From Fulvivirga kasyanovii (GTDB taxonomy: Bacteria > Bacteroidota > Bacteroidia > Cytophagales > Cyclobacteriaceae), in contig NZ_SMLW01000680.1 in assembly GCF_009711405.1 (NCBI RefSeq), forward strand, positions 1 through 52,502: 52,502 nucleotides of DNA, given 5' to 3'. Positions 1 through 52,502 of this stretch are shown piece after piece. The notes beneath the pieces were generated by a model, which had not been told where the DNA came from, did not search any database, and saw nothing but the letters and a program-made list of their open reading frames with translations. Position numbers and translations under genes: made by a program. Numbering within the stretch: the first letter of the stretch is position 1; every line of letters starts with the position of its first letter.

Positions 1-1069
1 TACGAGTTTCCAACTCGTCTTCATAGAAGCCGGAGGTCACTTTAGTGCCTACCGGATGGGCCTCATTCCATTGCTCTACCAGCGTTGCAGCATCCGTATG
101 TTGCTTAGGCTTTGATGTTTTTGTTATCGACCTACTCTTTGGAGCAGCCTTTTCATTTGCTTTTGTCCTTTTCTCTTCACTTGCTTTGGACTTAGCTTCT
201 GTTTTTCCGGAAGCGTTTTTATCGTAATCCTTTTTAATGTACCCGATCAACTTCGTCAGCACATCCCCTACGCCAAGCTCTTCAAATTCTGTTACGCCCT
301 GATCCAGCAGGTAGGTCATGCTTTCTGACCATCTTACGCTGTTCGACAACTGGTCTATCAGGTGCTGGGCTACATTTTTAAACTCATAGGGCTTGCCGGT
401 TACGTTGGCAATCACGGGTATTTTTGGCTTAGAAAATTTAGTCTTCTTTACCTGCTTTCCAAATTCTGCAGCAGGTTCTTTCATGTAGCGCGAATGAAAT
501 GCCCCGCTGGTGTTCAAAGGAATGAACATGGTATTGGCATTTTCAAAGTATGACTGGGCTTTGTTGATATCTTCTCGCAAGCCTGAAACTACGATCTGGC
601 TGGGTGCATTCAGGTTTGCAATGTCTATGGTAGTCAGCTTAGCGTCCTTCAGGATTTCCCTGATCTGTGCTTCCGAGGAATTTAAAACTGCAGCCATTCC
701 TCCATTTTTGGCCTGGCTCATCAGTTCGCCCCGCTTTTTCACCAGCTTAAGACCGTTTTCAAAGCTAAATACTCCGGCAGCTTCCAGGGCATTGTACTCT
801 CCCAAGCTATGGCCTGCCAAAAAATCCGGCTTCTTTTCACCGTCTTTCAGCTTTTTCTGGTACGAAAGGGCATTGACCACGTACAGCGCAGGCTGGGTAA
901 ATTGGGTTTCGTTCAGTTGTTTATCAGGATCATTCAGGCAAAGCTCTTTGATGGAGTATCCCAGTATCTTATCTGCTTTTTTAGTCAGCTCTGGAAACTC
1001 ATCAAAAAGGTCGCCTCCCATGCCTTTTCTTTGTGAGCCTTGTCCGGGAAATACGTATGTTTTCTTCAT
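1..1069 (-). CDS. Trans-acting malonyl-CoA:ACP acyltransferase (AT1), cut by the left edge
   Basis: Reading the minus strand from the ATG at 1069 gives an open frame of about 356 codons that runs off the window. The N-terminal GQGSQ motif (residues 9-13), GHSLG with nucleophile Ser88 (86-90) and a GAFHS motif holding the catalytic His mark a functional malonyl-type AT. The sequence resembles the AT half of PksE/BaeE. After the AT domain comes a Lys/Ala/Ser-rich linker, then a segment with GTKV and YEDELETR, which in that family leads into a PfaD-like flavin enoylreductase domain. The ER half would lie beyond the edge, so the AT-ER fusion is an inference. Role: charges the AT-less modules of PKS A-C with malonyl units. 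It starts 85 bp after the AT2 gene and is probably co-transcribed with it. Confidence 0.9.
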   Translation of the reverse strand, partial: MKKTYVFPGQGSQRKGMGGDLFDEFPELTKKADKILGYSIKELCLNDPDKQLNETQFTQPALYVVNALSYQKKLKDGEKKPDFLAGHSLGEYNALEAAGVFSFENGLKLVKKRGELMSQAKNGGMAAVLNSSEAQIREILKDAKLTTIDIANLNAPSQIVVSGLREDINKAQSYFENANTMFIPLNTSGAFHSRYMKEPAAEFGKQVKKTKFSKPKIPVIANVTGKPYEFKNVAQHLIDQLSNSVRWSESMTYLLDQGVTEFEELGVGDVLTKLIGYIKKDYDKNASGKTEAKSKASEEKRTKANEKAAPKSRSITKTSKPKQHTDAATLVEQWNEAHPVGTKVTSGFYEDELETR

Positions 1070-1154
1070 GGTTATTTTAGGTTTTTAGATTCTCGTAATT
1101 ATTTATTTTCCAAACACTTTCCTGCCAGGTATACAGGAAGAGTAATATCATATA

Positions 1155-2117
1155 TCAGTATGTATGACTAAGCAGGTTGGCTTTCAACCTGTCGATATTG
1201 AGCAGGTCTCTGCCAAACTGGTTGAGCACCTGCAAAGAGACGGAACCTGAATCTGGCGGAAGAATGTATTTTACAAAGGTAGCCAGGGTACCGCTCGGCC
1301 CCACATCTATGAAAATATAATCGCCTGTATCCAAGACCCTTCTTACCGTCTGATGAAAATTGACCGGGTGCCGGATAGCCTTCCACAGGTAGTCCCCATC
1401 CGGTTGCTGTACTATTCCTTCGTTTAAGGAAGAAATCATAGGCACTTTGGGTGCCGAGATGCTTACATGATGAACAAGCTGTTTGCACTCTTCTTCTATC
1501 GGGTCTATAAGCTCGGTGTGGAAGCCGTATTTAACCGGCAGGATTTGAGACATTATACTTTTCTTGTTCAATTCTCCGTGCAGTTGCTGTATTGTAAGGG
1601 GCAAGCCGCTGACTACAAAATTTTCGGTGAAATTCTCCGCGGTCAGCCAGCAGTCGTGGAAAAGTTCAGAGTAGTCTGTCATCAATGATTTCTGCCCCAT
1701 GACAGCCAGCATGGCTGCGGGCTGGGTCTTTTCATCAGTCAACCTGGCAATATCTACGGCCAGCCTGATTCCGTCTTCCAGTGAAACTGCCTCTGACGCT
1801 ACGGCTGCTACCAGCTCGCCAACGCTGTAGCCCATAAGGAAATCTGGCTGAATATTCATTTCATTGAGTACTTTGGTCAGGCTGTACTGGATGCATAGCA
1901 AGGCTGGCTTGGTATGCAGTACGTTGTCAAAGGGCTCGCCCTTGCCTTTACCTCTGTATAGGATGTCGGTCAGTGAGGTTTTAATGATGGGTTGAACGAT
2001 TTCGTTGCACTGATCCATCCACTGCCTGAACTTGGAGTGGTTCTCATAGAGTTCCTTGCCCATCTGGTAGTATTGGGACCCTTGCCCGGAATACATGAAT
2101 ATGATCTGTTTCTTCAT
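1155..2117 (-). CDS. Second trans AT-like protein, acyl-hydrolase/AT of the PksD/PedC type
   Basis: The 320-residue protein has the FabD fold signature: SGQGSQ (10-15), a nucleophile elbow GYSVGE (96-101, Ser98) and the GFHT His200. Two points separate it from AT1. The usual GHSxG is GYSVG, and the N-terminal MYSGQGSQYYQMG pattern is typical of the PksD/BaeD/PedC clade. Members of that clade have been shown to hydrolyse acyl groups from stalled ACPs, a proofreading role, rather than load extender units. The Arg that binds the malonyl carboxylate in loading ATs is not obvious. I favour an acyl hydrolase, but a loader of another acyl unit is possible. It lies directly upstream of AT1 on the same strand. 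Confidence 0.85.
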   Translation of the reverse strand: MKKQIIFMYSGQGSQYYQMGKELYENHSKFRQWMDQCNEIVQPIIKTSLTDILYRGKGKGEPFDNVLHTKPALLCIQYSLTKVLNEMNIQPDFLMGYSVGELVAAVASEAVSLEDGIRLAVDIARLTDEKTQPAAMLAVMGQKSLMTDYSELFHDCWLTAENFTENFVVSGLPLTIQQLHGELNKKSIMSQILPVKYGFHTELIDPIEEECKQLVHHVSISAPKVPMISSLNEGIVQQPDGDYLWKAIRHPVNFHQTVRRVLDTGDYIFIDVGPSGTLATFVKYILPPDSGSVSLQVLNQFGRDLLNIDRLKANLLSHTY

Positions 2118-2168
2118 TGAATGCTGGTTTTTGAAATTGCTGCTTTTATGGCTTTTCTGCTTTAAAAA

Positions 2169-2205
2169 CGCAGAGCCCTCTGCGAGAGACTTTGCTCGGA
2201 AGTAA
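2169..2205 (+). repeat. Palindromic intergenic repeat, family 1, copy 1
   Basis: GCAGAGCC and GACTTTGC flank the constant centre CTCTGCGAGA, followed by CTCGGAAGTAA. The arms pair with one G-T wobble and one mismatch. Other copies lie at 2361-2397 and 52468-52502 in the same orientation. Confidence 0.75.
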
Positions 2206-2360
2206 TGACAAAGGAGAACACCCTCCGGCCTACGACCACCTCCCTCAAGGGAGGATTTGTGTATTTTTCAATATGGCAATTAATATTCTTAATTACCTCT
2301 TTCTTTGTATTAATTCTTTGTTGTATTTCCTGCATATTAGGGCTTTTGTGCCCTGGAAGA

Positions 2361-2397
2361 CGCAGAGTCCTCTGCGAGAGACTCTGCTTGGAAGTAA
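2361..2397 (+). repeat. Palindromic intergenic repeat, family 1, copy 2
   Basis: A perfect 8-bp stem, GCAGAGTC/GACTCTGC, encloses CTCTGCGAGA and is followed by TTGGAAGTAA. It lies 155 bp from copy 1 in the same gap and orientation. Confidence 0.8.
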
Positions 2398-2526
2398 AGA
2401 AGTAAGAGTAGCAGGAAGTAGTCTTAAATACGAGTAAACGATGTCGTTTACCTCCAAATTATATCACTTGCACTGCCCTAAACTGTCCCCATGAGGGGAC
2501 TACAGGGGTGTTTTGCACCGTACAAA

Positions 2527-3939
2527 TCAAAACTGGTACTGGATTTTGAGCACGGCTTGCTTTTGGTTGCGGTAAATGTATAGCCCGCTGTTTGGGTCAT
2601 CGGTAAAGGGCATTAACATGTCAAAATACAGTGTCGTACGGTCATTCCAGTTGTAGGAGGTTGACAGTATATTGAAAAAGTTAGTATAGGGACCATTATA
2701 CATGGAAACCAGGTTAATGGATAGATTACCTTTCATGAGTTCTTTACCCAGGGCTGCCAGCAGCATGTAGTTATTTCTGGGCTGTCCTTGTATGCTTTCG
2801 TTCCAGTCCATAATGTGATAGTTTACGGCTTCCAGGCTTAAGGTAACGCTGTTTTTCATATAATAATCTACTCCCAGCGAGGCATCGAGTGCATTCTTCT
2901 CCACAATTTGAAACGACGCATCGTTATAAGCTTTTTTGGATTTTATGGCGGTTTCTCCTTTGATAAGAAAATTGCTAATAGCCCTGTTGAAGGTAAACCC
3001 GGCCATATGGAAGCGGTGCTTGCCTCTGGTGATTAATTCGGGGTTGACCATCCGCAGGGCAAATTCATTGTTGATCAGGCTGGCGGCCATGATGCTGATA
3101 TCGCTCTTCCCAAAGGTCTTCTTCCATCGCAATCCAAACTCAAAATGGTTGTCATCGTCAGATTCTTGCTGGTATTTGACGGTTCCGTTAAAGGGTTCGT
3201 AGTAGTAGCCTGTCCCTTCTTTGGGATGTTCATTAAACTTCGGATCAGGGGTGAAAAATGCACTCCAGTCACCGGATTCCGAATAATGGTCTACTGTAAT
3301 GATGGGTTGTCCTATCCTCAGCTCATCGATGCTCAAACTTAATGGCTCCCGGTAATCGAGTCTGCTTACTTCGTTGGTGACAATGGCAAAGTCGGACTCT
3401 CCCCATACCAGGGTCTGGATACCGGCGCGTATGCTGGTTTTGCCAAAGCTGGCCTGCAAAAAGGCCTCCCGCGTTCTTCCTCCGAAGGAAAACTCGGTTT
3501 CTTCTGTATTGTCATTGAACCAGTAGGAGATCTGCCTGGCCCGATGGTCATTTTTCAGGAAGGTAAAAATCTTCGTGTCTACCTGTAGTGAAAAATGATC
3601 GAAAAAAGACCGTGAATATTCGAGTCTGTATGAAAGCCTGTTGTTCATTACCCTGTCTGGTTTGGTTACTTTGTAGGCCAGCTCGTATTTAAGCCCGATA
3701 CGCATCGGATCGAGGATGTATGAGTTTAAAAAGGATTCCTTTTCTTCTACGACCAACTCGTCGGGTGAACTACTAAAAACGGGTGCTTCACTTTCTGAGA
3801 AGTCCAGTTCGGGGGTATCAAAATCTTCCCATTCGGTTGTGTCACTTTCCACCGGTGTCTGGCTGCAGACAGTGGTAAAAGTGATCATTGAGATCATGAT
3901 AACAAGTAGTGTATTGACGGTATTGAGGCGACTCTTCAT
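2527..3939 (-). CDS. Outer-membrane beta-barrel protein, DUF1302-like
   Basis: The 470-residue protein starts with a Sec signal peptide (about 1-26, hydrophobic LLVIMISMITFTTV, probable signal peptidase I site near VCSQ). An acidic Glu/Asp/Ser-rich spacer (about 30-68) follows, then alternating hydrophobic/aromatic strands to a C-terminal Phe, the usual outer-membrane insertion signal. A segment with IRAGIQTLVWGESDF resembles DUF1302-type barrels, where a conserved R.G.Q..WGe motif recurs; that match is from memory and is moderate. I infer a porin or export channel for the product or a precursor. It sits in the same orientation between the beta-branching genes and the ATs, but a 460-bp gap upstream means it may have its own promoter. 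Confidence 0.7.
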   Translation of the reverse strand: MKSRLNTVNTLLVIMISMITFTTVCSQTPVESDTTEWEDFDTPELDFSESEAPVFSSSPDELVVEEKESFLNSYILDPMRIGLKYELAYKVTKPDRVMNNRLSYRLEYSRSFFDHFSLQVDTKIFTFLKNDHRARQISYWFNDNTEETEFSFGGRTREAFLQASFGKTSIRAGIQTLVWGESDFAIVTNEVSRLDYREPLSLSIDELRIGQPIITVDHYSESGDWSAFFTPDPKFNEHPKEGTGYYYEPFNGTVKYQQESDDDNHFEFGLRWKKTFGKSDISIMAASLINNEFALRMVNPELITRGKHRFHMAGFTFNRAISNFLIKGETAIKSKKAYNDASFQIVEKNALDASLGVDYYMKNSVTLSLEAVNYHIMDWNESIQGQPRNNYMLLAALGKELMKGNLSINLVSMYNGPYTNFFNILSTSYNWNDRTTLYFDMLMPFTDDPNSGLYIYRNQKQAVLKIQYQF

Positions 3940-4399
3940 GCTTTCCTCTAAATGATAGATTTAATTAAAATTTGCTTTTCCTTATCTATAGAATCTCATC
4001 TCCAAAACAGCTCTATGCATATTCATTAAAGACAGAACTAAACGGCGGCTTTACTAAACCTTCGGAAGTTTTGTAAAGCTTAGCTGCTCGGGAGCACTGG
4101 CGGTAGCAATATCTCCAGGCAGAGGTTATTACACCCTTTCAGGGCTTGTTATCCTTTGCTATCGTACAAAAGGCTGCACCTTTTGCTATGTGATTTTGCC
4201 CTTTCAGGACTCAGATGGGCACTGCTTTTTAAGCAGTCCCTACCCCTTGGAGCCTCTCTGATACTTGTGGGCGGCTGTCTGGGGACAGCCACCGGGTCAG
4301 GGAGAGCTACCGGAACCGGAGTCTTCCTTTAAAGGATTATCCCTCGAAAACTATAGATAATTTTCAAAGCCAACTATAGCCATACTTCCAAAGCGTTAT
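3940..4399. other. Non-coding gap with several hairpins
   Basis: No gene is supported. It contains an imperfect long hairpin at 4048-4079 (outer arms CTTTAC/GTAAAG), a family 2 palindromic element (4134-4209), a perfect 7-bp stem ACTGCTT/AAGCAGT (4221-4237) and a perfect 7-bp stem GGCTGTC/GACAGCC with a TGGG loop (4273-4290). The first 100 bp next to the OMP start is AT-rich and is the likeliest place for a leader, but no clear promoter motif was seen. Confidence 0.55.
4134..4209 (+). repeat. Palindromic intergenic repeat, family 2, copy 1
   Basis: A 7-bp stem CAAAAGG/CCTTTTG with loop CTGCA (4167-4185) is followed by GCTATGTGATTTTGCCCT and a short CCCT...AGG stem. A partial extra unit, CCCT TTC AGGG, precedes it. 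The layout of variable stem, then GCTA, then TTTxxCCCTnnnGGG is shared with 25703-25780 and 41598-41643. Confidence 0.65.
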
Positions 4400-5191
4400 T
4401 TACCCGGCTTCCCAGGGGAATTGTCCGGTTTTTACAAACCTTGCAATTTTATCCAGGTTGTTTTGGTCTGAGAACACTTCGATGTTGGCTGCGAGGGCTT
4501 CTGCTTTGGAGGCCTCGGGAAAATCGTTGAGCTTGTTCATGTAATTTTTATAGCGGGCTACTCCCTCTTTGGAGAGCAACCGCAACCTTAACAGGTGTTT
4601 TCTCAACAGGTTTTCACTTTTGTCTTCATAGGCATCTACCAAACCCCAGTCGCAGGCTTGTTTTGCTGATACAGGCTGGGTCATCAGGGTCATGTAATGT
4701 GCCTTTGAAAAACCTACCTTTCGGATCAAAAACGGTAATACGCAGGCAGGCATCAGGCCGAACAGTAACTCTGACAGGCTGAATACTGCCCTTTCTTCAC
4801 AGAGCACGATATCGCAGGCAGCCACAAAGCCAATACCTCCGGCATTAGCTTTCCCCCTGACATGGGCAATGGAAACGTAGGGACCGGAAGCCAGCTTCAT
4901 CCACAGGTTGTACATCGGTTCGGGATTTTGCTCCTGGTGACCGCTCCCATTGTCAAGGCTTTGCTGAATGCTCTTGAAGTCTGCCCCGAAACAAAATACT
5001 TCGGGGGAGCCTTCCACTACCACAATCTTGGCCTGTTCTTCACACTGATCAAGTACGTGACTAAACTCTTCCACGAGGCTGTCGTTAATGGCGTTGTTGG
5101 CCTCGGGACGGTCGATCTGAATAAAACAAATGTCGTCTTCAAACCGGACTTTAATGGTTTCGTAAGTTGCTACATTGCTTAAGATACCCAT
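4400..5191 (-). CDS. Enoyl-CoA hydratase-like dehydratase of the beta-branching cassette (ECH1, PksH/CurE type)
   Basis: The 263-residue crotonase-fold protein has the FGADF oxyanion-hole segment (68-72) and the AGGIGF helix start (117-122). Its neighbour is HMG synthase, and the two genes overlap by 13 bp (start 5191, HMGS ends 5179), so they are translationally coupled. In this family ECH1 removes water from the HMG-like intermediate on an ACP to give a 3-methylglutaconyl-type thioester. Decarboxylation by an ECH2 then follows, and no separate ECH2 gene occurs here; the PksI-like domains inside PKS A and B can supply it. The start codon is preceded by AAAGAGAG in the HMGS 3' end. Assignment as ECH1 rather than ECH2 rests on sequence resemblance and context. 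Confidence 0.87.
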   Translation of the reverse strand: MGILSNVATYETIKVRFEDDICFIQIDRPEANNAINDSLVEEFSHVLDQCEEQAKIVVVEGSPEVFCFGADFKSIQQSLDNGSGHQEQNPEPMYNLWMKLASGPYVSIAHVRGKANAGGIGFVAACDIVLCEERAVFSLSELLFGLMPACVLPFLIRKVGFSKAHYMTLMTQPVSAKQACDWGLVDAYEDKSENLLRKHLLRLRLLSKEGVARYKNYMNKLNDFPEASKAEALAANIEVFSDQNNLDKIARFVKTGQFPWEAG

Positions 5192-6438
5192 TCGTACTCT
5201 CTTTTAAATTCCTTGATCTCTTTCAAAAACAGCGTCTCTCTGCCCATGGCTTTCCTGGACTGAGGTATGAAGCTGGTATCGAGTGTTACATTGCGGGTTC
5301 CGAATTTCACTGCATTGCTGCCTACAAGCAGGTTTTCGTATTCGTCCATGGTTAGCTCATACCTTTTGTCGAACTGTTCTTTGATCTTATATTTTTTCAG
5401 GCTTTGCTGGCTTTCTTCACTTACCACACCACTGAAAAACTCGGAGCAGCAGCCGGAACCGTAGGAGAAGCACCCTACCCTTTGTGCCGCTGTAAAGTTG
5501 CCGTTCTCAATGGTGCTGGCCAGGGACATCATAGCGGTAGCGCCCATGATATTGCCTATCCGCTGGCAGTAGACCAATCCTGGTACTACGCGGGTCTCGA
5601 AATCGGCTTCAATGTCCTGAGTCTTTGCTTTCACTGTTTTCCGCATCAAATTGCGGTGTGCTCCCTTGACCATGCCTCCGAATGGCGTGTGAAAGGCCAG
5701 GTAGCTGAAAGTTTTGGCGTAATCTGCCTCGGGTACCCTTTTCTGATATTCGTAAAATGCATTCTCACAGCAGTCAAGGTAAGAAAGCAGTGACAGATCT
5801 GAGTCTCCCGCCTCTCCATCAGTGGTGGGCCTGCAAGTGTCCATAACCTGGTAGCCGTAATAGCCATTGGCTCCGATATCTACCTGGAACACATAGGGTG
5901 TTTCACTCACGATCATCGCTACAGCCCCGGCACCGCCACTAGGCTCGGCAAAAGACCACTCCATGGTAAGTGCATCTCCTCCTTCTTCGATCATGAAGCG
6001 GGATACGTCGGTGGCAATCACCAAGGCTTTTGCCCCGGGTGAGGTCTGCGAAAGAATGAAATTAACGGCCATTTGAAAGCCGGCCACTCCGGAGTAACAT
6101 GCATTCTTGAGCTCAAACAAGCGACAGTTGCGGTTCAGGCCCAATATTTCATGAAAATAGGTACTCATTGATTTGCCAAAGTCAAAGGACGACTCCGTGC
6201 ATGAGATAACCAGCTCAATGCGGTCTTTCTCTTCCGGACTGAGGGCATCAATAAGTGGCTTAGCGGCATTTACTCCGTAAGTAACCGGGTCTTCATATGG
6301 TAAGGCCACGGTCTTCTCCTTCATCAGGAGGTTCTTAAACCTGGAGGTATCCAGGTTCCTGTGTTCGGCAAGCTTCTCTACATCTAAAAAAGTAGTGCCT
6401 GCGAAAACATTCATAGCTTCAATTCCTGCTACACGCAT
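5179..6438 (-). CDS. Hydroxymethylglutaryl-ACP synthase for polyketide beta-branching (PksG/BaeG/CurD type)
   Basis: The 419-residue length is typical of the family. HMG-synthase residues are visible: the general-base Glu82 in CTESSFDFGKS, nucleophile Cys114 in LKNACYSG and His250 in LAFHTPFGG, followed by the late GSGCCSEFF glycine-rich segment. It condenses acetyl-donor ACP with the beta-keto thioester on the tandem ACPs of PKS A and B, starting conversion of a carbonyl into a methyl or exomethylene branch. It is the first gene of a coupled pair with ECH1. The donor ACP and the decarboxylating KS (PksF-like) that normally accompany it are not in the window, and must lie outside or be borrowed. 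Confidence 0.94.
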   Translation of the reverse strand: MRVAGIEAMNVFAGTTFLDVEKLAEHRNLDTSRFKNLLMKEKTVALPYEDPVTYGVNAAKPLIDALSPEEKDRIELVISCTESSFDFGKSMSTYFHEILGLNRNCRLFELKNACYSGVAGFQMAVNFILSQTSPGAKALVIATDVSRFMIEEGGDALTMEWSFAEPSGGAGAVAMIVSETPYVFQVDIGANGYYGYQVMDTCRPTTDGEAGDSDLSLLSYLDCCENAFYEYQKRVPEADYAKTFSYLAFHTPFGGMVKGAHRNLMRKTVKAKTQDIEADFETRVVPGLVYCQRIGNIMGATAMMSLASTIENGNFTAAQRVGCFSYGSGCCSEFFSGVVSEESQQSLKKYKIKEQFDKRYELTMDEYENLLVGSNAVKFGTRNVTLDTSFIPQSRKAMGRETLFLKEIKEFKREYEWVS

Positions 6439-6795
6439 ATATTTTTATTACAGTTAATGGTTGAAAAATTTTTACTGGGTGCTTGTTACTGGTTGCTGGG
6501 TGCTTGTTACTGGTTGCTGGTTGCTGGTTACTGGTTGACAATCCCTATAATCCCCTCAGGGGGATAGTAGTCTCGTAGAAATATTCAGAATCCAGATTCT
6601 TTTTATAACCGTTAACCGGTCACCGGTCACTGTTTACTATTTACTGTTTACCGGTCACTGTTTACCGATCAAACTGTCGTTTCTCCGGTCTTCCGTCTTC
6701 GGACTTCGGACTTCGGTCTTCCGACTTCAAACTTTTGCCAGTTCCCCGTTGACCTAACACCAAACACCGATTACTGGTCACCTGTCGCCAAAAAA
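6439..6795. repeat. Non-coding gap built of short degenerate direct repeats
   Basis: No gene. 6472-6540 repeats units of the kind GGTTGCTGG and GCTTGTTACT. 6609-6667 repeats ACCGGTCAC and CTGTTTAC. 6685-6728 repeats a 7-mer close to GGACTTC/GGTCTTC. The rest is plain spacer. The units are short and drifted, and no binding-site symmetry is evident, so slippage-derived sequence is the simplest reading. The gap separates the class V PLP gene from HMGS. Confidence 0.75.
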
Positions 6796-8799
6796 TTACT
6801 CAGCATAGGCATAAACCTTGTGAATAGCCGTCTGGGCGAACTCTTCCAGTTCTTTCTGGAAATCGGTCTCGGCCTGGGCGAGTGCTTTCTTTTGTTCGCC
6901 GTTGGGCTTTCTTTTGGCGTCGCTGGTCAGTTTGTTCAGTACCTGGATCAGGATTTCGATGTCTTCTTTGGTATTCTCAACGCCTAAACTTACCCTTACT
7001 ACGCCAGGGAGCTGGGTTTTGGGAGACACCGTAAGCACAACTCGCTGAACCTGCTCCAGTACCGGGCTGATATCAAGCAGGTGCTTAATGAGCAAGTGAG
7101 AGCAGTGGCAACCGTACCGTACTCCTATGCCCCCCTTCTGGAACATCTCTTCGGCCAGCTTGTTGTGCAGGATGTCTTTTGTTTCAAATACGATAACACC
7201 AATTTTCTTATCGAATGAACCTGAATTCTGGTCTGTAATACCAAAAATCCTGATGTTAGGTATTTTTGATAAACCATCTAATGCCATTTTGGTAAGTTTT
7301 TGTTCTTCCTCATGGATCACATCGAAACCAATTCTTCTCAAAATCACCAATGCTTTGCCTAAAGAGGCCACACCGCCGATGTTCTCTTCTCCTGATGTGC
7401 AGATCTGCCGCATTTCATCCGGCTTGTAGTTGAGCAGGCCTTTTTTGGACACCAGCACGCCGGTACCAAATGGCGCATATACTTTATGGGCTGAGAATGC
7501 CATATAGTCGATATCGTCTTTTTCCATTTCAACCTTGCGGTGTGCTACTACCTGGGCACCGTCGACCAACAGACGTGCACCATATTTATGTACAATAGGG
7601 CTGATTTTATCGATATCATTGCAGGTTCCCAATACGTTGGAAGCACCGCTTATGGCCACTACTTTGATACGCTTTTTACCATGTTTGTGATCCTGGTTGT
7701 ACTCTCTCAGGTGGTTTTCAAGCTCTACGAGGTCTACAAAGCCTTCTGCATTTACCGGTAGCCTTACCAGCGACTTCTTCGAAGCCATACGCCAAGGCAG
7801 GTCGTTGGAAGAGTGCTCCAGCAATGAAATAAGCACTGCCGGTTCTGTGTCCCTGTCATTGGAACGGCCAAGGCTTTCGGACACGAGGTTGATGGACTCG
7901 GTAGTGTTTTTGGTGAAGATGATGTCGTATTTATCCAGGGGAGCTCCAAGAATTTCGCTGCAAATGGCTTTTACTTCCCTGACCACATCCTGCTTTCTTC
8001 GCTCGGGCAGGCGCAATGCCTGACGGAAAGTATTCCATATCGGCTGGAATGTAGGTGTACTGGCACTGTTGTCGAGATTAACAAAGGGCTTCTCCCCTTC
8101 CAGTGTAGGCACGATCATGCCCAGGCCTATCAGGGTCTTTCTGAGCTGCTCCATAAGTTCCACACCTGAGTACTGCTCCAATTCATCTTTGTAGAGCAAT
8201 TCCGTGATGCCCAGATCTGTGCCCTGCAATTTTTTGAAGATATCTTTTCCATACCGCTTTAAAAGGAGCATTGCTTTGCTAAAAGCAATAACATTGACAA
8301 TAGCTGGTGTACCTGCTTCAAATTTGTCTGGTCCGGTATTCCAGATGATCCAGCCTGCGGCTACAAGCCTGGCTGTTCCTCCTCCGCACTCTGTTGGTGA
8401 ACCTTTGGGAAGGGCTTTTTTCTCTACGGCAACTGCCGTAATACCTAATGGCAGGCCTATTTCACGGCTGGTAATGGTTTGGTAGCTTCCGGGCTTGAGC
8501 AGGGAAATCAGTTCGGAAGTTCTTTTGGGTGAACAGAAAATAACTATGTACCTGTCTTTGTTCAGGCCCATGTATTCCAGCACTACACCTCTGGCGTGCT
8601 CATATAGTTGTGAAGATACCAATGAGTTGTGCCCACTTCCGCGATGTACGTTGGAATAAGTCTCAAGGGCAGCATACACTCCGCGTTCGAGCTCGGTAAA
8701 TGCTCTCTCCGCTCCTTTATTTTCAGGCATGCCATTCTGCTTTTCTTCGAGTTGGCTTACATCCGCTGATGCGTACTCAGTTTGCTTAATTGTTTTCAT
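6796..8799 (-). CDS. Chimeric class V aminotransferase / cysteine desulfurase-like PLP enzyme
   Basis: At 667 residues it is much longer than a SufS-type enzyme (about 400). Residues about 235-630 form a full class V fold-type I enzyme: LDNSAST (242-248), TTESINL, the PLP-pocket VDGAQVVAH (412-420), the Schiff-base Lys439 in SAHK, and VRYGCHCSH (560-568), where Cys566 aligns with the catalytic Cys of SufS (RTGHHCA). Residues about 40-190 look like a second, shrunken class V unit: its start (YSNVHRGSG, then YEHAR) joins directly to its late part (GGGTA, FEAGTPAIVNV), with the PLP-binding centre missing. The C-terminal tail (about 635-667) is charged and helical. Likely reactions are Cys desulfuration or C-S lyase chemistry; the substrate is unknown. 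It follows the methyltransferase gene by 79 bp. Confidence 0.8.
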   Translation of the reverse strand: MKTIKQTEYASADVSQLEEKQNGMPENKGAERAFTELERGVYAALETYSNVHRGSGHNSLVSSQLYEHARGVVLEYMGLNKDRYIVIFCSPKRTSELISLLKPGSYQTITSREIGLPLGITAVAVEKKALPKGSPTECGGGTARLVAAGWIIWNTGPDKFEAGTPAIVNVIAFSKAMLLLKRYGKDIFKKLQGTDLGITELLYKDELEQYSGVELMEQLRKTLIGLGMIVPTLEGEKPFVNLDNSASTPTFQPIWNTFRQALRLPERRKQDVVREVKAICSEILGAPLDKYDIIFTKNTTESINLVSESLGRSNDRDTEPAVLISLLEHSSNDLPWRMASKKSLVRLPVNAEGFVDLVELENHLREYNQDHKHGKKRIKVVAISGASNVLGTCNDIDKISPIVHKYGARLLVDGAQVVAHRKVEMEKDDIDYMAFSAHKVYAPFGTGVLVSKKGLLNYKPDEMRQICTSGEENIGGVASLGKALVILRRIGFDVIHEEEQKLTKMALDGLSKIPNIRIFGITDQNSGSFDKKIGVIVFETKDILHNKLAEEMFQKGGIGVRYGCHCSHLLIKHLLDISPVLEQVQRVVLTVSPKTQLPGVVRVSLGVENTKEDIEILIQVLNKLTSDAKRKPNGEQKKALAQAETDFQKELEEFAQTAIHKVYAYAE

Positions 8800-8878
8800 C
8801 TGAATCTCTTTCGTTTTTTAATTATTAGTTGAATTTGGTCTGTACTTTCTATACTTAATCAGCCTCAGCCAGTGAGGC

Positions 8879-9532
8879 TTAATCTTTCTTTGCAACAATG
8901 AAATATTGTCTCCCGGTTTTTTGCAGGCACTCACTTTCTGCTATCCTGAAACCTCTGCGGGTGATTGCGTCCACCAGTTCATCCACGCTGTAAGTTTTCA
9001 GGTTTGGGATCAGTCCGAGCTTGCTGACCAGGGAAAGGGCAATACCTGCAAACGACCTTTTGCCCATGCAGGGTGTCACGGAAATGAACAACCCTCCCGG
9101 CTTCAGCAATTCGTGAACCCTTCTCAGTGCCTTGGGCATATCTTCCAGCAGGTGAAGCAGGTAAACGCCTAAGATCACATCATAAGTCCCCGGTTTGTAT
9201 TGTGGATCAAATATAGTTGTGTGTGTATACTGAATGTTTTGAATATCCAGCTCATCGGCGTTTTTTTGGGCCAGCCGGATCATTTCCGATGAAATATCCA
9301 AGCCATGGACGGTTTGTACATCTCCGGCAATTTCGTTGGCAAGTATTCCGGTGGCACACCCGAAATCCAGGACTTTGTCCTGCTTTTTGAGGTACCTCCT
9401 GGTCCGGTCAAGGATTTTCAAGCGTACGGCTTTATCCTTCATTTCTTCCTTATCGTACCCTCCGGCACTCTTGTCCCAGAATTTTTCCGATTTGTCTGTC
9501 GTCTCTTGTGAGGTGTGGGGTTGGTTTTTCAT
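8879..9532 (-). CDS. Class I SAM-dependent methyltransferase
   Basis: The 217-residue protein has Rossmann motif I VLDFGCATG (54-62), an acidic loop HGLDIS after strand 2, and the YDVILGVYLLHLLED post-motif followed by LLKPGGLF, all typical of UbiE-like small-molecule methyltransferases. A free enzyme, it would act on the nascent or released product (O-, S- or C-methylation). No cMT domains occur in the PKS modules, so it is the only methyltransferase visible. Its place between two cysteine desulfurase-like genes (31 bp after NifS/IscS, 79 bp before the chimeric enzyme) makes S-methylation an attractive guess, but nothing in the sequence fixes the acceptor atom. Confidence 0.85.
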   Translation of the reverse strand: MKNQPHTSQETTDKSEKFWDKSAGGYDKEEMKDKAVRLKILDRTRRYLKKQDKVLDFGCATGILANEIAGDVQTVHGLDISSEMIRLAQKNADELDIQNIQYTHTTIFDPQYKPGTYDVILGVYLLHLLEDMPKALRRVHELLKPGGLFISVTPCMGKRSFAGIALSLVSKLGLIPNLKTYSVDELVDAITRRGFRIAESECLQKTGRQYFIVAKKD

Positions 9533-9563
9533 GATCGCGGCCTGAGTTGGTTAAATTTTAGTT

Positions 9564-10721
9564 TTAAAGCTTATCATCCTCAATATACTGTTTAAGCACC
9601 TTTAATGTGTATTTAATGTGTTTCGGTTTCGTGGCGGTACCAAAACTTATCCTGATAGACTCCTGTGCTGCTTCGTCTGACAACCCGATAGCTTTTAATA
9701 CATGTGAGGGTTTGTTAGAAGACGTGCTACAGGCAGAACCTGCTGAAACGGCAATGCCATGAAAATCAAGCATCTTCATTAATTCCCCACTACCGATACC
9801 CGGAAAGGTCAGGTTGATGGTATTGGTCAAACAATTGTCCATCGGAGAGTTAATGATAATATCGCTTTTGATCGCTTTCAATTCATTAAGGAATGTGCGC
9901 TTAAGAGACTCATTTTGCATTGAAAATGTTACAAGCTTATTCACATGTTTGCAAGCTTCTCCAAAGCCGGCAATGTTATGGATCGACTCAGTTCCTGCAC
10001 GCATGCCTTCTTCCTGATGTCCACCGTGAATGTAAGGCTCTAAGGGACAGCTAATTCTGGCGTACCAGGCTCCAATGCCTTTGGGGCCATAAAGTTTGTG
10101 GGCAGAAAATGTGGCATAATCTACATCCAGATCTTTTACATTGATCGGGATCTTGCCCAGCGCCTGCACGCAATCGGAAAATACCAAAGCCCCTTTGGCC
10201 CGCGCCATTGCGGCTATCTTTTTCACATCCTGGATCGTACCGATCTCATTATTGGCCAACATGCAGCATACCAGCGAGGTCTTATCATCGATCATGGCAT
10301 CCAGCTTATCAAGGATCACACGGCCTGAGCTGTCTATCGGGCAATACTGCACGTCAATACCCTTTGTTTTCAAATATTCCAGGGTATTCATCACCGACGG
10401 ATGCTCTATGGGTGTAGATATGATCTTGTTTTTATCAGGGTAGAAATGGTTGCTGACCGTTTTCAATAAGGCATTATTGGATTCGGTGGCACAACTGGCA
10501 AAATACACCTCATGTGAATGCGCCCCGATGGCAGAAGCCACCTGCTCACGGGCTTTTTCAATGATCTGTGCTGACATTTTACCCTTGGCATAGCCCGATG
10601 AAGGGTTGCCCCAATAAGTTTTCAACACCCGGTTCATCACACTCCTCACGGGAGGTGCAATGTGGGTTGTTGCGTTATGATCGAAATAAACGTTGCGTTT
10701 ACCCAATAACTGTTTTATCAT
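9564..10721 (-). CDS. NifS/IscS-type cysteine desulfurase
   Basis: The 385-residue length is normal for class I desulfurases. Visible landmarks are FDHNATT (13-19), CATESNNA, the PLP-stacking His107, VFSDCVQALGK in the cofactor pocket, Schiff-base Lys209 in SAHKLYGPKG, HGGHQEEGMRAGT, and the flexible catalytic loop SAGSACSTSS with Cys331. It takes sulfur from L-cysteine as an enzyme persulfide. Such enzymes usually serve Fe-S assembly, yet no scaffold gene (IscU, IscA, ferredoxin) accompanies it. It is packed between a cysteine-rich protein (30 bp) and a methyltransferase (31 bp) in a polyketide operon, which argues for a dedicated sulfur donor. Family assignment is secure; the pathway role is inference. 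Confidence 0.92.
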   Translation of the reverse strand: MIKQLLGKRNVYFDHNATTHIAPPVRSVMNRVLKTYWGNPSSGYAKGKMSAQIIEKAREQVASAIGAHSHEVYFASCATESNNALLKTVSNHFYPDKNKIISTPIEHPSVMNTLEYLKTKGIDVQYCPIDSSGRVILDKLDAMIDDKTSLVCCMLANNEIGTIQDVKKIAAMARAKGALVFSDCVQALGKIPINVKDLDVDYATFSAHKLYGPKGIGAWYARISCPLEPYIHGGHQEEGMRAGTESIHNIAGFGEACKHVNKLVTFSMQNESLKRTFLNELKAIKSDIIINSPMDNCLTNTINLTFPGIGSGELMKMLDFHGIAVSAGSACSTSSNKPSHVLKAIGLSDEAAQESIRISFGTATKPKHIKYTLKVLKQYIEDDKL

Positions 10722-10751
10722 GGCAATTATATTTTAAAATACTTGTATGGA

Positions 10752-11573
10752 TTATAGTGCGGCAAGCGCATCGATGATCTTCTTACAACCTCCGTTTTTG
10801 ATGTAATCGGAGTGATCATCTATATCTTTAAACTCTTTGCCGGTGATCTTGCTGCACATTACTTCAGAGTCAGTCTGCACGTAAAATGCTCTCAACATCT
10901 TCTTCTGCTCCTGGGCGTCAAATGACGAGGCAGATTTACCGGGGTTTTTCTTGAGCCAGTCAACCATTTTGTACCAGATGGCGGCACTGAGTGCTCCACA
11001 TTCCTTTCCGCTAAGCCCAAGACCTCCGGCGTACCCGGCCACCATGAGCATTTCTTCATCGGTTCCCCCCATTTTTCTCACTACTTCAGAGGCACAGCTC
11101 ACTGATCCCGGGCAGAACTTGACCGTGTCGTCAGACAATCCTTCATCGGCTGACTTGATGGCTTCGGGTGCCCATTTTCCAGCAAGCTTCATACAGGTAA
11201 AGGCTTTACCGGTAAACAGTACCTTGAGTGGGGCCAGTTTGCCTGAGAGGTCCATATCGGTGATATCGCGGCAGCTTATGGTGTTCGTTCTTTTGGTAAA
11301 TGACTGCATCAGGTGCTGGGTGGCAGTAATAGCCATGGCCACAGCCGTGCCCGTGTCTTCGTTTCTACGATAAGATTCTGCCCCGGCAGCCAGAACAGCG
11401 CCACCTATCAGTCCGCATTGGTAGCCTCTGTTCAGTAGTCCGCCCGCAAAAGGAGATGCGGCTACCTCTGCAACTTCATTAGGTACACCGTACTCTTCAT
11501 TGAGCAGTGAGCAGAATGCCGTACCGCATGTTCCTCTGGATAATACTTTGAGACCGTCTTTATAAGCTTTCAT
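10752..11573 (-). CDS. C_GCAxxG_C_C family redox protein, internally duplicated
   Basis: The 273-residue protein has ten cysteines (16, 21, 53, 101, 127, 154, 160, 192, 240, 263) and no signal peptide. It contains two similar halves. Each has a first Cys, then a glycine-rich segment with CG (FAGGL...QCGLIGGA, 42-59; YAGGLGLSGKECGALSAA, 181-198), then a later lone Cys. This matches the family named for C_GCAxxG_C_C, annotated as putatively redox-active; its biochemistry is poorly known. Adjacent to a cysteine desulfurase, it could accept persulfide sulfur, carry a metal site or reduce a disulfide. It is the first gene after PKS C (142-bp gap). Confidence 0.8.
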   Translation of the reverse strand: MKAYKDGLKVLSRGTCGTAFCSLLNEEYGVPNEVAEVAASPFAGGLLNRGYQCGLIGGAVLAAGAESYRRNEDTGTAVAMAITATQHLMQSFTKRTNTISCRDITDMDLSGKLAPLKVLFTGKAFTCMKLAGKWAPEAIKSADEGLSDDTVKFCPGSVSCASEVVRKMGGTDEEMLMVAGYAGGLGLSGKECGALSAAIWYKMVDWLKKNPGKSASSFDAQEQKKMLRAFYVQTDSEVMCSKITGKEFKDIDDHSDYIKNGGCKKIIDALAAL

Positions 11574-11715
11574 AATGAAAATTTTAAGTGAGTTATTTGA
11601 TTAAGTATAGTTTACAATTTCGTCCGTTGTGTGCGTCAAAGGGCTAAATTGTATGGTTGAAAGATTTCTTTGTATAGTATATGATGCCATTTTAGATCCC
11701 CCTGCGCGGTTATGA
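11574..11715. promoter_or_regulatory. Gap after PKS C with an 8-bp inverted repeat
   Basis: TACAATTT (11613-11620) and AAATTGTA (11646-11653) form a perfect inverted repeat separated by 25 bp. It could be an operator or a weak stem upstream of the sulfur genes. No T run or promoter motif was found, and no coding sequence continues PKS C here. Confidence 0.3.
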
Positions 11716-14700
11716 TCATACCGCAGAGAAGGTGTCGTCTGCCTCTACAGCCAGGTCGCCAGGCAGTTCGTCCTGCACTACTCCTGCCGGACTGAATGCC
11801 CTTACATAGAAGTTTTTGATGCTGGCCAGCACATCACCGGCTTCATTGATGATCTTGATGTTAAACTTTTTGATATTGGCGTGTGCATGACCTTCGGCAT
11901 CCACCTGCTCCACATAGGCATAGCAGGTGTGTGGCAATGAGCGGAATATCTCTATTTCGTCAATCGCGAAAGGTACATGGGGCACGGCTGCATCCATCTG
12001 CCCTACCAGGCCTGCCACCGTCTGCAAGGCACCATCCATGATGCTTGGATGGAGAATGAAGCGGTCAAAATCAGCTTTCAGGTGATCTGCCAGTTTCAGC
12101 TTTGACAAGGCAAAGGAGCCATTGACATAAAACTCCTGAATGGTCCGGAATGCCGCACCATAGTTAAAGCCTACCTGGCTGAAAACATCATAGTAGTGGG
12201 TACCATCCTGAGGTCCGGAGCACTGTGCTTTGAGTTGTTGCACGGAAAGATTTTCAATGCTGGCTGCATGGCCATTCTGAAAATACAGCCGGCCTTCGGA
12301 GTGTAATATCCTTTCATTTTCATCATCCAGCGAAGTGATCCTGAATTCGGTGCCACTTCCGCTAGGCTTTAGCGAGGTTTGTACAAACTGAGAGCCATTC
12401 CTGAAACTAAGCGGGTGCGCCCATACGATATCTTTGATCTTACTTACTTTCTGCTCTCCTGCCAGATTACCGGAGATGTTGGCCATCTCTATGAATCCGG
12501 AGCCGGGGAAGATCTTTTCACCATTCACCTGGTGGTCTATGGCATAGAACTCGCTATCCGACAGCAGGGAACTGAAGCTGATTTCCCTTAAAGTGGAAGA
12601 GTTATGTGAGACGAGCGGGTGCAGTTGTGCCTGTTGAGGTTCTGCTTTTTGCTTCCTTCCGGCCGGCTGGTCGGTCACCCAGTATCTTTGACGGGCAAAC
12701 GGATAGGTTGGCAGCGAAATACGTCCGGGTTTGCTTTCTGCATATAAACCTTCCCAATCCACATCCACACCGGAAATCCACATTTGGGCCAGTTGATCCA
12801 GCTCTCCGGCCTCAAAAAGACCCCGGATCTCTTCTCCACGATCAGGCGCCCGCTTCCTGCCTTTGCGAGGGTCTATGGTAGCCTGATATACATGATCTGC
12901 GGTTTTCTGCTTTCTCCAGGTTTTCAAACGGTCGATAAGCTCTGCTCTGTCGGCGGCTACCACGGCCAGCCTTTCCGGCATAGCTTCCCGCCCAACCTGC
13001 AGGGTAAACGACAGGTCCGCCAGGCTTACGTGCTTTTCATTGCCTGCAAAGGTGAGCAAGCGATCAGCATACTCTTGCAGGCGCTCGTTGTCTTTTGCTG
13101 AAAGCACGACCAGTTGGGGTATTTTCTCTTGGTTATGCTGCATGGGTTTAGGTTTTTTATATTCTTCGAGTATCAGGCACGCATTCACACCACCGGCTCC
13201 AAACGAATTGATGAGTGCTCTTCGCGGGGCACCGGGGGCCGGGTCCCATGGAGACAGTTGATGTTGAAGGTAGAATGGAGACTCTTTGAATTCAATATTG
13301 GGGTTTACTTCCTCTGAATTAATGGTTGGTACCAGTTGGCGGTGCTTCATTTGCAACAGCACTTTGGCCACTCCGGCTATGCCTGCCGCCGACTCGGGAT
13401 GCCCGATATTGGCTTTGACTGATCCCACCGGGGCAAACTGCTTTTTCCCGGTCTGCTTCCTGAAGGCATTGGTCATGGCTACGATCTCCAGACTGTCACC
13501 CAACTGTGTACCCGTACCGTGGCCTTCAATGTAGCTTATGGTTTCGGGGTTAATGTTGGCCTTGCGCAAAGTCTGCTCAATTAAATTGGCCTGGGCATTC
13601 GGGTTGGGCGCAGAGTATCCGTTAGACCTTCCGCTGTGGTCATAAGCACTTGCCGAAACCACTGCATAGATCTGGTCGTTGTCTGCAATGGCTTTGCTGA
13701 GTGGCTTCAGCAGCACTGACCCTACACCTTCGCCTGGTACAAACCCATCATCACCGGCACCGTAACTAAAGCACTTTCCGGTGCGGGAGATCATGCGGTT
13801 TTTGCAGAATGAATGGTACTTCGACGGATGCAGGTATAAATTCACCCCACCGGCCACGGCCACCTGGCACTCTTGTTTTCTCAGGCTTTCACAGGCCAGG
13901 TGTATGGCTACTGAAGAGGAAGAACAAGCCGTATCAACTGGCATACTCGGGCCGTTAAAATCGAGTAAATAAGAAACCCTGTTGGCAATAGACCAGGGGT
14001 GTGCGCTTGGCGTGGTATTTCCATTGCTCCACTCCTCTGCGGCAAGCAGGTTGTATGTATTGGTAGTAACACCTACAAAAACCCCTACATTGGCACTTTT
14101 GGCTTTAGCATGTTTCTTTTTCAGGCTTTCTTTGGTGTATCCGGCATCTTCTATAGACGACCAGACCGATTGCAGGAACAGCCTCTCCTGCGGGTCCATG
14201 ATCCTGGCTTCATCCGGGGTGATATTAAAAAACTCAGGATCGAATTTATCCACGTCATTGATAAAGCCTCCCCATTTGCAATAAATTTTACCTTCCCTGG
14301 CCTTTTCAGGATCTTCGTGATAGTAGGCCTCGCTGTCCCACCTGCTTGCGGGCACCACATCAGTGAGGTCTTTACCTTTTTTCAGGTTTTCCCAGTATTT
14401 ATTGAGGTCTTCCGATTGCGGATAGCTTCCGTGTACGCCAATAATGGCAATCGGCTCGGTATCTTCGTATCTGGCGGGCGATGGTGCTGCCTCTCTGATC
14501 TCTACCCGGTGATGCTCTACTACCTGCACTTTTTCTTCGTATGAAGTAGTTTCCCGAACCTCTTCTTCTACTTCATGATCCAGACCCAGGAAGCTGATCA
14601 AAGCCTCTTTTTCATCAGCCACCATATAGGCAGCCAGTTCTTCTATGGTTGAGTATTCGTAGAATAAGGTCTTGGGCAAAGCGCCAAGGTCCCTTTCCAG

Positions 14701-17700
14701 ATTAGCATTCAGCTTGCTGATCATGATGGAATCAATGCCGAAGGTCTCGAAAGGTTCCGTAGGATCAATGCGCCCGGGCTCGAGTTTGATCTCTTCGCCG
14801 ATCAAAGCCTTGAGGTAGGCCTCGGTCTTTTCAAGAAGTTCCTCAGCATCCATGGCTTTGGCAGGGGCCGGTTTGCTCTTTTCAACCTCTGTAACCATAT
14901 GCCCGATGTAAGGCTTGATCCTTGATGAAAACCCGTAAAGGGGAACACCTTGTGAAAGATCAGACATGAGGAATTCTTCGAGGTACTGAATGCCTTCCTG
15001 CACAGGTAAAGGACACAGTCCGGCCTGTTGCTCGATCATAGCTACTTCCTCATCAGCAATGTGCATACCACCTTCTTCCCAGTAAGTCCAGTTGACAGAC
15101 AGGGTTTTGCCGGTGCGCTTTTGTGCTTTGACCAGGCTTTCCCTGTTTTCTGCAAATGAATCGAGGAAATGGTTGCCATAGGCATAATCGCACTGCCCCA
15201 CGTTGCCCATCACTCCGGCTATGGAAGAGAACAGGATGAACACATCCAAATCCTCCTCACGGGTAGCCAGGTCAAGGTTAATGGTTCCGTAAATCTTCGG
15301 CGCCAGCACTTTGTCCATCTCCTCCCGGGATTTCCTGAGTATGAATGAGTCAATGTTGACCCCGGCACTATGAAGCACACCATTTACCTGTGAAAAACGT
15401 CCTTTTGCAGTTTTGACTACGTCTTCCATGTCTTCCAGGCTGGATGCATCGGCCTGTAGATAAAGGATTTCGGTCCCGTATGCCCTGAGCCGCTCAAGTT
15501 TTGCCTCCTGAGCTGCTTTTAGTTCAGAGCGCCCGAAAATCACGAGGTTGCACTGATAGTTCTTAACGAGGTATTCACTGAAAACAAGACCTAACCCTCC
15601 TAAACCGCCTGACACAATGTAGACACCATTTTGCTTTAACGGCAATTTGTCCTTAATGCCCTCTATGCGGACATACTGGGCCAGTTCCCTGACATAGCGG
15701 GTGTAGCCCTGTTTTTCTTCCCTGAATTTGTAGCGGACTTCATTTTTCTTCCAGTTTCCATCGTTGAATTCATCAACAATGATGCGGACTTTTTCTTCGG
15801 TTGGCACGCTGACGTCCTCACCGCGCTGAACCTCAATAGTTTTACCGTGGTAGTGAGGATTCTCCAAAGCAAGCGTTTTAAAGAAGCCTCCTAATGCGGC
15901 GCTAAACGGAGCCGCAACATCCTGACTATTAAAGATCGATAAAATTTGAACCGGGGCGTGATGCTTTTGTGCCATCAATGCTTTGCAGAGGTTAAACAGG
16001 GCAACGATGCCGTGGTTAACCTGACGGGTTACCTCATCTGTTTTTTCCAGACTGCCTGTATTCAAGGCCTGATGAACAACCCGGTAAGGAAGCTGATCTT
16101 TTTTGGCGAGGCTCTCTACCAGTTGCTTAAAATGATCTTCCTGCTGAAGGTCAAGGGTGTATACTGATGGTTCAACCTCCTGAAATGACTTGCCCGACTT
16201 GATGAAAATTACAGGCTTATCTTGTCCATATTCTTTCTGTATGGCTTCTAAAAGTTCATCTGTAGCATTCAGCATGAGGATCGGACTTTTCTCCGGGGTT
16301 TTTTCTTCTGATATGCCCAATGTTTGCTCCACCCAGTGCGGCTGATAGTGCAGCCTCCTCTTTTTCTCTTCTTCCGGTTCGCCATCGGTATCGATCTCCT
16401 GAACAACAAACTGATCCGTTGACAGTGAGAATGCCGGGGTTTTGATCCAGTACCGCTCTTTGGCAAATGGATAAGTAGGTAAGGAAACCCGCTTAGGCTG
16501 AGCATGTTGATAGAAAAGGGACCAGTCTATGTCAGCACCGGAAATCCATAGCTTCGCCAGCTTTTCCAGATTTCTGGTCTCCATGATCACTTTCAGATAG
16601 GCCCGGCCTTCTTCCCCTTCCAACAGAGCAGTGGCATCGGAGGGTGCGCTTTTAATATTGCCATGATAAGTGCCTTCCAGCTCGTTCACTGATTTTTTAG
16701 AGCCTGTCTCTTGCTGAACTGTCAGCCATTGTCGCAGTTTTTCTTCCAGTTCCTGCATGCTGGCTACTATTATGACCAGGCGCTCATTCATAGGGGTTCG
16801 CCCTACCTGAGCGGTGTACACGATGTCTGTCAGCGACGTCTCTTTGTTTTTGACCAGGAAGGCAAGCATTTTTTCTGCATACTTCAAAAGTCCATTTTGG
16901 TCTTTCGAAGAAAGCACGAAGGCCTGCGGTATACTATTTTCAGGTTCGTTTGCCTGAGTGGCTACCGTGTTATATTCTTCAATAATAAGATGGGCATTGG
17001 AACCTCCCGCTCCAAAAGAACTGATCCCGGCCCTTCTCGGGAACCCGTCTGGCTGTGCCCAATCTGCCAATTCACGCTGTACATAGAATGGCGATTCACT
17101 GAAATTGATGTTCGAGTTTAATATCTCTGCATGCAACGACGGCACCAACTGCTGATGCTTTAACTGTAGCAATACCTTGGTTACGGCTGCAATTCCTGCG
17201 GCTGATTCCAGGTGCCCGATGTTTGACTTCACTGAGCCTATGGGGCAGAATTGCTTTTTACCGTCTGCCTCTCCAAAAGCTTTGTTCAGTCCGGTAATTT
17301 CAATAGGATCGCCCAAAGCTGTGCCTGTACCGTGAGTTTCAATATAACTCAGCGTAGCCGGATCAATGTTAGCCTTTTTAAGCGATTCGATGATCAGGTC
17401 GCCCTGAGCAACAGGATTAGGTACGGAGTAGCCATTGGTTTTTCCTCCATGATTGATTACGCTCGACTTGATGACGCCATAAATATGGTCACCATCCTCA
17501 ATCGCTTTATCCAGGGATTTGAGTAATACGGCCCCTACACCTTCACCGGCAACATAGCCATCACCACCATCGCCAAAACTTCTGCACCTGCCATCGCTGG
17601 CGGCAAAATTCCCCTGGCTCAACACCAGGTATTTGTGCGGATGAATGGACACGTTGACACCTCCGGCAATGGCTGCCTCAATATCTCCTTTCCTGATTTC

Positions 17701-20700
17701 CTCACAAGCCTGATGTATGGCGGTAAGTGATGAAGAACACATGGTATCCAGGGCAATGCTGGGGCCATGCAGGTCTAAGAAATAAGATACCCTGTTCGCT
17801 ATGGAAGCATAAGACGAACCCGGCACTATAGCATTGCCGGTCAACATAGCTTCAGCGCCATAAAGCTGGTATTGGCCGTACATAACGCCGACATAAACGC
17901 CAACGCGTCCCATAGCCGATATGCCCTCTTTGCTATATCCTGCATCTTCAATGGTCTGCCAGGCCGCTTCTATGAAAAGACGCTCCTGCGGATCAATTAA
18001 TTCTGCCTCTTTCGGAGATATGTTGAAAAACAAAGGATCGAATTTATCTACATCAGAAATAAATCCTCCCCATTTGCTATAGGTTTTGCCTGCCTGATTG
18101 CGCTTAGGATCAAAAAAGCGTTTGGTATCCCAGCGATCTTCAGGTATTTCGGTTATACAGTCTTTGCCATTCTTAAGGTTTTCCCAAAACTCATCCAAAT
18201 TCTCCGATAATGGATACTTACCACTCAAACCAACTATAGCTACTTCCCTTGCCTTAACATTGGTTTCATTCCCGTTGAAGCGGTTGCGGGAAGCCAGCGT
18301 GGGTATCACCGGTTGCTTTTTAGCAGCCGCCTGAGGAGTAACTACCGGAGCAGGAGCTACTGTGTTGCCCTCAACCTTATCTAAAATGATCTGAGGATAG
18401 GATTTGGCAAGGAAGCCAGCCAGACTTTTAATCGTCTGGTACTCGAAAAACAGTGTCTTGGAAAGTGATCCAAAGGTTTCTTCCAGCATGCTGGTCAGCT
18501 TCATGGCCAGTATGGAATCGATGCCATAGTTCTCCAAAGGTGCTTTGGCATCAAGCTGGCTGACCGGTATCTTCAGGACTTCTGCAAACTCCTTGCGCAG
18601 ATAGGTCACCGTTTTATCCAGCAGATTGCTGGCTTCTGCCTGAACGGTAGGAGTCGTCTCAGTGCTAATTGCACTTGGTGCCGGAGTAGCTTCCTCATAG
18701 CTGCTTTTGTCAAGATGAAGGATACGGCGCATTTTCTTCAGATCGCCTTCCATCACAAGCATTTGGCTACCTGATGATGCCAGGCTACTATAAAATGCCG
18801 CTACGCCGGAAGAGGCCTGCAATGGCTGTATGCCTGTAGCCTGCTCCAGCATGTCTATGTTTTCCTGATCAATACTCAGATGACCACCTTTCCACAATGG
18901 CCAGTTGATAGAAAGTGTTTGTCCATGTCTTGCCTTCTGCTCTACCAGTTGGTTGCGGTAAAATGCGTACTGATCCATGAAGGCATTAGCCGCGGCATAG
19001 TCTGCCTGCCCAACATTACCCATAGCGCCGGATAGTGAAGAGAAAAGGACCATGAAATCAAGCTCGATATCTTTGCTGGCTTCATCAAGGTTAACCGTAC
19101 CGGTGACTTTAGGTGCCAGCACCTTGTTCACCTCTTCGCTCGTTTTCTTCAGAATAAAGCTATCCGAAATCATTCCTGCACTGTGAATGATACCATTGAG
19201 TTGCTTGTGTTCCTTCTTAACCTCAGCAACAACTGCTTTTACCAGATCCTGATCATTGAGATCCAGTTGTTTGTAGATAACCTGACCTTCATCTTTAGAC
19301 AATGCAGTAAGCATAGCCTGCTTTTCTTTGGTTAGCTCAGAGCGACCGGTAAGTATAACCTTTGCTCCCTGAGTGTGCTTCAAGATTTCTTCGGCAAACA
19401 AGACTCCCAGAGCACCCAGACCACCAGTGATCAGGTAAACTCCATTATCCTTAAGCACCGCTTGGGGTTCTGTTTGGCCTACTGATACTTCCTCCCATTG
19501 CAGAACGTGAGCAGCATCTCCCTGATATTTAATGAAAGACTCTTCCGGCCTGTTCTGTGCTTTTTGAAGCTGACCTGCAAGTTCTTCTGCTGTGATATCG
19601 GGCTTTGTTAGTATGACCTGACCTGTAAGTTTAGGATTTTCCTGATTCGCGGTTTTCAGCAATCCTGAAAGTCCGGCCAATAATGTCTGATCTTTGTGAT
19701 CAGGTACAACCACCTGAATCAGTACTTTCCCTTCTGGTTTATCTTTTATAATATTTTGTATTTGCTCAAATACGGCCACAACATACTCGCTGTAACGAAC
19801 TGCTATGTTCCCTTTAGAAACTTTGAGCTGTAAGCAATGACTGTTATTCGTCAAACGCTCAAGCTCTCCGGCCTGGATAGCTGGCAATTCGCAAAGTATG
19901 ACGTGCTTTTGCTCAAATGCCGACTGTGATACTGGCAACTGCATGTCGCAGGGTACCCAGACCGGCTTAGCCATTAAGGTGCCCTTTCCTTTATTTTGGG
20001 CATCAACAGCATCTACATTCAGTTGTCTGGACGACAGTCCTCTCATTTGGACGCATACATTGCCCTCCTGATCGCACAGGTCAATATCCAGCTTGGTAAT
20101 GGCATCTGTAGGCTGACTTCCTTGGGCATAGCGAACCCATGCATACATGTTTTCAGTCGCCGGAGCTATGACACGGATAGTGTCTAACGCAAAAGGAACT
20201 GAGGGCTGTGAAGGAAGTGTGGTCAGGTCTTCTAACAAACCAAAAGCTGATTGCAATGCACTATCCATCAGGCTGGGGTGCAACATGTAATCGTGCTGGT
20301 CTAACGCTACCGCTTTAGGCAACTTCAATTGTGCCAATAGCTGTCTTTCTCCCTGATAAAGCACTTTTATGCCCTGATAGGCAGGTCCATAGTGCAGACC
20401 CATAGAGGTAAAGATCGGGTATAAGTTCTCTGCCTCAATTTTGCCTCTGGTCAATTTGCTTTTAAGCTCAGTGATATCCAGCGCCTGGCCTTCGGCATGG
20501 CTGGAAAATCTGGCTACTCCCTGGCAATGAACAACTTCCTGCTCATTGTCCCAACTGGAGATCTCAAAATTTATTTGTTCCCCTCCTTTTACAAAAAGGG
20601 CTATATCTACCTGCTTGTGTTCTTCTACCACTAAGGGTTGTGCCCAGGCGGTATTGTGCAATTCCAGCACTCCTGAACCCGGCTCAACGCCCGCGGCTCT

Positions 20701-23700
20701 TTCCACTGCCACCCGAGCCATTTCGAGGTAGGCCACTGCCGGCAGTATTTTAGCCGAATGTTCATCGCTGATTTTAACCTGATGGTCTGACAGGAAGAAT
20801 TCCGCACCACTAAAAGTGGAGCTATAGCTTTGCCTGCTAAAATCCGACGTGTTGCTGTGTAGCAAAGGGTGAAGTGCTGAAGTCAGCTTTCCATTGACAA
20901 CCCCCTGTCCGTTGTTCTGGGTATCGATCCAATACCTGTCTCTGGCAAAAGGATATACCGGCAGACTGATGCGCTTCGGCTTATTTTCACCGTAGAATTT
21001 CGCCCAATCCAGATTCAGGCCTTTAGCCCAAAGGTCCAGAAGTTTGGACAGTTTTCTGCGTGAGATCCACTTGTCTACGGTTTGTTCAAAATCACTGTCT
21101 GCGTTGAACAATGAAAGGGTATCGCTATCCTGGTCCGTTCGTCCCTGGTAGGTATCTTCAATATCCTCTTCTCCGTTGATGTAAGCCTGAAGTTTTTCGA
21201 TCAGCTCATCTACTGAGCCGACCATGAAGCCAAGACGAACATCCATGGCCTCTCTCCCCACCTGTAGTGTATAGGCCATAGAAGCCAGGTCAATAGCTCC
21301 TACTTCTTCTTCCTGCTCTTTGGTTCTGGCATTTTGTAAGAAGTCGTAAAGATCGAGTGCTTTTTGTTTAAGCTGTTCGGGTGTTCTCGCCGACAGCGGG
21401 ATGATCACTTTTGAGTCCGGGCTGGTAAATGTCACTGCCTGATTTTCCTCTGCCGGGGCAACATACTCTTCAATAATAAGGTGTGCATTGGCACCCCCTG
21501 CACCGAATGATGACAAACCGGCTAAACGAGGCACGCTAACACCATCGATTACAGGTTGCTCCCAGGGTTTCAGGGTTTGATTGACAACAAACGGTGTCTT
21601 ATCAAAATCTATATTGGGATTTAATTTCTTCGAATGTAATGAAGGTACAATGCGCTTGTGCTTAAGTTGCAACAATACTTTCGTCAGGCCTGCAATGCCT
21701 GCTGCGGATTCGCAATGACCAATATTGGACTTGGCTGAGCCTAACTGACAGAAGCCAACATCCGATGTTTTGCGCTGGAACGCCTGGCTCAGTGCAGCAA
21801 TCTCAATCGGATCGCCCAGCTTAGTTCCTGTACCGTGGGCTTCAATATAACTAACATGACGAGGGTCTGTATGGGTGGCTTCCAGTACATGACTGATGAG
21901 GTTCGCCTGTGCCTGCGGGTTAGGCACACTGTATCCATTGGTTTTACCACCGTGGTTAAGGGCGCTGCCTTTGATCACGCCGTAGATATGGTCGCCGTCA
22001 CGAACAGCCTCTGAGAGTCTTTTCAGTACTACTACGCCTACCCCTTCACCGGGGATGTAGCCCTCTCCTCCTTCTCCAAAACTCTGGCAATGCCCATCGC
22101 TGGAAATGTACTGCCCGGAGCTGATAACCAAATATTTATTCGGGTGGATGCTTACGTTGACTCCCCCGGCAATACCCAAACTGGTCCTTCCTTCTTTCAG
22201 GTCCTGACAAGCGAGGTGGATGGCGGTTAATGATGACGAGCACATAGAGTCTACTGTCATGCTCGGTCCGTGCAGGTTCAGCACATAAGACACCCTGTTG
22301 GCAATACTGGCATAGCTTCCCGGAACGCCCATTCTTTTCCCGCTCTTGCTGGCTTCAATGCCGAAAAGCTGGTATTCACTATACATGACTCCGGCATAAA
22401 CACCTACCTGCCCAGCCATGCCAAAGTCATGTGGCATTTGCAGACTGGTTTTGGTATATCCGGCATCTTCCATAGCCATCCAGGCGTGTTGTAAAAACAA
22501 CCTTTCCTGAGGGTCAAGGATTTCTGCTTCCAGAGGCGATATGTTGAAGAACAAAGGGTCAAATTCATCAACGCCTTCGATAAAACCACCCCACTTGCTG
22601 TAGTGATGGCCGCCTTTGCTACGGTCTTCACTGTAATATTCCCGCCAGTCCCAGCGGTCTTTGGGTACTTCTATGATGCAGTCCTTTCCATCGCGCAGGT
22701 TGTTCCAGTATGCTTCGATGTTAACGGACTCAGGATAGCGCCCGCTCAAGCCGATAATGGCGATCGGATCGGTATCCACTTTTGGTGAGTTATCCGCCCC
22801 GACTTCGATATGACGCTGACGCCTGATCGACCTGGCTTGTAATGGTTGAGCCTGAGTTTTGACAGGGGTTTCATCGGATTTTTCAGCCGCTTTGATTTCA
22901 CTGTTTTTCGTTGAAACAAAGAGTGAAGCCAGTTTAGCCGAATGTGATTTGATGAAGTAATCTGTAAGCTCTCGTATGGTCTGATACTCAAAAAAGAGCG
23001 TTTTAGGCAACGAACCAAATGTTTTCTCCAGTTGATTGGTCAGGTTCATGGCCAGAATAGAGTCGATACCATATTTCTCCAAAGGAGCATGCGGGTCGAT
23101 CTTGTGTGCAGGGAGCTTAAATAACTCTGAGAGCTGCTTTTTGATGTAGTCCTGGGTTTTCTCCTCAAGGCTTCCGGCATCCATTTCAACCACCGGCTCA
23201 TTCCCTTCGGTATCAGCAGGGCCGGCAGGCGTATTGATGATCTTTTCAGCAAAAAGGGCCTGGTGCAGTTGTTGCAAATCTCCTTCCATTACCAGCAGTT
23301 GGCTCTGAGACAATTCCAGACTCCTGTAGAAGGTACTCAGGCCAGTTTCTGTACGCATGGGACTCATGCCCGTGCTCTGACGAAGAATTTCCTCTTTTGA
23401 GGCATCTATCTTCATGCCTCCATCCTGCCATAGCGGCCAGTTGATGGATATGGTTCTGCCTGTTCGCTTCCCGGCATCTGCTAAGTGATTGCGATAAGCG
23501 GCAAAATGGTCCATGAAGCTGTTGGCAGTAGCGTAGTCGGCCTGACCGCTATTGCCTGTCATGGAAGATATGGATGAGAACAGAACCATGAAGTCCAGAT
23601 CAATATCTTTGGTGGCTTCATCCAAGTTATAGGCGCCGGTAACTTTTGGGGCAAGTACCTCACCAAATTCTTTGGAGGTTTTCTTTAGTATGAAGTTATC

Positions 23701-25548
23701 GGCCACCATTCCGGCGCTGTGGATGATGCCGTGAAGTTGTCCGTGTGCTTTCTTAAGGGCAGCAATGGTTTGCTTTACTGCTTTCAGGTCAGTAAAATCC
23801 AACTGCTGATAGGTGACCTGACCTTCGGCGGCTCCAAATTCTTTGATTCCGGCTTGTCTCTCCTGCGTTAATGCTGATCTGCCGGTTAATATAATTTTAG
23901 CATTTTGGGTCTGTTGCAGGATCTCTCTGACAAATATTTTACCCAGACCTCCCAAGCCGGCAGTAATCAGGTATACGCCGTTGTCCTTAAAGGCTATTCT
24001 CGATGCTTTGTGGGCTATTTCCTCCCAACCCAGAACGTTGCGCGTGTCTTCTTCATATTTGACGATGGCATCCTTTGGTCTGCCGGCGCTTTCTTTCAAT
24101 TGCACTGCCAACGCTTCTGCCTCCACCGTGGGAGAGGTAAGGATAACCTGTCCGATCAATTGAGGATTTTCCAACGCTGCTGTTTTCAATAAACCGGAAA
24201 GTCCTGAAAAAATGACTTTATCCTGTTCATTGGTGGCAACTACCTGAATAAGTACTTTCTCAGCAGGTTTATCTGCTAATATTGTCTTTACCTGCTCAAA
24301 GCAGGCCAGTGCATATTCATTGAATCGCTCAGCAATATTTTTGGTCTGCTTCGCCTCCAGATGCACAACTTTGGTTTGTGTTAGTATGTCCTCCAGTTGC
24401 TTTTCCTTCACTTCCGGCATCTCACACATGAGAACGTATCGATGTGAATAGTTTACTCCTGCATCGTCTGATGCACTAACCTCTGTGGTATGCCAGGCAG
24501 GAGCCGCAAGTATGGAGCCTTTTCCTTTTCTGGGTTCACCGGCTACCGCAATGTCTGTGTGAAGTATGCGGGAAGAAAATCCTCTCATCTGCACGGCTAC
24601 GGTACCGTCTTTATAGCAAAGGTCTATATCCAGCTTGATGACTTTGTCATTGGGCTTGTTTCCTTCGGCATATCTCACCCAGGCAAACATCTCTGATTTA
24701 CAAGCCTCGTAGATCTTCAGCGACTCGAGTGCAAAAGGTAACGAGGGTTGATCAGGTATTTGATCGAGGCCACCAAATAAGCCTATGGATGCCTGCAAAG
24801 CGCTGTCCATCATGCCTGGGTGGAGTACAAAATCTTCTGTGCCGGAGCTGTTCAGTCCGGGGAGGTTCAATTTCACCAGCAATTGGCCGCTGCCCTGGTA
24901 AATTGTTTTTATTGCCTGATGGGTAGGGCCATAATTTAACCCCAGCTTAGAATAGGCAGTATAAACGGGTCCTGATTCCAGTTTACCGGACTGCATTTGC
25001 GTTTTGAGCTTGTCGAGATCAAGCTTAACCGCAGCGGGTTTGTTGATCAAAATGGCCTGTCCCTGGCAATGGATCGTTTCGTTGATATCCCCGTTTTCAA
25101 CCACCTCAGTGCTGTAGACTTCATATTGTATCTGGCCGTTGTCTATTTCTTTTTCGTCTGCAAACAGTGCGATGGTGACTTCTTTTGCCGCTCCGACGAT
25201 CACGGGTTGCGCCCAGATGATATTGCGCAGTTCTATGGCTAATCCTTGTTGGGCAGGCATGGCTTTTTTGAAGGCAGTTCTGGCCATTTCGAGGTAGGCT
25301 ACTCCGGGTAGTACCTTTTGTCCTTTGACTTCGTGGTCTTTCAGGAAAAATTCATTACCGGTAAAGGTAGATGTGAAGCTTTGCTGGCTTAGGTCTGAGG
25401 TATTGGTGTGCAGCAAAGGGTGTATGACCGCAGGTTTGCCATTGGAGGCTGACCGGTGGCTGAATTGCCTGATCAGGTCCAGTGCATTGGCTTTTGATAG
25501 TCTCTTGCTCTTCAACTCTAAAACTACATATTCTATGAAATCAATCAT
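11716..25548 (-). CDS. Trans-AT polyketide synthase C: DD-DH-KR-ACP / KS-DH-KR-ACP / KS-KR-ACP / KS-DH
   Basis: 4610 residues. A four-helix-type docking segment (1-35) precedes DH1 (H72 in HxxxGxxxxP, D248), KR1 (nucleotide site about 522, Y672) and ACP1 (S830). Together these complete the module whose KS ends PKS B. Module 2: KS (about 925-1360; C1103, H1238, H1278), DH (H1589, D1762; a 5-residue insertion replaces the usual G), KR (about 2036, Y2184), ACP (S2345). Module 3: KS (C2604), KR (about 3306, Y3455), ACP (S3607), no DH. Module 4: KS (about 3697-4130; C3875, H4010, H4050) and DH (H4339, D4505). The protein then ends without ACP, KR, TE or a recognisable docking segment. Predicted output is two alkenes, one hydroxyl, then an unfinished step. 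No AT domain is present, so loading is in trans. Confidence 0.96.
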   Translation of the reverse strand: MIDFIEYVVLELKSKRLSKANALDLIRQFSHRSASNGKPAVIHPLLHTNTSDLSQQSFTSTFTGNEFFLKDHEVKGQKVLPGVAYLEMARTAFKKAMPAQQGLAIELRNIIWAQPVIVGAAKEVTIALFADEKEIDNGQIQYEVYSTEVVENGDINETIHCQGQAILINKPAAVKLDLDKLKTQMQSGKLESGPVYTAYSKLGLNYGPTHQAIKTIYQGSGQLLVKLNLPGLNSSGTEDFVLHPGMMDSALQASIGLFGGLDQIPDQPSLPFALESLKIYEACKSEMFAWVRYAEGNKPNDKVIKLDIDLCYKDGTVAVQMRGFSSRILHTDIAVAGEPRKGKGSILAAPAWHTTEVSASDDAGVNYSHRYVLMCEMPEVKEKQLEDILTQTKVVHLEAKQTKNIAERFNEYALACFEQVKTILADKPAEKVLIQVVATNEQDKVIFSGLSGLLKTAALENPQLIGQVILTSPTVEAEALAVQLKESAGRPKDAIVKYEEDTRNVLGWEEIAHKASRIAFKDNGVYLITAGLGGLGKIFVREILQQTQNAKIILTGRSALTQERQAGIKEFGAAEGQVTYQQLDFTDLKAVKQTIAALKKAHGQLHGIIHSAGMVADNFILKKTSKEFGEVLAPKVTGAYNLDEATKDIDLDFMVLFSSISSMTGNSGQADYATANSFMDHFAAYRNHLADAGKRTGRTISINWPLWQDGGMKIDASKEEILRQSTGMSPMRTETGLSTFYRSLELSQSQLLVMEGDLQQLHQALFAEKIINTPAGPADTEGNEPVVEMDAGSLEEKTQDYIKKQLSELFKLPAHKIDPHAPLEKYGIDSILAMNLTNQLEKTFGSLPKTLFFEYQTIRELTDYFIKSHSAKLASLFVSTKNSEIKAAEKSDETPVKTQAQPLQARSIRRQRHIEVGADNSPKVDTDPIAIIGLSGRYPESVNIEAYWNNLRDGKDCIIEVPKDRWDWREYYSEDRSKGGHHYSKWGGFIEGVDEFDPLFFNISPLEAEILDPQERLFLQHAWMAMEDAGYTKTSLQMPHDFGMAGQVGVYAGVMYSEYQLFGIEASKSGKRMGVPGSYASIANRVSYVLNLHGPSMTVDSMCSSSLTAIHLACQDLKEGRTSLGIAGGVNVSIHPNKYLVISSGQYISSDGHCQSFGEGGEGYIPGEGVGVVVLKRLSEAVRDGDHIYGVIKGSALNHGGKTNGYSVPNPQAQANLISHVLEATHTDPRHVSYIEAHGTGTKLGDPIEIAALSQAFQRKTSDVGFCQLGSAKSNIGHCESAAGIAGLTKVLLQLKHKRIVPSLHSKKLNPNIDFDKTPFVVNQTLKPWEQPVIDGVSVPRLAGLSSFGAGGANAHLIIEEYVAPAEENQAVTFTSPDSKVIIPLSARTPEQLKQKALDLYDFLQNARTKEQEEEVGAIDLASMAYTLQVGREAMDVRLGFMVGSVDELIEKLQAYINGEEDIEDTYQGRTDQDSDTLSLFNADSDFEQTVDKWISRRKLSKLLDLWAKGLNLDWAKFYGENKPKRISLPVYPFARDRYWIDTQNNGQGVVNGKLTSALHPLLHSNTSDFSRQSYSSTFSGAEFFLSDHQVKISDEHSAKILPAVAYLEMARVAVERAAGVEPGSGVLELHNTAWAQPLVVEEHKQVDIALFVKGGEQINFEISSWDNEQEVVHCQGVARFSSHAEGQALDITELKSKLTRGKIEAENLYPIFTSMGLHYGPAYQGIKVLYQGERQLLAQLKLPKAVALDQHDYMLHPSLMDSALQSAFGLLEDLTTLPSQPSVPFALDTIRVIAPATENMYAWVRYAQGSQPTDAITKLDIDLCDQEGNVCVQMRGLSSRQLNVDAVDAQNKGKGTLMAKPVWVPCDMQLPVSQSAFEQKHVILCELPAIQAGELERLTNNSHCLQLKVSKGNIAVRYSEYVVAVFEQIQNIIKDKPEGKVLIQVVVPDHKDQTLLAGLSGLLKTANQENPKLTGQVILTKPDITAEELAGQLQKAQNRPEESFIKYQGDAAHVLQWEEVSVGQTEPQAVLKDNGVYLITGGLGALGVLFAEEILKHTQGAKVILTGRSELTKEKQAMLTALSKDEGQVIYKQLDLNDQDLVKAVVAEVKKEHKQLNGIIHSAGMISDSFILKKTSEEVNKVLAPKVTGTVNLDEASKDIELDFMVLFSSLSGAMGNVGQADYAAANAFMDQYAFYRNQLVEQKARHGQTLSINWPLWKGGHLSIDQENIDMLEQATGIQPLQASSGVAAFYSSLASSGSQMLVMEGDLKKMRRILHLDKSSYEEATPAPSAISTETTPTVQAEASNLLDKTVTYLRKEFAEVLKIPVSQLDAKAPLENYGIDSILAMKLTSMLEETFGSLSKTLFFEYQTIKSLAGFLAKSYPQIILDKVEGNTVAPAPVVTPQAAAKKQPVIPTLASRNRFNGNETNVKAREVAIVGLSGKYPLSENLDEFWENLKNGKDCITEIPEDRWDTKRFFDPKRNQAGKTYSKWGGFISDVDKFDPLFFNISPKEAELIDPQERLFIEAAWQTIEDAGYSKEGISAMGRVGVYVGVMYGQYQLYGAEAMLTGNAIVPGSSYASIANRVSYFLDLHGPSIALDTMCSSSLTAIHQACEEIRKGDIEAAIAGGVNVSIHPHKYLVLSQGNFAASDGRCRSFGDGGDGYVAGEGVGAVLLKSLDKAIEDGDHIYGVIKSSVINHGGKTNGYSVPNPVAQGDLIIESLKKANIDPATLSYIETHGTGTALGDPIEITGLNKAFGEADGKKQFCPIGSVKSNIGHLESAAGIAAVTKVLLQLKHQQLVPSLHAEILNSNINFSESPFYVQRELADWAQPDGFPRRAGISSFGAGGSNAHLIIEEYNTVATQANEPENSIPQAFVLSSKDQNGLLKYAEKMLAFLVKNKETSLTDIVYTAQVGRTPMNERLVIIVASMQELEEKLRQWLTVQQETGSKKSVNELEGTYHGNIKSAPSDATALLEGEEGRAYLKVIMETRNLEKLAKLWISGADIDWSLFYQHAQPKRVSLPTYPFAKERYWIKTPAFSLSTDQFVVQEIDTDGEPEEEKKRRLHYQPHWVEQTLGISEEKTPEKSPILMLNATDELLEAIQKEYGQDKPVIFIKSGKSFQEVEPSVYTLDLQQEDHFKQLVESLAKKDQLPYRVVHQALNTGSLEKTDEVTRQVNHGIVALFNLCKALMAQKHHAPVQILSIFNSQDVAAPFSAALGGFFKTLALENPHYHGKTIEVQRGEDVSVPTEEKVRIIVDEFNDGNWKKNEVRYKFREEKQGYTRYVRELAQYVRIEGIKDKLPLKQNGVYIVSGGLGGLGLVFSEYLVKNYQCNLVIFGRSELKAAQEAKLERLRAYGTEILYLQADASSLEDMEDVVKTAKGRFSQVNGVLHSAGVNIDSFILRKSREEMDKVLAPKIYGTINLDLATREEDLDVFILFSSIAGVMGNVGQCDYAYGNHFLDSFAENRESLVKAQKRTGKTLSVNWTYWEEGGMHIADEEVAMIEQQAGLCPLPVQEGIQYLEEFLMSDLSQGVPLYGFSSRIKPYIGHMVTEVEKSKPAPAKAMDAEELLEKTEAYLKALIGEEIKLEPGRIDPTEPFETFGIDSIMISKLNANLERDLGALPKTLFYEYSTIEELAAYMVADEKEALISFLGLDHEVEEEVRETTSYEEKVQVVEHHRVEIREAAPSPARYEDTEPIAIIGVHGSYPQSEDLNKYWENLKKGKDLTDVVPASRWDSEAYYHEDPEKAREGKIYCKWGGFINDVDKFDPEFFNITPDEARIMDPQERLFLQSVWSSIEDAGYTKESLKKKHAKAKSANVGVFVGVTTNTYNLLAAEEWSNGNTTPSAHPWSIANRVSYLLDFNGPSMPVDTACSSSSVAIHLACESLRKQECQVAVAGGVNLYLHPSKYHSFCKNRMISRTGKCFSYGAGDDGFVPGEGVGSVLLKPLSKAIADNDQIYAVVSASAYDHSGRSNGYSAPNPNAQANLIEQTLRKANINPETISYIEGHGTGTQLGDSLEIVAMTNAFRKQTGKKQFAPVGSVKANIGHPESAAGIAGVAKVLLQMKHRQLVPTINSEEVNPNIEFKESPFYLQHQLSPWDPAPGAPRRALINSFGAGGVNACLILEEYKKPKPMQHNQEKIPQLVVLSAKDNERLQEYADRLLTFAGNEKHVSLADLSFTLQVGREAMPERLAVVAADRAELIDRLKTWRKQKTADHVYQATIDPRKGRKRAPDRGEEIRGLFEAGELDQLAQMWISGVDVDWEGLYAESKPGRISLPTYPFARQRYWVTDQPAGRKQKAEPQQAQLHPLVSHNSSTLREISFSSLLSDSEFYAIDHQVNGEKIFPGSGFIEMANISGNLAGEQKVSKIKDIVWAHPLSFRNGSQFVQTSLKPSGSGTEFRITSLDDENERILHSEGRLYFQNGHAASIENLSVQQLKAQCSGPQDGTHYYDVFSQVGFNYGAAFRTIQEFYVNGSFALSKLKLADHLKADFDRFILHPSIMDGALQTVAGLVGQMDAAVPHVPFAIDEIEIFRSLPHTCYAYVEQVDAEGHAHANIKKFNIKIINEAGDVLASIKNFYVRAFSPAGVVQDELPGDLAVEADDTFSAV

Positions 25549-25820
25549 TTCGGTACTATCTATGAGGTTGTTGGTTAGTTAATCGTTGCTTTATTTCTGG
25601 TCTGCGCGTTGGCGCTCTTGCCAGAGGTTGCTTGTGTGTGCCAAAAAGGATCGCTTTCTATGGTTAGGCTTTCCTATGGCACATTTTCTTGCCGTTTTTG
25701 TACCCTGGGCTTTGCTACGCTGTCGCTGAAGCTTTAGCGTTGGCGTGCCCAGGGCTATTAGATTTGACCCTTACAGGGTCGGGATTATGGCTAAGGTATC
25801 TCCCTAAAAGTTCATTCACT
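25549..25820. other. Gap upstream of PKS C holding a family 2 palindrome
   Basis: 272 bp without a gene. It contains the palindromic element at 25703-25780; the remainder shows no promoter or ribosome-binding motif that I can support. Confidence 0.6.
25703..25780 (+). repeat. Palindromic intergenic repeat, family 2, copy 2
   Basis: An 8-bp stem CCCTGGGC/GCCCAGGG (25703-25710 with 25747-25754) encloses an inner stem ACGCT/AGCGT. It is followed by CTATTAGATTTGACCCT and a 5-bp stem GACCC/GGGTC (25766-25780). Confidence 0.7.
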
Positions 25821-27050
25821 TTACATAAAAGTCTTTTCAGAGAGTGTTTCGCCTACTTCGCAGGTGGATAGAAGGTCTTCGCGTTCTACGGTTTTGGCAA
25901 AATACATGACGGCCAGTTTGTCGGGCTTTGCCCGGAATACTACGGCGGAGTCCAGTGGGAAAGCTTGTTTGGCGTCGTATAATGGCAGGTGTAGTACCTG
26001 CTCGCAACCTTCCAGATCATGGCTTTCCTGGAAATCGCTCCAGCTACTGATCAGGCTGACTTTGCAGCGCAGGGCTTCCCCGAATTTGGGAAGGGGCCTG
26101 GACGCGGCTGGTACCGGCAATCCGGCCTGAAAAGCTTTTCTGATCCCTACCGGGTTGTGGCTGGTGTCATTGTCAAACAGCAGGCCACCGGCGTAGTTTC
26201 CGGCATCGTTACGACTAATGTCTTTTACCCAGCTTCGCAGGTTAACAGCCATAATGCAAATGCGGGAGTCGGTCACTTTGGCAAAGCTTGAGCTAATAAT
26301 GTCGTTGGTAGAGATGTACTCAACTCCTGAATGTCCGTTCACCTGGTTTTTGGCAGAGGTGATCCTGTCAGGCTCTACATAAAAACCATAGCATTTTGTC
26401 TTTTTTCCAAAGAGGGCACCTTTTATCATGTTCATCACAAAGGGTGCGGAATGGAAAAATTTAAAGGACTTCTGCCCTACCACATCGGTAACTTTATTGG
26501 CGGCATCTTGTTTACGTTTTACTTCCAGTTGCTCTACAGGCTCGCTGGTAAATAGCTGGTTAAAGATCCTGTAATAAGTATAGCCGTCGGAAACCATGTG
26601 TGAAATAGAGAAAATAAGTGCAAATCCATTTTCAGTATGGATATCGGGCACTATGGTAAGGCGGCTGATGACGCCGGGCTTATTGATAAGCTGACCGCCT
26701 TTTTCAATGATGGCAGATTTGGCCTGTTTGAACAATTCTTCATAACCCATTTCCGAACCAATCTTAATGGTCGCAGGGTGTGGGTGAAGGATCTGATGGA
26801 TATGCTCGTCTGATAACGTGCCTGACGGATAGGCAAGCTGTACATTTTTATGTTTTTTGTTCTTGATCAACCTTCCAGCCAACCAGGGATTAACCTTTAC
26901 GATTTCCTTCAGCCGGGCACGGATGGTATCTGTTGCCTTGCCTTTGTCTCCTTTGTAAAATGTTATAGTGGTTATTCCGTTTTCGCCTTTAATGAACATG
27001 GATGATTCTTCATCCAGCAAGGGTATGATGGTTTCGCTATTACTTTGCAT
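25821..27050 (-). CDS. Free-standing HxxxDG acyltransferase (condensation/BAHD-like fold)
   Basis: The 409-residue protein carries HMVSDG (His151, Asp155, Gly156), the catalytic motif of the chloramphenicol acetyltransferase-like superfamily that includes NRPS condensation domains and BAHD/alcohol acyltransferases. A later NYAGGLLF segment may correspond to the second structural motif. There is no adenylation or carrier domain. It starts 22 bp after PKS B stops and precedes PKS C, so it is an integral part of the operon. It may transfer an acyl group to a hydroxyl or amine of the product, or offload the chain as an ester. Which ACP or CoA donor it uses cannot be read from the sequence. Confidence 0.75.
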   Translation of the reverse strand: MQSNSETIIPLLDEESSMFIKGENGITTITFYKGDKGKATDTIRARLKEIVKVNPWLAGRLIKNKKHKNVQLAYPSGTLSDEHIHQILHPHPATIKIGSEMGYEELFKQAKSAIIEKGGQLINKPGVISRLTIVPDIHTENGFALIFSISHMVSDGYTYYRIFNQLFTSEPVEQLEVKRKQDAANKVTDVVGQKSFKFFHSAPFVMNMIKGALFGKKTKCYGFYVEPDRITSAKNQVNGHSGVEYISTNDIISSSFAKVTDSRICIMAVNLRSWVKDISRNDAGNYAGGLLFDNDTSHNPVGIRKAFQAGLPVPAASRPLPKFGEALRCKVSLISSWSDFQESHDLEGCEQVLHLPLYDAKQAFPLDSAVVFRAKPDKLAVMYFAKTVEREDLLSTCEVGETLSEKTFM

Positions 27051-27072
27051 AGTTGGTTTATCTTAAGGTATT

Positions 27073-30000
27073 TTATTTAGTGTATGCTATGTTTTTTAAT
27101 AAACTGACAGCCTCGTCGGTTTCAATGGACTCACTTTCGATCTGGTTGATGAGGTCTTCTATGACCTCGAAATTATCACTTCCGGAAGCTGGCTTGCTTT
27201 CAACGATCTGCCTTGAAGTTGTCTTCTTGACCCAATACCGCTCTTTGGCAAACGGATATTTGGGAAGGCTGATGCGCTGAGGTTTCTCCTCACCATAGAG
27301 TTTGTTCCAGTCCAGCTCCAGGCCTTTCACCCATAGCTCCAGCAGTTTGGAGAGCTTTTTATGGGTTATCCACTTTTCAATGGTCTCTTGCAGGTCAGCA
27401 TCCACATTGAATATGGAGACGGATGTATCATTATGTTTTACCTCTCCCTGATAGATACCTTCGATCCCTTTTTCCGCTTTGCGATAAGCCTGTAGTTTGT
27501 CTTTCAGTTCTTCAACAGAACCCACGATCAGTCCTAAACGCACTTCCATAGCTTCGCGGGTAACCTGTAACGAATAGGCCAGTGCCAGAAGGTCAATGTC
27601 CTGCTTTTTGGTACTGATGAAATCCAGCAGGTCGCCTGCTTTTTGGTGCAGTTGTTCATCAGACTTGGCCGACAGAGTTATGATGACCTGACTACCATCT
27701 CCGGGATGGGTAGCCACAACAGGTTGAACAGGTTGTTGCGGCACATATTCCTCTACTACCACATGGGCATTGGTACCACTACGGCCAAAGGAGCTTATTC
27801 CTCCCATACGTGGCCTGTCATCTGCTCTGTCCCATTTTTTTGTGGTCTTGTTGATATAGAACGGGCTGTCTTTCCAGGAGATATAGTCGTTCTCATCTTC
27901 GCAGTTGATAGTGGCAGGTATTTTATTATGCTGCAAACCTTTAAGCATGCTCACTACACTCACCAGGCCGGAAGCGGCCATGGTATGTCCAAGATTGCTT
28001 TTGCAACTGGTTATGGCACATTTCCCTGGCCGCGCCTGCCCGTTGCTGAGCTTTTTGAAGGCATCATTCAGGGCATTGATCTCAATAGGGTCTCCCAGTT
28101 TTGTGCCTGTACCGTGGGCTACTATATGGGAGATATCCTGCGGGTTGATGTTGTGATTGGTGTAAACGCGTTTGATCAGTTCTTCCTGACTCTTCCCGTT
28201 TGGAGCGGTTACACCATTGGTCTTACCGTCGAAATTGATACCACTGGCTTTGATAGTGCCATAAATGGGGTTTCCATCCTCAATAGCTGCTGATAAAGGT
28301 TTAAGCATCAGCACCACCACGGCCTCGCTGGCTCCTATTCCATTGGCCTTTTTAGCAAAGCTAAAGCATTGTCCGTCTTGCGAGAGCATGCCTGCCTGGC
28401 TCATCTTTTCGTAGAATTTCGGCGACAGGATCAGGGATGAAATACCTGCTACCAGAGCAGACTCGCATTCCCCGTTGCGCAGGCTGGTCACCGCCTGATG
28501 CAGGGCGACCAACCCGGACGAACATGCCGTGTTGGTGGCAATAGTAGGGCCGTGCAAATCCAGGAAGTATGATAACCTGGACGATATCATGGCATTGCCA
28601 CTGTTGCCTACGCCCTGCTCATCGGCAATGAGTGCATCGTACTGGCTTTCCTCCATACCCACGAATACTCCAACCGGGGTTCCCCGTAGTGATGATGGGT
28701 TTATTTGTGCATCTTCTATAGCCTTGTAAGCTTCCATTAAAAGCATTCTTTGGCCGGGGTCCGTTGCTTCTGCTTCCCTTGGTGTAATCTCAAAAAACAG
28801 CGGATCGAACTCGTCAATGTTATTGATGAAGCCACCTTTATTGGTGCTAATCTTATTACCGGAATGGCCCGGAGCGGTGAAGTAATCGCGCCAGTCCCAT
28901 CGCGACAAGGGGATTTCACTGATCCCACTCTCCCCTTTTTCCAGCAATGACCACAACTGGTCTACCGTATCTGCTTTAGGGAAGCGACCGGACATACCGA
29001 CAATTGCGATTGGCTCCTGCTCCAATCTGGCAGCGTATGAACGCCCGTTGGCCGAAGGTTGCAGGAAGCGCTTCCTCTGTGAGGTCCTGTTCAATACCGG
29101 GCGGCTCAACGGTGCTTGTTTTTGGGAATCGCTGACTTCACTTTGAGGTTTGCGATAGAACTCCTGCATGTGTATCTGATGTTCGTCCACAAAATAACTG
29201 CTTAGTTTTTCTATGGTCGCATAGTTGTAAAACAGGGCGGGAGTTATTTCAAGTGAAAAATGCTCCTTTAACTGCTTTGCAAATGTGGTTAAGCTGATAG
29301 AGTCAAAACCATAGTCTGCCAGGTTGGTGACTCCATCCAGTTTGGCCGCAGGTATTTTCAGGCTTGCAGAGACGAGTCTGGTCAGGTCCGCATAAATACA
29401 TTCCTTTATAGACAAGTCCTGGTATTGAACTTTCCAGCCCTTACCCATGTGTGAAGGCAGATTTTCTGCTTTTGCAGTAGTTGTAGCCGATGATTTTTGC
29501 GGATCAGCTTCATATATGCGGTGCAGGAATTGCTCCAGACGGCTTGGTTTACCTTTCAATACCAGTGTCTGTGTCTCTCCTGCCCTGATGATGTCATGCC
29601 ATATCTCAAGGCCTTCAGCCGTTTCCAGTACATCCTGCCCGCTGCTTTTCAAGTAGAAGGCTGCCTGTTCGGCATCGCCTTTGCCCATACCTCCATCTTT
29701 CCAGAATGGCCAGTTGATCACAACGGTTTTACCTTTAGCCTGTTCGTTTTGCTGGCGGTGTTGTGCATACGCCATCTGGAACCGGTTCGCGATCGCATAA
29801 TCACATGAGCCAAAATCACCCAGTAAAGCTGCCGATGATGAAAAATAGCAGACAAAGCTCAACGGGTGCTGTCGAAGTGCACCATCGATTAAAATGGTGC
29901 CTGTGGATTTAGGTTGCAGCACCTCGTTGATGCTTTTTGTCGTTTTTTCATGGAACATCTGCGTGCCTTCCACGCCTGCCGCATGGATAACCCCGGACAG

Positions 30001-33000
30001 GTCAAAAGGAAGGTTTTTTTCCCAGGCCGCCAGTGCTTTTTCATCACTGATATCTACGGCATTGTAGTGTACTTCTTTGGCTCCTGCCTTTTTAAGTTCT
30101 TCTATTTGCTCTTCTATGCCGGAAGTAAGCGGGCTTCTGCCCATCAATATAAGTTTTGCCTGGTATTCTTTGGCCAGGTATTGTGCAAAGCTATAACCAA
30201 GTTTGCCGCTGCCACCGGTGATGAGATAACCACCATGCTTTTTCAATACCGGCTGTTGATCTTTAATCGTGCGCTGCGTTGGTTTTATTGATAATGCCAG
30301 TCTGCTTTGGCCTTTATACCAGGTAATGCCCGGATGGTGTATAGCGTCTATTAGCTGTTGTGCCGTAAATGTCAGTGAATCAGTGTAAAGCAAGGATACT
30401 TTCACATGAGGAAGTATGAGCTTTAACGACCGCTCAAAACCGATCCAGGAGTAATCCCAACAGCTATCGGCAATCGAAGGGTCATAATGACCTGTTAAAA
30501 TAACTTTAACGGGCTGGTTAAATATTTTAATGGCTTTGAAAAGGCTGAACAACGCGTGTATGCCAGCTTCTTTTTGGCCCTTAGCCCAGGTATAAACCAA
30601 TGAGATTGGTGTGTTGGATTTATCATTTACTTCATTTAACACTTTCTGAATGTCGCTGGTATGATTGAACCGACATTCGTAAGTATTGCCGCCTACCTGG
30701 CCAAACTTCTTACCCTGCCGGACGAAAACAGCGCTTGCCCATAGGACTGCATCATCGCCAGTGGTCAATTGCTTTTGGAGTACTTCGTCCGCAAAAATGA
30801 TTACCTGCCTGTTTTCAGGTTGCACTCCATTGGATACCAACGGCTTATCTTCCCAATGCTCTGTAAAAAACAATGGCTGCGAGGCTTCCTCCGTCTGGCT
30901 TTGGATGGCCTTGCCGGTCTCTGCTATCTTTACCTGAGCTACATCTGCTGCAAAATCCTGTAATGTAAGCCCTCTCAATTCAGCACAAACATTCCCTTCC
31001 TGATCCATCAGGTCTATATCAAGCTTAGCGGCAGATCCATGCCCCTGAGTACGCACCCAAACGGTCATTTCACCGGTGCAGGTCGATACCATGCGTAAGG
31101 TATCCAGCGTGGCCGGGAACAGGGGTTGCTCTACCCCTCCTTTATCGGCTACCAGGCTGATACACGCCTGTAAAACACCCTCTATGATTGCCGGGTGAAG
31201 CATAAACTTATCCTGATTGTTTTCACCGGAGGGTGGTAAGCTTAGCTCTGCCAATAACTGGTCTTCGCCCGGATAGATGGCGGTGATGGCCTGATAGCCC
31301 CGGCCATAGGCAAAGCCCATGTCAAACAGTCCTGTATAGATGTCTTTAGGACTAGCTGCAGCCTGACTCATTTGTCCTTTCAGGTTTGCCAGATCCAGCC
31401 TTGCGTTTTCAGCTTGATAGCTGTATCTCGCCTGAGCCTGAAAGTATGTTATTTCCTCTCCGTTCTCCTCACTGTACAGCTCAATATCTATCAGCTCTTC
31501 CCTGCTGCCTTTCATGTCAGTAGCAAACAGGGCTACGCCAACTTCCTTGCTGTCAGCAACCACAATGGGCCGGTTCCATGAAATATTGTTCAGTTCAGTA
31601 ACTGCTGATTGGTCCGCAGGGGAATCGGCCAGCAATACTGCGGCACGGGCCATTTCCAGATAAGCCATAGCCGGGACGACCTTATGGCCGCTTACCTGAT
31701 TTTCACTGACCAAAGTTTCCTCACGGGTGAATGTAGTGCTATAACTTTGCTGGTGCAGGTCTGAGGTATTTCTATGCAATAAAGGATGGAGCATCCCGGC
31801 AACCTTACCTGTGGCGCTGATTTGCTTTTCATCAGTCTCTTCAATCCAGTAACGCTCTTTGGCAAATGGATATAGCGGCAGGCTTATGCGTTTAGGCTTT
31901 ACCTCGCCATATAACTTGTGCCAATCCAGGTCCAGTCCTTTTACCCATAGCTCCATGAGTTTGGACAATTTCTTTTGCCCGATATATCTTCCTATGATGG
32001 TCTCTTTCATATCAGCATCGTTGCTGATGATGCTGATCCCTTCTTTGCTTCTTTTCACATGTCCCTGACCGGTGCCTTCAAGGTCATCTTCGTTGTCTAG
32101 CCATGCCTGTAGTCTCTCAGCCAACTGACCGGCATTAGCGGCCATCAGCCCTAAACGATGATCCATGGCTTCTCTACCCACTTGCAGGGTATATGCCAAG
32201 GCTGTCATATCAACGGTTTCAGGTGCTTTGCCTATATATTCAAGCAGGTCAATGGCTTTCTGCCTGAGTTGCTCTTCCGATTTTGCTGACAGCGGGATCA
32301 TCAATTCCGAGTTTTGCGTGACCACCTGTACGGGCCTTGTCGTTGTAGTTTGAGGAATGTACTCACCCATCACGATGTGAGCATTGGTACCGCTAAAGCC
32401 AAAGGCACTGATGGCAGCCTGACGGCGTTCGGTACTTTTAACACTCCAGTCTTTCAATTGCGTATTAACATAGAAAGGACTGTCTTTCAGGCTGATATGT
32501 TCATTCAGTTGAGTGTAGTTGATGGTTGGTGGCAATTGCCTGTGCTTCATCGCCATCAAAACCTTGATGGTACCGGCTACACCGGCCGCGGTCAGGCAGT
32601 GGCCTATGTTGCTTTTCACTGAGCCCAGGGCGCAGTATTCCTGTTCCTGCGTATATTTTTTGAATGACCTTCTCAGTCCTTCCACTTCTATCGGGTCTCC
32701 CAGCTTGGTACCTGTACCGTGGGCCTCGATCAGTTGAATACTGGTCGGGTCGATGTTGAACTGGTCATAAACCTGCTGCTCCAGTAACGTTTGTGACTCC
32801 GTATTGGGTGCTGTGATACCATTGGTTTTACCATCCTGGTTCACGCCCCATCCGTGGATCACGCCGAGAATATTATCATCATCCCTTTCAGCATCTTCAA
32901 GCCGCTTCAGCATTACAGCGCCCACGCCTTCGCCCGGCACAAAGCCATTGGCCCGCTGATCGAAGGTATAGCACCTGCCATCAGGTGAGAGCATGCCTGA

Positions 33001-36000
33001 CTGAGAACTCATGATGTGCATGGACGGGGTAGCCATCACGTAAACGCCACCGGCCAGTGCTACATTGCTGCTGCCTGAGATCAGGCTGTCGCAGGCATTG
33101 GCTATGGCCACCAGGGATGAAGAGCATGCTGTATCAATAGAGATACAAGGCCCCTGAAGGTTCAGGAAGTATGAAATGCGTGCCGCCAAAATAGAGCTGG
33201 CTGCACCTGTGAAACCCTGAGCGCTTAGCTGATGCTGTTTAGACTGTTGCAGGTAATCTCCTGCCGCACAGCCCACAAATACGCCGCACTTGCTGCCGGA
33301 CAACGCCTGCGGATCATACCCGGCGTTTTCTATAGTATGCCAGCAGGCCTGTAAGAACAGTCTCTGCTGTGGGTCCATACTTTCTGCTTCGGACGGTGAG
33401 ATGTTGAAAAAGAGCGGATCAAAGAGATCAAACTCTTCCAGCGCTCCCATCCACTTGCTGTAAGATTTCCCGGGAACCGCTTCTCCTTCCTGGAAGAAGC
33501 CTTCCATACTCCAGCGCTTCGGTGAAATCTCGCTGATACAGTTCTTGCCTTCAGCAATATTCTGCCAGAAGGTTTCTATATTTTTGGCTTCAGGGAACTG
33601 ACCGGCCATACCAATAACCGCAATAGGCTGCGACTGGTAAGCAGACTTGGTAGTCTGGCTTGTTCTCAATGCCGATTTGTTGCGCCATGAAGTGAGTTTC
33701 TTCCTTATCACAGGCATTGAAGGCACTTGCTTTGGAGCCTCTGCCGGGGTGTTGACCGGAACAGCAGTTGCTGTAGGAGCAACAGGTGTAGCAACAAGCG
33801 TACCTTGCTTTTCTGCCTCTTCTTTAACGTGCTCACTGAGTTTGGCAATCGTGGAATGGCTGTAAACAATGGTAGCTTGAAGCGAAGTGCCATACTTGTC
33901 GTTGATCTTACGAATGAACGTAACCCCTACAATAGAGTCTAATCCGAGATCGACGAACTGGCTGTTTTCATCTATTTCATCAACTTCCAGATGAAGCTCC
34001 TTCGCCAACAGCTTTTTAAGTGTCGATATAATTCCCGGCAGCACATCTGAAACGGAAGGCGTGTTGGTAACCGGTTGAATATCCTGCGGAGCTTGTACCG
34101 GAGCCGTCTCCTGAGCCTCCTGAGCAACCGGCGGGCTCAGAATGGCCCCCAGCTTTTCTGCTTCCTCTTTTACATGTCCGGCAAGTTTTGCCAGTGTGGA
34201 GTAGCTGTAAACCACAGTTGCCTGGAGTGAGGTGCCATACTTGTCGTTGATCTTACGAATGAACGTAACCCCTACAATAGAGTCTAATCCGAGATCGACG
34301 AACTGGCTGTTTTCATCTATTTCATCAACTTCCAGATGCAGTTCTTTGGCCAGCAGCTTTTTAAGGCTGGATATGATCCCCGGCAGCGCATCCTGATTGT
34401 GTGATGTAGTCTGCGGCTCAGGGATCACAGCATTTTCCTTAGCGGGCACGGCCTGCACGGGCGCTGTTCTTTCTGCACTATAGAAGTTGCTTTCTATTTG
34501 TTTCAGGGTATCTTCCTGACCAACAAATGTTTTTTCATGCATAGCCAGCTCACGGCTGTAGGTTTCTTCCAGCAGGGCCTTAAGATGCCTGGTGAGTTGA
34601 AGTTTTACAGCGACCAAACCACTTCTCGGGTTTTGTGCTATTTGTTTAGCCAGTGTCAATGCCGCTTCATGGATATCTTTTCTCGATAGCACGGGCAGGG
34701 TCAGTCCTTTACGCTTTAGATCGTGTCCTGAATATTCATTGGCCGTGAGCAAAGTGTCTCTGGAGAGATCATACCCTGTTTTATCCGGAAAGATCAGTGT
34801 AGCCGCTGCTCCGGGCGTGAACCCGTAGTTCATGTAAGGGCTTACGTAGTGGCTCTCTTCGCTCAATAACATGAAATCTGCAAACATTCCCATGGACCAC
34901 CCTGCACCAATGGCATGACCCTGCATGGCTGCAATTACGGGAACTCTACATGCCATAGCCAACTGGAATATGGTGGTATCAGTAAATTTGGCTTTGCCTT
35001 CCTGAATGGCAAGCAGGCTTTCCTTGGTACCTCCGGAAGCAAAATAGCTATCATACCCGGTGAATACAACAGCTTTGTAGTCCTCCGACTGATCAATATG
35101 AGCAAAGACCTCCTTCATGCCTTCAATAAATGCTTCGGAGAACATGTTTTTGGCTTCTCTGTCTTCCATTTTCACCTCTACAACACCTTCCGGGTGAACG
35201 GTAGCTTTGATCACCTCCGATTTGAGATCAAGGGCGAAAGGCGACTCAGGCAATGCTTTTGAGGTTTTCTCTTCGACATCAGGCCACTCGGGGAGCTGGC
35301 TGATCTCTTTAGCCAGTGCAGCGGCTCTCTCCTTTTTCCAGGTGGTTACCGATGCCCATGAAAGTCTGGCCCATGTTCCGGCCAGGGCTGAGGCTCTGGT
35401 CAGTACTTCTTCTGTTTTGGATATGGCCACGGCGCCGGATAGCTGCATTAACTCTGCTCCTGAATAGGTCTTGCCAGCAAATAATAACTCCTTGCAGGCA
35501 TAGTTTCCTAAACGGTTTGCAAAAATCAATGCAGCCTGCTTAGCCAACTTGGGTATTTGTAAAATATTTTCCAGTGAATAAGCTCCTTCTTCGCTGTAAA
35601 CACAGGCATCGCAAGACTGAGCGATCAGCCAGGCCAGGCCTTTTGCTTCGGATCCCACGGCTGCAATTACCGGCACAGGGGCTTCTATCAACAGCTTTTG
35701 AATAGCCAATACATCTTCTGCCACATTTGTTTTACCTGATGCTGTGAGGTATCCGGGATCTTCACTGGCAAGTAGTATGGCCTTGTAGTATGCACCTTTT
35801 TTGACCTGGGTGAAGATTTCTTCCAGGCCTGATGCGATGTCTTTCAGTTTATCTTTTTTCCTGCTTTTCTTTATGCGGATGGTCAGCACATGCTCCGCAC
35901 TGTCTACCAGCTTCAATAATTTAGATGTAGAAGTAAGCTTATGCTTTTTGGTAATCTTTCCTTCTCCTCCAACAGTCTCCACTGTGGTCAGTTGTTCCAC

Positions 36001-39000
36001 CAGAGCCTGTATGTGACGTCCCAGGTGCTGCTTGAGCAGGCTCAGGGCGGTTTGTGATTTGGCAATAAGGCCTGAGGCCAGTTCCATAGCATATGCCTCC
36101 ACCTGATCGGTAGGCAATACCGGGCAGCTCCATCCTTTGGCTTTCAGTTCCTTTCCGGTCGAAACGGTGGATTGATACAGGAAGTCGCTGGCAAGGGCTT
36201 CTCCAAATCTTTCTTTGAATAAAATCTCTTCATGTGCTGTCGGGAACAGGCCTTCTTCATGGTCGGTGTAAGAGTATTTGCTCTCCTGACTGCACACCAT
36301 GAAATCGCACAAAGCTCCTACCAGGAAGCCTGCGCCGGTAGCGCCTCCCTGCATAACCGCAATTACGGGGTAAGGGAATGAGGCTATGGCCTGATATAGT
36401 TTTTGGCTGATGGCATCATTGTATTCTTCCCTCCCTCCATGCAGGAAAACGGCGCTGGTACCTCTCAACATCAACACTTTGGCTGATGAAATCTTTTTCA
36501 CGAAATCGACGGCTTTCAAAACTTGCTCTACGAGATCGTGAGAGAGGGTATTGTAATTTGTGAGCGCATCTATGTCAATGGAATACAGGCCATTGCCATG
36601 ATCAAACAGCTTCACAAAATTAGCTGTGGTGGCCTTACCATTTTGTTGCTGCCGGGAGGCTGATGTGGTAGCTGCCAGGGTCACTGACCCTTTGCCCGGT
36701 ACAGGTTGGTTGATATCTTTTGCGCTGATTGCCTGAGGCTTTACCAGGGAAACATTGGTTGGTTTCTCCAATACCACCTGTGCAAACTTTTGAAATACCG
36801 GCTCACCGGATGAAGCTTTGCCCGCCAGTGGAGTGATTTGGATCTGCTTCGGTGCAGTTTGTACCGGCTCTGGTGCAGATGTTGAAGCTTTTGCAACCAT
36901 TTGTTTTTCAACAGGTTGCTGCTGTTCGACGCTAACCGGTGTTACAACCTCCTCCTGATAACGGACTCCAAGCATTTGTACGCAGATATTTCCCTGTGCA
37001 TCGCAAAGGTCAATATCGGCCTTTGCGCTATCCTCTGCATAGCGAACCCAGGCAAACATCTCTCCGGTACAATGGCCAATAACCCGCAATGTATCTATAC
37101 TGCCTGGCAGTAAGGCACCGGATGATGGCTTATTAAAATCTGTCATTAAAGCCATACCGGCTTGTAATGCACCCTCTACGAATGCCGGGTGAAGCTGAAA
37201 ATCCTTTTGAGTTTCTTCAAGGTCATCGGGCAGGCTGAGGCTTGCCAGTAGTTGTCCATTGCCCTGCTCAATAACGGCTATGCTCTGATATGTGGGAGAA
37301 TAGGCCAGTCCCATGCTGCCAAATGCTGCATAAACATCGGCTGATGCCCGCTGTGCGCCATTGAGTTGTCTTCTGAGTTGGGTGATATCCAGCTTCGAAG
37401 GTGCAGCTTCCCTGCTGATAACGGCCTGTCCCTGACAATAAACGATGTCTTCTTTGGCTTCGGGGCTGTATATTTCAAAGTTTACGGTCTCCTGACCTTG
37501 AGCCAGTAACGCAATGTTCAAAGGTTTACCTTCTTCAACACCGGCAGCGCCTGCCCATACGGTATTGTGCAGCTCCAGGATGTGCAGTTCCTCTTGGTCC
37601 GGCATGGCCTGACTAATGGCTACTCTCGCCATTTCGAGATAGGCTGCTTCCGGAAGTACCTGCTGACCGGTTATAAAAAACTCATCACCAGTGAATGTTG
37701 AGCTATAGGCCTGCTCGTTCAGGTTAGAAATATTTCTATGCAATAATGGGTGCAGTGCTACAGCAGCCAACCGGTTGGGCGCCTGAACTGTGGCGTTGAT
37801 GTCTTTCCAATAACGCTCTCTGGCAAACGGATAGACCGGCAGACTGACCAGTTTAGGTTTTGCATTGCTGTAAAGCATGTTCCAGTCTACCTCAGTGCCT
37901 TTAACCCAGGCTTCCATGAGTTGAGGCCATTGTTTGCCTGCAATCCACTCATCAACCTTTTGTTGCATGCCGGCATCATAGGCAGCATCTCGTTTCACCT
38001 GTCCCTTGTACAGGCCATCCACGGACTTATCATCGACGTAAGCCTGTAGCTTCTCTTCGAGCTGACTGATCGAAGTCACTACGAACGCCAGACGTTGGTC
38101 CATGGCTTCTCTGCCTGTCTGGAGGGTGTAGGCTATTGAAGGCAGGTTTTGCGGTGCTGAGGTACGAATGAACTTCAGCAGGTCCTGTGCCTTTTGTTTC
38201 AATTGTCCGGCCGTTCTGGCCGACACCGGAATGATGATGTCTTTGGTCGCTCCATTCAGGGATACAGGTCTTTCAGCTTCGGTGTATTCCTGAATGATGA
38301 TATGGGCATTTGCCCCGCCTGCTCCAAAAGATGAAATGCCTGCGATACGCGGTAACGCTTTGCCATCAACTACAGGCTGCTCCCAGTCTTTCAAGGTTTG
38401 GTTGACAATGAATGGCGTTTTATCAAAGTCAATGTGCGGGTTCAAACGGGTTGAATGCAGTGAAGGCACGATTTTACGGTGCTTCATCTGCAATAATATC
38501 TTGGTAAGTCCTGCTATACCTGCTGCGGATTCGCAGTGGCCTATGTTGGACTTGGCAGAGCCTAGCTGACAATAGGCGGTGTCCTCGTTCTCCTGATGAA
38601 AGGCTTTGGTCAGCGCTGATATTTCAATCGGGTCTCCCAGTTTTGTGCCTGTGCCGTGTGCTTCTATATAGCTGATGTGGCGTGGATTAACGCCTGCTTC
38701 TGCCAGGGCATGGCTGATCACATCGGCCTGGGCTTTAGGGTTGGGCACACTGTATCCGTTGGTCTTTCCACCATGGTTTAGTGAGCTTCCTCTGATGATC
38801 GCGTAAATGTGGTTGCCGTCCTTTTTGGCTTCCGACAATCTTTTCAATACTACTGCTCCCACACCTTCGCCGGGTATGTAGCCGTCGCCTCCTTCGCCAA
38901 AGCTCTGGCAGTGACCATCGCTGGAAATAAACTGCCCTGTACTGAGCATCAGGTACTTGCTGGGGTGTACGCTCACGTTAACCCCTCCGGCAATGGCCAG

Positions 39001-41394
39001 ATCGGTCAGGCCTGCTTTCAGGTCCTGGCAGGCAAGGTGGATGGCAGTTAATGAGGACGAACACATGGTATCCAGGGTGATGCTCGGCCCGTGAAGGTTC
39101 AATACATAGGATACACGGTTAGCAATACTGGCCAGACTGCCTGACAGGTTATATTCTCCGTACATCACCCCTGCATAAACACCCACCTGACCTGCCAGTC
39201 CTTTGTTGTGAGGGATTTGCAAGCTGGAACGGGTATATCCGGCATCTTCAACAGCCATATAGGCGTGCTGTAAAAACAGGCGCTCCTGAGGGTCTATGGC
39301 TGCGGCTTCCCGGGGTGCAATGTTGAAAAACCGGGGATCAAATTCGTCTACCCCTTCAATGAAGCCTCCCCATTTGCTGTAGTGGTGTCCGCTTTTTGTG
39401 CGGTCTTCGCTATAGTATTTGCGCCAGTCCCAGCGCTCTTTGGGCACTTCTATGATACAATCTTTGCCATCGCGCAGGTTGTCCCAGAAGGCCTCGATGT
39501 TGGCTGCTTCCGGATAGCGACCGCTCAGCCCCACGATAGCAATAGGGTCGTCATTAACAGGGCGCACGGACTTTGCCTGATCTGCAAATGGACGTGGACG
39601 GGTGAAACGCTTTCCTGATGTCAGCTTTTGAGGCATCTGCTTTTCGGGCTGCGACCTGGCTTCAACCGGTTTTTCTGCGTTATCCGTAGCCGTATTGAAT
39701 ATGGCTGCCAACTGCGCCGCATGAGATTTCACAAAATACGCTGTAAGCTCTCTGATAGTTTGATATTCAAAGAATAATGTTTTGGACAGTGAGCCAAAGG
39801 TCTTCTCCAACTGGCCGGTAAATTTCATGGCCAGTATGGAATCAATACCGTAATTCTCAAGCGGTGCCTGAGGGTCAATTTTATGGGATGCCAGCTTGAG
39901 CAATGAAGAGAATTCCTGACACAGATATTGTTCGGTCTGTTCAAAAAGATCGCCTGTATTTGTTGTCAACTGAGTTGTTGCCGAGTGCTTTACCACGTTC
40001 GAACTGGCTTCTTTATCTCCATTGAGTTGTTGTGGCATCCTGCCTCTGGCAACCAACACCTGATCCTGACCTAACTCAAGGCTGCAATAAAATGCATGCA
40101 TGCCGGCGCTGGTCTCCAGGGGCTGTACATCCATAGTTTCTTTCAGTATTTCCTGGTTGGCCTTATCGATCTGCATGCCTCCCTCCTGCCAAAGCGGCCA
40201 GTTGATAGAGAGGGTGTGCCCTTGTCGCTGTCCGGCATTTACCAGTTGGTTACGATATACGGCAAACTGGTCCATAAAGCCATTGGCCGCAGCGTAGTCG
40301 GCCTGCCCTACATTGCCCAGCAATGAGGCAACGGAAGAGAACAGTACCATAAAATCAAGATCAAGGTCTTTGCTGGCTTCATCGAGATTGAAGGTTCCGG
40401 CTACTTTAGGGGCAAGCACTTTGCTGAATTCTTCGCCGGATTTTTTAATGATAAAGTTATCAGCAGTCATGCCTGCACAGTGGATGATTCCGCTGAGAGG
40501 TTTACCTTCTCCATTAATTTTGGCTATAAGCTTATTGACCTGATCGGCGTTGTTGAGGTCGAGCTGGTGGTATTCCACTTTATTCTTTAGAGCCGGCAAT
40601 GCTTCCAGTACTTTCTTCCTTTCCGCAGTCAGGGGGTTACGCCCAGTGAGGATGATCCTGGAACGGGTTGTTTGCTTCAGGATCTCTTTAGCAAATAAGA
40701 TTCCCAAACCTCCCATACCTCCGGTGATCAGGTATACTCCCTGGTCTTTGAAAACAACTTTAGGGCTGATCTCACCGGCCTCCACTTCTTCGCTTTTCAG
40801 AATATGGCGGGTGCTCTGCTCATATTTTATGATCTGATCGTGAGGGGTGGACTGGTTTTCTTTCAATTGTGCAGCCAGTTGTTCCGCCTTCACCCTGGAT
40901 TGGGTGATGACCACCTGTCCGGTTACTTTAGGATTTTCAAGGCCTGCTGTTTTCAACAACGCGGAAAGGCCGGCAAAAAGGGTATGCTCTGCTTCACTGC
41001 CAATAGCTAGCTGGATCAGTATTTTTCCCTGAGGTTTGCCGGAAAGCACTTGTTTGATATGCTCAAAGCAGGCCAGTGCATGGCTTTCATATTTAGCTGC
41101 GATGTTGGTTTGCGATGTAGCCTGTAAAGTCAAAACCTGACTACCGGGAAGTGCAGTCTCCAGTTCTTTACCACTAACTTCGGGCAATTCGCAAAGGATT
41201 ATATGTCTTTGGGCATATTCGACCTGATCAGCAGGCGATGGCATGCCGGCTTTCCATATGGGGCTGGAAAGCTTTGTACCCGTAGCTTTGCCCTGCTCCT
41301 GTAGCTTAATCGCTTTGATCTGCTCTAATGCTTCTGTTTGCGTAAGCTTTCCCCTCGAAATATCCTGAAATATCTTTTTTAGGTTTTCTTTCAT
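27073..41394 (-). CDS. Trans-AT polyketide synthase B: DD-KR-ACP / KS-DH*-ECH3-ACP2 / KS-DH*-KR-ACP / KS-DD
   Basis: 4773 residues. N-terminal docking (1-35); KR (about 218, Y367) and ACP (S519) finish the module begun at the end of PKS A. The beta-branching module has KS (about 615-1050; C778, H913, H953), a dead DH (about 1205-1490, catalytic His segment deleted, Glu1408 for Asp), three ECH domains (about 1595-1800, 1825-2025, 2060-2300) and twin ACPs (S2372, S2487). The next module has KS (about 2589; C2757, H2892, H2932), a DH with Asn3232 for His and Glu3405 for Asp, KR (about 3721, Y3866, lacking the usual xxD motif) and ACP (S4032), so a hydroxyl is expected. A last KS (about 4125-4565; C4291, H4427, H4470) ends in a C-terminal docking segment (about 4740-4773) and is completed by PKS C. 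A possible ribosome site AAAGGAAAAG precedes the ATG. Confidence 0.96.
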   Translation of the reverse strand: MKENLKKIFQDISRGKLTQTEALEQIKAIKLQEQGKATGTKLSSPIWKAGMPSPADQVEYAQRHIILCELPEVSGKELETALPGSQVLTLQATSQTNIAAKYESHALACFEHIKQVLSGKPQGKILIQLAIGSEAEHTLFAGLSALLKTAGLENPKVTGQVVITQSRVKAEQLAAQLKENQSTPHDQIIKYEQSTRHILKSEEVEAGEISPKVVFKDQGVYLITGGMGGLGILFAKEILKQTTRSRIILTGRNPLTAERKKVLEALPALKNKVEYHQLDLNNADQVNKLIAKINGEGKPLSGIIHCAGMTADNFIIKKSGEEFSKVLAPKVAGTFNLDEASKDLDLDFMVLFSSVASLLGNVGQADYAAANGFMDQFAVYRNQLVNAGQRQGHTLSINWPLWQEGGMQIDKANQEILKETMDVQPLETSAGMHAFYCSLELGQDQVLVARGRMPQQLNGDKEASSNVVKHSATTQLTTNTGDLFEQTEQYLCQEFSSLLKLASHKIDPQAPLENYGIDSILAMKFTGQLEKTFGSLSKTLFFEYQTIRELTAYFVKSHAAQLAAIFNTATDNAEKPVEARSQPEKQMPQKLTSGKRFTRPRPFADQAKSVRPVNDDPIAIVGLSGRYPEAANIEAFWDNLRDGKDCIIEVPKERWDWRKYYSEDRTKSGHHYSKWGGFIEGVDEFDPRFFNIAPREAAAIDPQERLFLQHAYMAVEDAGYTRSSLQIPHNKGLAGQVGVYAGVMYGEYNLSGSLASIANRVSYVLNLHGPSITLDTMCSSSLTAIHLACQDLKAGLTDLAIAGGVNVSVHPSKYLMLSTGQFISSDGHCQSFGEGGDGYIPGEGVGAVVLKRLSEAKKDGNHIYAIIRGSSLNHGGKTNGYSVPNPKAQADVISHALAEAGVNPRHISYIEAHGTGTKLGDPIEISALTKAFHQENEDTAYCQLGSAKSNIGHCESAAGIAGLTKILLQMKHRKIVPSLHSTRLNPHIDFDKTPFIVNQTLKDWEQPVVDGKALPRIAGISSFGAGGANAHIIIQEYTEAERPVSLNGATKDIIIPVSARTAGQLKQKAQDLLKFIRTSAPQNLPSIAYTLQTGREAMDQRLAFVVTSISQLEEKLQAYVDDKSVDGLYKGQVKRDAAYDAGMQQKVDEWIAGKQWPQLMEAWVKGTEVDWNMLYSNAKPKLVSLPVYPFARERYWKDINATVQAPNRLAAVALHPLLHRNISNLNEQAYSSTFTGDEFFITGQQVLPEAAYLEMARVAISQAMPDQEELHILELHNTVWAGAAGVEEGKPLNIALLAQGQETVNFEIYSPEAKEDIVYCQGQAVISREAAPSKLDITQLRRQLNGAQRASADVYAAFGSMGLAYSPTYQSIAVIEQGNGQLLASLSLPDDLEETQKDFQLHPAFVEGALQAGMALMTDFNKPSSGALLPGSIDTLRVIGHCTGEMFAWVRYAEDSAKADIDLCDAQGNICVQMLGVRYQEEVVTPVSVEQQQPVEKQMVAKASTSAPEPVQTAPKQIQITPLAGKASSGEPVFQKFAQVVLEKPTNVSLVKPQAISAKDINQPVPGKGSVTLAATTSASRQQQNGKATTANFVKLFDHGNGLYSIDIDALTNYNTLSHDLVEQVLKAVDFVKKISSAKVLMLRGTSAVFLHGGREEYNDAISQKLYQAIASFPYPVIAVMQGGATGAGFLVGALCDFMVCSQESKYSYTDHEEGLFPTAHEEILFKERFGEALASDFLYQSTVSTGKELKAKGWSCPVLPTDQVEAYAMELASGLIAKSQTALSLLKQHLGRHIQALVEQLTTVETVGGEGKITKKHKLTSTSKLLKLVDSAEHVLTIRIKKSRKKDKLKDIASGLEEIFTQVKKGAYYKAILLASEDPGYLTASGKTNVAEDVLAIQKLLIEAPVPVIAAVGSEAKGLAWLIAQSCDACVYSEEGAYSLENILQIPKLAKQAALIFANRLGNYACKELLFAGKTYSGAELMQLSGAVAISKTEEVLTRASALAGTWARLSWASVTTWKKERAAALAKEISQLPEWPDVEEKTSKALPESPFALDLKSEVIKATVHPEGVVEVKMEDREAKNMFSEAFIEGMKEVFAHIDQSEDYKAVVFTGYDSYFASGGTKESLLAIQEGKAKFTDTTIFQLAMACRVPVIAAMQGHAIGAGWSMGMFADFMLLSEESHYVSPYMNYGFTPGAAATLIFPDKTGYDLSRDTLLTANEYSGHDLKRKGLTLPVLSRKDIHEAALTLAKQIAQNPRSGLVAVKLQLTRHLKALLEETYSRELAMHEKTFVGQEDTLKQIESNFYSAERTAPVQAVPAKENAVIPEPQTTSHNQDALPGIISSLKKLLAKELHLEVDEIDENSQFVDLGLDSIVGVTFIRKINDKYGTSLQATVVYSYSTLAKLAGHVKEEAEKLGAILSPPVAQEAQETAPVQAPQDIQPVTNTPSVSDVLPGIISTLKKLLAKELHLEVDEIDENSQFVDLGLDSIVGVTFIRKINDKYGTSLQATIVYSHSTIAKLSEHVKEEAEKQGTLVATPVAPTATAVPVNTPAEAPKQVPSMPVIRKKLTSWRNKSALRTSQTTKSAYQSQPIAVIGMAGQFPEAKNIETFWQNIAEGKNCISEISPKRWSMEGFFQEGEAVPGKSYSKWMGALEEFDLFDPLFFNISPSEAESMDPQQRLFLQACWHTIENAGYDPQALSGSKCGVFVGCAAGDYLQQSKQHQLSAQGFTGAASSILAARISYFLNLQGPCISIDTACSSSLVAIANACDSLISGSSNVALAGGVYVMATPSMHIMSSQSGMLSPDGRCYTFDQRANGFVPGEGVGAVMLKRLEDAERDDDNILGVIHGWGVNQDGKTNGITAPNTESQTLLEQQVYDQFNIDPTSIQLIEAHGTGTKLGDPIEVEGLRRSFKKYTQEQEYCALGSVKSNIGHCLTAAGVAGTIKVLMAMKHRQLPPTINYTQLNEHISLKDSPFYVNTQLKDWSVKSTERRQAAISAFGFSGTNAHIVMGEYIPQTTTTRPVQVVTQNSELMIPLSAKSEEQLRQKAIDLLEYIGKAPETVDMTALAYTLQVGREAMDHRLGLMAANAGQLAERLQAWLDNEDDLEGTGQGHVKRSKEGISIISNDADMKETIIGRYIGQKKLSKLMELWVKGLDLDWHKLYGEVKPKRISLPLYPFAKERYWIEETDEKQISATGKVAGMLHPLLHRNTSDLHQQSYSTTFTREETLVSENQVSGHKVVPAMAYLEMARAAVLLADSPADQSAVTELNNISWNRPIVVADSKEVGVALFATDMKGSREELIDIELYSEENGEEITYFQAQARYSYQAENARLDLANLKGQMSQAAASPKDIYTGLFDMGFAYGRGYQAITAIYPGEDQLLAELSLPPSGENNQDKFMLHPAIIEGVLQACISLVADKGGVEQPLFPATLDTLRMVSTCTGEMTVWVRTQGHGSAAKLDIDLMDQEGNVCAELRGLTLQDFAADVAQVKIAETGKAIQSQTEEASQPLFFTEHWEDKPLVSNGVQPENRQVIIFADEVLQKQLTTGDDAVLWASAVFVRQGKKFGQVGGNTYECRFNHTSDIQKVLNEVNDKSNTPISLVYTWAKGQKEAGIHALFSLFKAIKIFNQPVKVILTGHYDPSIADSCWDYSWIGFERSLKLILPHVKVSLLYTDSLTFTAQQLIDAIHHPGITWYKGQSRLALSIKPTQRTIKDQQPVLKKHGGYLITGGSGKLGYSFAQYLAKEYQAKLILMGRSPLTSGIEEQIEELKKAGAKEVHYNAVDISDEKALAAWEKNLPFDLSGVIHAAGVEGTQMFHEKTTKSINEVLQPKSTGTILIDGALRQHPLSFVCYFSSSAALLGDFGSCDYAIANRFQMAYAQHRQQNEQAKGKTVVINWPFWKDGGMGKGDAEQAAFYLKSSGQDVLETAEGLEIWHDIIRAGETQTLVLKGKPSRLEQFLHRIYEADPQKSSATTTAKAENLPSHMGKGWKVQYQDLSIKECIYADLTRLVSASLKIPAAKLDGVTNLADYGFDSISLTTFAKQLKEHFSLEITPALFYNYATIEKLSSYFVDEHQIHMQEFYRKPQSEVSDSQKQAPLSRPVLNRTSQRKRFLQPSANGRSYAARLEQEPIAIVGMSGRFPKADTVDQLWSLLEKGESGISEIPLSRWDWRDYFTAPGHSGNKISTNKGGFINNIDEFDPLFFEITPREAEATDPGQRMLLMEAYKAIEDAQINPSSLRGTPVGVFVGMEESQYDALIADEQGVGNSGNAMISSRLSYFLDLHGPTIATNTACSSGLVALHQAVTSLRNGECESALVAGISSLILSPKFYEKMSQAGMLSQDGQCFSFAKKANGIGASEAVVVLMLKPLSAAIEDGNPIYGTIKASGINFDGKTNGVTAPNGKSQEELIKRVYTNHNINPQDISHIVAHGTGTKLGDPIEINALNDAFKKLSNGQARPGKCAITSCKSNLGHTMAASGLVSVVSMLKGLQHNKIPATINCEDENDYISWKDSPFYINKTTKKWDRADDRPRMGGISSFGRSGTNAHVVVEEYVPQQPVQPVVATHPGDGSQVIITLSAKSDEQLHQKAGDLLDFISTKKQDIDLLALAYSLQVTREAMEVRLGLIVGSVEELKDKLQAYRKAEKGIEGIYQGEVKHNDTSVSIFNVDADLQETIEKWITHKKLSKLLELWVKGLELDWNKLYGEEKPQRISLPKYPFAKERYWVKKTTSRQIVESKPASGSDNFEVIEDLINQIESESIETDEAVSLLKNIAYTK
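33887..33993 (-). repeat. 107-bp exact direct repeat within the PKS B tandem ACPs (second ACP copy)
   Basis: Identical base for base to 34232-34338, covering the phosphopantetheine site. Flanking ACP sequence differs between the copies, so the identity is local. Confidence 0.85.
34232..34338 (-). repeat. 107-bp exact direct repeat within the PKS B tandem ACPs (first ACP copy)
   Basis: Partner of 33887-33993; the two start positions are 345 bp (115 codons) apart. Confidence 0.85.
34495..36615 (-). other. Triple enoyl-CoA hydratase-like block inside PKS B
   Basis: Three crotonase-like units lie head to tail. The third (about residues 2060-2300) is close to PksI-type ECH2: MEDREAKNMF, GYDSYFASGGTKESLL, then AMQGHAIGAGWSMGMFAD. 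It is the likely decarboxylase for the HMGS pathway. The first (about 1595-1800) keeps the frame (FLHGGREE, VMQGGATGAGFLVGALCDF) with altered active-site residues. The second (about 1825-2025) is shorter and more degenerate (YLTASGKTN, VAAVGSEAKGLAWLIAQSCD). Units one and two may be structural, or may act on another intermediate. Confidence 0.85.
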
Positions 41395-41417
41395 CTTTTC
41401 CTTTAAATTTTTCCCGG

Positions 41418-41439
41418 GAATCGGTTTTTAAACCGATTC
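41418..41439 (-). promoter_or_regulatory. Perfect 10-bp hairpin 23 nt upstream of the PKS B start
   Basis: Arms GAATCGGTTT and AAACCGATTC are separated by 2 nt. It lies in the expected 5' leader of PKS B and has no T run after it on either side, so it is less likely a terminator than an operator or an RNA hairpin that affects translation or mRNA stability. Confidence 0.45.
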
Positions 41440-41597
41440 TGTTGCTTCTTCATCAGAAGAAAGTTTTATGTTTTTGCCTCTTTGACACACATGCATGTAT
41501 TGAGTGCCAAGAGATGTCAGTGACAAACGGGTGCGCCAAGACAGCCTTCTCCTTTTTCATGGCTTGAATGCGGCGCAATGTATATTTTAAACTTTAT

Positions 41598-41643
41598 CCC
41601 GGGGCTTCACCCCGGGCTACCTATGTTTTATCCCTACGGGATA
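41598..41643 (+). repeat. Palindromic intergenic repeat, family 2, copy 3
   Basis: A 7-bp stem CCCGGGG/CCCCGGG with loop CTTCA is followed by CTACCTATGTTTTATCCCT and a 6-bp stem TATCCC/GGGATA (41629-41643). It has the same architecture as 4134-4209 and 25703-25780. Confidence 0.75.
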
Positions 41644-41692
41644 CTTCTGTTAATTGCTATGTTGTTTAAACCTGAGACAAAGAGGCCATGAG

Positions 41693-44600
41693 CTAAACCA
41701 GCTCGATGGCTTCTTCATCTGAAAGCTCCTTATTCAGTACACTTTGAATAAGTTTCTGATAGTACGCATCATCAAACTGTGCTGTACTGTCATTTTTTTG
41801 GCTTGTTGAGCCATTGGTAGTATGTATCGGTTTATTATTGTTCTCCATTACCCGGAAGGCAAACCCCTTGATCTGCACACATACGTTGCCTTCTTCATCA
41901 CAAAGGTCGATGTCCAGTTTGGTCACTCTGCCATCCGGATCGCTGTCGGGCGAGTACCTCACCCAGGCAACCATCTTTTTGGTGCAGGCTGAGATAATGC
42001 TCAATGACTCCAGTGCAAAAGGCAGCATAGGCTGCGATGGCACCTGATCCAATCCCTGGAACAGACCAATAGACGCTTGCAAAGCACTGTCCATCAGGCT
42101 CGGGTGCAGTATGTAGTCTTCCTGTTCATTTTCAACTGCTGCCGGAAGCGTAAGATCTGCCATTACCTGTCCTTCTCCTTTGTAGATAGCCTCTATTCCC
42201 TGGTGTGCCGGGCCATAGTATAGCTCCATTTGGGTAAACGCTGCGTAAATATTGCTGCGCTCCAGTTTTCCCGCTTTCATCTGCGCTCTGAGTTGCGCTA
42301 TATCCAGTTTTTCGGCCTTCGCCCTATCGCTGAATATGGCCTGTCCCTGAAAATGGGTGGTTTCTTCGCCTTCCTGATCACTGAATATTTCATAGTATAT
42401 CAGGTCGCCCTCCACCAGGCCGGAATCATCCAGATACAGGGCTGCATTGATTTGCTTTCTGTCGTTCACACTGAAAGGTTGAATCCAGCCAATATTGTGC
42501 AATTCCAAAACAGATGACGCGGTTGACTCAGGCATCGAACGCCGGATCGCTTCCCGGATCATCTCTAAATATGCCACTCCGGGAAGTACTTTCTGTTTGA
42601 ATACCTGATGGTCTCTTAAGAAGAACTCTTCGCCGTTAAAAGTAGTGCTGTAGCACTGCCTGCTAAAGTCAGAGGTGTTGGTATGGAGTAATGGATGCAG
42701 TACTGCGGTTGTCTTACCGTTGGCAATCATGTGGGCTTCATCACTCAATTCAATCCAGTACCGCTCTTTGGCAAACGGATATACCGGCAGGCTCATACGT
42801 TTAGGTTTATTCTCACCATAAAGCTTGCTCCAATCGAGGTTGAGTCCTTTAACCCATAAATCCAGAAGTTTCGACAGTTTCTTTTGAGCGATCCAGTTTT
42901 TGATGATGGCTTCGCGCATGTCTTCATCATTGCTGATAATGCGCAGGCCTTCTTTATTTTTCTTCACCTCTCCCTGGTACATGCCGGTTATGTCCTCTTC
43001 TCCTTCCATATAGGCTCTAAGCTTTTGGGCCAACTGGTCTACGCTGCCTGCCATGAAGCCTAGCCGTTCTTCCATAGCTTCCCTGCCCACTTGCAGGGTG
43101 TAGGCCATTTCTACCAGGTCGATAGATTCACGCTCTTTTTCAATGTATTTCAGCAGGTCATAAGCTTTTTGCTTCAGTTGCTTTTCAGACCTGGCCGAAA
43201 GCGGGATCATGTGCTCATCATTCTGGGTGATGACCTGAACCGGCTTTTTCATGGTTACGGGCTGAGGAACATATTCTCCCAAAACCAAATGGGCATTGGT
43301 ACCACTAAAACCAAATGAGCTGATAGCTGCCAGCCGTTGTTTGGTCTCTTTCACTTTCCAGTCTCTCAGCTCAGTGTTCACGAAGAACGGGCTGCCGTCA
43401 AGACTGATGTGTTCGTTTAATTGTTCAAAGTTTATCGTTGGTGGCAACTGTTGGTGCTTCATGGCTTGCAGCACTTTGATGAAGCCTGCTACGCCTGCTG
43501 CGGTCAGGCAGTGGCCTATGTTGCTCTTTACAGAACCTAATGCGCAGTATTCCTTTTCCTGAGTATATTTTTTAAACGACCTCTTCAATCCGTCTACCTC
43601 AATCGGATCTCCCAGCTTGGTGCCGGTACCGTGCGCCTCAACAAGTTGAATGTCATTCGGGTCGATCTTGAACTGGTCATAGACCTGCTGCTCCAAAAAG
43701 ATCTGTGATTCGGTATTCGGAGCCGTAATTCCGTTGGTTTTACCATCCTGATTTACACCCCATCCCCGGATCGTGCCCAGGATATTGTCATTATCTCTTT
43801 CAGCATCTTCAAGCCTTTTGAGCATGACTACCCCTACGCCTTCACCCGGCACAAAGCCATTAGCGCGCTGATCGAAGGTATAGCATTTACCGTCCGGTGA
43901 CAGCATGCCTGACTGGGATGTTTTGATGTGCATATCGGGACCACCCATCACATAAACGCCACCTGCCAGGGCGGAGTCAATGCTACCCGCTACGAGACTG
44001 TCACAGGCATTGGCTATAGCCACCAGTGAGGATGAACATGCGGTATCCATGGATATACAGGGCCCTTGCAGGTTCAGGAAGTAAGATACACGCGCTGCCA
44101 GTATGGAAGTAGAACCTCCGGTAAAGCCTTGTGCACTTAGCTGTTGCTCCCGGGATAAGTTCTGATAGTCGCCATAGGCACATCCTACATAGACTCCGCA
44201 TTTGCTGCCGGAGAGTGCATGCGGATTGTAGCCTGCATTTTCTATCGCGTGCCAGCAGCTCTGTAAAAACAACCGTTGCTGCGGGTCCATGCTTTCTGCT
44301 TCAATAGGCGAAATGGTGAAGAAAAGCGGATCGAAAAGATCATATTCCTCCAATTGTCCCATCCATTTGCTGGTTGTTTTACCGGGTACGGGGTCTCCTT
44401 GCTGGTAGTATTTATGGATATCCCAACGCTCCTGAGGGATCTCGCTGATACAGTTTTTGCCTTGAGCAATATTTTGCCAGAACTCTTCTACATTTTTAGC
44501 TTCAGGGAACTGACCGGCCATTCCCACCACTGCGATGGTCTGAGACTGGTTAGCCCTTTTGGCTGTTGAGGTCGTTCTTAATGTTGCGCTATTGCGCCAT

Positions 44601-47600
44601 GACTCCAGTTTCTTTCCGGCCAGGTTGGTGATCACTTTTCTGGCAGCCTGTGCGGCAGGAGTTTCTACCGGGGCCGGCACAGGTGTCGCCGGCTTACTGA
44701 CTATCGTGCCCAGTCGTTCTCCTTCCTCTTTCACATGCCGGCTAAGCTTCGCGATGGTGGAGTAGCTGTAAACAATAGTAGCCTGTAACGGAATATTGTA
44801 CTTATCACTGATCTTACGGATGAACGTTACCCCGATGATGGAGTCCAGTCCCAGGTCTACAAACTGGCTGTCTTCATCAATCTCATCCACCTGCATGTGC
44901 AGCTCTTTAGCCAGCAGCTTTTTGAGACTGTTAATGATTTCGGGAAGCACATCGCCATCAGATGTAGTACCGGTGTTTTCCTGTGGTGTTCCGACAGGCG
45001 TTTCAACCACCGCCGGAGCAACAGGCTCGCTGACCAGTGTACCCAGTTTTTCAGCTTCTTCCTTCACATGACCTGCCAGTTTGGCTATTGTAGAATAGCT
45101 ATATACGATTGTGGCCTGTAATGGAATATTATATTTATCGCTGATCTTACGGATGAACGTTACGCCGATAATAGAGTCCAGCCCGAGGTCTACAAACTGA
45201 CTGTCTTCATCGATCTCATCCACCTGCATGTGCAGTTCTTTAGCCAGCAGCTTTTTGAGACTGTTAATGATTTCAGGTAAGGCATCAGTGCTGTAAGCAG
45301 TACTTTGCGGGACTTGAACAGGTGCCTGCTCTACCGGCAATGCCTGCGGTTGCACCTCACCGGAAGCACTATAAAAGTTGCTTTCTATCTGGTTTAATGT
45401 ATCCGTCTTGCCTACAAAGGTCTTCTCGTGCATGTCCAGTTCACTGCTCAGTGTTTCATCGAGCAGATCGTATAGATGTCTGGTCACCTGATGCTTGAAG
45501 GCTATCAGGCTGCTGCGGGAGTGTTTTGCAATCTCTTTTGCCAGCTCAAAGGCAGCGGAGAGCATTTGTTTTCTGGGCAGAACCGGTAACGATAAGCCTT
45601 TCTCTTTTAGCTCACTGCCTGAGTACTCAACGGCTGTCATTAAGGTCTCGCGGGCCAGGTCATACCCTGTTCTATCAGGGAATATCATGGTGGCCCCTGC
45701 TCCGGGAGTGAAGCCGTAGTTCATGTATGGGCTTACATAGTGGCTCTCTTCACTGAACAGGGTAAAGTCTGCAAACATACCCATAGACCATCCTGCCCCG
45801 ATGCCGTGGCCCTGCATGGCCGCAATGACCGGAAGCTTACAGTTCAGTGCCAACTGGAAGATCTTGGTATCGGTGAATTTGGCCTTGCCTTCCTGAATAG
45901 CGAGTAAGCTTTCTTTGGTACCGCCTGATGCAAAGTAACTGTCGTACCCGGAGAGTACTACCACTTTATACCCAGAGGTCTTATCGATATGTTCGAAAAC
46001 CTCTACCATGCCTTCGATGAATGCCGGAGAGAACATGTTCTTCGCCTCCCGGTCTTCCATCCTTACTTCTACAATACCTTCAGGATGAACCGTGGCTTTG
46101 ATCACGGATGACCTGAGCTTGATGGCCGTTGCTGATTCAGGTAAGGTGTCTGAGGTTTTCTCTTCTACCTCCACCCACTCTGGTAATTGCTTTTGCGCTG
46201 TGGTTATGGCTGCTGCTCTCTCCTTCTTCCAGGAGTTTACGGCTTCCCACGGTAGTTGGGTCCACTGCTGAGCCAGTTGCTGAGCCTCCGACTGTACATC
46301 TTTCGAGACCACTGTGCCTCCTGTCTGCTGTAGCGCTGCACCGGTAAATGATTTGCCCGTAAGCAATATCTCCTTGCCAATATAGTGATTCAGTCTGTCG
46401 CTGAATATCATGGTAGCGATGCCTGCCAGCTTAGTGTCTTGCAAAAGGCCGGTTGCCGAATAGGTGCCTTCTTCCTGATAGATACAGGTATCGCATGACT
46501 GGCTGATCAGCCAACCCGCATCGGTTGCGCCTGCTGTAGCGGCGATTACCGGTACGGGCGATGCATTCAGGATGTTCAGAATTTCAATAACCTGGTCTGA
46601 ATTACCTCCGGAAATATATCCGGCATCATCGCTGGTCAGTATAACGGCTTTGTAGTATTTGCCTTTCTCAATCTCACTGAAGATACCGGACAGGCCTGAT
46701 GCTATATCTTTTAACTTATCTTTCTTCTTGCTTTTCGCAATAATCAGAGTCAGCACCTGCTCTCCTGCTTCTACTTTAAGTAGTTTGGTTTTGCTGGTGA
46801 TTTGATGACGTGCTGCGGCTTTCTTTTCGGCTTTTAAATTTGCTACTGCCTTGAGCTTTTCAGCTTCTGCCAGTATATGCCGGCCTAAGTGCTGCTTAAG
46901 CAGGCTCAGGGAGGTGGCTGATTTGCCGGCCAGGTCTTCTGCTAATTTTTCAGCATAAGCCTCCACTTCTGCTGATGGTACAATAGGGAAACTCCAGCCA
47001 TTGGCCTTCAGCTCCCTACCAGTTTTTGCCGTGAACTGGTACAGCATGTCCTTTGCTAAAGCTTGTCCAAAGCGCTCTGTCAGTACATTTTCTTCGTTTA
47101 TTGTGGGCAGCAAACCTTTCACTTTGTAAGTGTAGTTGCGCTCTTCGCTACCGACCATAAAGTCGCTCAATGCAGCCACCATAAAACCTGCCCCCGTGGC
47201 ATCTCCCTGCATGACCGCTACCAATGGACAAGGAAAGGATGCCAGGGTTTGGTACAGGTTTTCTTCTATGGCGACGTTAAATTCTTCTCTGCCTCCTTGC
47301 AGGAACACAGAACCGGTTCCGCTTAGCATCAGTACTTTTACTGTTTCCAGTTGCCTGACGTAGCCGAGGGCATGCACCAATTGTGCTGCTACTTCCCGGG
47401 AAAGGGTATTGTCTTTGGCATTTATTTTCAACTCGTAGATGCCATTACCATTATCAAACAGGCTTACATAAGAAGCTCCGTTGGTGGATGGTGTTGCCTT
47501 GGTCATCCCTGTCGAAGTGCTGGACAGGCTGATCACTGCCTTTGGTGTGGATACCCGGTCTAATTTCAGGGCCTCCGGGGTCACCAATGATACATTGGAT

Positions 47601-50600
47601 GGTTTTTTCAGGGATACTTTCTCAAATTTTTGAGCTATGGGAAAACCCTTTGAAGCAGAAGTCTTCCCTGCCGGGGGTGTTATGTGTATTTGCCTGGGTT
47701 CTGATTTTACCGGCTTTGGCGCAGGCTGATGCGCTGATACAGGTTGCTGAACCGGTGCGGCTTGTTGCTGCAATGGCTGCTCTGCCTCACTTACCGCCTC
47801 CTGATAGTAGCTTACTCCGCGCATTTGCACACACACCTTGCCCTGTGCATCGCACAGGTCAATATCGACCTTGTTTTGACTGTCATTTGAGTGGCGTGCC
47901 CAGGCATACATTTCTTCGGTGCAGCTACTGAGCAAGCTTATGGAATCCATGCTGTCCGGCAGCAGCGGCCGCGCCAAAGGCTGTTGAATGTCTGCCAGCA
48001 AAGCTATACCCGCCTGTAAGGCTCCCTCGGCCATAGACGGATGCAGGATATATTGTTCTCTGTTTTGCTCTACGGCTTCAGGCAGGTTGAGGTGTACCAG
48101 CAGTTGTCCGCTGCCTTTATAGATGGTGTTGATAGCCTGATAAGATGCTCCATAAGCCAGCCCCATGCTATTAAAGGCCGTGTAAAGGCTTGATGCAGTC
48201 ACCTGAGCGCTGTTCATCTGGCTTCTGAGCTGTGCGAGATTAAGAGCAGCCGGAGAAGGTTGACGGGTAACCAATGTCTGAGCCTGACAATGTACAACCT
48301 CTCCGCTCTGCTCAATGCTGTAAATTTCAAAATCAACGGTGTCTGATGTCTGGGCAAACAAAGCAATGTTGAGCTTCCAGTTGTCGCTGACTACGGCAGG
48401 GTCAGCCCAAACGATGTTGCGCAGTTCAAGGACATATGGCTCTTCTTGCGCTGGCAACGACCTTTCAATAGCTGCCCGCGCCATTTCAAGGGTTGCCGCT
48501 GCCGGAAATGCTTTTTGCAGGCCACCGATATTCAATTGATAATCAGACACAAAGAATTCATCTCCCCTGAAAACAGAGCTGTAGCTTTGCTGGGTGAAGT
48601 CGGATGAATTGGTGTGTACCAATGGGTGCAAAACCGCCGCAGATGTAGCTTCTGATACCAGCGGTGTTTCTGAGATATCAACCCAGTAACGCTCTCTGGC
48701 AAAAGGATAAGCCGGCAGACTGATGATTTCAGGACGGGATGCCCCATAAAGCTTTTGCCAATCCAGTTCCACGCCTTTGATCCAGAGATCGAGGAGTTTG
48801 CCCAGCTTTTTATCGGCTACCCAATTGGCTACGGTTTGTTGCAGGTCTGCCTCTGTGGCGAACATCTGTACGGAGTCCTGACTGCGTTTTACACGTCCCT
48901 GATAAAAGTCTTCGATACCTTCGCGACCGCTGAGGTAAGCCTGTAGCTTCTCTGCCAGTTGGTCCGGTGAGCTGACCACAAGGCCCAAACGCTCTTCCAT
49001 GGCTTCCCGACCAACCTGTAAGGTATATGCCATGGCCTCGAGGTCTACCGGCCTGTCTTCCTGCTCTGATAAATGGATGAACTCGAGCAGGTCATGGGCC
49101 TTCTGCTTCAACTGGTCTGCTGTTCTTGCAGATAGCGGAATGATTACTTGGGTACTGTTCAGCGTACTTGCTTTTTCCGCCACGGGGTACTCTTCTATAA
49201 TGATGTGGGCATTTGAGCCTCCTGCACCGAAAGAAGATATACCTGCTATCCGGGGCAATACCTCACCGTTGATTTGAGGTTGCTCCCAGTCTGTTAAGGT
49301 CTGGTTAACGGTGAATGGCGTTTTTTCAAAATCAATATGCGGATTCAACCGTTTGGAATGCAGCGAAGGTACGATCTTCCTGTGCTGCATCTGTAGTAAT
49401 ATTTTGGTAAGTCCGGCAATACCGGCTGCTGATTCGCAGTGGCCTATGTTGGACTTGGCTGAGCCTATGAGGCAGTAGCCTGTATCTTCATTGTTTTGAT
49501 GAAAGGCCCTGGTTAGTGCGGCTATCTCGATCGGGTCTCCGAGTTTGGTACCTGTGCCGTGGGCTTCTATGTAGCTGATATGGCGCGGGTCGGTACCGGC
49601 TTCCTTTAAAGCTCTTGTAATCGCGCTTGCCTGCGCCTTAGGGTTAGGCACGCTATAACCATTGGTTTTGCCTCCGTGGTTCAGTGAACTGCCTTTGATA
49701 ATTCCATAGATGTGGTTTCCATCTCTTTTAGCTTCTGACAGGCGTTTCAGCACTACGGCTCCTACCCCTTCTCCAGGGATATATCCGTCGCCCCCTTCGC
49801 CAAAGCTTTGGCAGTGTCCATCGTTAGAAATGAACTGCCCGGCACTGAGCATCAGGTACTTATTAGGATGAATGCTTACATTGACCCCTCCGGCTATGGC
49901 CAGGTTGGTGCGTCCTTCTTTCAAGTCCTGGCAGGCAATGTGAATCGCTGTCAGTGATGAGGAACACATGGTGTCAATGGTCATGCTTGGTCCATGGAGG
50001 TTCAGAAAATAGGATACCCTGTTGGCCACGCTGGCGTAACTGCCGGAAATCCCCATGCGATTGCCTCGCATGCTTTCTTCAGCACCAAATAGCTGATACT
50101 CGCTGTACATCACCCCTACATAAACACCTACCTGACCGGCCATGTCATCCTCATGAGCGATCTGCAGACTGGCTCTGGTGTATCCTGCATCCTCTACGGC
50201 CATCCAGGCGTGCTGTAAAAACAGGCGCTCTTGCGGATCGATGGAGGCTGCCTCTCTGGGTGAAATATTGAAAAAGCGGGGATCAAACTCGTCTACACCT
50301 TCAATAAAACCTCCCCATTTGCTGAAGTGCTGCCCTGTTTTGGTGCGGTCTTCACTGTAGTATTCCTCCCAGTCCCAACGGTCTTTAGGCACTTCAGTGA
50401 TACAGTCTTTCCCGTCCCGAAGGTTGCGCCAGTAGGCTTCAATATTGGCAGCTTCGGGATAGCGACCACTCAGACCGACGATCACGATCGGATCATCGTC
50501 ATGGGTCTTTCTGCTGGTATGTTTTGAAGCAGCAGTATGTCGTCTGCGGCTTAATCTTCTTTTGCTAATGTTTCTGACTATTGGCTCCTGCTGTATCTTC

Positions 50601-52348
50601 ACAGGGGCTTCCTGAACTTTTTTACCTGTGGCAAAGAGGCCGGATAACTTATCGCTGTGATACTTGATAAAGTACTCAGTAAGTTCCTGAATGGTTTGAT
50701 ACTCGAAAAAGAGGGTTTTAGGCAAAGCGTCAAAGGTCTTTTCCAGTTGTGCAGTCAGGCTCATGGCCAGAATAGAGTCAATACCATATTTCTCCAGAGC
50801 CGCCTGTGGATCAATTTTGTCAGCCGAAAGCCCCAGCACCACGGCAAACTGTTTGCGTAAATATTCCTGTGTTTGCTCTGTGATGTTTTCAGGGTTTACT
50901 TTTGCAATATTCCACTCCACACGTGATGATGCAGGAGCTGCCTTTTCTTTGGTTTGTTGATTTTCAAGAAGGGCTTTGCGCATCGTGGCTACATCACCTT
51001 CCATCACCATCGTCTGGCTATAGCCTGATTCCAAACCATAATGGAATGTAAATACGCCACTGCTGGTGGGCATGGGGTACATACCAAAAGCCTTGCGCAG
51101 TGCTTCCCGGGTTTCACCAGCCATCTGCATACCGCCCTCTTGCCAGAGTGGCCAGTTGATAGACAGGGTCTGTCCATTTCGCTGACCTGCCTCCACGAGC
51201 TGGTTGCGATAGGTGGCAAAGTGGTCCATAAATCCATTGGCTACGGCATAGTCTGACTGCCCTACATTGCCCATCATAGCGGTAATGGATGAAAATAGTA
51301 CCAGAAAATCGAGGTCAATATCTTTGGTAGCTTCGTCCAGGTTCAATGTACCGGATACTTTAGGTGCCAGTACTTTCTCAAACTCTTCGTTTGATTTTTT
51401 GAGGATAAAATTATCAAAGGCCACGCCTGCACTATGAATGATCCCGTTGAGCTGCTGATGTGATTTGATGATAGATGCTATGGCCTTTTTAACCTGTGCA
51501 GCATCATTCATATCCATTTGCTGATACTCAATGGTATGTTTCCCGACCGGCAATGCCTCCAAAATGGCTTGCTTTTCTGCGGTCAGCTCAGAACGGCCTG
51601 TCAGGATAATCCTGGCCCTGGACGTTTGTTTGAGTATCTCTTTGGTAAATACTGTACCCAAGCCTCCAAGGCCACCTGTAATGAGGTAAACTCCCTGATC
51701 TTTGAAAGCAATTTTTGGTTGCTTCTGGTTTGCATTTATCTCTTTCAGTTGCATGACATACCGTGTGCCATGCTCATATTTTATTAATGTATTTTGCTGT
51801 TCGGCCTGGTTAGCTTTCAGTTGAGTCACCAGTTCATCTTCACTGATTTTGGGGTCAGTGATCATGACCTGATGAACCAGTTGCGGGTTTTCCAAACCGG
51901 CGGTTTTCAGTAAACCTGAAAGCCCTGCAAAGATGGTCTGCTCTTCGTGGTTGGCTATTACCAATTGCACGAGCACTTTTCCCTCCGGCTTGCTGCTCAG
52001 TATTTTACGGACCAGTTCAAAGCATGTCAGGGCGTAGTGACTATATCGCCCGGCAATGTTTTTTTGGCTATCAGCAGACAACTGCAATACGTGGCTATTG
52101 GCAAGTCTCGTACTCAGGGACTTGCTTTTGAGGTGAGGCATCTCACACAAAACCACATGATGCTCAGCATACTCCGGCCCGGCCCCTGAAGGTGTGCTCG
52201 CCGAAGCCTGCTCCCAGGACGGCGTGGCCAACAGCCTCCCCGCACCGGCATTTTGCTCCCGCAGTTTTATTGCCTTGATCTTCTCCAATGCCTCTTGCTG
52301 TGTAAGTTTCCCCCTGGAGAGGTCCTGATATATCTTTAGTAATTCCAT
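41693..52348 (-). CDS. Trans-AT polyketide synthase A: DD-KR-ACP / KS-DH*-ECH3-ACP2 / KS-DH-DD
   Basis: 3551 residues. The N-terminal docking segment (1-35, with RGKLTQ and EAL) implies an upstream partner outside the window. KR (about 219, Y367) and ACP (S525) complete that partner's module. The beta-branching module has KS (617-1053; C795, H930, H970), a DH with Tyr1270 for His and Glu1441 for Asp, three ECH domains (about 1631-1830, 1852-2050, 2081-2304) and twin ACPs (S2392, S2503). The last KS (about 2599; C2771, H2906, H2946) has NQDGKTNGITAPN. An intact-looking DH follows (H3247, D3420; the motif Gly is Lys), then C-terminal docking helices (about 3520-3551), and KR-ACP come from PKS B. 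Expected outcome is one beta-branch, then one alkene. The ATG at 52348 has an A-rich leader with no clear Shine-Dalgarno site. Confidence 0.96.
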   Translation of the reverse strand: MELLKIYQDLSRGKLTQQEALEKIKAIKLREQNAGAGRLLATPSWEQASASTPSGAGPEYAEHHVVLCEMPHLKSKSLSTRLANSHVLQLSADSQKNIAGRYSHYALTCFELVRKILSSKPEGKVLVQLVIANHEEQTIFAGLSGLLKTAGLENPQLVHQVMITDPKISEDELVTQLKANQAEQQNTLIKYEHGTRYVMQLKEINANQKQPKIAFKDQGVYLITGGLGGLGTVFTKEILKQTSRARIILTGRSELTAEKQAILEALPVGKHTIEYQQMDMNDAAQVKKAIASIIKSHQQLNGIIHSAGVAFDNFILKKSNEEFEKVLAPKVSGTLNLDEATKDIDLDFLVLFSSITAMMGNVGQSDYAVANGFMDHFATYRNQLVEAGQRNGQTLSINWPLWQEGGMQMAGETREALRKAFGMYPMPTSSGVFTFHYGLESGYSQTMVMEGDVATMRKALLENQQTKEKAAPASSRVEWNIAKVNPENITEQTQEYLRKQFAVVLGLSADKIDPQAALEKYGIDSILAMSLTAQLEKTFDALPKTLFFEYQTIQELTEYFIKYHSDKLSGLFATGKKVQEAPVKIQQEPIVRNISKRRLSRRRHTAASKHTSRKTHDDDPIVIVGLSGRYPEAANIEAYWRNLRDGKDCITEVPKDRWDWEEYYSEDRTKTGQHFSKWGGFIEGVDEFDPRFFNISPREAASIDPQERLFLQHAWMAVEDAGYTRASLQIAHEDDMAGQVGVYVGVMYSEYQLFGAEESMRGNRMGISGSYASVANRVSYFLNLHGPSMTIDTMCSSSLTAIHIACQDLKEGRTNLAIAGGVNVSIHPNKYLMLSAGQFISNDGHCQSFGEGGDGYIPGEGVGAVVLKRLSEAKRDGNHIYGIIKGSSLNHGGKTNGYSVPNPKAQASAITRALKEAGTDPRHISYIEAHGTGTKLGDPIEIAALTRAFHQNNEDTGYCLIGSAKSNIGHCESAAGIAGLTKILLQMQHRKIVPSLHSKRLNPHIDFEKTPFTVNQTLTDWEQPQINGEVLPRIAGISSFGAGGSNAHIIIEEYPVAEKASTLNSTQVIIPLSARTADQLKQKAHDLLEFIHLSEQEDRPVDLEAMAYTLQVGREAMEERLGLVVSSPDQLAEKLQAYLSGREGIEDFYQGRVKRSQDSVQMFATEADLQQTVANWVADKKLGKLLDLWIKGVELDWQKLYGASRPEIISLPAYPFARERYWVDISETPLVSEATSAAVLHPLVHTNSSDFTQQSYSSVFRGDEFFVSDYQLNIGGLQKAFPAAATLEMARAAIERSLPAQEEPYVLELRNIVWADPAVVSDNWKLNIALFAQTSDTVDFEIYSIEQSGEVVHCQAQTLVTRQPSPAALNLAQLRSQMNSAQVTASSLYTAFNSMGLAYGASYQAINTIYKGSGQLLVHLNLPEAVEQNREQYILHPSMAEGALQAGIALLADIQQPLARPLLPDSMDSISLLSSCTEEMYAWARHSNDSQNKVDIDLCDAQGKVCVQMRGVSYYQEAVSEAEQPLQQQAAPVQQPVSAHQPAPKPVKSEPRQIHITPPAGKTSASKGFPIAQKFEKVSLKKPSNVSLVTPEALKLDRVSTPKAVISLSSTSTGMTKATPSTNGASYVSLFDNGNGIYELKINAKDNTLSREVAAQLVHALGYVRQLETVKVLMLSGTGSVFLQGGREEFNVAIEENLYQTLASFPCPLVAVMQGDATGAGFMVAALSDFMVGSEERNYTYKVKGLLPTINEENVLTERFGQALAKDMLYQFTAKTGRELKANGWSFPIVPSAEVEAYAEKLAEDLAGKSATSLSLLKQHLGRHILAEAEKLKAVANLKAEKKAAARHQITSKTKLLKVEAGEQVLTLIIAKSKKKDKLKDIASGLSGIFSEIEKGKYYKAVILTSDDAGYISGGNSDQVIEILNILNASPVPVIAATAGATDAGWLISQSCDTCIYQEEGTYSATGLLQDTKLAGIATMIFSDRLNHYIGKEILLTGKSFTGAALQQTGGTVVSKDVQSEAQQLAQQWTQLPWEAVNSWKKERAAAITTAQKQLPEWVEVEEKTSDTLPESATAIKLRSSVIKATVHPEGIVEVRMEDREAKNMFSPAFIEGMVEVFEHIDKTSGYKVVVLSGYDSYFASGGTKESLLAIQEGKAKFTDTKIFQLALNCKLPVIAAMQGHGIGAGWSMGMFADFTLFSEESHYVSPYMNYGFTPGAGATMIFPDRTGYDLARETLMTAVEYSGSELKEKGLSLPVLPRKQMLSAAFELAKEIAKHSRSSLIAFKHQVTRHLYDLLDETLSSELDMHEKTFVGKTDTLNQIESNFYSASGEVQPQALPVEQAPVQVPQSTAYSTDALPEIINSLKKLLAKELHMQVDEIDEDSQFVDLGLDSIIGVTFIRKISDKYNIPLQATIVYSYSTIAKLAGHVKEEAEKLGTLVSEPVAPAVVETPVGTPQENTGTTSDGDVLPEIINSLKKLLAKELHMQVDEIDEDSQFVDLGLDSIIGVTFIRKISDKYNIPLQATIVYSYSTIAKLSRHVKEEGERLGTIVSKPATPVPAPVETPAAQAARKVITNLAGKKLESWRNSATLRTTSTAKRANQSQTIAVVGMAGQFPEAKNVEEFWQNIAQGKNCISEIPQERWDIHKYYQQGDPVPGKTTSKWMGQLEEYDLFDPLFFTISPIEAESMDPQQRLFLQSCWHAIENAGYNPHALSGSKCGVYVGCAYGDYQNLSREQQLSAQGFTGGSTSILAARVSYFLNLQGPCISMDTACSSSLVAIANACDSLVAGSIDSALAGGVYVMGGPDMHIKTSQSGMLSPDGKCYTFDQRANGFVPGEGVGVVMLKRLEDAERDNDNILGTIRGWGVNQDGKTNGITAPNTESQIFLEQQVYDQFKIDPNDIQLVEAHGTGTKLGDPIEVDGLKRSFKKYTQEKEYCALGSVKSNIGHCLTAAGVAGFIKVLQAMKHQQLPPTINFEQLNEHISLDGSPFFVNTELRDWKVKETKQRLAAISSFGFSGTNAHLVLGEYVPQPVTMKKPVQVITQNDEHMIPLSARSEKQLKQKAYDLLKYIEKERESIDLVEMAYTLQVGREAMEERLGFMAGSVDQLAQKLRAYMEGEEDITGMYQGEVKKNKEGLRIISNDEDMREAIIKNWIAQKKLSKLLDLWVKGLNLDWSKLYGENKPKRMSLPVYPFAKERYWIELSDEAHMIANGKTTAVLHPLLHTNTSDFSRQCYSTTFNGEEFFLRDHQVFKQKVLPGVAYLEMIREAIRRSMPESTASSVLELHNIGWIQPFSVNDRKQINAALYLDDSGLVEGDLIYYEIFSDQEGEETTHFQGQAIFSDRAKAEKLDIAQLRAQMKAGKLERSNIYAAFTQMELYYGPAHQGIEAIYKGEGQVMADLTLPAAVENEQEDYILHPSLMDSALQASIGLFQGLDQVPSQPMLPFALESLSIISACTKKMVAWVRYSPDSDPDGRVTKLDIDLCDEEGNVCVQIKGFAFRVMENNNKPIHTTNGSTSQKNDSTAQFDDAYYQKLIQSVLNKELSDEEAIELV
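44705..45280 (-). other. Tandem ACPs of the PKS A beta-branching module
   Basis: Two carrier domains with S2392 and S2503 in DLGLDSIIGV. Their first 68 residues are identical, although the DNA differs at many synonymous sites. As in PKS B, Ser+6 is Phe instead of the flag Trp. Confidence 0.88.
45419..47461 (-). other. Triple enoyl-CoA hydratase-like block inside PKS A
   Basis: Same order as in PKS B. Unit 1 (about 1631-1830) has FLQGGREEF and VMQGDATGAGFMVAALSDF. Unit 2 (about 1852-2050) has YISGGNSDQ and ATDAGWLISQSCD. Unit 3 (about 2081-2304) has MEDREAKNMF, YFASGGTKESLL and AMQGHGIGAGWSMGMFAD and closely matches PksI-type ECH2. Only unit 3 looks fully equipped as decarboxylase. Confidence 0.85.
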
Positions 52349-52502
52349 TTTTTAATAATGCGATTTGAAATGTGAGATGTGGGATTTTTTATTGTCCCAC
52401 AACCTGAAATTCAATCCAATAAATCCTTGCCCTCCGAGTGCTGTAGAGAGATTCTGCCTTCGAATGACGTAGAGTCCTCTGCGAGAGACTCTACTGGGAA
52501 GT
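52349..52502. other. Leader region upstream of PKS A
   Basis: No coding sequence. A 6-bp hairpin GTGGGA/TCCCAC with a 10-nt T-rich loop (52379-52400) lies 30 bp upstream of the start codon, and a family 1 repeat sits at the window edge. No TAnnTTTG promoter element was found on the minus strand. Confidence 0.5.
52468..52502 (+). repeat. Palindromic intergenic repeat, family 1, copy 3 (reaches the window edge)
   Basis: The stem GTAGAGTC/GACTCTAC encloses the same centre CTCTGCGAGA and is followed by TGGGAAGT. Relative to copy 2, both members of the second base pair changed (C-G to T-A), so pairing is kept. Confidence 0.8.

Follow-up and report, generated by a model that had tools for sequence, protein, structure and literature searches.

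Among the known systems nearest to the present locus are the trans-AT polyketide synthases (PKSs) of leinamycin, guangnanmycin and weishanmycin. These combine an ACP-DUF-SH block with an HMGS beta-branching cassette, place it in a terminal KS-ACP-ACP-DUF-SH-TE arrangement and employ an SH domain homologous to tyrosine phenol-lyase (PMC8479088, in the sections at hand). In guangnanmycin biosynthesis the resultant hydropersulfide is methyl-capped by the methyltransferase GnmP. For DUF-SH systems of this kind a housekeeping cystathionine gamma-lyase is pointed to as a source of thiocysteine, and the term "cysteine desulfurase" is absent from the main text of that paper (PMC8479088). A NifS-like cysteine desulfurase is, on the other hand, required for the thiotetronates thiolactomycin and Tu 3010, where, according to the available portions of PMC5518548, it shares a separate locus with a thiouridylase-like protein, and homologues of that locus occur in most Streptomyces genomes.

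The Fulvivirga cluster considered here likewise ties desulfurases to a polyketide pathway, but places two of them, together with a C_GCAxxG_C_C protein and a methyltransferase, inside the cluster itself, where no thiouridylase was recognised. The window, by which we mean the whole stretch of DNA analysed, covers bases 1 to 52,502 of a contig that is 85,616 bases long and carries the following features:

2..1069, minus strand: AT1, a further trans-acting acyltransferase, truncated where the contig ends (385-aa homologue in genome G408)
1155..2117, minus strand: trans-acting acyltransferase AT2 (Acyl_transf_1, 1.1e-40)
4400..5191, minus strand: stand-alone enoyl-CoA hydratase (ECH), part of the beta-branching cassette (NF005498, 4.8e-127)
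5179..6438, minus strand: HMG-CoA synthase homologue (HMGS), beta-branching (Pfam HMG_CoA_synt_C, 1.5e-18)
6796..8799, minus strand: SufS-type (group II) cysteine desulfurase, 667 aa (Aminotran_5)
8879..9532, minus strand: class I SAM methyltransferase, 217 aa (Pfam Methyltransf_31, 7.8e-22)
9564..10721, minus strand: IscS/NifS-type (group I) cysteine desulfurase, 385 aa (Aminotran_5)
10752..11573, minus strand: double C_GCAxxG_C_C ten-cysteine protein, 273 aa (PF09719)
11716..25548, minus strand: PKS C, DH-KR-ACP-KS-DH-KR-ACP-KS-KR-ACP-KS-DH by domain map
27073..41394, minus strand: PKS B, with one beta-branch module containing three ECH domains and two ACPs
41693..52348, minus strand: PKS A, with one beta-branch module containing three ECH domains and two ACPs

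An ORF at 25821-27050 gave no Pfam or NCBIfam match, nor a solved-structure match at E 0.1. A first-pass annotation had described the four genes between PKS C and HMGS as a same-strand, sulfur-handling island within a beta-branching trans-AT PKS cluster, and this description stands: all four ORFs were found in place on the minus strand, separated by gaps of 30, 31 and 79 bp, with the end of PKS C 142 bp upstream and the start of HMGS 357 bp downstream, and the island is conserved together with the cluster. Its gene order is identical in every locus that carries the set (three Fulvivirga genomes and five Aquimarina-type loci, 8/8), and is therefore not a matter of chance. The annotated absence of an Fe-S scaffold gene held up as well, none being recognised by Pfam scan of nine window genes and eight flanking genes of a complete relative, nor in five further cluster proteins, nor by eye in the portions read of one regulator and of the other two PKS proteins. 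No SufE or SufU was recognised in the cluster.

The IscS-like protein (Aminotran_5, 2.3e-75; nearest NCBIfam model NifS, at 384 bits below the curated cut-off of 530.75) has the PLP lysine and GSAC loop of a group I enzyme. Its Lys209 (SAHK) and Cys331 (GSACSTSS) match 1ecx and E. coli IscS in the alignment and are invariant across seven sequences, the window plus six loci, which form the aligned set for the island proteins (eight for the SufS-like one). Elsewhere in the genome this protein has paralogues that share 26-35% identity with the island copy, and one of them sits in a sufB-C-D-S-E operon recognised by eye; by such comparison the island desulfurases are extra copies alongside other genomic paralogues.

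The 667-aa SufS-like protein (Aminotran_5, 5.4e-76; nearest NCBIfam model SufS, below the curated cut-off) has the PLP lysine and HC loop of group II, with Lys439 and Cys566 invariant in the eight aligned sequences and the catalytic loop GCHCSH aligned with GHHCAQ of SufS. It thus shares with the SufS type II cysteine desulfurase, as presented in the consulted part of PMC10011822, a PLP lysine, a catalytic cysteine loop and a glycine-rich-loop/hairpin sequence; the hairpin sequence of that enzyme, however, lies in the catalytic domain, whereas here it lies in the N-terminal extension. The catalytic half is without SufS 257-275 (a 19-residue gap) and hence has no in-domain beta-latch, and a gap-free alignment pairs residues 126-192 of the N-terminal part with residues 248-314 of housekeeping SufS. 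Judged from this alignment, the beta-latch sequence is relocated to the N-terminal extension, in what would be a rearranged form of SufS whose active-site latch sequence is carried on a fused extension. An AlphaFold2 model of the protein (eight sequences; mean pLDDT 47.2) was too poor for use. Searching with this enzyme gave 14 loci, seven of which (22-27% identity) were left out as ordinary class V relatives; among its close relatives in GTDB contigs (n=7), six lie in this PKS cluster and one outside. Judged by eye, a 55% identical relative without a PKS has a heavy-metal ATPase and a membrane protein resembling DUF4395 as neighbours.

We know of no function assigned to the C_GCAxxG_C_C family. 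The island protein matches PF09719 in two stretches (3.4e-21; 76 bits against a gathering cut-off of 27), and so belongs to the family, and falls just under the cut-off of NCBIfam TIGR01909 (44.2 against 47.4). The annotated count of ten cysteines is exact, and all ten are invariant in the seven aligned sequences. Compared with F. marina, 272 of its 273 residues are identical at 0.60 synonymous differences per site (dN/dS ~0.001), making it the most constrained among the eight genes so compared; in the comparison with Aquimarina, HMGS is slightly more conserved. Stand-alone double-domain relatives (n=2) are 48-52% identical, and the DNA read near them, about 12 kb and 5.5 kb, showed no desulfurase. 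Next to one of the two, a catalase-peroxidase and a regulator of the Fur family were identified by eye, neighbours with which a general redox role for the protein would fit. A solved-structure search (E up to 10) returned a single chance-level match at E 0.14, and an AlphaFold2 model (seven sequences; mean pLDDT 39.7) was too poor for use.

At E 1e-100 the SufS-like enzyme occurs in one of 395 sampled Bacteroidota genomes, namely the window's own, and two full-length C_GCAxxG_C_C relatives occur elsewhere in the 395, with no PKS seen adjoining either. The notion of a widespread housekeeping gene set was dropped for these two of the four proteins, which in this sample are not widespread away from PKS clusters. 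The island methyltransferase is present in all seven aligned island loci; its family assignment stops at the general class I SAM-methyltransferase level, and it is a candidate S-methyl capping enzyme.

That annotation had also supposed that free-standing machinery replaces the PKS-embedded DUF-SH of leinamycin, an idea we abandoned because the cluster has an ACP-DUF-SH of its own. The gene lies beyond the window, on a separate contig of the same genome (G000:C118), and encodes a 3,506-aa PKS protein with ACP at 10-89, DUF at about 156-470 and SH at about 516-915, DUF and SH lying side by side after the ACP as in a DUF-SH PKS; KS-DH-KR-ACP-KS-DH comes next in the same protein, and the TE is on another protein. 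The DUF is 41-45% and the SH 34-37% identical to four leinamycin-type Streptomyces/Kitasatospora loci. The SH scores 239-256 bits against PKS SH domains, 180 against tyrosine phenol-lyase and 161 against tryptophanase, and every aligned row retains the PLP lysine. Its closest solved structure is 9cen (chain "Polyketide Synthase Protein", 9.3e-61), ahead of tyrosine phenol-lyases; a literature search for the code 9CEN brought up unrelated papers only. A DUF+SH match covering 99% of the query lies in a giant Streptomyces PKS, followed by an LnmK-family gene, an ACP and HMGS. On these similarities we propose that the DUF-SH of the cluster is a thiocysteine-lyase-type pair.

In its ACP-DUF-SH, its HMGS cassette, its tyrosine phenol-lyase-like SH and, as with GnmP in guangnanmycin, its methyltransferase, the cluster resembles the leinamycin family as portrayed in the sections of PMC8479088 cited above. 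It departs from that family in having a single ACP with DUF-SH at the start of the protein rather than the terminal KS-ACP-ACP-DUF-SH-TE, in its Bacteroidota host and in the four-gene desulfurase cassette within it. LnmK, taken as a mark of the family from the Streptomyces loci compared, was sought with S. xanthii LnmK among the ORFs of a 120-kb stretch of G408, with nothing better than E 0.77. Conversely, no desulfurase or C_GCAxxG_C_C homologue lies within 20 kb of any of the four leinamycin-type loci (0/4), where the matches comprise HMGS and PKS and, at three of the loci, a methyltransferase that matches weakly at 26%.

A Fulvivirga sister cluster (G395) keeps ACP-DUF-SH, homologues of PKS A, B and C, HMGS, ECH, DUF1302 and both ATs, and is without all four island genes, PKS C being followed directly by HMGS. 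Its genome gave no SufS-like match at 1e-80 and no C_GCAxxG_C_C match at 1e-10, and its IscS paralogues are at most 35% identical. DUF-SH itself was found in nine of ten genomes searched, including the window's own at G000:C118:7720-9978; these are eight distinct genomes, since the places found in G402 are the same as those in G487, and the two were counted as one F. marina assembly. The single genome without it, G491, has a SufS-like gene and no PKS nearby. Island and DUF-SH co-occur in eight distinct Fulvivirga/Aquimarina-type genomes. Since the sister cluster has DUF-SH without the island, DUF-SH is independent of the island, which is accordingly an optional cassette rather than the primary sulfur-installing machine, adding to a known PKS sulfur step and not substituting for it.

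The cluster is probably that of cuniculene, from Aquimarina Aq78. The named carriers of the cuniculene trans-AT PKS cluster are Aquimarina sp. Aq78 and A. muelleri (PMC9323603 and PMC9860996, in excerpt). Both strains hold the present cluster, and in Aq78 the two contigs bearing it account for 12 of 13 RhiE-like-linker matches. Cuniculene was reportedly described in a 2019 Nat Chem Biol paper. If the compound is indeed the product, the chemistry is checkable without new isolation work.

In our reading the cassette serves the DUF-SH pathway by supplying persulfide and by S-methyl capping, and we think it rather probable that the four genes form an optional cassette for mobilising and capping sulfur, attached to a cluster in which the PKS-embedded DUF-SH installs the sulfur atom(s). 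The sulfur would probably be drawn from cysteine, with the IscS-like and SufS-like enzymes converting cysteine sulfur into enzyme persulfide. The ten-cysteine protein would take the place of SufE or a scaffold, either accepting and relaying persulfide or keeping it reduced, and the relayed persulfide (e.g., as thiocysteine) would reach the ACP-DUF-SH station. PKS C ends in KS-DH without an ACP and the DUF-SH protein begins with one, such that PKS C may hand the chain to that ACP; the DUF would then attach thiocysteine to the ACP-bound chain, the SH would cleave the adduct to leave -SSH, and the island methyltransferase could convert -SSH or -SH into a methyl (di)sulfide, in the manner of GnmP in the guangnanmycin pathway. 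The product is likely sulfur-bearing, more so than the first-pass annotation could argue.

Near that annotation's idea, except that DUF-SH is supplemented and not replaced, is the reading in which the cassette, without depending on DUF-SH, adds sulfur of its own at a second site (e.g., during chain release or on an alkene from beta-branching), giving two kinds of sulfur in the product. The cassette, its own methyltransferase included, is indeed either wholly present or wholly absent where DUF-SH is kept, three beta-branch modules could supply Michael acceptors, and production of the thiotetronate Tu 3010 is lost on deletion of a NifS-like desulfurase gene (PMC5518548, in the part available); yet among the cluster genes scanned or read no additional enzyme for making C-S bonds (a thiouridylase-like protein, a P450 or another lyase) was recognised, and we regard the reading as improbable, if by no means negligible. 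A producer-protecting island, which would handle persulfide/H2S stress or build and repair Fe-S clusters during synthesis of a reactive hydropersulfide without feeding the product, would account for the neighbours of the stand-alone C_GCAxxG_C_C relative and of the 55% SufS-like relative. It sits poorly with a methyltransferase in the compact unit, which we would not expect for Fe-S repair, with the sufB-C-D-S-E operon elsewhere in the genome and with the position of the cassette between PKS C and HMGS in all eight carrier loci, and is in our estimation quite improbable. Both PLP enzymes score under the curated NCBIfam desulfurase cut-offs and the SufS-like one is rearranged, as might be seen had one or both left desulfurase chemistry for some other class V reaction on the polyketide, but neither enzyme has lost the PLP lysine or the loop with the catalytic cysteine, which are invariant in each, making such a departure highly improbable.

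The cassette reading itself places the C_GCAxxG_C_C family in a probable sulfur pathway, and may be carried further, tentatively and against the odds as we see them, to a portable "second sulfur" cassette. In such a scheme the C_GCAxxG_C_C protein would be a dedicated persulfide carrier loaded by the two desulfurases, one of them of a new fused form and receiving its beta-latch in cis from a pseudo-subunit. Together with the methyltransferase it would act on the hydropersulfide made by DUF-SH, yielding a thioether or a methylated polysulfide beyond the reach of the cassette-less sister cluster. Were this true, it would give a function to the C_GCAxxG_C_C family and reveal a new kind of sulfur-carrier protein. 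DUF-SH clusters with and without the desulfurase cassette in one genus offer a natural comparison for thiocysteine supply, such that the question of the thiocysteine source is directly testable through their products.

The window covers the first 52,502 of the 85,616 bases of its contig. The first-pass annotation had described a four-gene same-strand group beside PKS C and the β-branching genes HMGS and ECH, and this layout is borne out, with PKS C upstream of the island and HMGS and ECH downstream. Pfam and NCBIfam are concordant on the kinds of proteins encoded.

Genes of the island, and the β-branching genes downstream of it (window positions)
10752-11573, minus strand, as the other three island genes: C_GCAxxG_C_C protein (Pfam, NCBIfam)
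9564-10721, same strand: IscS-like protein (Pfam, NCBIfam)
8879-9532, same strand: methyltransferase (Pfam, NCBIfam)
6796-8799, same strand: SufS-like protein (Pfam, NCBIfam)
5179-6438: HMGS, downstream of the island
4400-5191: ECH, downstream of the island

In a complete relative from the same genus (G408), the trans-acting acyltransferases, the island and PKS C, B and A are followed by a 6,936-aa PKS (65417-86227, local coordinates of L019-L024 joined), export and oxidoreductase genes, an ACP-KS-ACP-TE protein, a class III aminotransferase and a 3,506-aa PKS, which starts ACP-DUF-PLP domain-KS-DH-KR-ACP-KS-DH. One possible assembly order, inferred because it is consistent with gene order and with the split modules, is 6,936-aa PKS, A, B, C, 3,506-aa PKS and TE protein; the KS-DH end of PKS C, which has no ACP, would therefore precede the ACP-DUF-PLP start.

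Sequence comparison identifies this PLP domain as belonging to the SH type. The top solved-structure match is 9cen (“Polyketide Synthase Protein”, E 9.3e-61), with tyrosine phenol-lyases next. Against the plasmid collection, the DUF and PLP domain together match 80 records, tryptophanases making up most of the matches listed, and just one record spans at least 80% of the query: a match of 38% identity over 99%, inside a giant Streptomyces xanthii PKS that is followed by an LnmK-family gene, an ACP and HMGS. Two more annotated loci, from Streptomyces and Kitasatospora, have the same neighbors, and an LnmK match is also present in a fourth, unannotated locus. The DUF is 41-45% and the SH domain 34-37% identical to those of these four PKS loci, all of which outscore, for SH, one tyrosine phenol-lyase and one tryptophanase (fetched as short stretches). 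Beside the PLP lysine, the SH domains of the Aquimarina-type loci L029, L030, L032 and L033 read SLAKNF, and the other Bacteroidota SH domains SLAKDF.

PMC8479088 demonstrates that SH domains are thiocysteine lyases installing -SSH and that GnmP is a hydropersulfide methyltransferase, and describes three DUF-SH cluster families other than the leinamycin family; Bacteroidota DUF-SH proteins may already be among the 109 PKSs of its network. According to PMC7618002, annotated non-leinamycin DUF-SH modules have a single ACP and no TE, as does the module here.

Within the island, the IscS-like protein retains its lysine and GSAC cysteine loop in alignment to 1ecx and E. coli IscS. The SufS-like protein is rearranged. 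Residues ~290-580 align to SufS enzymes with the lysine and HC loop intact, and about 235 additional residues stand at the N terminus. Within these, an ungapped alignment pairs residues 126-192 with residues 248-314 of the housekeeping SufS encoded in the same genome (residues 125-190 score 86, where the best of 300 shuffles reaches 44; the whole extension scores 98, where the shuffles reach 76). That alignment also shows a gap in the catalytic half opposite SufS residues 257-275, which contain the GGG loop and the stretch following it. An NVHRG motif in the extension is invariant in eight aligned sequences, its alignment alone not being significant (42 against a shuffle best of 49). From these alignments we infer that the extension would be a fused pseudo-subunit providing the β-latch in cis. 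Such a rearrangement is not confined to this PKS cluster, because a 55% identical relative in a MAG (L009, 10001-11980), with no PKS nearby, shares the form. By eye, that relative adjoins genes for a DUF4395-like membrane protein and a heavy-metal P-type ATPase.

The C_GCAxxG_C_C protein comprises two Pfam stretches, and the ten cysteines earlier counted in it are all invariant among seven aligned sequences. At 1e-10 it has matches in 3 of 98 relatives, all three with the cluster; at 1e-5 it has matches in 13 of 395 phylum-sample genomes, full-length only in the window's own and two others. Stand-alone double C_GCAxxG_C_C proteins lie at L055 8575-9402 (genome G310, 52% identical) and L056 155-976 (G361, 48%). 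By eye, these two retain 9 and 8 of the ten cysteines, both missing that at position 21, and the L055 gene adjoins a Fur-family regulator and a katG-like gene.

Of the eight genes set against their F. marina counterparts, that for the C_GCAxxG_C_C protein is under the strongest constraint, 1 of 273 residues being different at 0.60 synonymous differences per site; dN/dS is confined to five of the eight because synonymous change is saturated in three. The methyltransferase is the least conserved (73%). When the comparison is with the Aquimarina-type loci, HMGS comes slightly ahead of the C_GCAxxG_C_C protein in conservation (92% vs 90%).

Three β-branch modules, each with three consecutive ECH domains and two ACPs, occur in PKS B (27073-41394), PKS A (41693-52348) and the 6,936-aa PKS of G408. 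The tri-ECH unit seems, by sequence identity, to have been copied between modules, because each ECH matches its counterparts (first 55-69%, second 50-51%, third 73-76%) and not its neighbors (18-31%). A 409-aa ORF (25821-27050) that separates PKS B from PKS C has no family match; its SHMVSDG stretch resembles the HxxxDG motif of condensation/acyltransferase enzymes. The DUF1302 protein (2527-3939), together with the LolA-like/DUF1329 and MMPL proteins that the cluster encodes at another place (L023, 8949-12546), suggests a dedicated export system.

PMC9323603 reports cuniculene, a trans-AT polyketide, from Aquimarina sp. Aq78, and the presence of its cluster in A. muelleri as well. The present cluster is very probably that of cuniculene, since both strains have it and 12 of 13 RhiE-like-linker matches in Aq78 fall on its two cluster-bearing contigs (the remaining one on a further contig); this marker is not fully specific for trans-AT PKSs, with matches in 2 of 14 control genomes. 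Additional linker matches lie on contigs C76, C144, C226 and C343 of the window's genome, which, on that account, probably holds more PKS clusters.

DUF-SH is present in nine of ten genomes searched (eight distinct), and missing from G491, whose SufS-like gene has no PKS nearby. In the genus, the DUF occurs in 4 of 15 genomes at 1e-10 and the SufS-like protein in 3 of 15 at 1e-80; in the phylum sample (n = 395), each occurs in one (1e-20 and 1e-100, respectively), the window's own. The fourth DUF-bearing Fulvivirga genome, G395, has a sister cluster whose PKS C homolog (two ORFs) extends to 86,684; HMGS begins at 86,809 and is followed in the usual order by ECH, DUF1302, AT2 and AT1, with some additional genes interspersed. 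No island protein is the best match of any ORF on this 99,452-base contig, searches of the genome found neither a SufS-like gene (at 1e-80) nor a C_GCAxxG_C_C gene (at 1e-10), and its closest IscS paralog is 35% identical. The sister cluster is also the more divergent, its PKS C pieces being 53-56% identical vs 70-72% for Aquimarina-type loci.

Among open-access papers, covered as listings and in some cases passages, we found none linking cysteine desulfurases or C_GCAxxG_C_C proteins with DUF-SH PKSs; one of those listed, a Streptomyces genome paper (PMC11857848), mentions both leinamycin and cysteine desulfurase. An alternative, less likely role for the island would be to add a second sulfur to the product. 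The best reading is that it serves the DUF-SH step as a cassette for persulfide supply and capping, and an optional one, because the sister cluster of G395 does without it.
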